DNA of 48,403 bases. Source: Candidatus Eiseniibacteriota bacterium (GTDB lineage Bacteria; Orphanbacterota; Orphanbacteria; Orphanbacterales; Orphanbacteraceae). Location of the stretch: NCBI GenBank assembly GCA_024276995.1, contig JAJRWB010000052.1:7501-55903 (forward strand), read 5' to 3'. This document shows positions 1-48,403 of this stretch, piece after piece (the stretch's first letter is position 1; each line of letters starts with the position of its first letter). Below the pieces are notes generated by a model. It saw only the letters and a list, made by a program, of their open reading frames with translations, had not been told where the DNA came from and did no database searches. Position numbers and translations under genes: made by a program.

Positions 1-1218
1 CAGTTCCGCCACAAGGGACTGAGGGTCTTCACCACGCTCGACATGGAGGCGCAGCGCCTCGCCGAGGCGTCGGTGGAAGGGAGACTCCGGGAGATCGAGA
101 AGAAGTGGTTTTTCGGGGAGAACACGCGGAAACACTACCTCGCCCTCGAGGAGAAACCGGCTGTTCCCGACTATCTGCAAGGAGCGGTGGTGGTGCTCAA
201 GCCGGGAACGGGACGGATCCTCGCTCTCGTGGGAGGGAGGAACTACACCGAGTCGAACTGGAACCGGGCGACGCAGGCGACCCGCCAGCCCGGGTCGGCA
301 TTCAAACCGTTCCTCTTTACCACGGCGATCCGGGAGGGGTACCGGCCGTCCGACACGATCCTCGATTCCCCCGTGGTCCTTCCCCAGGCGGACGGGAGCG
401 AATGGAGACCACAGAATTACCACCGCCGCTTTCACGGCCTCGTGTCGCTGCGCGAAGCGCTCGCCCGTTCGATGAACCTGCCCGCGGTGAAGCTGATCCT
501 CGCCGTCGGCCCGGACAAGGTGGCGAAAACGGCGCGCGCCTTCGGCATCACGTCGCCGATCCGGCCGGTCCCTTCCCTCGCCCTCGGGAGCTCGGAGGTG
601 ACCCTCCTCGAGCTGACCCGTGCATACAGCGTGTTCCGGAACAACGGGATTCTCATGGAAGCGGAACCGATCGACCGGATCGAGGATCGGAACGGCATGA
701 TCCTCTACCGGCCCGATCCGCCGCCCGAGGAAGTGATCCCGGCGCCGCTTTGCTATGTGATGACCGACATGCTCGAGAGCGTCGTGAACTCGGGAACGGG
801 GGTGCGGATCCGCTCGACCGGCTGGAAGGGTCACGTGGCGGGAAAAACAGGCACCACGGACGACTACAACAACGCCTGGTTCGTCGGGTTCACGCCCGAC
901 GTGGTCACGGGGGTCTGGGTGGGCTACGACGAGCCGAGAAGCATCGGTCCGAGCATGAGCGGGGCCGCTGCGGCGCTGCCGATCTGGATCGACGTGTCGC
1001 TCGGTCTGACCGACTCGACGAACCTCGAGCCGTTCCACGAGAAACCGCCGGGTGTCACCTCTCGGAGAATCTGCTCGGATACCGGCTTTCTCGCCTCACC
1101 TTTCTGCCCCGACACGAGGGAAGAAATCTACCTCGAGGCGACCGCTCCGAGAACGGTCTGTCATCTCCACGGCAGGACAGTGAAGGGGAAGGAGTGGATC
1201 GAGTTCGGCGGCGGTTAG
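1..1218 (+). CDS. PBP1A-family penicillin-binding protein (5' truncated)
   Basis: C-terminal part of a bifunctional class A penicillin-binding protein, which polymerises and cross-links peptidoglycan at the inner membrane. The reading frame is open from base 1, and the first visible residues (GLRVFTTLD) match the linker before the transpeptidase domain, so the glycosyltransferase half lies outside the window. The ATG at 43 is internal. All three transpeptidase motifs are present, numbered from base 1: SAFK (S99 nucleophile, K102), SMN (157-159) and KTGTT (K282-G284), followed by the usual NNAWFVGFTPD stretch. The frame ends with TAG at 1218, only 29 bp before the end of the convergent alanine racemase gene. 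Family assignment is firm; the 1A subtype rests on the linker and the C-terminal cysteine-containing tail. Confidence 0.95.
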   Translation, partial: QFRHKGLRVFTTLDMEAQRLAEASVEGRLREIEKKWFFGENTRKHYLALEEKPAVPDYLQGAVVVLKPGTGRILALVGGRNYTESNWNRATQATRQPGSAFKPFLFTTAIREGYRPSDTILDSPVVLPQADGSEWRPQNYHRRFHGLVSLREALARSMNLPAVKLILAVGPDKVAKTARAFGITSPIRPVPSLALGSSEVTLLELTRAYSVFRNNGILMEAEPIDRIEDRNGMILYRPDPPPEEVIPAPLCYVMTDMLESVVNSGTGVRIRSTGWKGHVAGKTGTTDDYNNAWFVGFTPDVVTGVWVGYDEPRSIGPSMSGAAAALPIWIDVSLGLTDSTNLEPFHEKPPGVTSRRICSDTGFLASPFCPDTREEIYLEATAPRTVCHLHGRTVKGKEWIEFGGG

Positions 1219-1247
1219 CCCCGCGGCGCGGGCGATCGGGGCGAAGG

Positions 1248-2432
1248 TCACTCCTCGGAGCGGTCGAGCCGCCGGCTCCCCAGCATGGTACGCGCCCACA
1301 GCCGGCGGCGGGAACGGGAGTAAACCCGCGGCACGCGACGCCCGATGGCGCACGTCACCTCGTATGGGATCCGGTTCGTTCGTCGTGCCACTTCCGCCAC
1401 GGTGATCTCCTCGTCCCCCATGGCACCGACGAGCACGACCTCGTCGCCCGGCTCCACGCCCTCCACACCGCCGCAATCGACCATCAGCGCATCCATGGTG
1501 ATTTGCCCGACGATCGGCGCGCGCCGCCCCCGGATCAGCACCTCTCCCCCATTCGACATCCCCCTCGAGTAGCCGTGGCCGTAGCCGACCGGTATGACGG
1601 CGATCGTCGTCGGCCGGGGCACGGTGTACGTCAGTCCGTAACTGATGTTCTCGCCCCCCTCGAAGCGGCGCACCTGGACGACGCGGGAGTGGAGCGAGAG
1701 TGCGCTCCTGAGGGTGATCCCCTCCGGCACGTCCTCGGGGGGGAGGAACCCGTAAAGGAAAATGCCCGGGCGGACGGCGTCGCACAGCTTGCCGTTCACG
1801 TCGCGGCAGAGCGCAGCCGAGTTCGCGCCGTGCACGAGGGGAGGGTGGAACCCTTCCGAGCGAAGCGCCTCGAGAAGGTCATCGAAATCGGCGACCTGGC
1901 GGCGTGAGAAACCGACCTGCTCTCTCTTCGTGGCGGCCATATGGGTGTAGACACCCGCCAAGTCGATCGATGCAATACCGGCGAGAGACCGGAGGAAGGC
2001 CGCCGCCTCATCTCCCCTGACTCCCCAGCGGCCCATGCCGGTGTCGACCTCCACCTGGTAGCGCCCCACGACGCCGGCGGCGCGGCACGCCTCGCCGTAT
2101 GCCCGCGCCATTTCGAGATCGATGAGGGTCGGCTCGATTCTGTGACGGACGATGGCGTCCACTTCTCCCGGAAGGGAAGGGGTGAACAGCTGGATCGGGG
2201 CATCAATCCCCGATTCCCGCAGCTCCACCCCCTCGTCGAGGGTCGCCACGCCGAACCGTCCCACCGTGTGGCGCGCCGCCTCGTGCGCCACGGCGATGGC
2301 ACCGAGTCCGTACCCGTCCGCCTTCACCACCATCACGATTTCGGTCCGTCCGCCGATCCGTTTCCTTGCTTCGCCGCAGTTGTGGGCGATGGCATCGAGG
2401 TCGACGCCGGCCCAGACTGGATAGCCGTGCAT
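1248..2432 (-). CDS. alr: Alanine racemase
   Basis: PLP-dependent racemase (394 aa) that makes D-alanine for peptidoglycan. The N-terminal TIM-barrel domain carries the PLP lysine in VVKADGYG (K37), and the C-terminal domain has the second catalytic tyrosine region ISYGLTY. The TMDALMVD stretch is also typical. The open frame extends further upstream, but that part is Arg/Gly-rich shadow sequence. The ATG at 2432 is chosen because it overlaps the upstream stop as TAATG and has AGGGGAG about 10 nt before it. It is therefore translationally coupled to the membrane-protein gene upstream. Both enzymes at this edge (PBP1A and Alr) serve the cell wall but are convergently transcribed. Confidence 0.95.
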   Translation of the reverse strand: MHGYPVWAGVDLDAIAHNCGEARKRIGGRTEIVMVVKADGYGLGAIAVAHEAARHTVGRFGVATLDEGVELRESGIDAPIQLFTPSLPGEVDAIVRHRIEPTLIDLEMARAYGEACRAAGVVGRYQVEVDTGMGRWGVRGDEAAAFLRSLAGIASIDLAGVYTHMAATKREQVGFSRRQVADFDDLLEALRSEGFHPPLVHGANSAALCRDVNGKLCDAVRPGIFLYGFLPPEDVPEGITLRSALSLHSRVVQVRRFEGGENISYGLTYTVPRPTTIAVIPVGYGHGYSRGMSNGGEVLIRGRRAPIVGQITMDALMVDCGGVEGVEPGDEVVLVGAMGDEEITVAEVARRTNRIPYEVTCAIGRRVPRVYSRSRRRLWARTMLGSRRLDRSEE

Positions 2433-2959
2433 TACGACGCGTCGCTCCCCTGGGATTTCTTCCCGCTTCCCCCGTTCCCTTCTCCCCCACCGGCCTTTCC
2501 CTTCCCCCCCCGCCGCACAAGAACCCATATACCGAGAAGGACGAACAGGAGCGGCCAGAGGATCGACACGACACCGCCGAACCGACTGTCGCTCCGGCCC
2601 AGGGCGTTCACCAGAAGAATGATCCCCGGCACGAGGGGCCACCACGTGTTCTCGCGCTCGTATAGGAGGCGGATTATGAAGATCGCGAGGAATCCGAGAC
2701 CGAGACCGACGCCGCCGAACTCGCCGGAAGCGATGCCGGAACCGGTGCCGATCATGCCGAAGCCGATTCCCGCCAGGATGCAGCCCGGAACGAGGTAGCC
2801 GAATGATTTCTTCGTGAAATAGAAGAAGAGGAAGAGCCCGCCCAGCGCCGCAAGAGTGACCGATCCGCCCAGGGCATCGACGAACTGCAGAAGGAAGAGG
2901 CCGAATCCCAATACAATGAGCAGAACACCCGCCGTCCCGCGACCGGCATTTCGATCCAT
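2432..2959 (-). CDS. Small polytopic membrane protein, LiaF/DUF5668-like
   Basis: A 175-aa protein with about five hydrophobic segments, mostly short and glycine-rich (for example GVLLIVLGFGLFLLQF near the N-terminus and ILWPLLFVLLGIWVLV near residue 140). It ends in a hydrophilic Gly/Lys/Ser tail. Repeated short helices with WP/LVPG turns resemble the transmembrane part of LiaI/LiaF-like and DUF5668 proteins, which often sit near envelope-stress genes; this is resemblance only. The start is the ATG at 2959 with GGAGG 8 nt upstream. Its stop overlaps the alr start by one base, so the two genes form an operon. No catalytic motif is visible. Confidence 0.75.
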   Translation of the reverse strand: MDRNAGRGTAGVLLIVLGFGLFLLQFVDALGGSVTLAALGGLFLFFYFTKKSFGYLVPGCILAGIGFGMIGTGSGIASGEFGGVGLGLGFLAIFIIRLLYERENTWWPLVPGIILLVNALGRSDSRFGGVVSILWPLLFVLLGIWVLVRRGGKGKAGGGEGNGGSGKKSQGSDAS

Positions 2960-3075
2960 CGATCGATCCTCCTTTCCGTTGTTCTATGCGCCCCGTGCCG
3001 GGGAAACCCGACTTTCAAGAAACTAATCTACCACGTTTTCGCGGCGGAAGCGCCGGCGGAAGCGCCGTGATTCGT

Positions 3076-3684
3076 TCATTTTTTCCGCCATCCCTCGCCA
3101 CCGGCGTCGCGCACCTCACGGATCAGGGCGATCAGGCGCGGGTCGGTCACCGCCTCTTCGGCGGACCGGAAGAACGACTCCATTTCTCCTTCTCCCTCCA
3201 GGCGATAAATGCCCGCTTGGAGGGCCATCTCCAACTTGTCCATCTGACGGACGAGCCTCGCTTCCGGCGAGGCGCCCTCCTCGAACTCCTTCCACAGGGC
3301 GATCAGGCCGTCCCCGCCGGCAAGCGGCGACAAGACACGCCTTACCGAGGCCGCCTCCCGGCGCCTCTTCTCCTCGGGGTCGATGCCGTCGTGGGGGGTG
3401 ATGTCCCCCGCGTCGATTTCCCCGATCTCGTGAAGAAGGGCGATTCGGGCGATCCTTCCCGGGTCGAGCGCCGGAAAGTGGCGGTGCGCGAGAAAAAGAG
3501 AGAGAAGGGCGACGCCGAAAGAGTGGTCCGCGACCGATTCGCACCGTTCCTCGGCGACGCCCACGCGGAGCCACCCCTGCCGCAGAAGTCGCTTTAGAAC
3601 GCAAATATCGGAGTATGCCGTGATGAGCGGAGATCGGCGTCGCGCGGCGGCGGGAGTATCCGCCGGATCACCCTTCCCGGTCAT
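3076..3684 (-). CDS. HD-domain hydrolase (HDDC2/YfbR-like nucleotidase)
   Basis: A 202-aa HD-superfamily protein, by family resemblance probably a metal-dependent 5'-deoxynucleotidase. The order of motifs follows HDDC2/YfbR: ADHSFGVALL (first His), ALLHEIGEIDAGDITP (central motif), an EEKRRRE helix, and RQMDKLEMALQA (distal Asp). The second residue of the defining His-Asp pair is Glu here (HE instead of HD), a conservative change at a metal ligand. The 'GDITP' that follows is intact. The ATG at 3684 overlaps the stop of the reductase gene upstream (ATGA), so the two are co-translated. Fold assignment is confident; substrate is inferred. Confidence 0.85.
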   Translation of the reverse strand: MTGKGDPADTPAAARRRSPLITAYSDICVLKRLLRQGWLRVGVAEERCESVADHSFGVALLSLFLAHRHFPALDPGRIARIALLHEIGEIDAGDITPHDGIDPEEKRRREAASVRRVLSPLAGGDGLIALWKEFEEGASPEARLVRQMDKLEMALQAGIYRLEGEGEMESFFRSAEEAVTDPRLIALIREVRDAGGEGWRKK

Positions 3685-4838
3685 GCCGGATCGGCCTCGA
3701 TCCAGTTTCTGAAGTAGAAGGGGTCGGCCGGGTCCTCACAGAGCCTCCTCACGATTTCGTAGAACCACAGCTCGAGGGGGGCTTCATGGAAATCGAAACG
3801 GGGGAAGGGATTGTACCGGCCGGTGGTCAGCGCGCGTCCCATGTAGTCGAGGGTCATGAGCGCAAGTTCCGGAAGCTCGATTCGCCGGATTCCTTCACGC
3901 TTCATCATCGTATCGTAGACGTGGGACATCGCCTTCCCCCCAGGGATGAATCCGAGGGCCCTCGTTCTCATGATCGGGTAGAAAAAGTCGAGAACCATCC
4001 GCGGCGTTCCAAAGCACTGCGCCGCCTCTTCCTGCAGGAAATCCTTCGGAAGAGCGAGGCTCGCGGAGTATGCCCCGCACCGGCCGTACTCGAGCGACTC
4101 GGGGTGCCGGCTCTCCCGGTGAAGGCTTCCCCGCCAGTCGGCGAAGGCGGTCGCCTCCACGGTGATTCCCTTCTGCGCGAGAATGTGGCCGAAGTGGACC
4201 GCCAGTTCCCCCATGACATAGCGGGTGGTGTCGATCATCCTGTTGTCGAGGGGCGCCAGCTCCCATTGGAAGAGCCCCTCTTCGTCGACATCGGTGATGT
4301 AGATCGGGGGACATCCCGGAAGGAGGCCGGAGTGGGCCGCCGCCACGGTGTTCACATAGATCACCCGGTCTGCGTTCGCCTCCCTCAGGAGGCGGAGCGT
4401 GTCGTCGAGGCCGTCTCCTTCGATGGCGAGTCCCGAGTTCACCCAGTGGAAACGGTTTTCCAGCCCCTCCTCGGCGGCCAGGGAACGCATGCGCAGCCCG
4501 GTCTCGTAACCGAGAGACTTCTTCAAGTCTCTCGCGATGATCGTCACGCTGCCCTCGCTGCCGAGGTTGTGGATCACCGCTGTGGCGATGGCGCCGCCGA
4601 GTCCCTGGCCGGTGGCGCCGGCGAGAAGAAAGTGCCTGTTTTCCATCCACGTGAGATCATAGCGCCCCTTCTCGAGATCCTCCGATTGCGCCGCCCACGT
4701 CTTCTCGACGAGCTTCGCCGATTCGGCGGGAAACGTGGCGATCTCATCCCGCCCCGGACGGGTGAGGCGGGGAGCGCCTTCCACGATTCGAAGCCCCGGC
4801 TTCGGACGGGCGAAGGGACTCGGGCTGCTTGGTATCAT
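3681..4838 (-). CDS. Rossmann-fold reductase, divergent FabV-like
   Basis: A 385-aa protein with an N-terminal nucleotide-binding loop (LAGATGQGLGGAIATAV) and a NTVAAAHSG stretch as in short-chain reductases. The overall order resembles FabV trans-2-enoyl-ACP/CoA reductases: a TAFADW segment, a Tyr-containing segment, then an IPGGKAMSHVYDTMMKREG helix like the MPLYLSLLFKVMKEKG region of FabV. The FabV catalytic spacing Tyr-x8-Lys is not kept: counting from the tyrosine of EYGRCG, the Lys position holds Ser. Function is therefore uncertain. Of two adjacent ATGs, the second (4838) is preferred because GGGAGG lies at correct spacing; the upstream 23 codons look like shadow sequence. It overlaps the HD-domain gene by 4 nt. 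Confidence 0.7.
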   Translation of the reverse strand: MIPSSPSPFARPKPGLRIVEGAPRLTRPGRDEIATFPAESAKLVEKTWAAQSEDLEKGRYDLTWMENRHFLLAGATGQGLGGAIATAVIHNLGSEGSVTIIARDLKKSLGYETGLRMRSLAAEEGLENRFHWVNSGLAIEGDGLDDTLRLLREANADRVIYVNTVAAAHSGLLPGCPPIYITDVDEEGLFQWELAPLDNRMIDTTRYVMGELAVHFGHILAQKGITVEATAFADWRGSLHRESRHPESLEYGRCGAYSASLALPKDFLQEEAAQCFGTPRMVLDFFYPIMRTRALGFIPGGKAMSHVYDTMMKREGIRRIELPELALMTLDYMGRALTTGRYNPFPRFDFHEAPLELWFYEIVRRLCEDPADPFYFRNWIEADPA

Positions 4839-4993
4839 CATTCTCCTCCCGCGGGGCGGAGATTCCAAGGGGCATCGGCCCCCGACGAGCCGGGGGAACA
4901 CGGACACGGGATGGCGATAGAGTGATGCCCGTTTACACAGGCAGCCTCCCCGTCCCCGGAGGGAATCATAGCAGGTGCGACGACGGGCGGGAG

Positions 4994-5035
4994 AAAAAAA
5001 AGAAAGCGGGCGGGCGTGTCGCCGCCGCCCGCCCG
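4994..5035 (-). terminator. Rho-independent terminator after the RRM gene
   Basis: On the minus strand a perfect 10-bp stem (CGGGCGGGCG / CGCCCGCCCG, at 5026-5035 and 5007-5016) with a 9-nt loop is followed by CTTTCTTTTTTTT. It lies 13 bp past the stop of the RRM gene and separates it from the FabV-like gene. Confidence 0.92.
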
Positions 5036-5048
5036 AAAGGGTATGCGA

Positions 5049-5297
5049 TCAGCGCCTCGGGCGCGCTTCGTTTACGTTCAGATTGCGGCCGTCCATGTCC
5101 TGGCCGTTGAGGCTGCTGATCGCCTCGTCGGCCGCTTCATCATCCATCTCGACGAACCCGAAACCCCGTGGGCGACCCGTATCCCGATCTTCGATCAGGT
5201 TGACGGAATGAACCGTTCCATGCTGCTCGAAAAGGGAGCGGACATCCGCCTCGCTCGCACTGAAAGGAAGGTTGCCGACATAGATTCTCTTGCTCAT
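5049..5297 (-). CDS. RRM-domain RNA-binding protein
   Basis: An 82-aa protein that is a single RNA recognition motif. RNP2 is RIYVGNLPF (residues 4-12) and RNP1 is RGFGFVEM, the canonical aromatic positions for stacking on RNA bases. The last residues form a short basic tail (ARPRR) rather than the glycine-rich tail of many cyanobacterial Rbp proteins. The start is the ATG at 5297 (MSKRIYVG), with GGGAG 8 nt upstream; the 13 codons further upstream are not part of the family. It is monocistronic: a strong terminator follows, and a 299-bp gap precedes it. Such small RRM proteins are often cold-regulated, but nothing here proves that. Confidence 0.93.
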   Translation of the reverse strand: MSKRIYVGNLPFSASEADVRSLFEQHGTVHSVNLIEDRDTGRPRGFGFVEMDDEAADEAISSLNGQDMDGRNLNVNEARPRR

Positions 5298-5493
5298 ACT
5301 GAATCTCCCTGCCCGACACGTATGCGGGCAATCCAAGGAAACGACGGTTCCCCGTCCCGCGGGGCGGGGATCGGGATACAGGTCATCAGCACAGTGCGAG
5401 GCCAGGAAAGAGTGCGAGAGAACGGCGGAAAGATCCGCGGCGCCATACTCGAATCACCTCGACAGCCGGTGCGCCGCACTTATGACAGGCTTA

Positions 5494-5506
5494 CTTTATC
5501 ATAAAG
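5494..5506. promoter_or_regulatory. AT-rich perfect inverted repeat upstream of the RRM gene
   Basis: CTTTAT-C-ATAAAG is a perfect 6+6 palindrome in an otherwise GC-rich 299-bp gap between the RRM gene and a VOC gene. It could be an operator or part of the RRM promoter. No convincing -35/-10 pair could be assigned. The rest of this gap (5298-5596) shows no gene. Confidence 0.3.
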
Positions 5507-5596
5507 GGCTTCGAGATTCCACTCCAAAGGGCGCCGGCGTTCCGTTTCCCCGAGCGGGTGCGGATCGTATCCCCGGCCGCCGGGAGGCGTGGACGC

Positions 5597-5959
5597 TCAA
5601 TCCGCTTGGATGAACTCCACGCGGTTGCCGAAAGGATCGGTGGCGAAGAAGCGCGTCAGATCCTCGCGGTCGCCGGGAAGGGTAACCGGCACGCCCGCCC
5701 CCTCGAGAGTGCGATGGAGGGCGCCGAGGTCGAGCACGCGGAACGCCGGGTGGGCCCTCGTGGCGGGTGTGAATGCACGGTCCACACCGACGTGGATCGC
5801 CGTCCCCGGTCCTTCGAACCAGCACCCGCCGGCCTCGGCAAGCGCCTCGGGCTTCTTCACTTCCGTGAGGCCGAGGAGACCCCCGTAGAACGCGCGCGCC
5901 TCCTCCTCCCCACCCGGCGGCATGGCAAGCAGTACATGATCGAGTCCTACGATCTGCAC
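5597..5959 (-). CDS. VOC-family (glyoxalase/bleomycin-resistance fold) protein
   Basis: A 120-aa vicinal-oxygen-chelate fold protein of paired beta-alpha-beta-beta-beta modules. It starts VQIVGLDHVLLAMPPG, with the first metal-ligand His in DHVLLA. It has an ARAFYGGLLGL helix/strand and ends in FATDPFGNRVEF, where Glu is the last metal ligand. The GTG at 5959 is preferred over the upstream ATG because GGAGGTGATC, a full anti-Shine-Dalgarno match, sits 7 nt ahead. The substrate cannot be told from sequence; VOC proteins include glyoxalases, dioxygenases and resistance proteins. The second VOC gene, in the same orientation, lies upstream at 6042-6425. Confidence 0.88.
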   Translation of the reverse strand: MQIVGLDHVLLAMPPGGEEEARAFYGGLLGLTEVKKPEALAEAGGCWFEGPGTAIHVGVDRAFTPATRAHPAFRVLDLGALHRTLEGAGVPVTLPGDREDLTRFFATDPFGNRVEFIQAD

Positions 5960-6041
5960 ACGATCACCTCCCGCCGGTTCCGCCCAGCGTAGGCCCCGCG
6001 CCGGCACGATCGATCGACTTTCCCTACGTCGGTCACAATCG

Positions 6042-6425
6042 TTACAGTTCCTCCGCGAAGGCGATCACGTGACCGTCACGGTCGACGGAATACGCCGCCC
6101 GCTGCCCCCACCCGCGCTGGCGGAGGGGATCGAGTTCCTTCGCCCCGAGGGCGAGACTACGCAGGTGGAACGCCCTCGCGTCGTCTACGATAAGGTAAAG
6201 CTCCGCCCGCGGTATACCCGAGCCCGCCGCCGGATCGGGAAGGGCTTCGCCAAGGAGGGCACGGATTCCCTGTTCGGGCATCAGGCCGAGCAGAGCGCCG
6301 CCCGGGAGCGGAATCTCCGTCATGCCGGGTACATCGAGCACCGGGGCGACGCCGAGGAGAGACGTGTAGAAGTCGCGGCTCGCCTCCTGGTCGGCGACGT
6401 AGAGAATGAACAGCGTACTCGCCAC
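6042..6425 (-). CDS. VOC-family protein (second copy type)
   Basis: A 127-aa VOC-fold protein beginning VASTLFILYVADQEASRDFY and ending YSVDRDGHVIAFAEEL. The N-terminal ligand position carries Leu/Tyr instead of His, as in many bleomycin-resistance-like members that bind ligands without metal catalysis. The terminal Glu position is kept in HVIAFAEE. The GTG at 6425, preceded by AAGGAAAG, fits the domain boundary; a longer in-frame extension would run into the mazG region and is rejected. It is not closely similar to its neighbour at 5597, so this is not an obvious recent duplication. Confidence 0.8.
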   Translation of the reverse strand: MASTLFILYVADQEASRDFYTSLLGVAPVLDVPGMTEIPLPGGALLGLMPEQGIRALLGEALPDPAAGSGIPRAELYLIVDDARAFHLRSLALGAKELDPLRQRGWGQRAAYSVDRDGHVIAFAEEL

Positions 6426-6556
6426 GTTCTTTCCTTTACATAGCAATACAAGACCCGCACGAACGGCGGCGTTTCCACCGAGAGAATAGCGAAACGCCTG
6501 GAGAACGGCCATCCTTTTCCTCGGGAACCGACGGATTGCACACCCGCCAACTCCCT

Positions 6557-6566
6557 TTGTGATATT
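6557..6566 (+). promoter_or_regulatory. Candidate extended -10 promoter of mazG
   Basis: TGTGATATT (TGn plus GATATT at 6561-6566) lies 34 bp before the mazG ATG. The best upstream hexamer, TTGCAC, is 19 bp away, so the -35 match is weak. It sits in the 175-bp divergent gap between the VOC gene and mazG. Confidence 0.3.
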
Positions 6567-6600
6567 CTTCGGGAAACCTTCCGAACCGGGGGACCAGACG

Positions 6601-7392
6601 ATGGCCGACTCATGCAAAGCGGGAAAGCTCTTCGGTGAACTCGTCGAGATGGCGGCCCACCTTCGCGGTCCGCACGGCTGCCCCTGGGACAGGAAGCAGA
6701 CATTCCGCACGATCCTCCCCCATTTCCTCGAAGAGGCCCACGAAGTCGCCGAGGAGGTTTCGCTGGGCGATTATGACGGCTTCCGCGAGGAGATCGGCGA
6801 CACCCTCTTTCTTGCCGTTCTCCTTGTCCGCTTCGCCGAGGAGGAGGGGAAATTCGACATCGCCGATTCGATCCGCTCGATTCTCGACAAGATGATCCGC
6901 CGCCACCCTCATGTTTACGGCAACGCCGAGTTCAAGAACGAATCGGAACTAAAATCGGCGTGGGAGCGTTCGAAACGACTCGAGAAAGGGAAAGAGGAAC
7001 GCACCTCCCTCCTCGACGGAATCCCGGCGAGCCTCCCCGCTCTCCTCCGTGCCAGACGCGTCCAGCAGAAGGCGGCAAGCATCGGCTTCGACTGGAAGGA
7101 AGCCGCTCCCGTAATCGCCAAGATCGAAGAAGAGCTGGCGGAGGTGACCGACGCACTTCCATCCGGCGATCCGGAAAGGATCGAAGAGGAAGTCGGCGAC
7201 CTCCTCTTCACCGTGGTGAACCTCGCCCGCCTTCTCGACGTCGATCCGGAAAGGGCTCTCAACGGCACGGTTCGCAAGTTCCAAAGCCGCTTCCGCAAGA
7301 TCGAAGAACGGATCGACCCCGCCGATCCCCCCCCTCTCGACGTCCTCGACCGCTACTGGAACGAAGCGAAGTTATCCGACCGGCCGGAGTGA
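6601..7392 (+). CDS. mazG: Nucleoside triphosphate pyrophosphohydrolase MazG
   Basis: A 263-aa protein, exactly the length usual for the two-domain housekeeping MazG, which hydrolyses (d)NTPs to monophosphates and pyrophosphate. The first domain has CPWDRKQT followed by the metal site LEEAHEVAEE and EEIGD. The second has GFDWKEA, then KIEEELAEV and EEEVGDLLF. Both EExxE/ExxD metal sites look complete. The ATG at 6601 is preceded by GGGGGA at good spacing; the upstream in-frame start at 6559 lacks support. It is convergent with the PorV-OmpA gene, with a perfect hairpin between them. Confidence 0.96.
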   Translation: MADSCKAGKLFGELVEMAAHLRGPHGCPWDRKQTFRTILPHFLEEAHEVAEEVSLGDYDGFREEIGDTLFLAVLLVRFAEEEGKFDIADSIRSILDKMIRRHPHVYGNAEFKNESELKSAWERSKRLEKGKEERTSLLDGIPASLPALLRARRVQQKAASIGFDWKEAAPVIAKIEEELAEVTDALPSGDPERIEEEVGDLLFTVVNLARLLDVDPERALNGTVRKFQSRFRKIEERIDPADPPPLDVLDRYWNEAKLSDRPE

Positions 7393-7463
7393 TCCCGGTC
7401 GTCTCCTCTTCCCATCAGAAAGACCCGTTCTTCCCCGGCATCCATCCTTCCCGGCCAGCGGAA

Positions 7464-7485
7464 AGGGGCGCCCGAAGGCGCCCCT
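7464..7485. terminator. Hairpin between convergent mazG and porV-ompA genes
   Basis: AGGGGCGCC and GGCGCCCCT form a perfect 9-bp stem around a 4-base loop. On the minus strand the loop is TTCG (a stable UUCG-type tetraloop) and the hairpin is followed by TTTCC. It probably ends transcription from one or both sides, though the U-tract is short. Confidence 0.7.
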
Positions 7486-7514
7486 GTGTGTTCCCATGTG
7501 AGAGGATAGACCAA

Positions 7515-9206
7515 TCAGTTGACCCGGATCACCTCGACCCTGCGGTTTTCCAGACGGCCTTCAGCAGTATCGTTCGAGGCAATCGGCTGCTCCTCGCCGA
7601 ACCCCTTCGCCGAAAGGCGACCGGAGTTCACGCCGTGATCGATGAGATACTGCATCACCGCTTTCGCCCGCGCTTCGGAAAGACTCTTGTTGTACGCCGC
7701 GTCACCGACCGCGTCGGTGTGGCCCTGAATCTCGATTTTCACATCGGGATTCGCGTCGAGAGCGCGCACCAGCTCGTCGAGGATCTGCTGCGAACCGATT
7801 TTGAGCTTCGCCGAATTGAACTCGAAGTGAACGCCGTTCAGGTTCTCCCGGGGGGCGATGTCCGGGCAACCATCGTCATCCATATAGCCGTTGTACGTCT
7901 CGGCGTTGTTCATGCACCGATCCTGGGCGTCGGCAATGCCGTCCTGGTCATTGTCCGTGTCGGGGCAGCCGTCTTCATCCTCGAAGCCGTCGAAATCCTC
8001 CGCTTCGCGGATGCACTGATCGTTGACGTCGAGGATACCGTCCTTGTCCTGATCGTCCAATTCCGGGCAGCCGTCGGCGTCTTCGATTCCGTCGAAATCC
8101 TCCGCCTCATCGGGGCACGAATCGAGTTCATCGATAATACCGTCGCCGTCATTATCGAATTCCGGGCAACCGTCCTCATCCTCGAAACCGTCGAAATCTT
8201 CGGCGGAGTCGGGACAAAGATCGTCATAGTCCGGGATACCGTCGCCGTCCTGGTCGCGCTCGCGCTCACCGAAGGCGAGGTTCAGCGACAGGCGATGGTT
8301 TTCGCCGAGGAACGATTCCATTTCGTTCACGAATGCATAGTCGATGCCGATACCGTAGAACTTCGGGACACGAAGACCGAGACCGAGGGACCAACCCTCG
8401 TCCTGGTTATCACGACCGAGATCGCTCACACCGGCACGGATCGCCATGAGATAACCGGGGTGGTACTCGAACCACGCCTCGGTACCGACATGGAACACCG
8501 TCTCATCGTCCTCGGTGTGTTCCACGTCCGCAGCGATCGTCAGATCGCCGATCGGCTTGAGAGCCACGCCGCCCCGAAGGTTGAACGGCACCTGCTCATC
8601 GCCGATTTCAGACCAGAGATCCTGGACCGTCACGCCGAAGCCGACATACCGGTTCGGTTCGAAGAAGGTTCCCACATCGATGCCGCCACCCGACTGCGAC
8701 TTATTGTCGATCTCCTGGTCGAAGATCTTACCCGAAACACCGAACCCGAACGGCCCATACTGCCGCGCGATGGTCAGATGAATCAGGTTGTCGGTCAGGT
8801 CGAAATTGCCCTGCGACGCACCGAACGAACTCCGGCTCTCGAAATCGTCCCAACCCGCGTTCGTCCAGCCGATACCGATCGAGGCCATGGAGAACGTCTG
8901 GGCATAGCCGAAGAAGTTGTGGCTCCTGTCATAGTCATAGGAACCGGTGTACATGAATGTGAACGCGAGATTGTCGACGCGCGACACACCCGCCGGGTTC
9001 CACATGATCGCCGTCGGGTCGTCCGCGACGGCGGTGAAGGCCCCGCCCATACCGAGGGCACGCGCGCCCACGCCGATCCGGCTATACGCGGCGGCGTGGT
9101 TGTCGCTCTGATTCCCACCGGCGAACAGGGGGCCTGCGGTTCCGACGAGAAGAGCAATGCTTCCGACGGCCGCCAGGACCGCTACAGCTCTGCCTCGAAA
9201 ACGCAT
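7515..9206 (-). CDS. PorV-type barrel / TSP3 calcium repeats / OmpA C-terminal hybrid
   Basis: A 563-aa outer-membrane protein. Residues 1-29 are a signal peptide ending LFA. From about 35 to 330 is a PorV/UPF0164-type beta-barrel, with the hallmark GARALGMGGAFTAVADDP and WNPAGVS near the start. From about 330 to 460 are four thrombospondin type 3-like calcium repeats of D-x-D-G-D-G-I type ending in DGCP. The C-terminus is an OmpA peptidoglycan-binding domain (VHFEFNSAKL, then GHTDAVG and NKSLSEARA). The ATG at 9206 has AGGAGGATCA upstream. In type IX secretion PorV is the outer-membrane shuttle that hands cargo to the sortase. Here a PorV-like barrel is tethered to the wall and lies just downstream of a giant cargo-like gene; the export role is inference. 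Confidence 0.92.
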   Translation of the reverse strand: MRFRGRAVAVLAAVGSIALLVGTAGPLFAGGNQSDNHAAAYSRIGVGARALGMGGAFTAVADDPTAIMWNPAGVSRVDNLAFTFMYTGSYDYDRSHNFFGYAQTFSMASIGIGWTNAGWDDFESRSSFGASQGNFDLTDNLIHLTIARQYGPFGFGVSGKIFDQEIDNKSQSGGGIDVGTFFEPNRYVGFGVTVQDLWSEIGDEQVPFNLRGGVALKPIGDLTIAADVEHTEDDETVFHVGTEAWFEYHPGYLMAIRAGVSDLGRDNQDEGWSLGLGLRVPKFYGIGIDYAFVNEMESFLGENHRLSLNLAFGERERDQDGDGIPDYDDLCPDSAEDFDGFEDEDGCPEFDNDGDGIIDELDSCPDEAEDFDGIEDADGCPELDDQDKDGILDVNDQCIREAEDFDGFEDEDGCPDTDNDQDGIADAQDRCMNNAETYNGYMDDDGCPDIAPRENLNGVHFEFNSAKLKIGSQQILDELVRALDANPDVKIEIQGHTDAVGDAAYNKSLSEARAKAVMQYLIDHGVNSGRLSAKGFGEEQPIASNDTAEGRLENRRVEVIRVN

Positions 9207-9354
9207 CACACTGATCCTCCTCTCACAGGGATCGAATGAAGTCTTCGCGCCGTCCCCCTTCAGGGACTTGAAGCTCATCCTTTGTTTATGTTCCTCGTAC
9301 ACTTTCCTGCCTTTCTTCATCCTGACAAGGTTCCCGGTCTTCCCGGGGACCTCC

Positions 9355-9389
9355 TCATTTTCGAAGGCCTCGTGGGCCCTCGAAAATGA
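9355..9389. terminator. Long imperfect hairpin downstream of the giant gene
   Basis: TCATTTTCGA and TCGAAAATGA pair with a further GGCC/GGGCC step around a TCGT loop. No U-tract follows on the minus strand, so it may be an mRNA-stabilising or attenuating element between the giant gene and porV-ompA rather than a simple terminator. Confidence 0.55.
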
Positions 9390-9396
9390 AGAGGCG

Positions 9397-9420
9397 GGGG
9401 GGGAGAAGATCCTCCCCCCC
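9397..9420 (-). terminator. G/C hairpin right after the giant gene stop
   Basis: Seven G residues plus AG pair with CTC plus C residues around a 6-base loop, starting 12 bp past the stop codon. Together with the hairpin at 9355-9389 it makes a tandem structure in the 225-bp gap. The U-tract is weak. Confidence 0.5.
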
Positions 9421-9431
9421 TGCCAGGTTGA

Positions 9432-12400
9432 TTAGTTCGTGCCTCCGAAGCGGCGGACGGCGACCTTGACGGTTGCGGTCTTCGTGGCCGCGCCGTCGTT
9501 GGCGACGATCCTCGCGATGTAACCACCGCTCGCCACCATCGTTCCACCACTCGTCGTGCCGGCCCACTGGAACTCGACCTTTCCGGGTCCCACGTTCGGC
9601 AACGCACCCGTCCAGACCAAGTCGCCGGCGAAGTCGAAGATCGAAACCTCCACGTTGGCAGGCCGCTGCCCGCCGAGGAAGAAGGCGAAGTTCGCCTGGC
9701 CTTCGTCCGTGTTGACCGGGTTCGGCCACACCTGGGCGTCCGTGATCTGGAGAACCGAAGCGCCCACCGTCCACGTGTTGGCCACCTCGACCTTGTTGCC
9801 GCTGTGGTCCATGCCGGACATGGTAAGCGTGTAAGCGCCGACTTCGTCGATACCGACGATCTTCATATTCAGCCCGTCGGAGCTGACCGACAGATCCTTC
9901 GCGGTGACTCCGCTAGCGCTATCCTTCGATTTTTCGCCCGCCACCGGGAGGTCGCTCGGATGAACGCCGTCCCAACCCTCGATCACGCCGTTCGGCCCGG
10001 CGAGGGTGATGAGGAGCGTGCTCTCGTCGATACCGGAACCTTCGCTCGTCGATGTCGAATCGATGATCACCACCGAGACCGGAATCTCCGATCCGGGCGC
10101 CACCACCGAGTTCATCACGGGCGTGTTGAAAGTGATCACCGGCGCGCTCGCATCAATGATGAAGCGGCGTGCCACGTACTGGGATCCCACGTTACCGACG
10201 CAGTCGAACGGCCCGAAGATGTACTTCGTGAACTCTTCGTTGTCGTCGTCGCCGGTACCGGCGTCACCCGTGTTGATGTCGAGGCCGATGTGCTCGACCT
10301 TCGACGAGTAGAGCACCACCTCCACTTCCCGTCCGTCGTACGGCTTGAAGTTCACCGTGAGCGGCAGGGAAACGGTCAGATCCTGGTCGGCCGTGTACAC
10401 CGAGTCGTCGCAGTCCGCGGCATCGGAGTACTGGCAGATCGGCGGATCGTAGACGAGCATCGCCGGGGTGGCCGCCTGGATCAGCGCCCGCTCCCAGTAC
10501 TCGTCGATATCGTTCTGGTCGTCTTCGTTGTCGACGAGCCACACGTCCATCTTCAGCCCCATATCCTGGATCGGAATGGTGACCGTATCGGTGCTCGTCG
10601 TCACCGTCACCGTGCTCGAGATCGATCCAGAGCCGGTATTCGTGTTGTTCACGTCGACCGTCACGCCGCTCAACGACTGGAAGAAATCCCCGAAGATGAG
10701 GTTCAACACCGCGTTGATGCTGCTTTCCTGTGTGAACACGCCCGCCTCGTAGTCGCGTATCGTCAGGGCGATCGCGTCACGCGAACCGCCGATGAAGCAG
10801 TCGGTGGTGCTCACGCACGGACCGTTGAGGAAACCACCCGCCCATTCGACCTGCGGCGGAACCACGTCCACCTTGAAGTCGCGCTGGATCGTGTACCAGT
10901 AATCCTCGTCGTCGTTGCGATAGCGGAACGTCAGCGTATGCATACCGCCCGATAGCACGTCGCTCGGGAGCGTCGAATGGCCGTAGTAGTACGTGATGAC
11001 ATTGTCATCATCATTCTCCGCCACATTCACGAGCGTGCCGTTGCCGTCCACGTCGCCGGGTCCACCCGCCCAGAGCCGGTTGTCGATCCACAGCTCCACG
11101 TCGGGCTCGTCGATCGCACTCGACCCCGTCGAATTCTTAAGGAAGTCGGCGATCGTGATGTGGATCTCCGGCGACCCATTCGTGTAGCCGTCACACCACG
11201 GGTAGAACTCGACATTGTTGCCGCTCGAGATACCGATGAGGCTCCACACGTCCTGCGTGCAGAAGTCATTGGTCAGGAACGTCACGACGTTCGCGGTCGT
11301 ATCGATACGGACTTCGCTGATGCCGTCACCGTCCCAATAACCGCCGTCCTCCCAGTACCCGACCAGCAGTTCGCTCTCGTTCACCGTCACCTCGTTGCCG
11401 AGATAGTCGCTTACCGCGAGATCCTCATCGGTGTACCCGATAGAAACCTCGGCCCAGTAACCGTCGGTGAACTCCTGGCAACTCGTGCCGGCGCAATCGA
11501 GGAGGCGAATCTTGTAGGACTGGCCGATCGGCCTGATCCAGAAGCGCTGATCCTCGGACTGCGGGAAGTTCGGGGTATGAGTCGTGGTCATCAGCAACCC
11601 GCCGTACACTCCGTTGCCGGAGGGCACCTTGACCGTCAGGTTGTTGTTATCACCAGGAATGGCGACCGTGCCGCGCGAGCCGCCGCCGTTGGTCACCTCG
11701 TGGACGGCCACGACCTGGCGGATGATATCGATCCGGGCCGGTCCACCGTCATCGGCCTGACCGCTGTCCTCGACGACCGCCGCGTTCACGTAGACGTAAC
11801 CGCCGCAGCCGATCGAATCGAGCAGACTCTTCCATGTGAATCCGGACCATGCGTACTTATCGAGTTCGGCACCGTTGTTCATCGGGTCCATCTCGACGAT
11901 CTCTTCGAAGTTCGCCTCGTCGATGAGGCGATCGGCCGTCACGAGCACCCACGGTTTCGCGATCGAACCCCAGTCGAGGCTATCCACCACGTAGTCGGAG
12001 ACGGATAGCTCGACGTAGAAGTCGGTCTCGTGCGGCGCCACCAGTTCAACCTTGTCGTAAGCGATCCACGGGTCGGTATTCGGATGAACCGGCTCGAGAT
12101 CGCGGTTGAAGCGGTCGGCGACGACCCTAACCACCGTGTACGGCGGGTTCTGGTCGAAGTAGAGCACGTTGCTCGTATCGTCCGACGAAGGAGCGAGAGT
12201 GATCGCCACGGCCCGCAGCTCCATCTCGTCGCCGACAGTCCACATCGTCTCCGGACCGATGTCCATCGACGCGACCCACAGGGAGTCGGGGCTGTCACCG
12301 TCCGGGTTACCGGCCGGCTGAGTCTGGAGACCGAAGGTGACCCACGCGTCGTCGGCCGCCTTGCCGGCCGCACCGTCACCCGCGCCGTCGCCCTGATCCT

Positions 12401-14036
12401 TCTGGATCTTGCGGTACTGGAACATCACCTCGTCGACACGCTGGGTGCACCACTTGGTCGCGTAAACGTTCACCCTCGTGGTCCCGTTGATGTCGTTGAT
12501 GATATCCGGCTCCCAGCAGATCACGGCCGCACGCGGACTGGCGTCGTCGATGACGATCACCGAAATCCAGGGCGAGTATCCATCGTTCCCACATTCGTCC
12601 ACGGCTCTCGCCCGCACGTAGTACGTGCCGGCCTCGAGCGCGGTCGTGTTCCAGTGCGCGACATACAGACCGTTGTCGCCCGTCGGATCACCGAGGTCGA
12701 TGTGATACGCCGTACCGTTCGTGTCGACGGCCACCTCGAAGGAGACCGAATCGACAGCCGTCTCGAGCGGCCCGGGAATGTCCTGCTCATCGTCTGTCGC
12801 CGTGGCGAAGAGTCTCACCGGCTCTCCCGCCTGGATCTCGACCGACACGCCGTTGCTAATCTGAACCTGAAGCGTCGTCTGATCGGTTCCGCTCACGCGG
12901 TCGATCTCGACGTTCGTAATATTGACAACCGGCGCATCGATGTCGATGACCACCTCGGTCGCCATCACCACCCGCGTCGTGTTGCATGCGCTGTCGGTCG
13001 CCGTGACGCGGAAGTCGTACTTTCCACTCGGCGCGAGCGCGTCATCCACGTCCCACGTAGCGGAATAGTAACCCGTTCCGTCGTCGTAGAGCCACTCGGC
13101 GACTCCGGCGCTCGACCAATTCGTCGTGTCCTCGACCGACTTCTTCCATTCGAAGGAGAGTCCCGCGGACGTGTGCAGCTGATCGTCGCTGCTCGTCACG
13201 ATGAGCGGAACCACATGATCACCGTCATCGGCGTAGACGAACGGACACTGCTGTCCCTCCGGCGCGATCACGGTCACCGTCGGAGCAGTCCGGTCGATCA
13301 CGAGGGTAATCGGAGGCGAGCAGCTGCTCCCCTCGTTCGAGTTTCCGGCATCGTCGAAAGCGATCGCCCGGAAGAGGATCTCCCCTTCAGGCAGCGCGTC
13401 CGAATCCCACGTGGTGAGACGCCAACCGAAGTCGCCGTACTGAACGAGGTCCTGGTCGGCCAACGTCCACGTCTCTCCGTTGTTGGTGGAGTATTCGAAC
13501 GCCACCTTCTCCACATCGGTTTCACCGCCGAGGATCGTGGCGGTTAGCGACGCGAAGCCGCGAATCCGCTCATGATCGGGCTGCTCGACCGGATCGTGGG
13601 TCCGGCAAAGATCGCTCGTCAGGTGCGTGATCGTCGCGCACGGGGCGGTCGTATCGATCACGCAGAACGTGACGCCGCGACCGGCATTCCAGGCGCTCCA
13701 AACGCTGTCCGTATTGCACACCAGGTCGCTACCCACCGCGACGACATCGTAGCAGTTGCCCACCTCGAGAGCCGGCAGCTGTCTCGCCGTGTTCCACTCC
13801 CAGCTGTACGGCCGGGTGGAGTCGGGATTGACGTCCTTCGAGTCGATCGGGAAGAACCCGTTCGTCGTATCCATCACGAGCCACGAATCGGCGCCCGGCG
13901 TCGAGTCGTCGTGCGACCTCATGTACCAGGTGACCACGATATCGTCATCGGGATCGCCCGTCGAAACCGCGCTGATCGCGACCGGATCGCCACGGTTGAC
14001 CGTCACCTGCCCCTCCGACACACCGTTCACGGCCAC
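9432..14036 (-). CDS. C-terminal part of giant Ig-repeat surface protein, with FlgD-like Ig end domain
   Basis: Continues the gene at 14103-24260 in the same frame after a single TAA (14105-14103). The frame is open right up to that stop, and the GTG at 14036 is only a nominal start. It has no signal peptide of its own, so by itself it would stay in the cytoplasm. It consists of tandem Ig-like modules with recurring endings (FDDAGNSN, TDSACN, VDECGN) and beginnings (VIDRTAPTVTV). The last ~95 residues are a FlgD-like Ig domain: VWPNPVN, VSIFDFAGDLV, a W-A-G-T-T turn, then VASGGYIARI. This kind of domain ends many secreted proteins of FCB-group and related bacteria, often as a sorting or anchoring module. 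It reads into the PorV-OmpA gene 225 bp further on. Confidence 0.85.
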   Translation of the reverse strand: MAVNGVSEGQVTVNRGDPVAISAVSTGDPDDDIVVTWYMRSHDDSTPGADSWLVMDTTNGFFPIDSKDVNPDSTRPYSWEWNTARQLPALEVGNCYDVVAVGSDLVCNTDSVWSAWNAGRGVTFCVIDTTAPCATITHLTSDLCRTHDPVEQPDHERIRGFASLTATILGGETDVEKVAFEYSTNNGETWTLADQDLVQYGDFGWRLTTWDSDALPEGEILFRAIAFDDAGNSNEGSSCSPPITLVIDRTAPTVTVIAPEGQQCPFVYADDGDHVVPLIVTSSDDQLHTSAGLSFEWKKSVEDTTNWSSAGVAEWLYDDGTGYYSATWDVDDALAPSGKYDFRVTATDSACNTTRVVMATEVVIDIDAPVVNITNVEIDRVSGTDQTTLQVQISNGVSVEIQAGEPVRLFATATDDEQDIPGPLETAVDSVSFEVAVDTNGTAYHIDLGDPTGDNGLYVAHWNTTALEAGTYYVRARAVDECGNDGYSPWISVIVIDDASPRAAVICWEPDIINDINGTTRVNVYATKWCTQRVDEVMFQYRKIQKDQGDGAGDGAAGKAADDAWVTFGLQTQPAGNPDGDSPDSLWVASMDIGPETMWTVGDEMELRAVAITLAPSSDDTSNVLYFDQNPPYTVVRVVADRFNRDLEPVHPNTDPWIAYDKVELVAPHETDFYVELSVSDYVVDSLDWGSIAKPWVLVTADRLIDEANFEEIVEMDPMNNGAELDKYAWSGFTWKSLLDSIGCGGYVYVNAAVVEDSGQADDGGPARIDIIRQVVAVHEVTNGGGSRGTVAIPGDNNNLTVKVPSGNGVYGGLLMTTTHTPNFPQSEDQRFWIRPIGQSYKIRLLDCAGTSCQEFTDGYWAEVSIGYTDEDLAVSDYLGNEVTVNESELLVGYWEDGGYWDGDGISEVRIDTTANVVTFLTNDFCTQDVWSLIGISSGNNVEFYPWCDGYTNGSPEIHITIADFLKNSTGSSAIDEPDVELWIDNRLWAGGPGDVDGNGTLVNVAENDDDNVITYYYGHSTLPSDVLSGGMHTLTFRYRNDDEDYWYTIQRDFKVDVVPPQVEWAGGFLNGPCVSTTDCFIGGSRDAIALTIRDYEAGVFTQESSINAVLNLIFGDFFQSLSGVTVDVNNTNTGSGSISSTVTVTTSTDTVTIPIQDMGLKMDVWLVDNEDDQNDIDEYWERALIQAATPAMLVYDPPICQYSDAADCDDSVYTADQDLTVSLPLTVNFKPYDGREVEVVLYSSKVEHIGLDINTGDAGTGDDDNEEFTKYIFGPFDCVGNVGSQYVARRFIIDASAPVITFNTPVMNSVVAPGSEIPVSVVIIDSTSTSEGSGIDESTLLITLAGPNGVIEGWDGVHPSDLPVAGEKSKDSASGVTAKDLSVSSDGLNMKIVGIDEVGAYTLTMSGMDHSGNKVEVANTWTVGASVLQITDAQVWPNPVNTDEGQANFAFFLGGQRPANVEVSIFDFAGDLVWTGALPNVGPGKVEFQWAGTTSGGTMVASGGYIARIVANDGAATKTATVKVAVRRFGGTN

Positions 14037-14102
14037 CTGAGCGGTGGGCGCGGTCTTGTCGAGAATGAAGGTGTACGCCGTCGCGATGGTTTCATAGTTC
14101 TC

Positions 14103-17100
14103 TTAAAGATCGACGGCATAGACATAGACGGTGTACGTCCCTTCCTTCCATTTCGGAAGTCCGGTCGTCGCGTCCCTTTCATTGCCGTCCCAGCCGACGA
14201 TCCAACGCGGCACCAACTGGAAGCCGTCGGTCATCGCCGTGGCGCTTTCATCGGCGCCGATCACCAGGGTATCGCCGTCGGGATCGATCGCCATGAACCA
14301 CACCGTCGCGATCCCGCTGTCACCGACCGCCGTCTCGGCGGTCAGCACGATCTGGTTCCTCCAGGTGATCGTCTGGCTGTTCAGCACCGACTCGTCGATC
14401 TGGCGCGGATAGGTGTCGCAGGTTTCGCCGGTCACATCGACGAGCCTCGTACCCTTCGGAGCGTCCTTGTCCTCAACACGGATCGTGTTGAGACATTCGG
14501 ACCGGTTCCCCGGAGAATCGTATGCCCACGCACCGACCATGATGTCGCGATCCTTGACGAGCGGCTCGGGAGTGGTCCACGTGATCTCACTGGTCCACTT
14601 CGTCGCCGGAGTATCAAGCGAGTCGGGCGTCGGGTTGTCGTCCGTACCGATGATCACCGTGTCACCCGAAACGGGGGCGACGTACCAGTATGTCACGTGG
14701 TCGATATCGGTGCGGAAGAGATTGTCCGGCCCGTCGTTCCCCGTGTTGTCCTGACCGAACCACCGGAGCATCACGTCGTCGCCGGCCGCGACCTGCCCGA
14801 TTTCCCCGTCGGCAACGGCGGCGTCACCGAAGAAGAGGCATGTCGGGGCGACCGTATCGACGGCGGCCACGGTGAAGTCGGGATCGAGGATGTTGGTGTT
14901 GCACGCATAATCGGTGGCCTTCACGCGCCACTGGTAAACGGCCGTCGGATCGATGAGATCGGTCTCGCTGATCCAATCGGCGGCCGGCACGCGGCCCCAC
15001 CAGAAGTATTTGCCGTCGACCGTGCTCTGCGGCTCGAAGTCGAGCATGAGATCCTCGGAGTCGAAGATCTGCAGATTCGCCCAGTCGCCGAGGTTCAGGT
15101 TCTCCGTCCTGTCCTTGCGGAACTGGACGACCATGCTGGAGATGTCGGCATCCGGTGTGTAGACCCGGAACGTCACCCATCCGGTGGTCGGATCGGGCAT
15201 GATCACGTCGCTCGAGTGATCGACAATGCCGTCATCACTGTACTGCGTCACGCCATCGATGAACGCGGTCATCGTGTAGTCGACGCTCGGGTTGTCCCGG
15301 TCGACCGAAACACGCGTCTTGAGCGGCGTGGGATCAGGATTGCCGTCGAGGTCCCTAGCGAGGAACCAGATATCGACGTCCGCCGTCGAGCCTTCGCTCG
15401 CGAAGGCATTCGCATTCCACCGCAGGCTGACGGAGCCGTCAACCGCAACGTCGTTGGTCGACGACACGAGCTGTGCGCTCCCGTCCACCGGCTGCACCCA
15501 CAGCTCCACGATGGAGATCCTGTTCTTCGAGTCGAGAATCTTACCGTTCACGTACACCGAGTCGCCCGACAACGCGAGATGCGGGTCGGCGATCGAAACG
15601 GTGTCGCCACAGGAGTTCGTCACCGTAAGGATGCACGCCGCCGGGCCGACGGTGTCGTTCACCGCCACGATGACCGGCTGCACGTCGTTCTTATCCGTCT
15701 CGTTGCACGCCGAGTCGACACCGACGGCGAGGAACTGAACGTACTGGTCTTCCTGGAGGTCGAGCCAGTTGGTGGCGAACTTGACGCACACCTCGTTCAT
15801 TCCGTCCGCGGCGACCCACTCGTTGTCCGAGCCGTCGACCGGTGTCGGGTCGATCGTCTTCCAGAATCCGGACGATTCCGCGAAGAAGAACTTGTAGTAG
15901 TCGAGACCGACCGCGTCTTCTGCGGATGCCGGCTTGGCGCACACCGTGAAGGTGTCGCCGAACACGACCACCGTCCCCTGCGCGGGCGACGTCATGATCA
16001 CCATCGGCGCCGTGAGATCGACACGGATCGTGCCGTCCTCGTAGATCACCGTATTCCAGCCGTCGTCCTTGATGACCACGCGGAGCTGGAACGAGTAATC
16101 CGCCTCGTCCGCTTCATCGGTCTCACCGTCATTATCGTTATCGATGTTATCCGTGCCGGGATCGTACTTCGTAGGCCACTGACCCTTGAAGACCCACCCG
16201 TCGGTATCGCCGGCCCAAGTCTCGCCACCGAGTTCCACCCACCGCGTCTTCGAATCGTCGGTGGCGAACTGGAAGGAGACCTCGTCCATGGCGAGGATAT
16301 CTTCGATGTTGCCGTTTTCACCGTCGCGCACGATCACGGTGATCGTGAAGCTGTCGCAATCCGAGTCGTGCGAAACGATCCTCGGATCGACGTACATCGC
16401 TTCCACGACCGGAGCCACGCAGTCGATGATGAACACCACCGGACCCTGGGCGCTCGTCAGGTTGTTCCCCTCGCGGCCGTTGTTCCCCCAAGCGGTGGCC
16501 ACGGCGTAATGCGCGCCGTCGACCAGTTCGGAGGTGAAGTTCCGGTGCCAGAAGTCGGAGCGGACCACGATGTTCGATGAACCCGTAGCCAGGTTCCGGC
16601 GATCGCTGGAGACGATCTTCTCGTCGCCCGACATATCGATGTCGAACCGGTAGGGATAGGTCACCGTACCGCTCGTCACGACGATCGGAACCTGCGCGCC
16701 CCACCAGCCGTCGCCGGCGGCACCGTCGTTGTGCGCACCGTCGTCGTACATGGTGTAGTACGTCGAGAAATTCCAGAAGAGACGAACATTCTCGATCGAA
16801 TCGGCGAAGATCGCCACCGAATCGAGGAGGTAGTCGTCCTGCTGCATCGTGATCGTGAGGCTGAGCGTGTCGCCCTCGACATAGTGCGTCAGAGCGTAGT
16901 TCGTCCCGCCGTCGAAGGCGAGCCGGACCGAATCGGCCGACACGGAATCGACATAGACGAACGCGTCATACTCGATGCCGCACAGCTTCGTCTTATTGTG
17001 GTGACCATTCGTCTTCCGGAGCGGGTTGCCCGGGTCGTTGTAAACGGTGAAAGGCGATTCCTCATCCCAGAAGAAACCGTGGAGTGTCACTTCAGGACCG

Positions 17101-20100
17101 TTCACGTCTTCGAGAATGACAACCTTGCCTTCCGACAGGTCCGACTCGGAGACACACGTCGTACCGCACGCGTCGGAGTAGCTTACCGATGCGATCAGGT
17201 CGTAGGCATCGGAGTACGAGGACTTCGGATCGGGAACCGCGTTCGTCGGGTCCCACGCGGTGGTGAAGTAACCGTTCTCGTCCACATCATTGTCGGGCGA
17301 GTCCATGATTACGGTCCATCCGCCGTAGTTGTAGCTCACCCACGCCGAATCGGTCGACGAGAGCTGCGCGCCGAACTGGATCTTCTTCCCGCTGACCACC
17401 TTGTAGTCGTACTTCGTCGGGTTCGACAGAAGATCGAAGGCGGTTGCGGTGTGGTACGTCGCAAGGCTGTCGTTCACGATAACCTCAACGTCGCTCGCCC
17501 AGCTCGTTTCGTCCCCGTACATGTTATACGTGCCGGGCGATCCAACCGTGGTCACCGCAACACTGTCCGAGATGTACGGATAGAAGGTCTGAACGCTCAG
17601 CAGCTCACCGAGCACCCTGTCCGAGTACTTGAACCTCACCGACGCGGCGCTCGGATCGAGAGGCGTTCCGTCTGAGGATAGGTCCGCCCGGATCCACAGC
17701 TCCGATCCCTTCGAAACCGTGTCGAGCACCGTGGAGCGATGCTTCGCCAGGTTCCCCGCCTTGTTCAGGTTGAGCGGACGCGACGCCGCGATGATATCGG
17801 CGCTGGTCGTCAGCAGGCTGAACTCGTACGGGTTGAGCCGCGTATTCGAGCTGTTGCACTTGTCGTTGTCCGCAATCACCTGGAACTGGTAACAGCCGTC
17901 CTGCAGACCGCTGATCGGCCAGTCGAGGTTATACGGATAGACGTGGTCGACCACGCCAGCCATCTCGACCCACGGGTTCGTGAGGTTCGTCACGTCGCAA
18001 TTGTAGATCGGATTCAGGCGGTACCAGATGCGCACCGAGTCGGTCGCGCTCGAGTCCTGCACCGTCACGTGAAGTTTCAGCGTGTCGGTATCGGCGCCGA
18101 ACTGATCACCGCCGTCTGCGTCCTGGGTCTGCGGGTAGACGTCTACCGTGTCGCCGTCTTCCGTGAGCGCCCAAACGACATCCGTTTCGGGCGAGACGTT
18201 CTCCATGATGGTGAGCGCCGTAACTGTCGGACTCGGGTCCTGGTTTCCATTCACATCCTGCGCCACGGCGCGGAGGTAAAGGGTGGTGCTCGTCCGGAAG
18301 AGCGAGTCGTTCGTCAGAGCATTGATGTCGACGAACGCGCAGAACGGGGCGCGGAAGTCGCGCGACTCGACCGTGTCCTCGTCGGCGCTTCCGTCACCGT
18401 CGGCGTCACCACCGCCGACGACGTCTTCACCAATGAGCGGATAGAGTCTCCAGCCCATGATATCGTCGAGGGACGAGGCGATTCCGCCGCGAAGGAGCAC
18501 GTCGCTCGCGTCCACGGTAAACGTCTGGTCCTGCGAGTAATCGTCGCGAACGATCGCGTCACCGCCGGAGAATCCGAGGGTGTCGTCGAGATCCGCGTAC
18601 ATGTCGGCATCGTCGTTGATGTCGAGATTGTTCCAGTTGATATTGTCCACCGACCACTGGAAGCGGATCCAGTCGAGATCGGCGTATTCCGCAGCGTCGT
18701 TGAGCGCCGCATCGATGTAGATGAACTCGTTGTTCCCGCACACCGAACTGTCGGCCACATCGACACACGAGGAATCGGTGGTCGCCCACGACTGCCCGCC
18801 GTCGCCGAGCGAGACATTCCAGATGCACGCCTCGGGATAGTTGTTGTCGATGGTGACACAGATGAACGGGATCGTCGTGTTCGAGTCGGTGTCGACGTTG
18901 CCCAGCTCGTCAGTCGCCAGCGCGCGGACGAGCCAGCTGCCGGTGAGGTCACCGGTGAACCAGACGGCGCTGTAGATCTCGAGGGAGTCGGTTCCGTACA
19001 TGGTCGACCCGCCGAGATTGTCGCCGAAGATCCAGTCATCGATGTCGAAACCGTCGTCGCCGGAGTCGACGAAGAACTCGTTGGAGGCGAAGTTCGTCAC
19101 CCTGAACGAATCCGCCGATCCGACGACATTGCCCACGATTTCCGAGTCGTTGCCGCTTCTAGCATACCATCCGTTGGCGCCGGCATCGTAGACGATCGGG
19201 TCGAGCGGCGAGTAGCCGTCGTTATCGTAGTCAATGAACCCGATCGAATCGGGGAAGTCCCTGTGACTCTCCGGACCCTTGACCGACGCCACCCAGGCAA
19301 AGTTGCCGCTTCCGACGCGCAACGTCACGTCGCCGCCGGGATCGGTGCTCGACGAATCGTCGTTGTCATCCGTGGCGACCGTGAGCCACGAGTAGTTTTC
19401 GTCGGCCAGGCAGTTACCGTTCGAATCGGGCCAGGTCTGGAACTGCACGTTGTCCACTTCCACGTCGTGGATGAAGACCTGTGCGTAGAGCTGCGTCGTG
19501 CTGTCGGTGAGAACCACCTCCGGCTCGATGTAGGCGCGCAGACCGAGGGTGTCGATCGTGACGCTGACCACCTGCGTGAATCGCTCGTTGGTGTTCCCTT
19601 CGCAGTCGATGCCGACGGCCCGAAGGTCGTAGTTCGCCGCCGAAAGGGTGTCGGTGCGCCACTTGACGTCGACCGGAGGCATCGAGTCGAACGGCGTCGC
19701 CGTGGAGCCGATGGTGTACCACGGTCCGGGCGTTCCATCACCCGAGTTCGTCCGGCGCTGCTGGAACTCGATCGAGATGATGTCGTTCGTCGTCGAATCG
19801 CCGTCACGATCGTTCAGATCGGCGCCGCCCACGGTGATGTGAACCGCCGAGTCCGCCGGCACGATCGCCCCGTTCACGAGGAACGAGTCGAGACCGACGC
19901 TCGTAATGTTCGTCACCGGGAAGACGTGGTCGATCATGGTCACCTTCAGCTCGGCGGATACCGTGTCGGTATCGGCGAGAGCGGGTTCGAAGGTGCCGGA
20001 TCCACCGAACGCCTGGCAGTAGAAGTAGAACCGGGACGTCTTGTCGCACGGATGGTTCTGCGCGACGTGGGGCACGGTCCACTGGACGTTGTACGGCTCG

Positions 20101-23100
20101 CCGTCGACGTCCGCGCCGATGCGGGTCCACTGGCCGAGCCAGGTCCCGAGCGAGTCGTCCCACTCCTGGTAGTAGAATACGAGCGAATCGATCGCGCCGC
20201 TGGCGTTCGATTCGATGGTGTACGTCATACGGGATGCCGGATCCGAATAGCTCGAATCGTTCGAATCCCAGATCGTGTAATCGGTGTTCGGCGCGGTCGC
20301 GCTGTCGACGCCGACGTTCTCGGCAAATTTCGTCAGGTTGAGCACGCACGAAACGCCGGTGGTATCCACCTTCAGGCAGATATTGTTCGCCACCGTTGCG
20401 TCGTGGTTACCGGTCCGGTTCGCTTCCGTCTCGGAAAGAGGCGGGGAGTACTTCGGACCGATGTACCCGCCGCGCTGGTCGTAGGGCACGCCGCGGACGA
20501 AGAACTCGGCATTGTTCGAGATGTCGTACTCGTGCTGCAGCAGCCCGACGTTCAGGTTGAAGCCCATCAGGTCCGCGAAGCTGTAAACCAGCGGACTTCC
20601 GGTGGTACCGGGGGCGATGACCGTCTGGAGAAGCGGGAAGAGAGAATCTCTCTCATCACCGGCGATCGACGCGCCGGTGTCGTTCACCGCCACGCCGGCC
20701 ACATGCATCAGGTACGGCCAATAGTTGACGCCTCGACCGGGGGTACCGTCGATGTGACGACCGATGACCGAGTCGCCGTTGGCGAGCTTGTAGCTCACCG
20801 TCGGAACGGTCGTCCCGTCGGCCATACCGTCTTCGTCATCGTCGTTCGCCCACATATTGTTATGCCCATAAAGGGTGTCGAGGGCGTTATCGACCATGCC
20901 GTCGTTATTGTTATCGATACCGTCGTTCAGGCAGTAAATGCCGTCGCCGCCGGTGACCGAGCTGGTATCGGCCGCATCGCCCGCGAGGGTCGTGGTCATA
21001 GCGTTGCGAACCTGCGGATCGAGGGTGTCGGCCCAGCCGTCGCCGTCATCGTCGATGCCGGCCTTTCCGGGCAGCCCGTCGGAGTTCTTGTCCCCCGTCG
21101 GATCGAGGGCCATGTCGACCCAGCCCGAACCGGTATTGATCTGCAGGACCACATAATCGACGTCGTTCGAGTCGCTCCAGGCGGTGACGTCGAAGTCGAC
21201 GAAGTTCGAAACGTCGTAACAGTTATCTTCCGGCAGCGTCGGCGGAACGAGGTTGCCCGAACCGGTCGAGTCGATCAGACCGTTCCGGCGCGCGAGCCTC
21301 GTCACCTGGGACTGCTCGGGAGCTAGATTGTCGAAGGTGATCATGAACGAGTCCTGCGTTACCGACTCGTTCCCGTTGTTATCCACAACGGTGATGATCG
21401 TCTTGATCCACTGCACTGGCTCGTTCGAGATCGCCATCGCCTGGTCGAGATTGGCGATGGTCGCGTGGAAGATATGGTTCTCGCGACGCACCCACGGGCC
21501 TTCCGTGCCCGGGAAGCGATCGTTCTGAACCGGAACGGTGTCGAGATAATCGAGGGCCGTGTCGCCACCGCCGTCGAAGACCTTGTTCCCGTTCAGATCG
21601 GTGAACGGTTCACCCTTGGTATACGCACCGTCGCCGTCTTCATCGATCCACGGCTCGGGATAGTCCTTCTGACCCACGCTGCACGAATCGGTCACCTTGT
21701 GATACGGGATGCACGTCGTGGTGTACGGGTCGGTCGGCGGAACCGCCGGACCGCCCGAACCGATGTCGCCCCAACCGCCGAACGACGAATCCTTGATCCA
21801 GTCTTCGTCGTTGTCGGTCTGGTCGGCGCCCCACGACACGAAAGTCGCGGTGGCGACCGTTTCCGGCGGGGTATGGTACGTGAGAATCACCACGTTGGCG
21901 CTCATGATCGACGAGTTGCCGTCCGCGAGAGTCGTCACCGCGGTCGTCGTATCCATAACGTCGAGGAAGATGCTCACCGAATCGCCGGGTCCGTAGACTC
22001 TTTCGGGATTCAGCGGATCCCACACGGCGATCGGCGTTCCAGGGCTCGTGAAATCGTTCAGGATTTGGGTCCAGCCGCCGCAGTAGTTGTTGAACTGGTC
22101 GCGCGACGTCAGGTAGATGTACCCGTTCGCGTCCCCGACGTCCGAACCGAGGGGGATCGTGAACCGGCCGAGGCTGTCCGACTTGACCGAGGTCACCGAG
22201 TCGCCCAGCCCGGCGCTGGTGGAGACCACCACCCAGTCGTACGGGTCGACGGCGAGGGTATCGCCGACGAGGGTGTCCGGCTCGGGCGCCTTGTGGCCGT
22301 TGATCCAGATATTGTCGTCCGCCACGACCGTGTCGGTGGCGGTGAGAGAGATCTGCAGAGCGTCGGACACGTTGATCGTGTCACGGGGACATGCGACCGG
22401 GCCGGCGACCAGGAAGGATGAGAAGCCGGTGCCCGCGCCGATATTCCCGTCGTTGTTGACCGGAGCGACGCCGAAGTAGACCTTGCGGCCCTGTTCGATC
22501 ACCGTGCCCGACACGTCCGTGAGACCGGGCGTGATATCGGCGATCACCTTGACGGTGTCGAGGGAGCCGATATTCGGGTTCGGAATCGGGATACCGCCGA
22601 GAACGTTGATGTTCGTTTCGAAATACGCCTGCGTGATCGGACCGTCGACCCGCGTATAGAGCAGGTAATAATCGGCGTTGTCCGACGTTTCCACGAACTG
22701 GATGTAGGCGTGCGACACACTGCCGCCCGGGTTCCGCTCGAAGATCGTGTCTTCGCTGACCGAGGCGGTCGGATCGTCGGCGAGCATGATCGGTACGAGG
22801 CCCGTGCCGTCGTCGCGCACCGCGATCACGTCGTCCGTCGAGTTCGTCGAAATCGAACCGGTCCACGTCGCGGACGAGTCGACACCGATCCGCATGCCGT
22901 GGACATAGGTCCCGCCGGTAAGGATGACGATCGGCCCGGTCTGGCCGTTCGCCATGCTCCATCCGGCGGCGTCGGCCGTCACGCTGTCGATATTGAAGTC
23001 GGTGGCCGCCGCCGCTCCGGCGAGAACCTCCGACAGGCGCACGTAGATCGAGTCGGTCGCGCCGGTCCGCGCCCATGCCTTGGCGATACCGGGACCGATA

Positions 23101-24260
23101 CCGATCGGGACATCGTTGGTGAGCACGTTGCCGATCGAGTCGATGGCGCTCAGCACGAGCCCAGTCCCGGCGAACTTGACCAGGTCGCCCGCACCCGCCG
23201 CCGTGGCGCCGGCGTTCATCGTGGTGCGAAGGTAATTCCGCTTCTGATGAACGTTGAGCGAGTCGCGCTGGTCGACGACGAAGTTCTCGCCGCCGCCGCC
23301 CGACCACCCCGTCGGGGTGACCACCGTGGCGAAGGCGTTCGCCGTCGCGCCCGACGGGAAGACGACGTCCTGGTCGGTGACGAGGATGAACTCGTCGTCC
23401 GAGACGCCGGCGCCGCCGGTATTCTCGTTGTACAGACCGAAGAGCGCCCGGGGACCGGTCACGCTCGGACGGTCGACGATGCGCACCGCGTTATCGCTCG
23501 TCGCCTGGGCGCCGCCGCCGGAAACCGTGGCCGCCGTGTCCGTGCCGGGCGTGGTATTCAGGTTGAGCGCGATCTTCGACATGCCCGGCTGGATCATCCG
23601 GTGAATCGACGTATCCCGCCAAGCGATGTACACCGTGTCGGGGTTGGCGCCGCCCAGGTTCGGGGCGATCACCGTCCACGACTCCGCCGTATCGGCGTTC
23701 AGCTCTTCGATCGAGAAGAGCGAATCGGCGGCGAAGGCGAGAGGATGGGAGAGGAGCACCATGAGGGTGTCGTTCCCAACGTCGTTATCCGCGTGACCCG
23801 CCGCGGAGGCGATGCCGCCGGGGTACGCCCCGACAATCACCGGCCCGCTGTGGATCTGGGCATACGAGTAATCCCGCGAAGACGCGGCGTTGCCGGTACC
23901 CCAGTCGGTACCGGTCGCCGAAGCGAGGGTATCCTTGAGAGCTACCTTCGAGGTGTCCGGGCGGGGCGCTTTCGCCCAGCCTCCGGAGATCGTAACCACG
24001 TTGGTATATCCCGTGGCCGCGATGGCGGTCCCGGTCGCATCCGTCGAGTCGGAGAACACGAAATCCGACAGCAACAGGGAAGCCACCGATACAGGGCGAT
24101 CGAACACGACGTGAAGCGTCGTCCCGTTGTAGGTCGCATCCATGATGTGCAGACTCGCGTTCCCCGGCAGCGCCGACGCCGTTGTGGCGAAGAACGCGCT
24201 GACGAGGACGAGTGCGAGCAGGGATACGGTAGTAAGTCGTCCCTTCCCACGACTATACAT
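14103..24260 (-). CDS. N-terminal part of giant secreted Ig-repeat surface protein
   Basis: A 3,385-aa frame beginning with a signal peptide (h-region LLALVLVSAFFATTA, likely cleavage after ASA near residue 30). It continues as dozens of roughly 90-130-residue Ig-like or fibronectin-like beta modules. Modules end in patterns such as VGIDCEGN and open with T-I-D-x-x-x-P. Interspersed calcium loops resemble TSP3/dockerin units (DEDGDGAYTKGEP, DLNGNKVFDG, NNNDGMVD, DNDNDGETDE). Such proteins form long calcium-stiffened surface stalks or adhesins. The ATG at 24260 is chosen over a TTG two codons upstream because AAGGAGG lies 8 nt ahead. The frame stops at a TAA placed inside a module, at the A/C/E position of the recurring D-x-A-G-N end motif, and continues in frame afterwards. 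Confidence 0.9.
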   Translation of the reverse strand: MYSRGKGRLTTVSLLALVLVSAFFATTASALPGNASLHIMDATYNGTTLHVVFDRPVSVASLLLSDFVFSDSTDATGTAIAATGYTNVVTISGGWAKAPRPDTSKVALKDTLASATGTDWGTGNAASSRDYSYAQIHSGPVIVGAYPGGIASAAGHADNDVGNDTLMVLLSHPLAFAADSLFSIEELNADTAESWTVIAPNLGGANPDTVYIAWRDTSIHRMIQPGMSKIALNLNTTPGTDTAATVSGGGAQATSDNAVRIVDRPSVTGPRALFGLYNENTGGAGVSDDEFILVTDQDVVFPSGATANAFATVVTPTGWSGGGGENFVVDQRDSLNVHQKRNYLRTTMNAGATAAGAGDLVKFAGTGLVLSAIDSIGNVLTNDVPIGIGPGIAKAWARTGATDSIYVRLSEVLAGAAAATDFNIDSVTADAAGWSMANGQTGPIVILTGGTYVHGMRIGVDSSATWTGSISTNSTDDVIAVRDDGTGLVPIMLADDPTASVSEDTIFERNPGGSVSHAYIQFVETSDNADYYLLYTRVDGPITQAYFETNINVLGGIPIPNPNIGSLDTVKVIADITPGLTDVSGTVIEQGRKVYFGVAPVNNDGNIGAGTGFSSFLVAGPVACPRDTINVSDALQISLTATDTVVADDNIWINGHKAPEPDTLVGDTLAVDPYDWVVVSTSAGLGDSVTSVKSDSLGRFTIPLGSDVGDANGYIYLTSRDQFNNYCGGWTQILNDFTSPGTPIAVWDPLNPERVYGPGDSVSIFLDVMDTTTAVTTLADGNSSIMSANVVILTYHTPPETVATATFVSWGADQTDNDEDWIKDSSFGGWGDIGSGGPAVPPTDPYTTTCIPYHKVTDSCSVGQKDYPEPWIDEDGDGAYTKGEPFTDLNGNKVFDGGGDTALDYLDTVPVQNDRFPGTEGPWVRRENHIFHATIANLDQAMAISNEPVQWIKTIITVVDNNGNESVTQDSFMITFDNLAPEQSQVTRLARRNGLIDSTGSGNLVPPTLPEDNCYDVSNFVDFDVTAWSDSNDVDYVVLQINTGSGWVDMALDPTGDKNSDGLPGKAGIDDDGDGWADTLDPQVRNAMTTTLAGDAADTSSVTGGDGIYCLNDGIDNNNDGMVDNALDTLYGHNNMWANDDDEDGMADGTTVPTVSYKLANGDSVIGRHIDGTPGRGVNYWPYLMHVAGVAVNDTGASIAGDERDSLFPLLQTVIAPGTTGSPLVYSFADLMGFNLNVGLLQHEYDISNNAEFFVRGVPYDQRGGYIGPKYSPPLSETEANRTGNHDATVANNICLKVDTTGVSCVLNLTKFAENVGVDSATAPNTDYTIWDSNDSSYSDPASRMTYTIESNASGAIDSLVFYYQEWDDSLGTWLGQWTRIGADVDGEPYNVQWTVPHVAQNHPCDKTSRFYFYCQAFGGSGTFEPALADTDTVSAELKVTMIDHVFPVTNITSVGLDSFLVNGAIVPADSAVHITVGGADLNDRDGDSTTNDIISIEFQQRRTNSGDGTPGPWYTIGSTATPFDSMPPVDVKWRTDTLSAANYDLRAVGIDCEGNTNERFTQVVSVTIDTLGLRAYIEPEVVLTDSTTQLYAQVFIHDVEVDNVQFQTWPDSNGNCLADENYSWLTVATDDNDDSSSTDPGGDVTLRVGSGNFAWVASVKGPESHRDFPDSIGFIDYDNDGYSPLDPIVYDAGANGWYARSGNDSEIVGNVVGSADSFRVTNFASNEFFVDSGDDGFDIDDWIFGDNLGGSTMYGTDSLEIYSAVWFTGDLTGSWLVRALATDELGNVDTDSNTTIPFICVTIDNNYPEACIWNVSLGDGGQSWATTDSSCVDVADSSVCGNNEFIYIDAALNDAAEYADLDWIRFQWSVDNINWNNLDINDDADMYADLDDTLGFSGGDAIVRDDYSQDQTFTVDASDVLLRGGIASSLDDIMGWRLYPLIGEDVVGGGDADGDGSADEDTVESRDFRAPFCAFVDINALTNDSLFRTSTTLYLRAVAQDVNGNQDPSPTVTALTIMENVSPETDVVWALTEDGDTVDVYPQTQDADGGDQFGADTDTLKLHVTVQDSSATDSVRIWYRLNPIYNCDVTNLTNPWVEMAGVVDHVYPYNLDWPISGLQDGCYQFQVIADNDKCNSSNTRLNPYEFSLLTTSADIIAASRPLNLNKAGNLAKHRSTVLDTVSKGSELWIRADLSSDGTPLDPSAASVRFKYSDRVLGELLSVQTFYPYISDSVAVTTVGSPGTYNMYGDETSWASDVEVIVNDSLATYHTATAFDLLSNPTKYDYKVVSGKKIQFGAQLSSTDSAWVSYNYGGWTVIMDSPDNDVDENGYFTTAWDPTNAVPDPKSSYSDAYDLIASVSYSDACGTTCVSESDLSEGKVVILEDVNGPEVTLHGFFWDEESPFTVYNDPGNPLRKTNGHHNKTKLCGIEYDAFVYVDSVSADSVRLAFDGGTNYALTHYVEGDTLSLTITMQQDDYLLDSVAIFADSIENVRLFWNFSTYYTMYDDGAHNDGAAGDGWWGAQVPIVVTSGTVTYPYRFDIDMSGDEKIVSSDRRNLATGSSNIVVRSDFWHRNFTSELVDGAHYAVATAWGNNGREGNNLTSAQGPVVFIIDCVAPVVEAMYVDPRIVSHDSDCDSFTITVIVRDGENGNIEDILAMDEVSFQFATDDSKTRWVELGGETWAGDTDGWVFKGQWPTKYDPGTDNIDNDNDGETDEADEADYSFQLRVVIKDDGWNTVIYEDGTIRVDLTAPMVIMTSPAQGTVVVFGDTFTVCAKPASAEDAVGLDYYKFFFAESSGFWKTIDPTPVDGSDNEWVAADGMNEVCVKFATNWLDLQEDQYVQFLAVGVDSACNETDKNDVQPVIVAVNDTVGPAACILTVTNSCGDTVSIADPHLALSGDSVYVNGKILDSKNRISIVELWVQPVDGSAQLVSSTNDVAVDGSVSLRWNANAFASEGSTADVDIWFLARDLDGNPDPTPLKTRVSVDRDNPSVDYTMTAFIDGVTQYSDDGIVDHSSDVIMPDPTTGWVTFRVYTPDADISSMVVQFRKDRTENLNLGDWANLQIFDSEDLMLDFEPQSTVDGKYFWWGRVPAADWISETDLIDPTAVYQWRVKATDYACNTNILDPDFTVAAVDTVAPTCLFFGDAAVADGEIGQVAAGDDVMLRWFGQDNTGNDGPDNLFRTDIDHVTYWYVAPVSGDTVIIGTDDNPTPDSLDTPATKWTSEITWTTPEPLVKDRDIMVGAWAYDSPGNRSECLNTIRVEDKDAPKGTRLVDVTGETCDTYPRQIDESVLNSQTITWRNQIVLTAETAVGDSGIATVWFMAIDPDGDTLVIGADESATAMTDGFQLVPRWIVGWDGNERDATTGLPKWKEGTYTVYVYAVDL

Positions 24261-24304
24261 GCTCAAACCCTCCTTCCGACGGGTAGCCTGATCGCCCCCG
24301 CGAG

Positions 24305-24338
24305 GTTTCTTCTTTCGAAATCCGAAAAGCGGAGAAAC
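24305..24338 (-). promoter_or_regulatory. Leader hairpin upstream of the giant gene
   Basis: GTTTCT pairs with AGAAAC, and inside it CTTTtCG pairs with CGAAAG with one bulge, about 45 nt before the start codon. It lies in a roughly 300-nt AT-rich leader (24261-24560) that also holds an unused strong Shine-Dalgarno (AGGAGGAGA). This may be a regulated leader, but no known riboswitch was recognised. Confidence 0.35.
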
Positions 24339-24489
24339 GCTTCGTAACCATCAACCGTTCACCACTCTGTCTCCTCCTGTAAGGCTTGTATGTGACTAAA
24401 AACAAATTCACTCGCTTTTCCATAACAGAAACAGGGAGCCTTTCCATGATGCAATACGCCCCGGAAAGGGAACCCCGTCACAACAGATT

Positions 24490-24780
24490 TTAGTTTACGA
24501 TCAAATTGTTCATCCTGTACGCACGCATATTCCGCGTACTTCTTCCCCCCAAAAAATCGCGGGTAATATCCCATGCACCCGGGGGGTTGTCAAGAAAAAA
24601 TTCCCGCGTACTGTTCGGCCAATCTTTCGGCTCATTCATGAAATAGTTGAGTGATTTTTTTCGTTTTCCACATTCCGGGAAACCGCCCATCGGGGCAGGA
24701 CCGGTGCGGATCGGATTCAACGGAGCAGCCGCCGGGGTGGCGGCGGCGAAAATCTCTGCGGCGATGGCGATAGCGCTCAT
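24490..24780 (-). CDS. Possible small protein (96 aa), unrecognised
   Basis: Starts MSAIAIAAEIFAAATPAAAP and ends RMNNLIVN. In its favour, a promoter with perfect TTGACA lies just upstream (24810-24838), predicted transcription starts about 20 nt before the ATG, and AGGAG lies 3 nt before it. Against it, the Shine-Dalgarno spacing is short, codon use becomes AT-richer in the second half, a second strong promoter (24565-24593) lies inside the frame, and no family is recognised. It may instead be untranslated leader of the giant gene. Confidence 0.3.
   Translation of the reverse strand: MSAIAIAAEIFAAATPAAAPLNPIRTGPAPMGGFPECGKRKKSLNYFMNEPKDWPNSTREFFLDNPPGAWDITRDFLGGRSTRNMRAYRMNNLIVN
24565..24593 (-). 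promoter_or_regulatory. Sigma-70-type promoter of the giant surface protein gene
   Basis: TTGACA (24588-24593, perfect -35), 17-bp spacer, GATATT (24565-24570). Predicted transcription start is near 24558, giving a leader of about 300 nt to the ATG at 24260. Confidence 0.65.
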
Positions 24781-24809
24781 AGGCTCCTCATCCGTCAAAA
24801 ACGGGCTTT

Positions 24810-24838
24810 AAGCTAACAAGGCCCCATAGGGGTGTCAA
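24810..24838 (-). promoter_or_regulatory. Sigma-70-type promoter upstream of the small ORF and giant gene
   Basis: TTGACA (24833-24838), 17-bp spacer, TAGCTT (24810-24815). It could serve the 96-aa candidate ORF or act as a distal promoter for the giant gene. Confidence 0.55.
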
Positions 24839-24850
24839 GCGTTTCCGCCG

Positions 24851-24869
24851 AAAAAAACCGCCGCAGGCG
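24851..24869 (-). terminator. Weak terminator after the TSP3-tailed barrel gene
   Basis: A short CGCC/GGCG stem with a 3-base loop is followed by G and seven T on the minus strand, 13 bp past the stop codon. The stem is only 4 bp, but the T-run is good and a promoter for the next unit follows at once. Confidence 0.45.
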
Positions 24870-24881
24870 CCGAACGTCGTT

Positions 24882-26240
24882 TCACGGCTTCCCGGGGCTT
24901 TCCGGGGTGTTTCCGGCCCCGGGAGTCTCGCCCTTTTCGGGACGTTTCTCCTCCGCGGCGGGGCGATCTTCCTCCGGACAGCCGTCGTCGTCCCTGTCTC
25001 CGTCCATGTCCTCCGCCACGTCGGGACAGCGGTCCTCCACGTCGGGAATGCCGTCCCGGTCGTTGTCGTACTCGGGCGCGCCGTCCTCGTCCTCGAACCC
25101 GTCGAAGTCCTCCGGATCGTTCGGCGCCTTGTCCCAGTCGTCGAGGATGCCGTCGCGGTCGTTATCGATATCGGGGCAGCCGTCGTCGTCCTTGTAGCCG
25201 TCGTAGTCTTCCATCCCTCCCGGGCATAGGTCGTACGGATCGTCCACGCCGTCGCCATCACCGTCCTCCGCCCCAAGGGTGCCGGAGAGGTGAATCCCGA
25301 ACGACGCGGTCCAGTCGGGATAGAGGATCTCAGCAGGCTGATCGGTTCCATAGACCACCCTCCCCCCCTCACCACTTCTCGACAGCCCGATCCCCACACT
25401 ACCCGACAGGGAGAGTCCCTGGCTGACGTGAATCCGGATTCCGGGGGTGATCTGGAGCGGGTTTTCGCGCCAATCGATCTCGTCCCTCATGTGGAAGAGG
25501 CGGTCGGCGAAGAGCTCCAGGTACAGATCCACGCCGGGGGAGGTGAATTCCACCCCGGCACGCAGAATGTAGGCATCGTTACGGGTATCGACCTCTCCGG
25601 CGGGAACGTTAGGGTAAAACAGGGGGTAGAGGAGGACGCCGTCCGACTCGTTCCGATTCAGGCGATACCCACCCTGGAGATGCGCCCGGAAGCGATCCTC
25701 CAGCCAGCTGAGGCCGATGAGCGCTCCCCCTTCGGTCGTGTGGCTGGAGAACGCCTTCTCCCGGTTCCCCGTGGGGAGAGAGACGAACAGCTCCAGGGCG
25801 GCTTTCAGCCTCGCTGCAGGCGAAGGGAGCGCCAGGCGCCCGTAGATCCTGCTGTCGCCGATATCCCCCGTGGAGGCGGCCGGAGGGCTTTGTCTACCGC
25901 TCCCTTCACCCGGGCGGTACCAGAGACCGTAAACATCGATCGCCGCGGAGAGGTCGGCAATCCCGCCCGGAATGCCGTAGGAGAAGAAGAACTCCTCCTT
26001 GAGGGATGTTTCGCTGTCGGATAGGGGAAATCCCTCGACCGGAATCGATCTATTAAAGTAAACGGTTCTGAGGAAGATCGAGTATTCCCCGCCCCAGAGA
26101 ATCGAAGCGCCCCGGATCTCCTCCAGGCGCAGTCCCCGGGGGGCGGCGGGGGCATCCGAATCTTCCCGGGCCGCGGGGGCCGATACGAGCGCGACGCCGG
26201 CGAGGAGGAGCACCGGCAGCGAAAGGCGCCTCCCGGTCAC
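24882..26240 (-). CDS. Outer-membrane beta-barrel with TSP3 calcium-repeat tail
   Basis: A 452-aa exported protein. The signal peptide has a LSLPVLLLAGVALVSAPA core. Residues about 40-330 alternate polar and aromatic strands typical of a barrel (for example LELFVSLPTGNREKAF and HLQGGYRLN), resembling DUF3187-like putative porins. From about 335 come three TSP3-type calcium repeats (DGDGDGVDDPYDLCP and similar). It ends in a 35-residue Glu/Pro/Lys-rich tail, with no OmpA domain, unlike the 7515 protein. The GTG at 26240 overlaps the stop of the DUF1844 gene as GTGA. The longer open frame upstream is Arg-rich shadow sequence. Outer-membrane location is inferred from the barrel pattern; the cargo is unknown. 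Confidence 0.8.
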   Translation of the reverse strand: MTGRRLSLPVLLLAGVALVSAPAAREDSDAPAAPRGLRLEEIRGASILWGGEYSIFLRTVYFNRSIPVEGFPLSDSETSLKEEFFFSYGIPGGIADLSAAIDVYGLWYRPGEGSGRQSPPAASTGDIGDSRIYGRLALPSPAARLKAALELFVSLPTGNREKAFSSHTTEGGALIGLSWLEDRFRAHLQGGYRLNRNESDGVLLYPLFYPNVPAGEVDTRNDAYILRAGVEFTSPGVDLYLELFADRLFHMRDEIDWRENPLQITPGIRIHVSQGLSLSGSVGIGLSRSGEGGRVVYGTDQPAEILYPDWTASFGIHLSGTLGAEDGDGDGVDDPYDLCPGGMEDYDGYKDDDGCPDIDNDRDGILDDWDKAPNDPEDFDGFEDEDGAPEYDNDRDGIPDVEDRCPDVAEDMDGDRDDDGCPEEDRPAAEEKRPEKGETPGAGNTPESPGKP

Positions 26241-26665
26241 CCCTCGGCCTTCCCGGCGGCGTCGTCGCCCGCCGGTGTGTCCTTCTTCTCCCCAATATCC
26301 GCGCCGACTCCACCCGTGTTGTTCACCGTGTTGCCGCCCCCTTCGGAGGGCGCGGCGGCAGCCTCTTTCTTCTCTCCCTCTTCCGACGTCCCGGCGGTCT
26401 CGCCGGCGACATCGACATAGTTGAGTCGCAACCGTGAGAGGATCTGCTGGAGGACTTTCTCTTCGAGTTCCCCCCGGTTCCCCTCGCTCTTCTTCTCCAG
26501 GGCGGTGATCACATCGATGTTCCACCGCGCCATCGGCAGGTTCTTCTCCACCTTCCCCGTCCCCGGGTGCGCCTTCTTCCCCAGGAAAGCCATCGTCGCC
26601 TCATCGAGGGAACTGAGCAATTCGATGAAACGAAGCGTGTGGATATCGTTGATTTCCTCGGCCAT
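26237..26665 (-). CDS. DUF1844 family protein
   Basis: A 142-aa protein. Residues about 6-80 follow the DUF1844 pattern: an N-terminal helix (TLRFIELLSSLDEATMAFLG), the central PGTGKVEKNLPMARWNID segment, and a coiled C-terminal helix ending LRLNYVDV. Family function is unknown. A low-complexity Glu/Ala/Gly tail of about 55 residues follows the domain. The ATG at 26665 has GGAGG 5 nt upstream; a GTG two codons earlier has no spacing. It is first in an operon with the TSP3-tailed barrel (4-nt overlap) and follows a good promoter. Confidence 0.9.
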   Translation of the reverse strand: MAEEINDIHTLRFIELLSSLDEATMAFLGKKAHPGTGKVEKNLPMARWNIDVITALEKKSEGNRGELEEKVLQQILSRLRLNYVDVAGETAGTSEEGEKKEAAAAPSEGGGNTVNNTGGVGADIGEKKDTPAGDDAAGKAEG

Positions 26666-26728
26666 CGTCACCTCCCGGCGTGCGGCCCGTGCCGCGGCGG
26701 AATCAGAGCTGTTTTTCGGGCGCCCGGC

Positions 26729-26757
26729 AGGTTACCACCGGGCCGAGAAGGTGTCAA
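26729..26757 (-). promoter_or_regulatory. Promoter of the DUF1844 / barrel operon
   Basis: TTGACA (26752-26757), 17-bp spacer, TAACCT (26729-26734). Predicted transcription start is near 26722, leaving about 57 nt of leader. Confidence 0.6.
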
Positions 26758-26776
26758 GCGGATGACGCGGACGCAG

Positions 26777-26804
26777 AAAACCGGCGGCCCCGGAGGGCCG
26801 CCGG
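26777..26804 (-). terminator. Rho-independent terminator of the beta-helix gene
   Basis: A perfect 10-bp stem (CCGGCGGCCC / GGGCCGCCGG) with a TCCG loop is followed by TTTTC on the minus strand, 30 bp past the stop. Confidence 0.88.
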
Positions 26805-26834
26805 TCGCAGCAGGAGAGAGAGTCGTTTCGCGAG

Positions 26835-27845
26835 CTACCGGAAAATGCTCTTGACTCCTCCCCAGGAGGTCGGCTGGGTGGCGGTGAAGTTGCAGCCCAC
26901 CGGAAGGGCGCCGATGAGGCCGCATGATTCCTGGGCGAGCGCCGGGCTCGTGCTCCCCACCGTGAGATCGCACGTCGCGTCGTCGCAGAACTGGGGATCC
27001 GCCACGATCGTCCCCTCGCCCGGGGTGACGCCCGAGAAGTCGACGCCGGTGTTGCCGTAGACGACATTGCAGCCGCCGTGGACGGTCGATCCCTGCGCGA
27101 GGAACCCGGCGGCGCCGTCGTTGAAGGCGATGATATTGTTCATCACCGTGGCGACCGAATTGACGATGGAGATTCCCGATCCCCACCCGGCTGCGGTGTT
27201 GTTGGCGATCGAGTTGTTCCGAATCTGGACATCGTATTGGCACAGCGCGATGTGAATGCCGCCGCTCGACACGAGGCCGGTGTTATTGCAGATCACGTTG
27301 AACTGGATCGTCGGGGCGCCGCCCGACCAGTGTCCCTGGACGTAGATTCCGCCCCCCTCGTGGGCGGTGTTGTCGCGAATCGTGCAGAACTGGATCGTAG
27401 GGCTTCCCCCCTCGCCGACGTAGATTCCGCCGCCGTAGTTCTGGCTCTCGTTCCCCTCGATCAGGCAGTTGTTGATGAGCGGGTCCGTGGCGGGTTCCAG
27501 GAAGAGACCGCCCCCCTTGTAGCCGAATCCGCCGGTGATGCGGAAGCTTTCCACGGTAGTGCTCGACGTGCACCCGGTGGGCACCGACACGGTGACGTCC
27601 AGCCCTCCTCCGTCGATGGTGGTCAGCTCGGGACCAGCTCCCCTGAGCTGGACCCCTTTCTTCAACGTGATGTTCTCTACGAACGTTCCGGCGGCGACCT
27701 GGACGATGTCGCCGCTCGAGGCGCCGTTGATCGTCGCCTGGATCGATCCGCCGGAGCCGACGTTCCAGGTGACCGCCCCCGCGGGAAGGGCGGCGAACGC
27801 GACGAGCAGGGCGGCTCGAAGGATGATGGACAGTGGGCTTCTCAT
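26835..27845 (-). CDS. Exported right-handed beta-helix protein with C-terminal W-G-x-V-K-x-I-F-R tag
   Basis: A 336-aa secreted protein. The signal peptide runs to PAGA (about residue 24), then TWNVGSGGSIQATINGA, a typical start of pectate-lyase-like helices. Regular beta-helix coils follow (NNCLIEGNESQNYGGGIYV, IRDNTAHEGGGIYV and similar). The C-terminal block has CDDATCDLTVGSTSPAL and a cysteine in GALPVGC. The very last residues are TSWGGVKSIFR, shared in form with the two proteins at 47269 and 47950. The ATG at 27845 has GGAGG 8 nt upstream. There is no visible catalytic motif, so a surface or sugar-binding structural role is only a guess. Confidence 0.92.
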   Translation of the reverse strand: MRSPLSIILRAALLVAFAALPAGAVTWNVGSGGSIQATINGASSGDIVQVAAGTFVENITLKKGVQLRGAGPELTTIDGGGLDVTVSVPTGCTSSTTVESFRITGGFGYKGGGLFLEPATDPLINNCLIEGNESQNYGGGIYVGEGGSPTIQFCTIRDNTAHEGGGIYVQGHWSGGAPTIQFNVICNNTGLVSSGGIHIALCQYDVQIRNNSIANNTAAGWGSGISIVNSVATVMNNIIAFNDGAAGFLAQGSTVHGGCNVVYGNTGVDFSGVTPGEGTIVADPQFCDDATCDLTVGSTSPALAQESCGLIGALPVGCNFTATQPTSWGGVKSIFR

Positions 27846-27949
27846 GGTGTTTTCCTCCCGGATGTTTCCATCTGCTTTGCTGCGTTGCCCTTGGTTCTTG
27901 CAAAGGGAGTGCCATCCGACAGGGCCCGGGCGGAGGTGGAATCGCGTCT

Positions 27950-27978
27950 ATAACACATTACTATACAATGCGTTACAA
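27950..27978 (-). promoter_or_regulatory. Candidate promoter of the beta-helix gene
   Basis: TTGTAA (27973-27978), 17-bp spacer, TGTTAT (27950-27955), in a distinctly AT-rich patch about 100 bp before the start codon. Confidence 0.5.
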
Positions 27979-28071
27979 TCCTGTCCCCCGCAGGGTTTCC
28001 GCCGGAAACCGGGGCAGAATCCCCGGTGGGCGGGGCATTTTGCCATCCCCCCGATGGGTGCTCCCATCCTT

Positions 28072-28093
28072 ATTGACCCCTCATTGACCCCTC
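28072..28093. repeat. Two tandem copies of ATTGACCCCTC
   Basis: An exact 11-bp direct repeat in the otherwise empty 395-bp stretch between the beta-helix gene and the tRNA. No gene, IS end or larger repeat was found around it. Confidence 0.6.
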
Positions 28094-28240
28094 GATCTTT
28101 CGATTCGTCACATTTCGGCCGGAAGAGAAGAGAGCATTCGGGGCGGGATCATTACGCTAACCCTTTGATTTTAGTGTGGTTATGGAGAACAGCCGGCAGG
28201 CGACGTGGACGGGATCTGTTTCAGGTGGGAGAGGAGAATC

Positions 28241-28318
28241 TGGCGGGGCCGACGGGGCTCGAACCCGCGACCTCTGGCTTGACAGGCCAGTGTGCTAAAC
28301 CAGCTGCACCACGACCCC
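28241..28318 (-). tRNA. tRNA-Asp (GTC)
   Basis: Full cloverleaf on the minus strand. The acceptor GGGGTCG pairs with CGGCCCC (one G-T wobble). The D arm is GTGC/GCAC, with TGG in the loop. The anticodon stem CTGGC/GCCAG holds loop CTGTCAA, so the anticodon is GTC (reads GAC/GAT, Asp). The T arm is GCGGG-TTCGAGC-CCCGT. The discriminator is G and CCA is encoded. It has its own TTGACA promoter overlapping the end of nagZ. Confidence 0.96.
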
Positions 28319-28332
28319 GCATGCAGGAGAAA

Positions 28333-28350
28333 CCGGGCGATACCGCCCGG
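28333..28350 (-). terminator. Perfect hairpin between nagZ and tRNA-Asp
   Basis: CCGGGCG and CGCCCGG form a 7-bp stem with a 4-base loop, followed by TTTCTCC on the minus strand. It could end nagZ operon transcripts, but it also lies between the apparent tRNA promoter and the tRNA, so it may be a processing or attenuation structure in the pre-tRNA leader. Confidence 0.5.
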
Positions 28351-28377
28351 ATCGGCCATGCCGAAAGACAGACCGCT

Positions 28378-28407
28378 AATGTAGCAGAACCCTTTCCGCT
28401 CTGTCAA
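28378..28407 (-). promoter_or_regulatory. tRNA-Asp promoter overlapping the nagZ stop codon
   Basis: TTGACA (28402-28407), 18-bp spacer, TACATT (28378-28383). The -35 box contains the nagZ TGA stop. Predicted start is near 28370, about 50 nt before the tRNA. Confidence 0.65.
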
Positions 28408-29909
28408 CGTCGCGGAAGAGGAAGTTTGCCCGAAGGCGTTTTTTTTCTTTCCACCATTCTCACCAGCGCCGTTACGGCGCGCACGGAACAGTCGAAGGTG
28501 AGGATCGTTTCCCCGAAGGCGAGGCGAACGACCGGTTCCGGGTCGAGCAGCCCCACGGCGATGAAGCGCCGACCGACCGACCGGAGCGCCGAGGCGAGCT
28601 TCACCTGCCCTTCGGGAAGCGCCCCCCGCCCGGCGAGGGCGCAGAGTACCACCGGACGGTGGAGGGCGACCGCCGCAAGTCGATTTATATCGGAATCGTT
28701 CGGGTCGAAAGGATACCATTCGATCCGGCCGGGTGCGTCGTTTCTTCCCGCGAGCCGGCGTACCTTTTCCGTGTCGAATGTCACACCGATCCGCCCCGGC
28801 AGTCGCCGCGGCAGGAAAAGCGTCCACTCCCCCTCTTCCGGCGGCCGGTATTTCCCCTTGCCGATCCGAACGAAACCGCTCTCCACCTTCGCCGGCGGAG
28901 TCGTCACCGGCGGACGCCGCCGGCCGGGGATCGACAGGAGCGACGCCACCGCGGCGGCGCTCGATTGCGCCCTCTCCCGGTCGACCCGGCCTTCCCTCAG
29001 CGCACGGGCGAGGCGGGCAGCGAGGCGCGCACCTCCCACGAGGGAATCGCCCCGGCAGAAGAGATCGACCCCCGCCGCCAGTGCATCGACCGCCGCCGCG
29101 TCGCCTCCGAACGCCTTCATCTCCACGGCGTCGGAAAGGACCACCCCTCGGAAGCGGAGCCTCTTCCGAAGGAGGTCGTCGAGAATGGCCGGGGAGAGCG
29201 TCGCGGGGCGGCTCCTCCCGCCGTCGAGAGCCGGGTACGCCACGTGGGATACCATTACTACCGGAACCCCGGCGGCGGTGGCCGCCCGAAAGGGGGGAAG
29301 GTCGCGGCGGACGATCGCTCCCGCCGGACGGCCGTCCCGCGGAAGGGTCACGTGAGAATCCCCCCTCACACCGCCATGGCCGGGAAAGTGCTTCGCCACG
29401 GGGATCACGCCTCCCCGGAGGAGACCGCCGATCGCCGCCGCACCGAAAAGGGCGACCCGGTCCGGATCGCCGCCGAACGAACGGGTGCCGATCACGTCGC
29501 TCCCCCCCGGCGAAGCGACATCGAGAACGGGGGCATTCACCATGTTGATGCCGATCGCCCTGAGATGGGTGGCGTGGCACTCGGCCCAGGCGGCAACGAG
29601 GTCGGCGCTCCCGATGGCCGCCAGGAGCATCGGTGAGGGCGCCGCCGGGGCGACACGCGACGCGAAGGAGACGAGCCCCCCCTCGTGATCGACCGCCGCG
29701 AGGAGCTTTCCCCCCGGGACGAGGGAGCGCGCCTCGGCGACGAGGCGGCCCACCCGGGTGCGCTCGCGCAGGTTTCGCCCGAAGAGGATCAGGTGACGGA
29801 CCCGCCCCTCGGCGAGGATCCGCCTCTCCCGGGCGCTCAACCGCTCGCCGGCGGGAGGCGCCATGACGAGCCGGCCCGCCAGGCGATCCCACCGGTCGGG
29901 GGGCGTCAT
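28404..29909 (-). CDS. nagZ: GH3 beta-N-acetylhexosaminidase (NagZ-like) with C-terminal extension
   Basis: A 501-aa glycoside hydrolase family 3 enzyme, expected to release GlcNAc from muropeptides. The TIM-barrel shows KHFPGHGG (173-180), the catalytic-loop pair in GDSH (D184, H186) and the nucleophile Asp in VVLSDAVEM (D260). NagZ is usually about 340 residues. Here roughly 150 extra residues follow, of GH3 C-terminal sandwich-like character, as in longer Gram-positive-type NagZ enzymes. No signal peptide is seen, so it is probably cytoplasmic. The ATG at 29909 overlaps the SpoIID stop (ATGA). It is last in an operon with AnmK and a symporter, which fits peptidoglycan amino-sugar recycling. 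Confidence 0.93.
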   Translation of the reverse strand: MTPPDRWDRLAGRLVMAPPAGERLSARERRILAEGRVRHLILFGRNLRERTRVGRLVAEARSLVPGGKLLAAVDHEGGLVSFASRVAPAAPSPMLLAAIGSADLVAAWAECHATHLRAIGINMVNAPVLDVASPGGSDVIGTRSFGGDPDRVALFGAAAIGGLLRGGVIPVAKHFPGHGGVRGDSHVTLPRDGRPAGAIVRRDLPPFRAATAAGVPVVMVSHVAYPALDGGRSRPATLSPAILDDLLRKRLRFRGVVLSDAVEMKAFGGDAAAVDALAAGVDLFCRGDSLVGGARLAARLARALREGRVDRERAQSSAAAVASLLSIPGRRRPPVTTPPAKVESGFVRIGKGKYRPPEEGEWTLFLPRRLPGRIGVTFDTEKVRRLAGRNDAPGRIEWYPFDPNDSDINRLAAVALHRPVVLCALAGRGALPEGQVKLASALRSVGRRFIAVGLLDPEPVVRLAFGETILTFDCSVRAVTALVRMVERKKTPSGKLPLPRR

Positions 29910-30319
29910 CTCGCCCTCACGCCGACGAGGCGGTACGTAACCTGGGTGAGCTTCACCCCCGGGTAGTAGTGCTCGAGAATCTGGGGGAAGTGATACCCCT
30001 CCTCCGCCATCCCCATCGCCCCCCACTGGCACATCCCGATTCCATGACCGAACCCCCTCCCCTCGGCATGCAGAGCGGTCACCACACCTCCCCGACGTTT
30101 CGTGTCGATCTGGAACCATGTGCTCCTGAGGATTCCCCCGTCATCGGGGCGGCGGAGTACCCACCGGACTCTGTCGCCCCCCACTTCGATCTTCCCGCCC
30201 GACGTTTCGAACGTCGTGATGAGCACCCTGCCCGACTTCCCGCGGTCGGTGACGCGCACATCGAGGAGGTCGCCCAGCTCTTCGGGACGCCTCTTCGCCT
30301 CGCCGGCGAGATTCGCCAC
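29906..30319 (-). CDS. C-terminal part of SpoIID/LytB-domain protein (after in-frame stop)
   Basis: In frame with the 30335-31219 part and separated only by TAG (30337-30335). The region just before the nominal GTG (30319) reads AISAIV without interruption. It holds the rest of the SpoIID fold: VRVTDRGKSGRV, RSTWF, and the signature GRGFGHGIGMCQWGAMGMAE, then YYPGV at the end. SpoIID-family proteins cleave glycan strands or activate amidases. As written, neither half is a complete domain, so this is either a pseudogene, a recoded gene or a base-calling error. Confidence 0.8.
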   Translation of the reverse strand: MANLAGEAKRRPEELGDLLDVRVTDRGKSGRVLITTFETSGGKIEVGGDRVRWVLRRPDDGGILRSTWFQIDTKRRGGVVTALHAEGRGFGHGIGMCQWGAMGMAEEGYHFPQILEHYYPGVKLTQVTYRLVGVRAR

Positions 30320-30334
30320 GATCGCCGATATCGC

Positions 30335-31219
30335 CTAGCCCCCTGACCATTCCACTTTCCATAGAAAACGGGGCGAGCCGCGGCAGAACGCCCTGTCGGG
30401 GTCGAATCTCCGCCCCGGACCATCGACCACCCCTCTCAGGTAGGGTGCCGGCTCCCGGTCGAACCAGACCTCCTCGAGAGGCGCCGTTCTCCCCCCACAG
30501 GTCGACGAATAGTACGCGCGTATCAGTTGTCCGCGCCACACCGCCACCACGTCGGCGGTCTCCTCGATGGCGCGGTCGACCACGTCGCTCGTCTTCTCGA
30601 GTCCCCTGTAGACTTGGTCCGATTCATCGGCGAGAAGATCCCACAGCTCACCACTCTCGCGGACCCTCGACCAGGCGTACGTCCGCGCCGCCACCGCCTG
30701 GCATTTCACCGCCTCGATCTTCTCCTCGTCGAGAAAGCCGATCTCCCACGGAACGACACCGCGAAGGTATTCCTCCATGCCGACGCGGTTGAGCACGATC
30801 AGCGCCTTGCCGTCGTGAAAGATGTCGAGCGTCCCTCCATAGGGACGGCCGTCGAGGAGGAAGGTCGATCCCCCTTCCGGGAGAAAACTCGCCTCCGCGG
30901 CGAGAACGCGCCTATCGGCGCCCCGGCACAGAACGATCGCGCCATCGACGCCCGCCTCGAAAACCACCTCCCCACCGGGTGGAAGCACCGCGGCCGCGCC
31001 GCTCCAGATCACCCTCCCCCCTCCCATCGAGCGGAGGGTGACCTCGGCACGCCCCACGGCGACACCGATCTTGAGAGGAGGGAGCACCGTCGCCCGCCCC
31101 CGGACGGGAGAACCCGGCTCGCGCGGCGGGCGCGGCGTGCACCCCGGCTCGAGAAGAAGAGCGCCGACAAGAAGGAGCGTGCCGGCGATCTTCCCAGGCC
31201 AAGGGCTGATCCGCTTCAT
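30335..31219 (-). CDS. SpoIID/LytB-domain lipoprotein, N-terminal part (ends at in-frame TAG)
   Basis: A 294-aa frame starting with a lipoprotein-like signal (LLLVGALLLEPGC, C27). A SpoIID N-terminal sandwich follows, with typical EYLRGVVPWEIG and KCQAVAARTYAW, then ESDQVYRG and AYYSSTCGGRT. The catalytic or sugar-contact Glu of SpoIID is likely in VPWEIG. The frame ends WSGG then TAG, and the same frame continues into the C-terminal half. The whole would be about 436 residues. The ATG at 31219 overlaps the anmK stop (ATGA) and has GGGGGA upstream. Position between anmK and nagZ fits a muropeptide-releasing or amidase-enhancing role at the outer face of the membrane. Confidence 0.87.
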   Translation of the reverse strand: MKRISPWPGKIAGTLLLVGALLLEPGCTPRPPREPGSPVRGRATVLPPLKIGVAVGRAEVTLRSMGGGRVIWSGAAAVLPPGGEVVFEAGVDGAIVLCRGADRRVLAAEASFLPEGGSTFLLDGRPYGGTLDIFHDGKALIVLNRVGMEEYLRGVVPWEIGFLDEEKIEAVKCQAVAARTYAWSRVRESGELWDLLADESDQVYRGLEKTSDVVDRAIEETADVVAVWRGQLIRAYYSSTCGGRTAPLEEVWFDREPAPYLRGVVDGPGRRFDPDRAFCRGSPRFLWKVEWSGG

Positions 31220-32418
31220 GACCGTTCCCCCTTTCCACGCCGTCCGGAGAGCGAGATCGAGAAGGGACGAACCGAAGGGGTGAATACGCCGAGAGGCGCC
31301 CCCCTCCTCGCCCCGGTAATGTGGGTCATCGGGAAAACGCTTCCGCGAACGAATTCCGAGGCGAGAAGGGCGAAACCGACCGCCTCCCTCGCTTTCGACG
31401 GAATACCGAGATCGTCGAGCGGTCTCGCGACAAGCCCGGTCTCCTCCTCGAGTATCTGCACGAGCGTCCTGTTGCGGGCGCCTCCGCCGCAGACGTACAG
31501 CTCCACGCCCCTTTCCCCCGCGGCGCACCGCACGATCTCCCTCCCCGCCGACAGGGCGGTGAAGGCGGTCACCGTGGCGAGGAGGTCGGCTTCGCCGACA
31601 CGGCGTCTCGTCGCCCGCCGGACGAGGTCGGCGGCGAGCGTATCACCGAACTCCTCGAAACCGGTCGACTTCGGCGGCTTCCTCCTCAGGAAGGGGTGCG
31701 CGAGAAGCCGGCGCAGAAGCGGTCGATCCACCCTACCCCTCGCCGCCGACGCGCCTCCCCTGTCGAACCGGCGACGTCCTGCCGACTGAAGGGTCACGAT
31801 CCTGTCGATCAGCACGTTCCCCGGTCCCGTGTCGTACGCCCTCGTCTCCTCCCATGAGCCGCCCGCGGGAAGAAAGGTGAGATTCGCCATCCCTCCGATG
31901 TTCACGATCAAGCGGCTCTTCCGTTCACTCCTGAAGAGGAGAAAGTCGGTGACGGGAAGAAGAGGCGCCCCCTCGCCGCCGGCGGCGACGTCGGCCGAAC
32001 GGAAATCGGACACGACGGGAATCCCGGTGAGCTGCGCGATCACGGTGGCCGAACCGATCTGGACCGAAACCCCCTCCCGGCCACCGGGGAGGTGGAGCAT
32101 CGTCTGCCCGTGGCTTCCCACGAGATCGACCGTCCCGGCGGCCTTTTCGTCGCCGGCGATGCGCAGCGCCGCACGGGCGAAGATCTTCCCCAACGCCGTG
32201 TCGAGACGGGCGAGTTCGGCACTGTCGCGCCGGCCCGGCCCCGCGGCACCGGCGATCCTCTCCTTCTGCCTTTTCGTAAAGGGAAAGGTGTCGAACCGTT
32301 CGAGCCGCGCCCGACACGCCGTTCCCCGGCCGGAAATCCGGACGAGGGCCGCGTCGACGCCGTCTACGGAAGTGCCCGAAAGGAGGCCGATCACCGTGAG
32401 TCTGTCGGCGGCGCTCAT
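31216..32418 (-). CDS. anmK: Anhydro-N-acetylmuramic acid kinase
   Basis: A 400-aa kinase that opens and phosphorylates 1,6-anhydro-MurNAc to MurNAc-6-phosphate in wall recycling. Family motifs are all present: GLLSGTSVDGVDAA at the N-terminus (phosphate loop and catalytic Asp), GSHGQTMLHLP, VNIGGMANLTFLP, YDTGPGNVLID and YVCGGGARN. The ATG at 32418 overlaps the symporter stop by 4 nt; the earlier in-frame starts lie inside the symporter gene and are not family sequence. The C-terminus ends basic, GRRGKGERS, and overlaps the SpoIID start. Confidence 0.95.
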   Translation of the reverse strand: MSAADRLTVIGLLSGTSVDGVDAALVRISGRGTACRARLERFDTFPFTKRQKERIAGAAGPGRRDSAELARLDTALGKIFARAALRIAGDEKAAGTVDLVGSHGQTMLHLPGGREGVSVQIGSATVIAQLTGIPVVSDFRSADVAAGGEGAPLLPVTDFLLFRSERKSRLIVNIGGMANLTFLPAGGSWEETRAYDTGPGNVLIDRIVTLQSAGRRRFDRGGASAARGRVDRPLLRRLLAHPFLRRKPPKSTGFEEFGDTLAADLVRRATRRRVGEADLLATVTAFTALSAGREIVRCAAGERGVELYVCGGGARNRTLVQILEEETGLVARPLDDLGIPSKAREAVGFALLASEFVRGSVFPMTHITGARRGAPLGVFTPSVRPFSISLSGRRGKGERS

Positions 32419-34106
32419 CGGAACTCCTCGCCGTCGAGAGAACGGAATAGATGCGCGATACCGGCGACGGAAAGGGCGACGAGCACCCCACCCACCCACC
32501 GAGGCCCGAAGACGAGCATCCCCCCACCGAAAAGGAAGAGATAGAGCGACACGGTGGCCACCCCCCACAGGAGAAGCCATCCGCCGAGGGGGTTCGTCGC
32601 GCCGGCGGGGCGAAGATCGCCCCAGACGCCGAGAGGTCGAACCTTCGCGCAGAAATGCCTCAATCTCTTCTCCTCCACCGGAGCGGTCAGGAAGGTGACC
32701 GGAAGCCAGACCGCCGCGGAGAACGCGACGATCACGGGAATGCTGTACGGAAACACGATGGAGGGGAAGAAGCGGTGGAGAATCGCGTTCGCCGCGATCG
32801 ACGCCACCATGGCGGAAAGCTCCGACCAGGCATTGATCCTCCACCAGAGCCAGCGGAGGATGTAGACGATGCCCGCTCCCGCGCCGAGGGAGATGGTGAG
32901 AATCCAGGCGCCGGTGATCGTCTTGTAGCGAAGAGCGACGAAGGCGCCGAGCGCCATGAGAAGCACGGTGACGAGCCGTGAGACGAGCACGAGCCGCCGC
33001 TCATCGGCGGCGGGGTGAAGGAACCGCCTGTAGATATCGTTCACCAGATACGACGCGCCCCAGTTGAGGTGGGTGTCGATGGTCGACATGAAAGCGGCGA
33101 GGAACGAGGCGACGAGGATCCCCCTCCAGAACGCCGGGAGCACGAGGAGAGCGGTCTGCGGGTACGCCGCCTTCGGGTCGGCGAGATCGGGGAAGAGGAC
33201 GAGAGAGGCGAGAGCGGTGAGCACCCACGGCCAGGTCCGTATGCCGTAGTGGGCGATGTTGAACCAGAGTGTCGCCTTGAGCGCTTCGTTCTCGTTCTTC
33301 GATGCCGCCATCCTTTGGATCACGATCCCCCCCCCGTCGGCGTTGTCGGTGCACCACCAGAGGAAGCCTATGTAGATCAGAAACGCACCCGGCGGGAGAA
33401 AACTCTCTCCGCCGGCGGCGGGGAAATAGTGGAGAAAACCTCCCCCCCCGTCGGTGGCGGCGAGAAAGCCTTCCCGCCCGCCCACGCGGTTCCATGCGAA
33501 CACGCCGGCCGCCGTCGCTCCCACGAGTGCCAGGACGAACTGCGCCAGGTCGGTGACCACCACGCCCCAGAAGCCGGAGAGAACCGCGTACGTCAGCGCG
33601 ATGACACACGAAATCGCCACGGCGACCTCCTTCTCCACCCCGGGGAAGAGGCTCCCCACGAGAGTGGCCATCGCCAGGATCACCCACCCCATGACGAGAC
33701 AGTTTCGGATGGTGGAGTAGTAGAATCCGCGGAAGCCGCGAAGGAGGGCGGCGCCCCTTCCGGAGTAACGCAGCTCGGATACCTCCGCGTCGGTCATCAC
33801 GCCGGCGCGGCGCCAGAAACGGGCGAACAGGAGCGCCGAGAGCATGCCGCCGATACCATAGGTCCACCAGAACCAGTTGCCGGCGATACCGTGTTTGCGT
33901 ACCAGTTCGGTAACGGCGAGGGGAGTGTCGGCGGCGAAGGAGGTGGCCACCATCGATGTGCCGGCGAGCCACCAGGGGAGGGTCCTTCCGGAGAGGAAAT
34001 ACTCGTCCATACCCGATCCGGCGCGGCGTGCGAAGATCACCCCCACCGAAAGGGCGAAGGCGAAGTAGACGAGAATCACGGCCCAGTCGATCGGTTCCAG
34101 AATCAA
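32415..34106 (-). CDS. Sodium:solute symporter (SSS family)
   Basis: A 563-aa inner-membrane transporter with about 13-14 hydrophobic segments. The N-terminus has the SSS signature: DEYFLSGRTLPWW, then GTSMVATSFAADTPL, with the sodium-site-like GGM in GIGGMLSA. The start is a TTG at 34106; no in-frame ATG gives a better domain boundary, and the Shine-Dalgarno is weak. It is the first gene of the operon with anmK, spoIID-like and nagZ, each overlapping by 4 nt. By context it probably imports a wall sugar such as anhydro-MurNAc or MurNAc, but SSS substrates cannot be read from sequence. A C-terminal cytoplasmic loop (EEKRLRHFCAKVRPLG) is typical of longer SSS members. Confidence 0.92.
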   Translation of the reverse strand: MILEPIDWAVILVYFAFALSVGVIFARRAGSGMDEYFLSGRTLPWWLAGTSMVATSFAADTPLAVTELVRKHGIAGNWFWWTYGIGGMLSALLFARFWRRAGVMTDAEVSELRYSGRGAALLRGFRGFYYSTIRNCLVMGWVILAMATLVGSLFPGVEKEVAVAISCVIALTYAVLSGFWGVVVTDLAQFVLALVGATAAGVFAWNRVGGREGFLAATDGGGGFLHYFPAAGGESFLPPGAFLIYIGFLWWCTDNADGGGIVIQRMAASKNENEALKATLWFNIAHYGIRTWPWVLTALASLVLFPDLADPKAAYPQTALLVLPAFWRGILVASFLAAFMSTIDTHLNWGASYLVNDIYRRFLHPAADERRLVLVSRLVTVLLMALGAFVALRYKTITGAWILTISLGAGAGIVYILRWLWWRINAWSELSAMVASIAANAILHRFFPSIVFPYSIPVIVAFSAAVWLPVTFLTAPVEEKRLRHFCAKVRPLGVWGDLRPAGATNPLGGWLLLWGVATVSLYLFLFGGGMLVFGPRWVGGVLVALSVAGIAHLFRSLDGEEFR

Positions 34107-34277
34107 GTGAGAGCCCCCCGGGGGCGCATTGTAGCATCAGCGGCACCGCCTCGCCAGCGACGAGGCGAAGAGGGGGCGGATCGGCCCGTTTCGCCCGGGA
34201 AGGGCCTTGGAGGGCGAAGGAAGGCGGCGGCGGAATACGGGAATAATTCTTCGATACTATATAATAGTGAACGGGAT

Positions 34278-37200
34278 TTACCGGGCCCCTTCCACCTGCT
34301 GCGACGAGCCGGGGAGATCGGGGGGGACGAACACCGCCTTACCGATCGACTCGGCCCTTTCATCGCCGCGCCACGCCCGTAGGCGATAGAGGTAGACGCC
34401 GTACGCCACCCGGTCGCCGTCGTCGTCGAGACCGTCCCACGCGTCCGGGTTGGCGTTGTACCCCGCCCGTGCGGAAAGGCCGCGAAGATGCCGGATCCTC
34501 CTCCCCCCCACGGTGAACACTTCCACCTCCACGCGGTCGGCGAAATCGGTGAGATCATAGTAGAAACCGGTGGTCTCTTCGGCGGGATTCGGGTAATTCA
34601 GCAGGTTCACGATACGGAACTTGTCGTCCACCCGGAAGGTAAATGACTTCGTCTGGGCGTTGATCCCGATGACCAGCTCATGGTCGCCGCCCGAAAGCCG
34701 CGGGCGCGCGGTGGCGATCCAGTTGTTCGCGTCGACCTTACGAAGGGTGTCGAGCGCCACGCCGACACCGTCGATCCTGAAGAACACATCTTCCTCGTCC
34801 ACCGGAAGGGGTGTTTCGATTTCGGCCCGGATTTCCGGCGCCGGGGAGACGAGTTCCCCCGGGGCGATGGAACGCCCGTCGAAGGTGACGTTTACGCCGA
34901 TCGATACTTTGAGGGTGAATGTTCCGGGACGGCCGTTGTAATCGACGGCGCGGAACACGACGTCGTACGAGGCGATCGTGTTCACCGTCGTTTCGTAGCG
35001 GAGAATCCACGCCCTCCCGTCGTCGGCGAGGGATGTGTCCTTCTCCAGGGCGTAGAGCGTACTATCGACGAGGCCGTCCCTGTCCCGGACGGTGATCGAA
35101 TCGGTGTCGAGAACCGTTTCGTCGTGAAGGAACGCTTCGATCGTCACCGGCGATCCGTCGGCGTGTCCCCGAAGAACCGAGCCGTCTTCCACCGGCACGC
35201 CGTCGACGAAGACTTCGAATGTCGGAACGCCGGCGTCGAGCACGAGAGCGGGATCGCCGAAAAGAGCGTACCTCCGAATGACGCTCGGTTTCTCCTTCTC
35301 CACCGCGACGAAATCGACGAGCCCGAGGGCGAGCACTTCTCCGAGGGACCAGCGGGGCACTCCCTTGTACCAAACGGGCCGCTCGTCCCCGGCTGCCGCG
35401 GGGATCACGCCGGGAGTCTGGAAGAAATATTTTAGTATGGAATTATTCAGCTTCAGGTTCGGCCGGAGGAATTCGATCCCCGTCGAGCCGAACGTCGCCA
35501 CGGCGCCCCCCTTCCGACTCGCCATCATCTCCTCGGTGATCGCCTCGCTCCCTTGGGATTTCCAGCGGTCGAATTCCGATATGGAACATCCGTACGCCAT
35601 GAAGATGTACGGCTTCCCTTCGTTGTCCGTTAAAGAGTCGATGTCGTCGCTCCGCCTGTTCCTGTAGTCCGCCGAGTTGCGAAGGATCACTTCGTGGGTG
35701 AGCACGTTCCGGTTTCCATGGCCCTGGAAGTTGACGAGGAAGACGCCTTCGCCGTTCCACTCGTTGAACAGCGTCGATGTGATCGCGTCGCGGCTGTGAT
35801 CGATCACCTCGTCCACATCCGCCTGAATCGAGTCGGGGAACCTGCTGTCGGGGGTGGGGCAGGGATAGAGTTCGTGGTAGCCGTCGGTGAACCGGGAAAG
35901 GAAAATGTTCACCGTGTCGATCCCCCGGGCGGCACTCGCCTTCACCTCTTCCGAAAAGAACCTCGTATTGTCCTCGAACTGGTTCTGGTAGACGTTTCTC
36001 ATGCACATCGACTCGAAGGTCCACGCATCGTCCGCCACGAACATCACCCGGTTCCTCCACGCGTCGCTCCCGGTGAACCGTTCGTAGGCGATCGTTTTAT
36101 CCGCCATCGTCTCCACATCCTCCGGGTTATCCGCCGTGAACCGGCCGACGATTACATCGAGAAGCGCGTCGCTGTCGCCGTCGAGGAAGCCGTACCATAG
36201 GTCGCTCGCGTCCCAGTGATCACCGCTCCCGTAGATGGTGGCCGCATAGCCGGGGTACGATGGAACGTAGTCGAAGTCGGAGGCATTGTTGTTCGACCCT
36301 CCCCTGTTCGTGGCGATCCCCTTGTAGTCCTCGAAGCCGTCCCCCACGAGGAGCACCCAGCCGGGCGGCGTGTCCCACCTTTCGAAGCCGTACCGGATGT
36401 AGTTCTGGATCGCGACGGGATCCTTGATGCCGCCGTTGAACTCGTCGTAGACGTCGCTGATCCGTGCGCGCACGACGCGATAGCCGGTCGACCGGCGGTA
36501 GTCGACGAAGTCGTCGAGGGCATCATAGAAGTCGTCGTACGTGATGATCAGGTAGTCCCCCGGAGCGCCGGCGAGATCGGTGGGCGCATCCCGAACGATC
36601 TTCGACGAGGGAAGGGTTCGCGCGCCCGAGGCGGTGGCCGCCACGTAACGCCGCGGCGACGCCGTGGAGTCCCGGAGCACCACGGAATATGTGTTCCCCG
36701 ACTGGACCACGGAATCGGCGCTGAGGCGCACCGGCGCGTAGATATCGGTGACATCGAGAATTATCACGTCGGGATCGGAAAACCGCTCCAGTTCCATCCG
36801 GACCGCGCCGGAACGCTCGCCGGTGGAGAAGATGAGGTAGTCATCCACGGCACGGTAAAGGAAGTCGCCGTGGATTTCGTACCAGTCGAGGAAGCCGCCC
36901 GCGCCGGTGATCTCCTCTGTCGAGTCGGTGCTGCGGGAACCGAAGTACCGGAATCGGTTGACCCCCTCGACGAGATCGGCCGCCGAAAAGACCCTGTCGC
37001 TCCGGAAGAGCATTCCGATCTCTCCGTCCACCCGTTCGTTGAACACCGTGTCTCCGTTCGCCTCGCTCACGAGGCGATAACGGTGATACGCGGACTCGCC
37101 GTTCACCAGCTGGGTGCTCACGGTCATCGCCTTGATGCCGAAAAGTGCCGACGTGTCCGGTACGGGGAGGATGATCTCGGTGAGCCGATTGTTGTTCAGA

Positions 37201-38405
37201 TCCCCCATGCCGTAGTAGTTGTCCACCGTGTCGATCGGCGTGTTCCAGTTGTAGATCGCGTCGATCTCCCAACGGATCGAATCGGGAAAAGAAACGAGGT
37301 TCGTCGCGCCGGGAAGATCGCTCCACGGCGGCCTCGTTTCCAGCGGATTGCGCACCCCCTCGAAGGAGAGGAAGTAGACCGCCTCGTAGGCGAACCGGTC
37401 GTCGTCGTCGCGCTCCATCCTGTCTTCACGGAAACCGGGAAGCCAGGCGCGGATCTCGTCGCCCCCGTTGAAAAGACCGTTGCCGTCGGCATCGATCACG
37501 TCGATCGGGATGTTGATCTCGGTGAACGGGTCACCGAGCGCCTCGAGAAGGGAGTCGGAGAAGCCGCGCCGGTAAAGGGCGATCGAGGAGACCGGTTCGT
37601 TGTCGGCGAGACCGGCGGAGGCGAGGTCATCGAAGGTGATACGATAGAGTCCCCCCTTCTCCACGAAGAGCTTGTACTCATCCTTCGTCGCGGCCCGCTT
37701 CGGAACGCCCGCCATCGGCCTTGCCGGACGGCTCCTGAATCGTTTCCCCTGACCATAGTTGAGAAGTGCTCCCTGGTAGATCCCCTCCCACCTTCCCTCG
37801 TCGCCCACGCTCTCCCTCGAAAGGCCCTTCATCATCGACGGCGACGTGAAATCGATTCTCACCTCGATCGACCGGTAGGCGCGCAAGACGCCGGTGGCGG
37901 GATTCACTTGGAAAGGGGCGATCCGCAGCGGGGTCATCGCCTGGTGGCGGAATCGGCCCGGCGCGCCGAGAGCAGCGATCCGGGAGGGATACCAGGAAGA
38001 GGCACGGTAGAACGACTCATCCACGTACGGCACGAAGCCGGGCACCGTTCCGTTCGCGACGGGTGCCTCGCGGGGCACCGGTCTCACCGGGGCGCCGGGA
38101 AGATCGTCGTACTCCACGTCGAGAATCGTCACCTTCGCCCGGGCGCCCTCGGGCAGGGCGATCCAGTATCCCTCCAACGGGAGTTCGGGACGGCCCGGGA
38201 TCGACGTGCCGCCGCCGGTGAGTCCGCGAACCTCTCTCCAGGAGCGTCCGTCGGCGGAGGTATCGGAAATCCGGTACCCCTTCGGTGTGATCGTCACGGT
38301 GAGGCTGCTTTCCCCGTCGGGGATCGCCGAAACGGAGGCGAACACGCCCGGCGCGAGGAGGGAAATCGCCATCGCCTGTAGAATACCTCTGCAAGCCGTT
38401 CGCAA
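34278..38405 (-). CDS. C25 (gingipain/PorU-like) cysteine peptidase with FlgD-like C-terminal domain
   Basis: A 1,375-aa secreted protein. From a TTG start at 38405 it has a good signal peptide (h-region GILQAMAISLLAPGVFA, then SVSA). The first part is PorU/C25-type beta domain (YKLFVEKGGLYRITFDDL). The peptidase region begins YLIITYDDF, has LLVGDGFEDYKG, and keeps the catalytic dyad: His in FQGHGN (about H896) and Cys in YGCSIS (about C940). Ig-like segments follow, and the end is a FlgD-like Ig domain (LLNYPNP, then VEVEVFTVGGRRI). PorU is the C25 sortase of type IX secretion, while gingipains are its cargo; the CTD-like end favours cargo, the N-terminal domain PorU. The upstream 57 codons conflict with the divergent gene and are excluded. 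Confidence 0.92.
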   Translation of the reverse strand: MRTACRGILQAMAISLLAPGVFASVSAIPDGESSLTVTITPKGYRISDTSADGRSWREVRGLTGGGTSIPGRPELPLEGYWIALPEGARAKVTILDVEYDDLPGAPVRPVPREAPVANGTVPGFVPYVDESFYRASSWYPSRIAALGAPGRFRHQAMTPLRIAPFQVNPATGVLRAYRSIEVRIDFTSPSMMKGLSRESVGDEGRWEGIYQGALLNYGQGKRFRSRPARPMAGVPKRAATKDEYKLFVEKGGLYRITFDDLASAGLADNEPVSSIALYRRGFSDSLLEALGDPFTEINIPIDVIDADGNGLFNGGDEIRAWLPGFREDRMERDDDDRFAYEAVYFLSFEGVRNPLETRPPWSDLPGATNLVSFPDSIRWEIDAIYNWNTPIDTVDNYYGMGDLNNNRLTEIILPVPDTSALFGIKAMTVSTQLVNGESAYHRYRLVSEANGDTVFNERVDGEIGMLFRSDRVFSAADLVEGVNRFRYFGSRSTDSTEEITGAGGFLDWYEIHGDFLYRAVDDYLIFSTGERSGAVRMELERFSDPDVIILDVTDIYAPVRLSADSVVQSGNTYSVVLRDSTASPRRYVAATASGARTLPSSKIVRDAPTDLAGAPGDYLIITYDDFYDALDDFVDYRRSTGYRVVRARISDVYDEFNGGIKDPVAIQNYIRYGFERWDTPPGWVLLVGDGFEDYKGIATNRGGSNNNASDFDYVPSYPGYAATIYGSGDHWDASDLWYGFLDGDSDALLDVIVGRFTADNPEDVETMADKTIAYERFTGSDAWRNRVMFVADDAWTFESMCMRNVYQNQFEDNTRFFSEEVKASAARGIDTVNIFLSRFTDGYHELYPCPTPDSRFPDSIQADVDEVIDHSRDAITSTLFNEWNGEGVFLVNFQGHGNRNVLTHEVILRNSADYRNRRSDDIDSLTDNEGKPYIFMAYGCSISEFDRWKSQGSEAITEEMMASRKGGAVATFGSTGIEFLRPNLKLNNSILKYFFQTPGVIPAAAGDERPVWYKGVPRWSLGEVLALGLVDFVAVEKEKPSVIRRYALFGDPALVLDAGVPTFEVFVDGVPVEDGSVLRGHADGSPVTIEAFLHDETVLDTDSITVRDRDGLVDSTLYALEKDTSLADDGRAWILRYETTVNTIASYDVVFRAVDYNGRPGTFTLKVSIGVNVTFDGRSIAPGELVSPAPEIRAEIETPLPVDEEDVFFRIDGVGVALDTLRKVDANNWIATARPRLSGGDHELVIGINAQTKSFTFRVDDKFRIVNLLNYPNPAEETTGFYYDLTDFADRVEVEVFTVGGRRIRHLRGLSARAGYNANPDAWDGLDDDGDRVAYGVYLYRLRAWRGDERAESIGKAVFVPPDLPGSSQQVEGAR

Positions 38406-38483
38406 TGCGGGAGATGTCCTTTCGAAGGGGTCTGTTATGAGAATAATACATGGAACGCATCGGGGAAAGCCGCAATTCCAATG

Positions 38484-38510
38484 ATGACAGGGGCCGCGAA
38501 ACGGTATAGA
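38484..38510 (+). promoter_or_regulatory. Candidate promoter of the FG-GAP gene, giving a near-leaderless mRNA
   Basis: ATGACA (38484-38489), 15-bp spacer, TATAGA (38505-38510). The -10 is only 11 bp before the ATG, and no Shine-Dalgarno is visible (CCCCGGGCC precedes the ATG). It lies in a 116-bp divergent gap shared with the C25 gene. Confidence 0.4.
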
Positions 38511-38521
38511 ATCCCCGGGCC

Positions 38522-40093
38522 ATGAAATCGATCGTTTTTTCCACGTTTCTTCTCTTTTCGCCCCTTTTCGCGGCACCGCCGGCCACCGCCGATCCGGACG
38601 GGGCGGCGGTGATCGATCTCCACTTCGACAGTCACGTGGTGGTGTACGGACCGGAGCGGGGCTGCCGGTTCGGCGAGGGACTCGCGGCGGGTGATTTCGA
38701 CGGCGACGGTATCGACGACCTCCTCATCAGCGCTCCCTGGTCGGACGGACCGGGGGGAGAACGAGCGAACTGCGGCAAAGTCTACCTCTTTTTCGGCTCC
38801 CCCGATCGCCGGGAAGAGATGGGCGAAGTGGACGCCGCCGAGGCGGATGTGGTGTTCACCGGTGCGCGCCGCGAGGATCAGCTCGGAAGAAGGCTTTCCG
38901 CCGCCGATCTCGACGGCGACGGAAGGGATGATCTCGTTCTCGGCACGATGTACGGCGATGCCGACGACGGTGCCCGGAGAAACTGCGGGCAGGCGTTCAT
39001 CTTCTTCGGCCGGTCGAGGGACCGCTTCGAGGAGAACGTCGACCTCGCCGAAAGCGCGGCGGATGTCACCGTCTCGGGAGCGGATGAAAAGGACTTCCTC
39101 GCGGGAGAAATGTGCACCGGCGATATCGACGGCGACGGTCTCGGCGACCTGATCCTCGGCGCTTTCTACGGGGACGGTCCGGACGACGACCGCTACCACG
39201 CGGGAGAGGCGGTGATCATCTTCGGCAGGGAGAGAAAGGCCTTTCCCGCCGAGATCGATCTCGCGAAGGATCCGAACCCGACGATCTACGGCGCCGAGGC
39301 GACCGACACATTCGGAAGATCCCTCGCCGCGGGAGACCTCGACGGCGACGGGCGGGATGAGCTGATCGTCGGCGCCTACTACGCCGACGGGCCGGAGAAT
39401 ACGCGGATCAACGCGGGCGAAACGTATCTCTTTTTCGGGCGCAACCGCTACGATTTTGACAAGGTCATCGACCTCGCGGACAGCACGGAGGTGGTGATTT
39501 CGGGAGAATGGGACGGCGACGTTTCCGGGCGATCGGTCGCCACGGCCGATATGGACGGCGACGGTCTCGATGACCTCCTGATCAGCGCCCACAAGTCGAG
39601 CGCCGAACACGATCTCGATCCCAGCGGCGACCAGGGACGGATCTACGTGATTTACGGCGCGCCGCGGGATAGGATTCCCGGACGGATCGATCTGAGAAGG
39701 GCCGCGCCCGGGTGGATCGTAGGGGGCGAAAGAAGCGATAATCTCGGCTGGCCTCTCGCGGCGGGCGCATGCAGTCCGGACGGAGCGACGTTCCTCCTCG
39801 CCGGGGCGAAACAGGCGGACGGCGAGGATCGGGAGAGGACCGAAGCGGGGGCGGCGTATCTCGTCGGCCCGTGGAAGAGGAGCGATCTCGCCGGCGGCAT
39901 CCCGATCGACTCGATCGCCTCGCTCACCATTATCGGTGCCGACCCGAAGGATTACACGCCGTTCGACGCCGTCCTCTTCGACTGGGACGGTGACGGCCGC
40001 TGCGAAGCCGCCCTCGGTGTCCCCTCCTCCCAGGGAAAAGACGGTAATTCTCCGCAGACGGGGGAGGTGTCCGTCGTATTCACCGAAGATTAG
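38522..40093 (+). CDS. Secreted FG-GAP (integrin-alpha-like) propeller protein
   Basis: A 523-aa exported protein. The signal peptide is short (MKSIVFSTFLLFSPLFAAPP). About seven FG-GAP blades follow. Six carry the calcium loop D-x-D-G-D-G (for example GDFDGDGIDDLLISAPW, DLDGDGRDDLVLG, DMDGDGLDDLLIS) and one is degenerate, where ACSPDG replaces it. The repeat length of about 65 residues fits a seven-blade propeller. There is no C-terminal sorting domain; it ends GEVSVVFTED. It is divergent from the C25 peptidase and ends 12 bp from the convergent TPR gene. Likely a surface or periplasmic calcium-dependent binding protein. Confidence 0.93.
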   Translation: MKSIVFSTFLLFSPLFAAPPATADPDGAAVIDLHFDSHVVVYGPERGCRFGEGLAAGDFDGDGIDDLLISAPWSDGPGGERANCGKVYLFFGSPDRREEMGEVDAAEADVVFTGARREDQLGRRLSAADLDGDGRDDLVLGTMYGDADDGARRNCGQAFIFFGRSRDRFEENVDLAESAADVTVSGADEKDFLAGEMCTGDIDGDGLGDLILGAFYGDGPDDDRYHAGEAVIIFGRERKAFPAEIDLAKDPNPTIYGAEATDTFGRSLAAGDLDGDGRDELIVGAYYADGPENTRINAGETYLFFGRNRYDFDKVIDLADSTEVVISGEWDGDVSGRSVATADMDGDGLDDLLISAHKSSAEHDLDPSGDQGRIYVIYGAPRDRIPGRIDLRRAAPGWIVGGERSDNLGWPLAAGACSPDGATFLLAGAKQADGEDRERTEAGAAYLVGPWKRSDLAGGIPIDSIASLTIIGADPKDYTPFDAVLFDWDGDGRCEAALGVPSSQGKDGNSPQTGEVSVVFTED

Positions 40094-40105
40094 CCGGCGA
40101 GGCTC

Positions 40106-41434
40106 CTACTTCTTCTCCCCGCCGCCCGGCTTCATTCCCTTGAGAGGCGAAACATAGGCGCCGGTGCGATCCGGCACGGGAGGGATCTCCCCTTTTTCCA
40201 GATAAGGGAGCGTCTGTCGCGCCTCGAGCGCTTCCCATCCGTACGGCGCCATGGAGACCACCTTGTTCCAGATCTCGATCGCCTCGGAGTGCTTTCCCCT
40301 CAGGCCGAGAACCCGGGCGAGATCGACCCAGGCGAGCAGGTAGTCGGGGTCGACGTCGAGAGCCTTCCGGATATGGCGCTCCGCCTGGTCGAGATCTCCC
40401 AGGTCCTGGTAGCTCACACCGAGGTTCCTCCAGGCGAGGGCGTTCAGCCCTTCTTCGTCGACGGCGATCGCCTTCTTGTAGATCCGGATGGCGGAATCGA
40501 AGTCCTTCCTCATTCTGTAGAGAATCCCGAGCTGCATGTACGCTTCCACGTTCTCCGGTTTCAGCCGGGTAACGATGGTGAGCACCCTCTCCGCTTCTTC
40601 GAGCTGATTCACCGAACGGAGCCGGATCCCCTGGTAGACGAGTCCCTCGAAGAAAGTCGGTTTCCTTTCGAGGACGAGCGCTTTCGCCTCGGCGGCGCCC
40701 GCCTCGTCGCCGGATCCGAGCCGCGCCAACGCGAGAATCGCCGGCGCGTACGGGTCGCGGGGCAGCCGGGAGACGATCGGCTCGATGGTGCGGATCGCCC
40801 CGTCGAAGTCGCCGCGGCTCACCTCGGTGGTCGCCCATTCGAGGGCGATGCCGGGGTCGTCGGGGGAGATCTCCATCGCCCGCTTCAGCTCCTTCTCCTC
40901 CTCCTCCCGGTTTTCCAGCCCCCGCCAGGCGAGACCGAGAAAGAGGTGGGATTCCGCCCGCGCCGGGTCGAGGGCGATCGCTTTTTGGAGAGGTTCCAAT
41001 GCGGTTCGGGGCTTCCAGCTCTCCACGCCGTAACGACCCCGTTCCTCCCACGCGCGCGCGAAGTCGGGATACGCCTCGGTCAGATCGATGAACGCCTTCG
41101 TCTTTTTCGCCGACACCGGCATGGAGAGCACCCGGAGAAGCCGGTCGGCCCGATCGCCGGATCCGCTTTCCAGACGGGCGGCGAGTTCCTTTCGGACCAT
41201 CTCCCTCTCACCGAGGGCCTGGCGGATCCTCAACTTGAGGATCCGCGCATCGAGGTCGCCCGGTTCCGCGTCGATGCGCTTCGCGAGAAGTTCGATCGCC
41301 TTTCGGCCGTCCCCCTGCCGATAGAGAGCGAGAGCCTTCTCGGACACCTCCGACGCCGCACCCGGCCCGGCAAGAAATACGAAACCGGCCAGAAGAAACA
41401 GGCCGAACCGTACCGGTCTTGTCATCTCTGTCAT
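40106..41434 (-). CDS. Exported TPR protein
   Basis: A 442-aa protein with a signal peptide (FGLFLLAGFVFLAGPGAA) and at least eight tetratricopeptide repeats. Examples are ESHLFLGLAWRGLENREEEEKEL, AYMQLGILYRMRKDFDSAI and ALAWRNLGVSYQDLGDLDQAERHI. It ends in a basic glycine-rich tail (KPGGGEKK). TPR arrays are protein-binding scaffolds; the partner is unknown. The start overlaps the sulfatase-like gene's stop (ATGA), so it is the last gene of a four-gene overlapping operon. An alternative ATG three codons in (41425) is possible. Probably periplasmic. Confidence 0.9.
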   Translation of the reverse strand: MTEMTRPVRFGLFLLAGFVFLAGPGAASEVSEKALALYRQGDGRKAIELLAKRIDAEPGDLDARILKLRIRQALGEREMVRKELAARLESGSGDRADRLLRVLSMPVSAKKTKAFIDLTEAYPDFARAWEERGRYGVESWKPRTALEPLQKAIALDPARAESHLFLGLAWRGLENREEEEKELKRAMEISPDDPGIALEWATTEVSRGDFDGAIRTIEPIVSRLPRDPYAPAILALARLGSGDEAGAAEAKALVLERKPTFFEGLVYQGIRLRSVNQLEEAERVLTIVTRLKPENVEAYMQLGILYRMRKDFDSAIRIYKKAIAVDEEGLNALAWRNLGVSYQDLGDLDQAERHIRKALDVDPDYLLAWVDLARVLGLRGKHSEAIEIWNKVVSMAPYGWEALEARQTLPYLEKGEIPPVPDRTGAYVSPLKGMKPGGGEKK

Positions 41435-43860
41435 CGTAAACCCCCTATCTGCTCCCGGGCGAGCAGGGCATTCCTCTTCGCGGTCTCGGCGGAAGGCGAG
41501 CCGGGCGCCACGGCGGCCGCCTTCTCCCAGACCCGGATCGCCTCCTCGTAATGGCCGAGTCCGGCGAGGGCGACTCCCAGGTTGAGAAGAATGTCGGCAT
41601 CCCCCAGGTCGAGCTCGCTTCCCTTCGTGTACTGCCGGACAGCCTCCTCCAGGTTCCCGGCCTCGCGGTAGAAGTTCCCGATCCCGTAGTACCCCTTTGC
41701 GAAGCCGGGATTCTTCTCGACCGCCTTCGTCAGGAGGGTGAACGCCTCCTTCTTCTTCCCGAGTCCCTTCGCGAGAAGAGCGAAATTATAGTACGCCTCC
41801 ACCAGCTGCGGATCGTTCTCGATCGCTCTTTTGTAATACACGATCGCCTTCTCGAGGTTCTTCTCCTCGTTGTAGATATTGGCCAAGTTGTAGTACGGTT
41901 CGGCGAAATCATCCCTGCTCTCGATCGCTTTCCGGAAGAACTTGATCGCCTCCTCACGTCGTCCGATCGTCTTGTACACCTTCCCCAGCCCGTTGAAGGC
42001 GGCCGGGGAATCGGGGTAGGTGGCGAGTTCCTTCTGGTATTCCTCGGCGGCACGATCGGTATCGCCGCCGGTGAGGTAGACATCCCCGAGGCGTAGGTGC
42101 GCCTCCTCGTACTTCGGGTCGATTCGGAGGATTTCCTCGAGGTCGGCCACGGCCTGATCGCTTTCGCCTCGCTTGAAATGGAGGGCGGCCGACAGACCGA
42201 TCAAGCTGAGACTCGGCGGGGCAAGCCTCGACGCGCGTGCGATCATGTTATCCGCGCCGCCGAGATCGCCCGCCGACAGATACGCCTGCGCCAACGACTT
42301 GATCAGTTCGAGGTTGCGCGGATCGACCTTCTCCAGTTCTTCGAAAACAGCGATTGCTTCGCCGAGATCCCCCTTGCCCTGGAGAGTCCGCCCGTATTGA
42401 TACCTTGCAATCAGGCCGATCTTATCCTTCGGATCGGCGCGATCGCCCGCCCCGTCCACGTCCGCACCCCGCGTCCCCTTTCGCGAAGTCACATAGCCGA
42501 GGGCCTCCAGCTTCTCCCGGCTCTTGACGTCGACGGAAAAAACCTCGTCCTCATCCGCTTTTGCCCGGTCTTCCACGAGAATCGGATCGAGAAGACGACG
42601 AAACGCATCGACCTTGTCCTGAAAGCGATCCGCCACATTCGTCGTCTCCTGCGGGTCGTCGCTCAGGCGGTAGAGTTCCTCGCGGGGGACGCGGATGAAC
42701 TTCCATTCGTCTCCGCTCAGCGCCCGAACCGCACTCCAGCCGAAATCCTCCAGCGGGGACATCGATTCGGAATAGTTCACCAGTTCGAGAGAAACCCCCG
42801 GATCGATAAGAAGAGGGACGAGACTCACACCATCGACGCCGTCGAGGGGGGCCAACCCGGCGAGATCGAGGAGCGTGGGCGCGATGTCCACACCACGTAC
42901 CTGGCTGCGCACCACCGAACCCCGCCTGAGAGATGCGCGTGAGAACTCTTCACGGTCGGGCCAGGAAACGATCAGCGGGATACGTATGGTCGATTCATAA
43001 ACGAATACGCCGTGGGTCGACTCGCCGTGATCGCCGAGAGATTCGCCGTGATCGCCCGTGAGCACGACGATCGTCTTCTTCCGAAGTCCGAATCGGTCGA
43101 GCGTCTCGAACAGTCTTTCCAGTTCGCTGTCGACGAATGCGATCTCTCCATCGTACGGGGATTCCCGGTAACGCGAACGGAAAGGTTCGGGAGGTTCGTA
43201 ACGCCAGTGCGGATCGAAAAAATGAAGAAAGAGGAACGTCTTCTTCTTCTTCGTTCGGCTGAGCCAGTCGATCGCCCTGTTGACCACGTCGTCCGCCGTG
43301 CGCTCCGAAACATCATAGAGATCCTCCAGGTCCTTGGGAGGGAACCGGTCGTCGTATAGATCGAATCCCTGGTCGAGGCCGAACCGGGAATCGAGGGGGA
43401 ATGCCCCGACGATCGCCGCCGTGGCGTATCCATTCGCCTTCATCGTCTCGGCGAGCGTGTTGATACGCTCCCCGAGCCGGTACGTGCCGTTGTTCCGGAC
43501 CCTGTGGCGGTAGGGGAAAAGACCGGTCATGAAGGTCGAATGGGACGGGAGCGTCAGGGGAATGCTCGACACCGCCCTCGCGAACCGCGCGCCGCCGGCG
43601 GCGAGGGCATCGATGGCGGGCGTTTCGATTCTCTCGTAACCGTAGCAGCCGAGATGGTCGGGCCGACACGTATCGATGGAGATGAACAGCACCGAAAGGC
43701 CCTCGTCGGCGAACGATACGGCGCGCCCCGAAGATGCCCCCGCCTGGGGCGCATCGTCCCCGCCGCCGGGACTCTTCCGCTCTCGTTCTCCCCCCGAACC
43801 GCATCCACCAACAAGTAGAAGGATAATGAACAGGAGCGTGGCTCTCGATGGAGTGTTCAT
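41431..43860 (-). CDS. Sulfatase-like lipoprotein (Thr nucleophile) fused to TPR array
   Basis: An 809-aa protein. It has a lipoprotein signal (ATLLFIILLLVGGC, C20). From about 60 to 420 is an alkaline-phosphatase-superfamily sulfatase fold: ISIDTCRPDHLGCYGY (metal Asp), LTLPSHSTFMTG, and LTGDHGESLGDHGE (distal metal site). The classic C/S-x-P-S-R is replaced by T-L-P-S-H, so it lacks a formylglycine site; a Thr nucleophile is used by phosphoethanolamine and glycerolphosphate transferases. About eight TPRs follow from roughly residue 475 (AFNGLGKVYKTIGRREEAI, PYYNLANIYNEEKNLEKAI). The ATG at 43860 overlaps the glycosyltransferase stop by 4 nt. A phospho- or sulfo-group transfer or removal on an envelope substrate is inferred. 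Confidence 0.93.
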   Translation of the reverse strand: MNTPSRATLLFIILLLVGGCGSGGERERKSPGGGDDAPQAGASSGRAVSFADEGLSVLFISIDTCRPDHLGCYGYERIETPAIDALAAGGARFARAVSSIPLTLPSHSTFMTGLFPYRHRVRNNGTYRLGERINTLAETMKANGYATAAIVGAFPLDSRFGLDQGFDLYDDRFPPKDLEDLYDVSERTADDVVNRAIDWLSRTKKKKTFLFLHFFDPHWRYEPPEPFRSRYRESPYDGEIAFVDSELERLFETLDRFGLRKKTIVVLTGDHGESLGDHGESTHGVFVYESTIRIPLIVSWPDREEFSRASLRRGSVVRSQVRGVDIAPTLLDLAGLAPLDGVDGVSLVPLLIDPGVSLELVNYSESMSPLEDFGWSAVRALSGDEWKFIRVPREELYRLSDDPQETTNVADRFQDKVDAFRRLLDPILVEDRAKADEDEVFSVDVKSREKLEALGYVTSRKGTRGADVDGAGDRADPKDKIGLIARYQYGRTLQGKGDLGEAIAVFEELEKVDPRNLELIKSLAQAYLSAGDLGGADNMIARASRLAPPSLSLIGLSAALHFKRGESDQAVADLEEILRIDPKYEEAHLRLGDVYLTGGDTDRAAEEYQKELATYPDSPAAFNGLGKVYKTIGRREEAIKFFRKAIESRDDFAEPYYNLANIYNEEKNLEKAIVYYKRAIENDPQLVEAYYNFALLAKGLGKKKEAFTLLTKAVEKNPGFAKGYYGIGNFYREAGNLEEAVRQYTKGSELDLGDADILLNLGVALAGLGHYEEAIRVWEKAAAVAPGSPSAETAKRNALLAREQIGGLR

Positions 43861-45980
43861 TCCGGCCTTTCTCCTTCCGCACGGGAAAGCGCCCGCTCGG
43901 CCATCCGGATGTTCTGGATCACGGGGTTGGCCGGGTCGTAGGCGAGAATCCTCTTCCACGTGGCGATCGCCCCGTGCAGATCCCCTCCATGATACTGTAC
44001 CAGGCCGATATTGCAGAGCGCCGCCGAGTGTCGAGGATCGAGAGAAAGCGCGCGGTTGTATTCCGCGAGCGCCTCGTCGACGAGTCCCTCTTCTTCGAGG
44101 ATTCCGCCGAGTCGGTTCCTCAGGTCGGCGTTCTCCCCGATCCGCGCCAAGCCGTTGCGGACCGCCTTTTCCGCCTCGGCGAGTTTCCCATCCGCCTCGA
44201 GAGCATTGCTCAGGTTCCGGACGAAAAGAATGTTTCGCGGATCGAGTTCGCACGCCTTCCGATACTCTTCCACCGCCTCGCCGAATCGATCCAGGTCGTA
44301 AAGACAGTTTCCCAGGTTGTAATGGGCGATCGCCCAGTCGGGGCGAAGCCGGATCGCCTCCCTGAACTCGGGAAGCGCTTTTTCATCTTCCATGCGACCT
44401 CGAAGAGCGATGCCGAGGGTGACGTACGCTTCAGCGAAGGTCGGTATGATCCTCAGCGCTTTCCGACTGTACTTCTCGGCCTCATCGTACCTCCCCTCCC
44501 CTTGATAAAGGCGGGCGAGGCCGTAAAGGGCGGTGGCGTGATCGGGGAGGAACTCGAGGGCGCTGCGATACGTCTTCTCCGCTTCACGGACCTCGCCGAT
44601 GTCATAAAGGCTGTTCGCGAGGTGGGTGAGAGAGAAGCCGCGCGAGGCGCGCCGTTCTCCCCCCGGCGACGCCTCGTTGGCGAGCACGAAGAGGAGTCCC
44701 ACCCCCGCCACACTCCACAGCCGCCGCGAAAGGCCCCACGAGCGGAAACCGGCCGCGAGGGCCGTCACGCCGACCGCACAGACGGGGATCAGCAGGGCCG
44801 CGAAGGGCATCCTGTACCGGGAATGCGTGTAGAAAAGGAGCGTGGAGAGAAACTGGGCGGCGAGGAAGAGGAAAAGAACCCCTCCTTTCCGCTTTCTCCA
44901 AAGGACGATCATCCCGACCACGCCGAGCGGCGCGATCAGGCCGAAGATGAAGGGGAGCCACCGGAGCGCGCGGTTGCTCTCTTGGTAGAAATACAGGTCC
45001 GCATTGTCCGGGATTTCATAGTCGTTCCAGAAGAGCGCCGTCTTGCGGGCGAGGAGAACGAGCCAGTCCACCGGATGGCCGGCGATCCACTCCGCCCCCC
45101 GCCGCATCCAGTAGCGGGACACCTCCGAGGGCTTGAGGCGCATTCCCGCCTCCTTCTCGGCGATCCGCTTCGATTCGTAGACATTGATATTCTCCGGCGT
45201 CAGGAGGATCCCCTCCGGAAAGGAGAAGACGCCCCTCGCCTTCTCGTTGTTTCCCATGTAGAAATTGACGCCGCCGTGGGAGGAGACGAGGACGAAATCC
45301 TCCCCCCGGATCCAGTTCCGAGCCGTTACCGGGAGGATCGGGAGGAGGAAGCCCACTGCGAGGAGTGCCGCGCCGGACGCGCGGCGTGTCCGCCGCCGAT
45401 CGAGAAAGAGCCCGGCGAGGAGGAGCGGCAGGAGGAGAATCAGGTTCCCCTGGACGAGGGTCCCCACGCCGAGGAGAAGTCCGGCGCCGAAGAGAAGGGG
45501 GGAAGAGCGCCTCTCCTCCCAACGGAAGAGAAGCTCCACGAGCGCCAGATTCACGAAGATTCCCGCCGTGGTGGGAAGGAGGAAGACCTCGAAGAAAAGG
45601 AGCGGCCTGTAAAACGCGCCGATCAACAGCGCCGCCGTTCCCGCCGTCGGTCCTCCGAGGCGCTTGGCGATCTTGTAGATCAGGACGAGGCTTCCCAGCC
45701 CAAGAAGCATCTGGAAGATCACCACCGGGAGCGTCGCCTCGCCGAACAGTTTGTAGAAGAGTCCCAGGAAGTACGGGTAGAAGGGATTCGTGGCGAACAC
45801 GGCGAAGGGATACCCGTCCCCCGCCGCGATCCTCTTCGCCAGGTCGCTGTAGACGCGGGCGTCGACCATCGGGTGGCGGAAAAGAGGGAACGAGCGGATT
45901 TCGAGAAGAAAGGCGAATCTCCAGGCCGCGGCGGCGATCACGATCGATACGGGAAGGAGTGGGAACTTTCCTCGGCTCAC
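43857..45980 (-). CDS. ArnT/PMT-like membrane glycosyltransferase fused to TPR array
   Basis: A 707-aa protein. The N-terminal ~450 residues are a GT-C-type membrane enzyme with about ten hydrophobic segments. The first periplasmic loop carries acidic residues (MVDARVYSDLAKRI) where PMT/ArnT enzymes have their catalytic Asp/Glu. Later features include TARNWIRGEDF and a YTHSRYRMP loop. From about 490 are seven or so TPRs (THLANSLYDIGEVREAEKTY, AHYNLGNCLYDLDRFGEAV). Such enzymes move a sugar from a lipid carrier to lipid or protein on the outer face of the inner membrane. The GTG at 45980 overlaps the beta-helix stop (GTGA); the 31 codons upstream are shadow sequence. Donor and acceptor are unknown. 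Confidence 0.9.
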   Translation of the reverse strand: MSRGKFPLLPVSIVIAAAAWRFAFLLEIRSFPLFRHPMVDARVYSDLAKRIAAGDGYPFAVFATNPFYPYFLGLFYKLFGEATLPVVIFQMLLGLGSLVLIYKIAKRLGGPTAGTAALLIGAFYRPLLFFEVFLLPTTAGIFVNLALVELLFRWEERRSSPLLFGAGLLLGVGTLVQGNLILLLPLLLAGLFLDRRRTRRASGAALLAVGFLLPILPVTARNWIRGEDFVLVSSHGGVNFYMGNNEKARGVFSFPEGILLTPENINVYESKRIAEKEAGMRLKPSEVSRYWMRRGAEWIAGHPVDWLVLLARKTALFWNDYEIPDNADLYFYQESNRALRWLPFIFGLIAPLGVVGMIVLWRKRKGGVLFLFLAAQFLSTLLFYTHSRYRMPFAALLIPVCAVGVTALAAGFRSWGLSRRLWSVAGVGLLFVLANEASPGGERRASRGFSLTHLANSLYDIGEVREAEKTYRSALEFLPDHATALYGLARLYQGEGRYDEAEKYSRKALRIIPTFAEAYVTLGIALRGRMEDEKALPEFREAIRLRPDWAIAHYNLGNCLYDLDRFGEAVEEYRKACELDPRNILFVRNLSNALEADGKLAEAEKAVRNGLARIGENADLRNRLGGILEEEGLVDEALAEYNRALSLDPRHSAALCNIGLVQYHGGDLHGAIATWKRILAYDPANPVIQNIRMAERALSRAEGERPE

Positions 45981-47203
45981 CGCCGGTTTGCTCCGTCGAG
46001 GGGAGGCTCGCCCGGACGGGGCGGTTCGCCGCATACTGTTTCGTAGCAGCCGGCGAGCGGTTGTTCGAGGCAAGGAGAATCGCGTCGCGGCCTTTGATCG
46101 GAAAGATCGTCGCAGAGCATCGGGTCGACTCTACGCGTCCCGCCCGGCTCCACGGCGCCCGAGGGAGGATCGGCGATCCACACGATGTTCTCCGCCACGG
46201 TCAGTTCCACGCCGCCTTCTCGGAGCAACCACGGTCCCGGCGAGCGAACGAAGACGTTCCCGGAAATCGTCGCCTCGCCGCCGCCGTCCGCACGGATTCC
46301 GCCGGAGACGGGACTGTAGTTGCGCACCAGCGTATTGCGCGTACACTCGAGGGAACTCTTCCACGAGGAGACGGCGCCTCCCTTGTAGCCGCAACGATTC
46401 TCCACCATCACGTTTCCTTCCACGCTCCCTTCCACCTCTTGGAGGAACGAGACCGCCCCCCCCCTCATGCGCGCGTCGTTCCGTACGAAGCGGTTCGCCC
46501 CGATCGTGACGCGGCACCTCTTGAGAACCGCGACACCTCCTCCCGAGTCGAAGAGGACCCGGTTACCGTCGAAGATATTTCCCCGGATCTCGGCGGAGGC
46601 ATCCTCGAGGAGCGCCATTCCTCCCCCGTGGAAGATCACGGAGTTGCGCTCGAACACGTTGTTTTCCACCACTCCCCGCGCCCCGCGAAGAAAACAGAGT
46701 CCCCCCCCATGATAGCGGGCGTAGTTGTGGACAATCGAATTGTTCCGGATCTCGGCGCTCCAGTCGCCGTTGATGAGGATACCTCCGCCGTTTCCCCCAT
46801 CGAACCAGCCGTTCCGGATGACGAATCCGTCGACCACCACATGCCCGCCCGAGGAACCGAAGAAACGGAACACCGCACTCTCCTTCCCGTCGGCGTCCAC
46901 GATGACAGGGAAGAGGGCCGGGTCACGACGGGAATAATCGGCCGACCAACCTCCCAGGAGAACGACTCCCTTCGAGGAGGCGACCCCCTCCCTGTAGAGA
47001 CCCTCCGCCACCAGGATAGTGTCGCCCGATGCGGCCAGGTCGATCGCGCCTTGCACCGACGACACGTCGCGCGGAACGCGCACCACGGCGCCCGACGCAT
47101 CCCCCACCGCCGATAGCCCGAGGACGAGGCCGAGAACAAGGGCGACGACCGGCGCCGGACGCACCGGCATACGCTCCGTATTCTGTGCGGATGTGTATCT
47201 CAT
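45977..47203 (-). CDS. Exported right-handed beta-helix protein, first gene of TPR-enzyme operon
   Basis: A 408-aa protein with a signal peptide (VVALVLGLVLGLSAVGDASGA) and regular beta-helix coils (RNNSIVHNYARYHGGGLCF, ENNVFERNSVIFHGGGMAL, RGNIFDGNRVLFDSGGGVAV). The start VPRDVSSVQGAIDLAASGDTILVAEG is typical of this fold. It lacks the W-G-x-V-K tag of the 26835 protein and ends in a Pro-rich segment. Two starts are possible: ATG at 47203, only 8 bp after a perfect TATAAT and so nearly leaderless, or ATG at 47170, which gives a shorter signal peptide but a badly spaced CGGAG. It overlaps the glycosyltransferase start, so it is co-translated with the modifying enzymes downstream. Confidence 0.88.
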   Translation of the reverse strand: MRYTSAQNTERMPVRPAPVVALVLGLVLGLSAVGDASGAVVRVPRDVSSVQGAIDLAASGDTILVAEGLYREGVASSKGVVLLGGWSADYSRRDPALFPVIVDADGKESAVFRFFGSSGGHVVVDGFVIRNGWFDGGNGGGILINGDWSAEIRNNSIVHNYARYHGGGLCFLRGARGVVENNVFERNSVIFHGGGMALLEDASAEIRGNIFDGNRVLFDSGGGVAVLKRCRVTIGANRFVRNDARMRGGAVSFLQEVEGSVEGNVMVENRCGYKGGAVSSWKSSLECTRNTLVRNYSPVSGGIRADGGGEATISGNVFVRSPGPWLLREGGVELTVAENIVWIADPPSGAVEPGGTRRVDPMLCDDLSDQRPRRDSPCLEQPLAGCYETVCGEPPRPGEPPLDGANRR

Positions 47204-47211
47204 CGCCTTCG

Positions 47212-47217
47212 ATTATA
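47212..47217 (-). promoter_or_regulatory. Perfect TATAAT -10 box before the beta-helix/GT/sulfatase/TPR operon
   Basis: TATAAT on the minus strand, 8 bp before the ATG at 47203. No good -35 hexamer was found at 16-18 bp. Predicted start is within a few bases of the ATG. Confidence 0.45.
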
Positions 47218-47268
47218 TCGGTAAAGTGCGCGGCACGATACCCAGAAGTCACCGGGCGCTTCCGGCGA

Positions 47269-47889
47269 TCACCGGATGATCGAACGGTTTCCCTTCCACA
47301 CGATCCGCCTCGGCGCCGACGTGGGACAGCGGCAGCTGTCGCTCTCTTCGCCCACCGGGCAGAATCGGCCGGTGGCGTACGCCACGGTGAAATAGGCGGA
47401 CCACCGGGAATCGATGATCAACCGGATCGGCTCGTCCTTCGCCGCGGTGTAGAAAGCCGTTCCGATCACCGCCGGCGAATCCCACGGCTTCGTGAATGTG
47501 AAGTCGGTCGCCTGCACGGCATAGCATTTCGCCCGCCGGTTCGCCTCTTCGATCCACGAAGATCGGTCGGCCGGGTCGACGATCAGCGGGATATCGGTCC
47601 ACCCGTCGGGAGTGTGGTAGACGAAACTGTCGATGAGGACCGTGCTGCTGTCGTGAACGCAGAAGGTGCACGCCACCGAAGTGAGGGGATTCGGCATCCG
47701 GCTGAAAAAGAGATCGAACGTGCCGTTTCGCCCGGCAGCGCCGCGCGGGTCGATCGTCATCTCGTCCGCGCCGGAACACTCGAGATCGCCGTCCCGGTCG
47801 ATACCCACATACTGGGCGGAAACCGCCGGCGCGAGGATCGCCAGCAAGAAAAAGTGTATCGCAGCAACGCCGCTCAATCGATGCTCCAT
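47269..47889 (-). CDS. Exported Cys-containing protein with C-terminal W-K-G-N-R-S-I-I-R tag
   Basis: A 206-aa unrecognised secreted protein. The signal peptide is HFFLLAILAPAVSA (cleavage near residue 25). An early acidic stretch (GIDRDGDLECSGADE) may bind calcium. The body shares CTFCVxDS, QATDFTF and an ending with the neighbour at 47950, so the two are paralogs. Near the end are CPVGEESDSCRCP and then RRIVWKGNRSIIR, a divergent form of the C-terminal tag. The ATG at 47889 has GGAGG 10 nt upstream, partly inside a hairpin. It may be a surface protein stabilised by disulfides; no enzyme motif is seen. Confidence 0.85.
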   Translation of the reverse strand: MEHRLSGVAAIHFFLLAILAPAVSAQYVGIDRDGDLECSGADEMTIDPRGAAGRNGTFDLFFSRMPNPLTSVACTFCVHDSSTVLIDSFVYHTPDGWTDIPLIVDPADRSSWIEEANRRAKCYAVQATDFTFTKPWDSPAVIGTAFYTAAKDEPIRLIIDSRWSAYFTVAYATGRFCPVGEESDSCRCPTSAPRRIVWKGNRSIIR

Positions 47890-47892
47890 GGG

Positions 47893-47920
47893 AAAAGGGC
47901 CTCCACCATCGTGAAGGCCC
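47893..47920 (-). terminator. Hairpin with T-tail that overlaps a Shine-Dalgarno
   Basis: GGGCCT (47915-47920 on minus) pairs with AGGCCC (47897-47902), followed by TTTT. It can end the 47950 gene's transcript. The GGAGG of the 47889 start (47900-47904) lies in its 3' arm, so folding could also block translation of the downstream paralog. Confidence 0.6.
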
Positions 47921-47949
47921 CGAAACCGCTTCTCTGCACCTCGTCCGAC

Positions 47950-48403
47950 CTAGCGGAAGAGTTCCTTGATCGCCCCCCAGCTCACATCCTCGGTGGCCGA
48001 CGCGCCGGTGTTGATACACTGGCAGTTCGGGTCGGGATCGCCCGCTACGAGGGCGCACGACCCGGAGGTGAAGCCGGTGGTGAACCAGCCGGAATTGGCG
48101 CCGTCGATGTGAAACCCGAGATTCCCATTCTTCGCCACATTGAATGAGAACGTGCCGTAGTAATGTTTTCCAGCGCCGATCGCGGCAGCGAACGTGAAGT
48201 CGGTCGCCTGGGCGAGCCAGCATCTGTAAGAAGGGTACGCCGTCTTGATCCAGTCCGAAACCCCGACGCTGGCGGAATTGTCGACGGAGTTCTGAAGACC
48301 GGTCACCGTCCACGCCGCATCCGTAATCTCCTGGCCGGGCGTCCACAGCTCGCTCGCCACATCCACCATGGTCGAATCTTCCACGCAGAACGTGCAGTTG
48401 AAC
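47950..48403 (-). CDS. Exported Cys-containing paralog with C-terminal W-G-A-I-K-E-L-F-R tag (5' truncated)
   Basis: The frame is open to the window edge (150 residues visible), so the real start and any signal peptide lie outside; the GTG at 48384 is internal. It shares with the 47269 protein FNCTFCVEDST (there ACTFCVHDSST), a W-I-x-x-A-Y segment, CWLAQATDFTF (there CYAVQATDFTF), and a cysteine cluster (CQC against CRC) before the end. The last residues are VSWGAIKELFR then TAG, matching the end of the 26835 beta-helix protein. The region between is Gly/Ser-rich beta sequence. Function is unknown. Confidence 0.85.
   Translation of the reverse strand, partial: FNCTFCVEDSTMVDVASELWTPGQEITDAAWTVTGLQNSVDNSASVGVSDWIKTAYPSYRCWLAQATDFTFAAAIGAGKHYYGTFSFNVAKNGNLGFHIDGANSGWFTTGFTSGSCALVAGDPDPNCQCINTGASATEDVSWGAIKELFR

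Follow-up and report, generated by a model that had tools for sequence, protein, structure and literature searches.

A short peptide at the extreme C-terminus of exported proteins is very probably a C-terminal sorting signal, judging from the sequences that carry it. Our best reading, which we favour with rather less assurance, is that, within the FCB superphylum, the peptide is a short linear signal tied to the type IX secretion system (T9SS). The tag is real, widespread and apparently undescribed. It has no model in Pfam or NCBIfam, a full-text literature search for six versions of its sequence returned no paper, and nothing was found that links C-terminal sorting with Eisenbacteria.

The window, that is, the whole stretch of 48,403 nucleotides analysed here, spans C34:7501-55903, and its right end coincides with the end of the contig (55,903 bases). 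All its features described below lie on the minus strand. The gene at 26835-27845 encodes a right-handed parallel beta-helix protein of 336 amino acids (PF13229, E=5.9e-13; AF2 model with pLDDT 90.8) that carries a signal peptide and terminates in TATQPTSWGGVKSIFR, directly followed by the stop codon. According to the genome-wide consensus, the last nine codons before the stop (26838-26864) encode the core tag WGGVKSIFR, and the extended motif reaches up to 26885. The second tagged gene, at 47950-48402, also codes for an exported protein and has lost its 5' end at the contig end. Its product finishes in SATEDVSWGAIKELFR, again with the stop directly after, and its core tag WGAIKELFR (47953-47979) is directly preceded by SATEDVS. 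Both proteins align over their last 35 residues or so, that is, in the tails alone. The preliminary description had counted a third example at 47269-47889. That protein does have a signal peptide, as does the 26835 protein, both as described before. However, its tail, WKGNRSIIR, lacks the invariant G and K, and the protein is a paralogue of the one encoded at 47950 (29% identity, E=7e-14). For this reason its tail is best read, from the alignment, as a decayed copy of the tag that provides no independent evidence. The shared tag thus stands for the first two proteins, exactly at the stop, and falls for the third as a separate case. The degenerate-tag paralogue is adjoined at 45977-47203 by a beta-helix protein related to the 26835 protein (E=1e-7), which has neither tag nor T9SS domain and ends in PLDGANRR.

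The motif is bound to the very end of proteins. Searched as a DNA pattern, W-G-x-[VIM]-K-x-h-[FY]-R-stop gave 20 matches in the host genome, and the reversed pattern none. When the search was left unconstrained after the lysine, 31 WGx[VIM]K sites were obtained, 24 of which precede a stop by exactly four codons (23 sites) or five (one site), and the sequence following them is nearly always x-L/I-F-R-stop, independently of the pattern. Among the seven others, one lies seven codons from the stop, one is internal to a ribosomal protein S1-like sequence and the rest are unrelated or out of frame. All seven genomes searched in the window's phylum contain the tag, with 8-37 copies each and no match for the reversed control. 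The preliminary description had proposed to look for the motif at exact C-termini of signal-peptide proteins in this and related genomes, and the outcome was strongly positive. Among 145 genomes spread across bacteria, at least eight tags per genome were found in five lineages (the window's phylum, G031, G072, G075 and G140) and one or two in ten further genomes or lineages, with controls at zero throughout. By record title, tag-bearing lineages include Eisenbacteria, Krumholzibacteriota, Latescibacterota, Zixibacteria and others, mostly assembled metagenomes; such titles can be misassigned, and we doubt the attributions to Reyranella and Verrucomicrobia. Tagged genes use all three stop codons and a wide range of synonymous codons and, therefore, selection acts on the peptide, which is not a DNA repeat. 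As the inventory was built on DNA-pattern searches, divergent tags are missed by it. Two loci of the host genome show altered tags. L278 (C77:17830-17859, minus strand) has an in-frame stop directly before the tag (CTAPPTQT, stop, ETSWGGIKKLFR, stop), either a nonsense loss of the tag or an assembly error. In L276 (C70:390) the protein ends in SWGAVKSLFFDGD before the stop, the last tag residues being replaced, possibly by a frameshift.

The pattern searches provided a collection of at least 186 tagged proteins, with the consensus [TSP]-[AP]-[TV]-E-x-[ST]-[ST]-W-G-x-[IV]-K-x-[LM]-[FY]-R-stop. The core comprises the last nine or ten residues, [ST]-W-G-x-[IV]-K-x-[LM]-[FY]-R, and [TSP]-[AP]-[TV]-E-x-x is usually present upstream. 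W, G, K, [IV] and [FY] were forced by all patterns, and the frequencies of E(-13) and [ST](-10) were partly forced by one of them; the final residue is R in 96% of the 186. Tagged proteins have a median length of 230 amino acids. According to a simple home-made heuristic, 176 of the 186 have a signal peptide, compared to 358 of 689 (52%) other likely ORFs in the same loci, and some of the ten without it are cut at contig or locus ends. A transmembrane-like window in the last 60 residues was detected in a single one. When the 186 were clustered without their last 20 residues, at least 71 families resulted, 44 of them singletons. Pfam domains in 69 representatives were diverse (LamG, CHRD, PKD, FG-GAP, lamin-tail, thioester, starch-binding, Omp28 and beta-helix), each being present in two of them at most. 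No Pfam or NCBIfam model recurs across these representatives or matches the tag, and none of them matches the T9SS domains TIGR04183, TIGR04131 or type C. They do include the NCBIfam choice-of-anchor domains J, W and X, whose names describe the body and not the tail.

Structure predictions place the tag outside the fold. In the AF2 model of the 26835 protein the beta-helix has a pLDDT of about 97, while residues 321-336 fall below 50 and contain a lone short helix (328-335). For an unrelated small tagged family, the model shows a beta-sandwich with a pLDDT above 90, from which the tail stands apart as a helix at about 53. The objection anticipated earlier, that these residues might belong to a conserved domain core, is thereby excluded (about 40-53 in the tail versus 90-98 in the body). 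The cysteines noticed near the tag did not fare as well. A Cys lies 10-20 residues from the end in 49% of the 186 proteins, versus 47% and 40% in two segments further upstream; with no positional enrichment, a cysteine requirement is rejected. One tagged family (L013, L103, L121 and relatives) has lipoprotein-like signal peptides (for example GLVGCSNSSGP and ISLSCGNDDSPTG), and from these sequences the tag may also sit on lipoproteins.

Further information about the role of the tag was obtained by searching the phylum with the beta-helix body alone, its tail removed. The homologues end in three ways: in the tag, in a classical T9SS type A/FlgD-like domain (finishing in SGIYFARMRAEGFQATRKMVLVR) or directly after the body (finishing in GALGKGCD). 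The closest ones (39-51% identity) include tag-ending proteins. Since homologous bodies end in the tag, in a T9SS domain or in nothing, the tag fills the slot of a sorting signal, and this pattern of interchangeable signals supports such a role on sequence grounds. The claim that the tag is distinct from the FlgD-like domain is borne out, as it takes the place of this domain on homologous bodies. Choice-of-anchor bodies are known to bear different C-terminal sorting signals in different species. A comparable interchange of tails on homologous bodies was reported for GlyGly-CTERM (PMC3237569).

The other type of tail and putative parts of the T9SS are encoded in the window itself. The large protein at 9432-14036 has a FlgD-like/T9SS-type C-terminal domain (FlgD_ig, E=3e-11; match to the T9SS-dependent M6-like tail NF052323). 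The ORF at 34278-38576, mechanically delimited and with its true start further downstream, encodes a C25 peptidase resembling the T9SS sortase PorU (NF033707 T9SS_sortase, E=1.2e-76 and 258 bits, under the equivalog cut-off of 420; Peptidase_C25, E=1.5e-72; Propeptide_C25; FlgD_ig). At 7515-9320, a PorV/PorQ-family outer-membrane barrel (NF033709 PorV_fam, 96.4 bits, cut-off 90) is fused to a C-terminal, peptidoglycan-binding OmpA domain (PF00691). Elsewhere in the phylum, several PorV-family matches belong to frames with a length of some 600-700 codons, which may resemble this fusion.

Across genomes, the tag goes together with the translocon protein SprA (TIGR04189), which scores above its curated cut-off in all seven genomes of the window's phylum and in none of 14 named control genomes. 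In the 145-genome set, SprA is above the cut-off in 20 of 21 tag-bearing genomes versus 19 of 124 tag-free ones (Fisher p=7e-13), and outside the window's phylum in 13 of 14 tag-bearing genomes (p=7e-9). The exception, G108, has a weak SprA match (E=1.4e-4). This association could be a reflection of shared ancestry, as the lineages with the tag seem to be phyla of the FCB group. Possession of T9SS is not enough for the tag to occur: in 168 genomes of another phylum, whose reference member bears SprA, no genuine tag was found, the sole match carrying an in-frame stop inside the motif. Because many genomes have T9SS but no tag, the tag is an addition to the system and no universal T9SS signal. 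Each genome of the window's phylum (G000-G006) has 11-15 PorV/PorQ-family matches and 100-148 TIGR04183 matches, and therefore the tag would work beside a rich classical T9SS. These seven genomes, which also have a PorU-like protein along with SprA, appear to represent a large T9SS in a lineage outside Bacteroidota. Gene neighbourhoods were less informative. PorV-family genes, their proximity judged by eye from coordinates, showed no apparent enrichment beside tagged genes of the phylum and lie within about 3 kb in two clear cases among approximately 165, so a dedicated carrier does not emerge there. An all-against-all ORF comparison of the loci for a recurring non-tagged neighbour, such as a candidate processing enzyme, returned general families and synteny of close relatives, and no tagged gene was seen adjoining SprA in eight SprA-region loci.

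Six SprA-bearing lineages (G007, G013, G051, G057, G080 and G087) have one strict tag match each, located on an orthologous protein of about 130 residues that consists of a signal peptide, one Fn3-like domain and TWGSIKA[ML]FR. Mean pairwise identity among these orthologues is 95% in the last ten residues versus 26% in the body. The same Fn3-like domain is found in large ORFs of SprA-bearing genomes. In G007 the tagged gene comes after PorD (NF052317, E=1.2e-25), on whose other side there is a PorV-family gene (E=7e-11); PorD and PorV are both included in the extended translocon of F. johnsoniae (PMC10994853). The tagged gene of G057 has a PorQ-like gene (E=2.3e-34) at a distance of about 0.6 kb. 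No recognised T9SS parts were found among the neighbours of the tagged gene in the other four lineages.

The tag resembles the classical T9SS C-terminal domains, types A (TIGR04183/PF18962), B (TIGR04131) and C, in several respects. Both combine a signal peptide with a C-terminal signal devoid of a transmembrane segment, both are found on many unrelated cargo bodies in SprA-bearing genomes, the same bodies take either tail, and both have a basic residue near the end and a terminal R/K. In the window's phylum, classical type A domains end in K/R, four mostly hydrophobic residues and R/K. In Bacteroidota, the C-terminal lysine and the last residues are required for T9SS export (PMC11285876, PMC10994853), the near-C-terminal lysine being almost invariant and in contact with PorV (PMC10994853), and the T9SS signal of HBP35 was mapped to the last 22 residues (PMC11285876). 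However, the classical domain is a beta-sandwich of 70-100 residues, whereas the tag has about 10-16, disordered in AF2; its W-G-x-I/V-K core has no counterpart in that domain, and its tail is predicted as a helix instead of a beta strand. All T9SS signals documented so far are domains that fold, with about 70-100 residues each (PMC10202324), and P. gingivalis requires this domain architecture (PMC11285876). It is tempting to propose that the tag may be a stripped-down carrier of the information held at the end of the classical domain, which is speculation because the tag is predicted to be helical. A possible model for the reading of such a helix is provided by SkpA of the F. johnsoniae extended translocon, whose C-terminal helix docks onto PorV from the periplasmic side (PMC10994853). 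In this case a short C-terminal helix binds a T9SS carrier from the periplasm, although SkpA is a translocon subunit and not a cargo, and its likeness to the tag is one of description.

We hypothesize the following mechanism. Tagged proteins cross the inner membrane by means of the N-terminal signal peptide that their sequences display. In the periplasm, the folded body is predicted to leave the tail free. The tail probably forms a short amphipathic helix, one face of which bears W, I/V and L/F, along with the invariant K and the terminal R. A T9SS-linked receptor would read this tail, the likeliest candidates being the SprA translocon and its PorV-like carriers, and the protein would then be moved to the cell surface or held there. 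The tag would act alongside the classical T9SS C-terminal domain and be found for the most part on small proteins. That tagged proteins take the T9SS route seems to us the better bet. Whether the tag makes up a new class of T9SS signal we consider evenly balanced; this would be a linear peptide of ten residues with no folded domain, which by itself would direct small exported proteins through SprA or hold them at the surface. Such a signal would serve several FCB-group phyla, and one of the 11-15 PorV-like proteins would be its own carrier.

A different partner is conceivable, though we think it rather unlikely: the tag could be a retention or docking peptide for an outer-membrane or periplasmic partner outside T9SS, its co-occurrence with SprA arising from the great age of both in the FCB group. 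The confounding of the SprA association by phylogeny and the existence of tag-free, T9SS-bearing genomes are in line with this, and one strictly conserved tagged protein per genome in six lineages would fit one fixed partner. However, the exchange with the T9SS domain on homologous bodies points more specifically to T9SS, and T9SS genes lie beside the single-copy tagged protein in two of the six lineages. The C-terminal residue that PDZ and tail-specific proteases recognise is usually hydrophobic. A quality-control or processing tail for a periplasmic tail-specific protease or PDZ chaperone, which would set turnover and not location, is improbable in our view; an unfolded and exactly C-terminal tag does look like such signals, but R is last in 96% of the proteins, W, G and K are invariant in the set that was searched, and the tag is absent from most lineages whereas such proteases are widespread.

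A C-terminal motif shared by many unrelated exported proteins of one genome, with swappable tails, also recalls the signals of membrane-embedded sortases (PMC3237569). GlyGly-CTERM/rhombosortase, PEP-CTERM/exosortase, MYXO-CTERM/myxosortase and LPXTG/sortase share with the tag a short motif on tens of unrelated exported proteins per genome, sporadic distribution across lineages and swappability. Their signals, however, consist of motif, transmembrane helix and basic cluster, whereas the tag is a motif at the very end with no helix in the membrane. As 185 of the 186 tagged proteins lack a C-terminal transmembrane segment, with no basic cluster behind one, a signal of the PEP-CTERM, GlyGly-CTERM or MYXO-CTERM type is very improbable and was rejected. 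Least probable of all is that the tag matches are due to chance or form part of a conserved domain. The weakness of the third example, homologous to the second, could be taken in that sense, but the lack of control matches in the window's phylum and in the 145 diverse genomes, the 71 unrelated families, the tail outside the fold in AF2 models and the varied stop and synonymous codons, which argue against a DNA repeat, speak against it, and this origin was rejected as well.

C-terminal sorting signals allow the prediction of surface proteomes in unculturable organisms, and in lineages that are represented mostly by metagenomes the tag points to dozens of candidate surface proteins per genome. 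Should it be a T9SS signal, it would set the part that the translocon has to recognise apart from the folded domain present in all earlier cases, and would account for the use of T9SS by proteins that have no room for an 80-residue domain. Tagged genes also occur in arrays: in a relative, locus L254 (G004:C21, positions 2207-5218) contains a tandem series of tagged paralogues, at least four in number and all of the 47950 family, together with one similar copy without a recognised tag.
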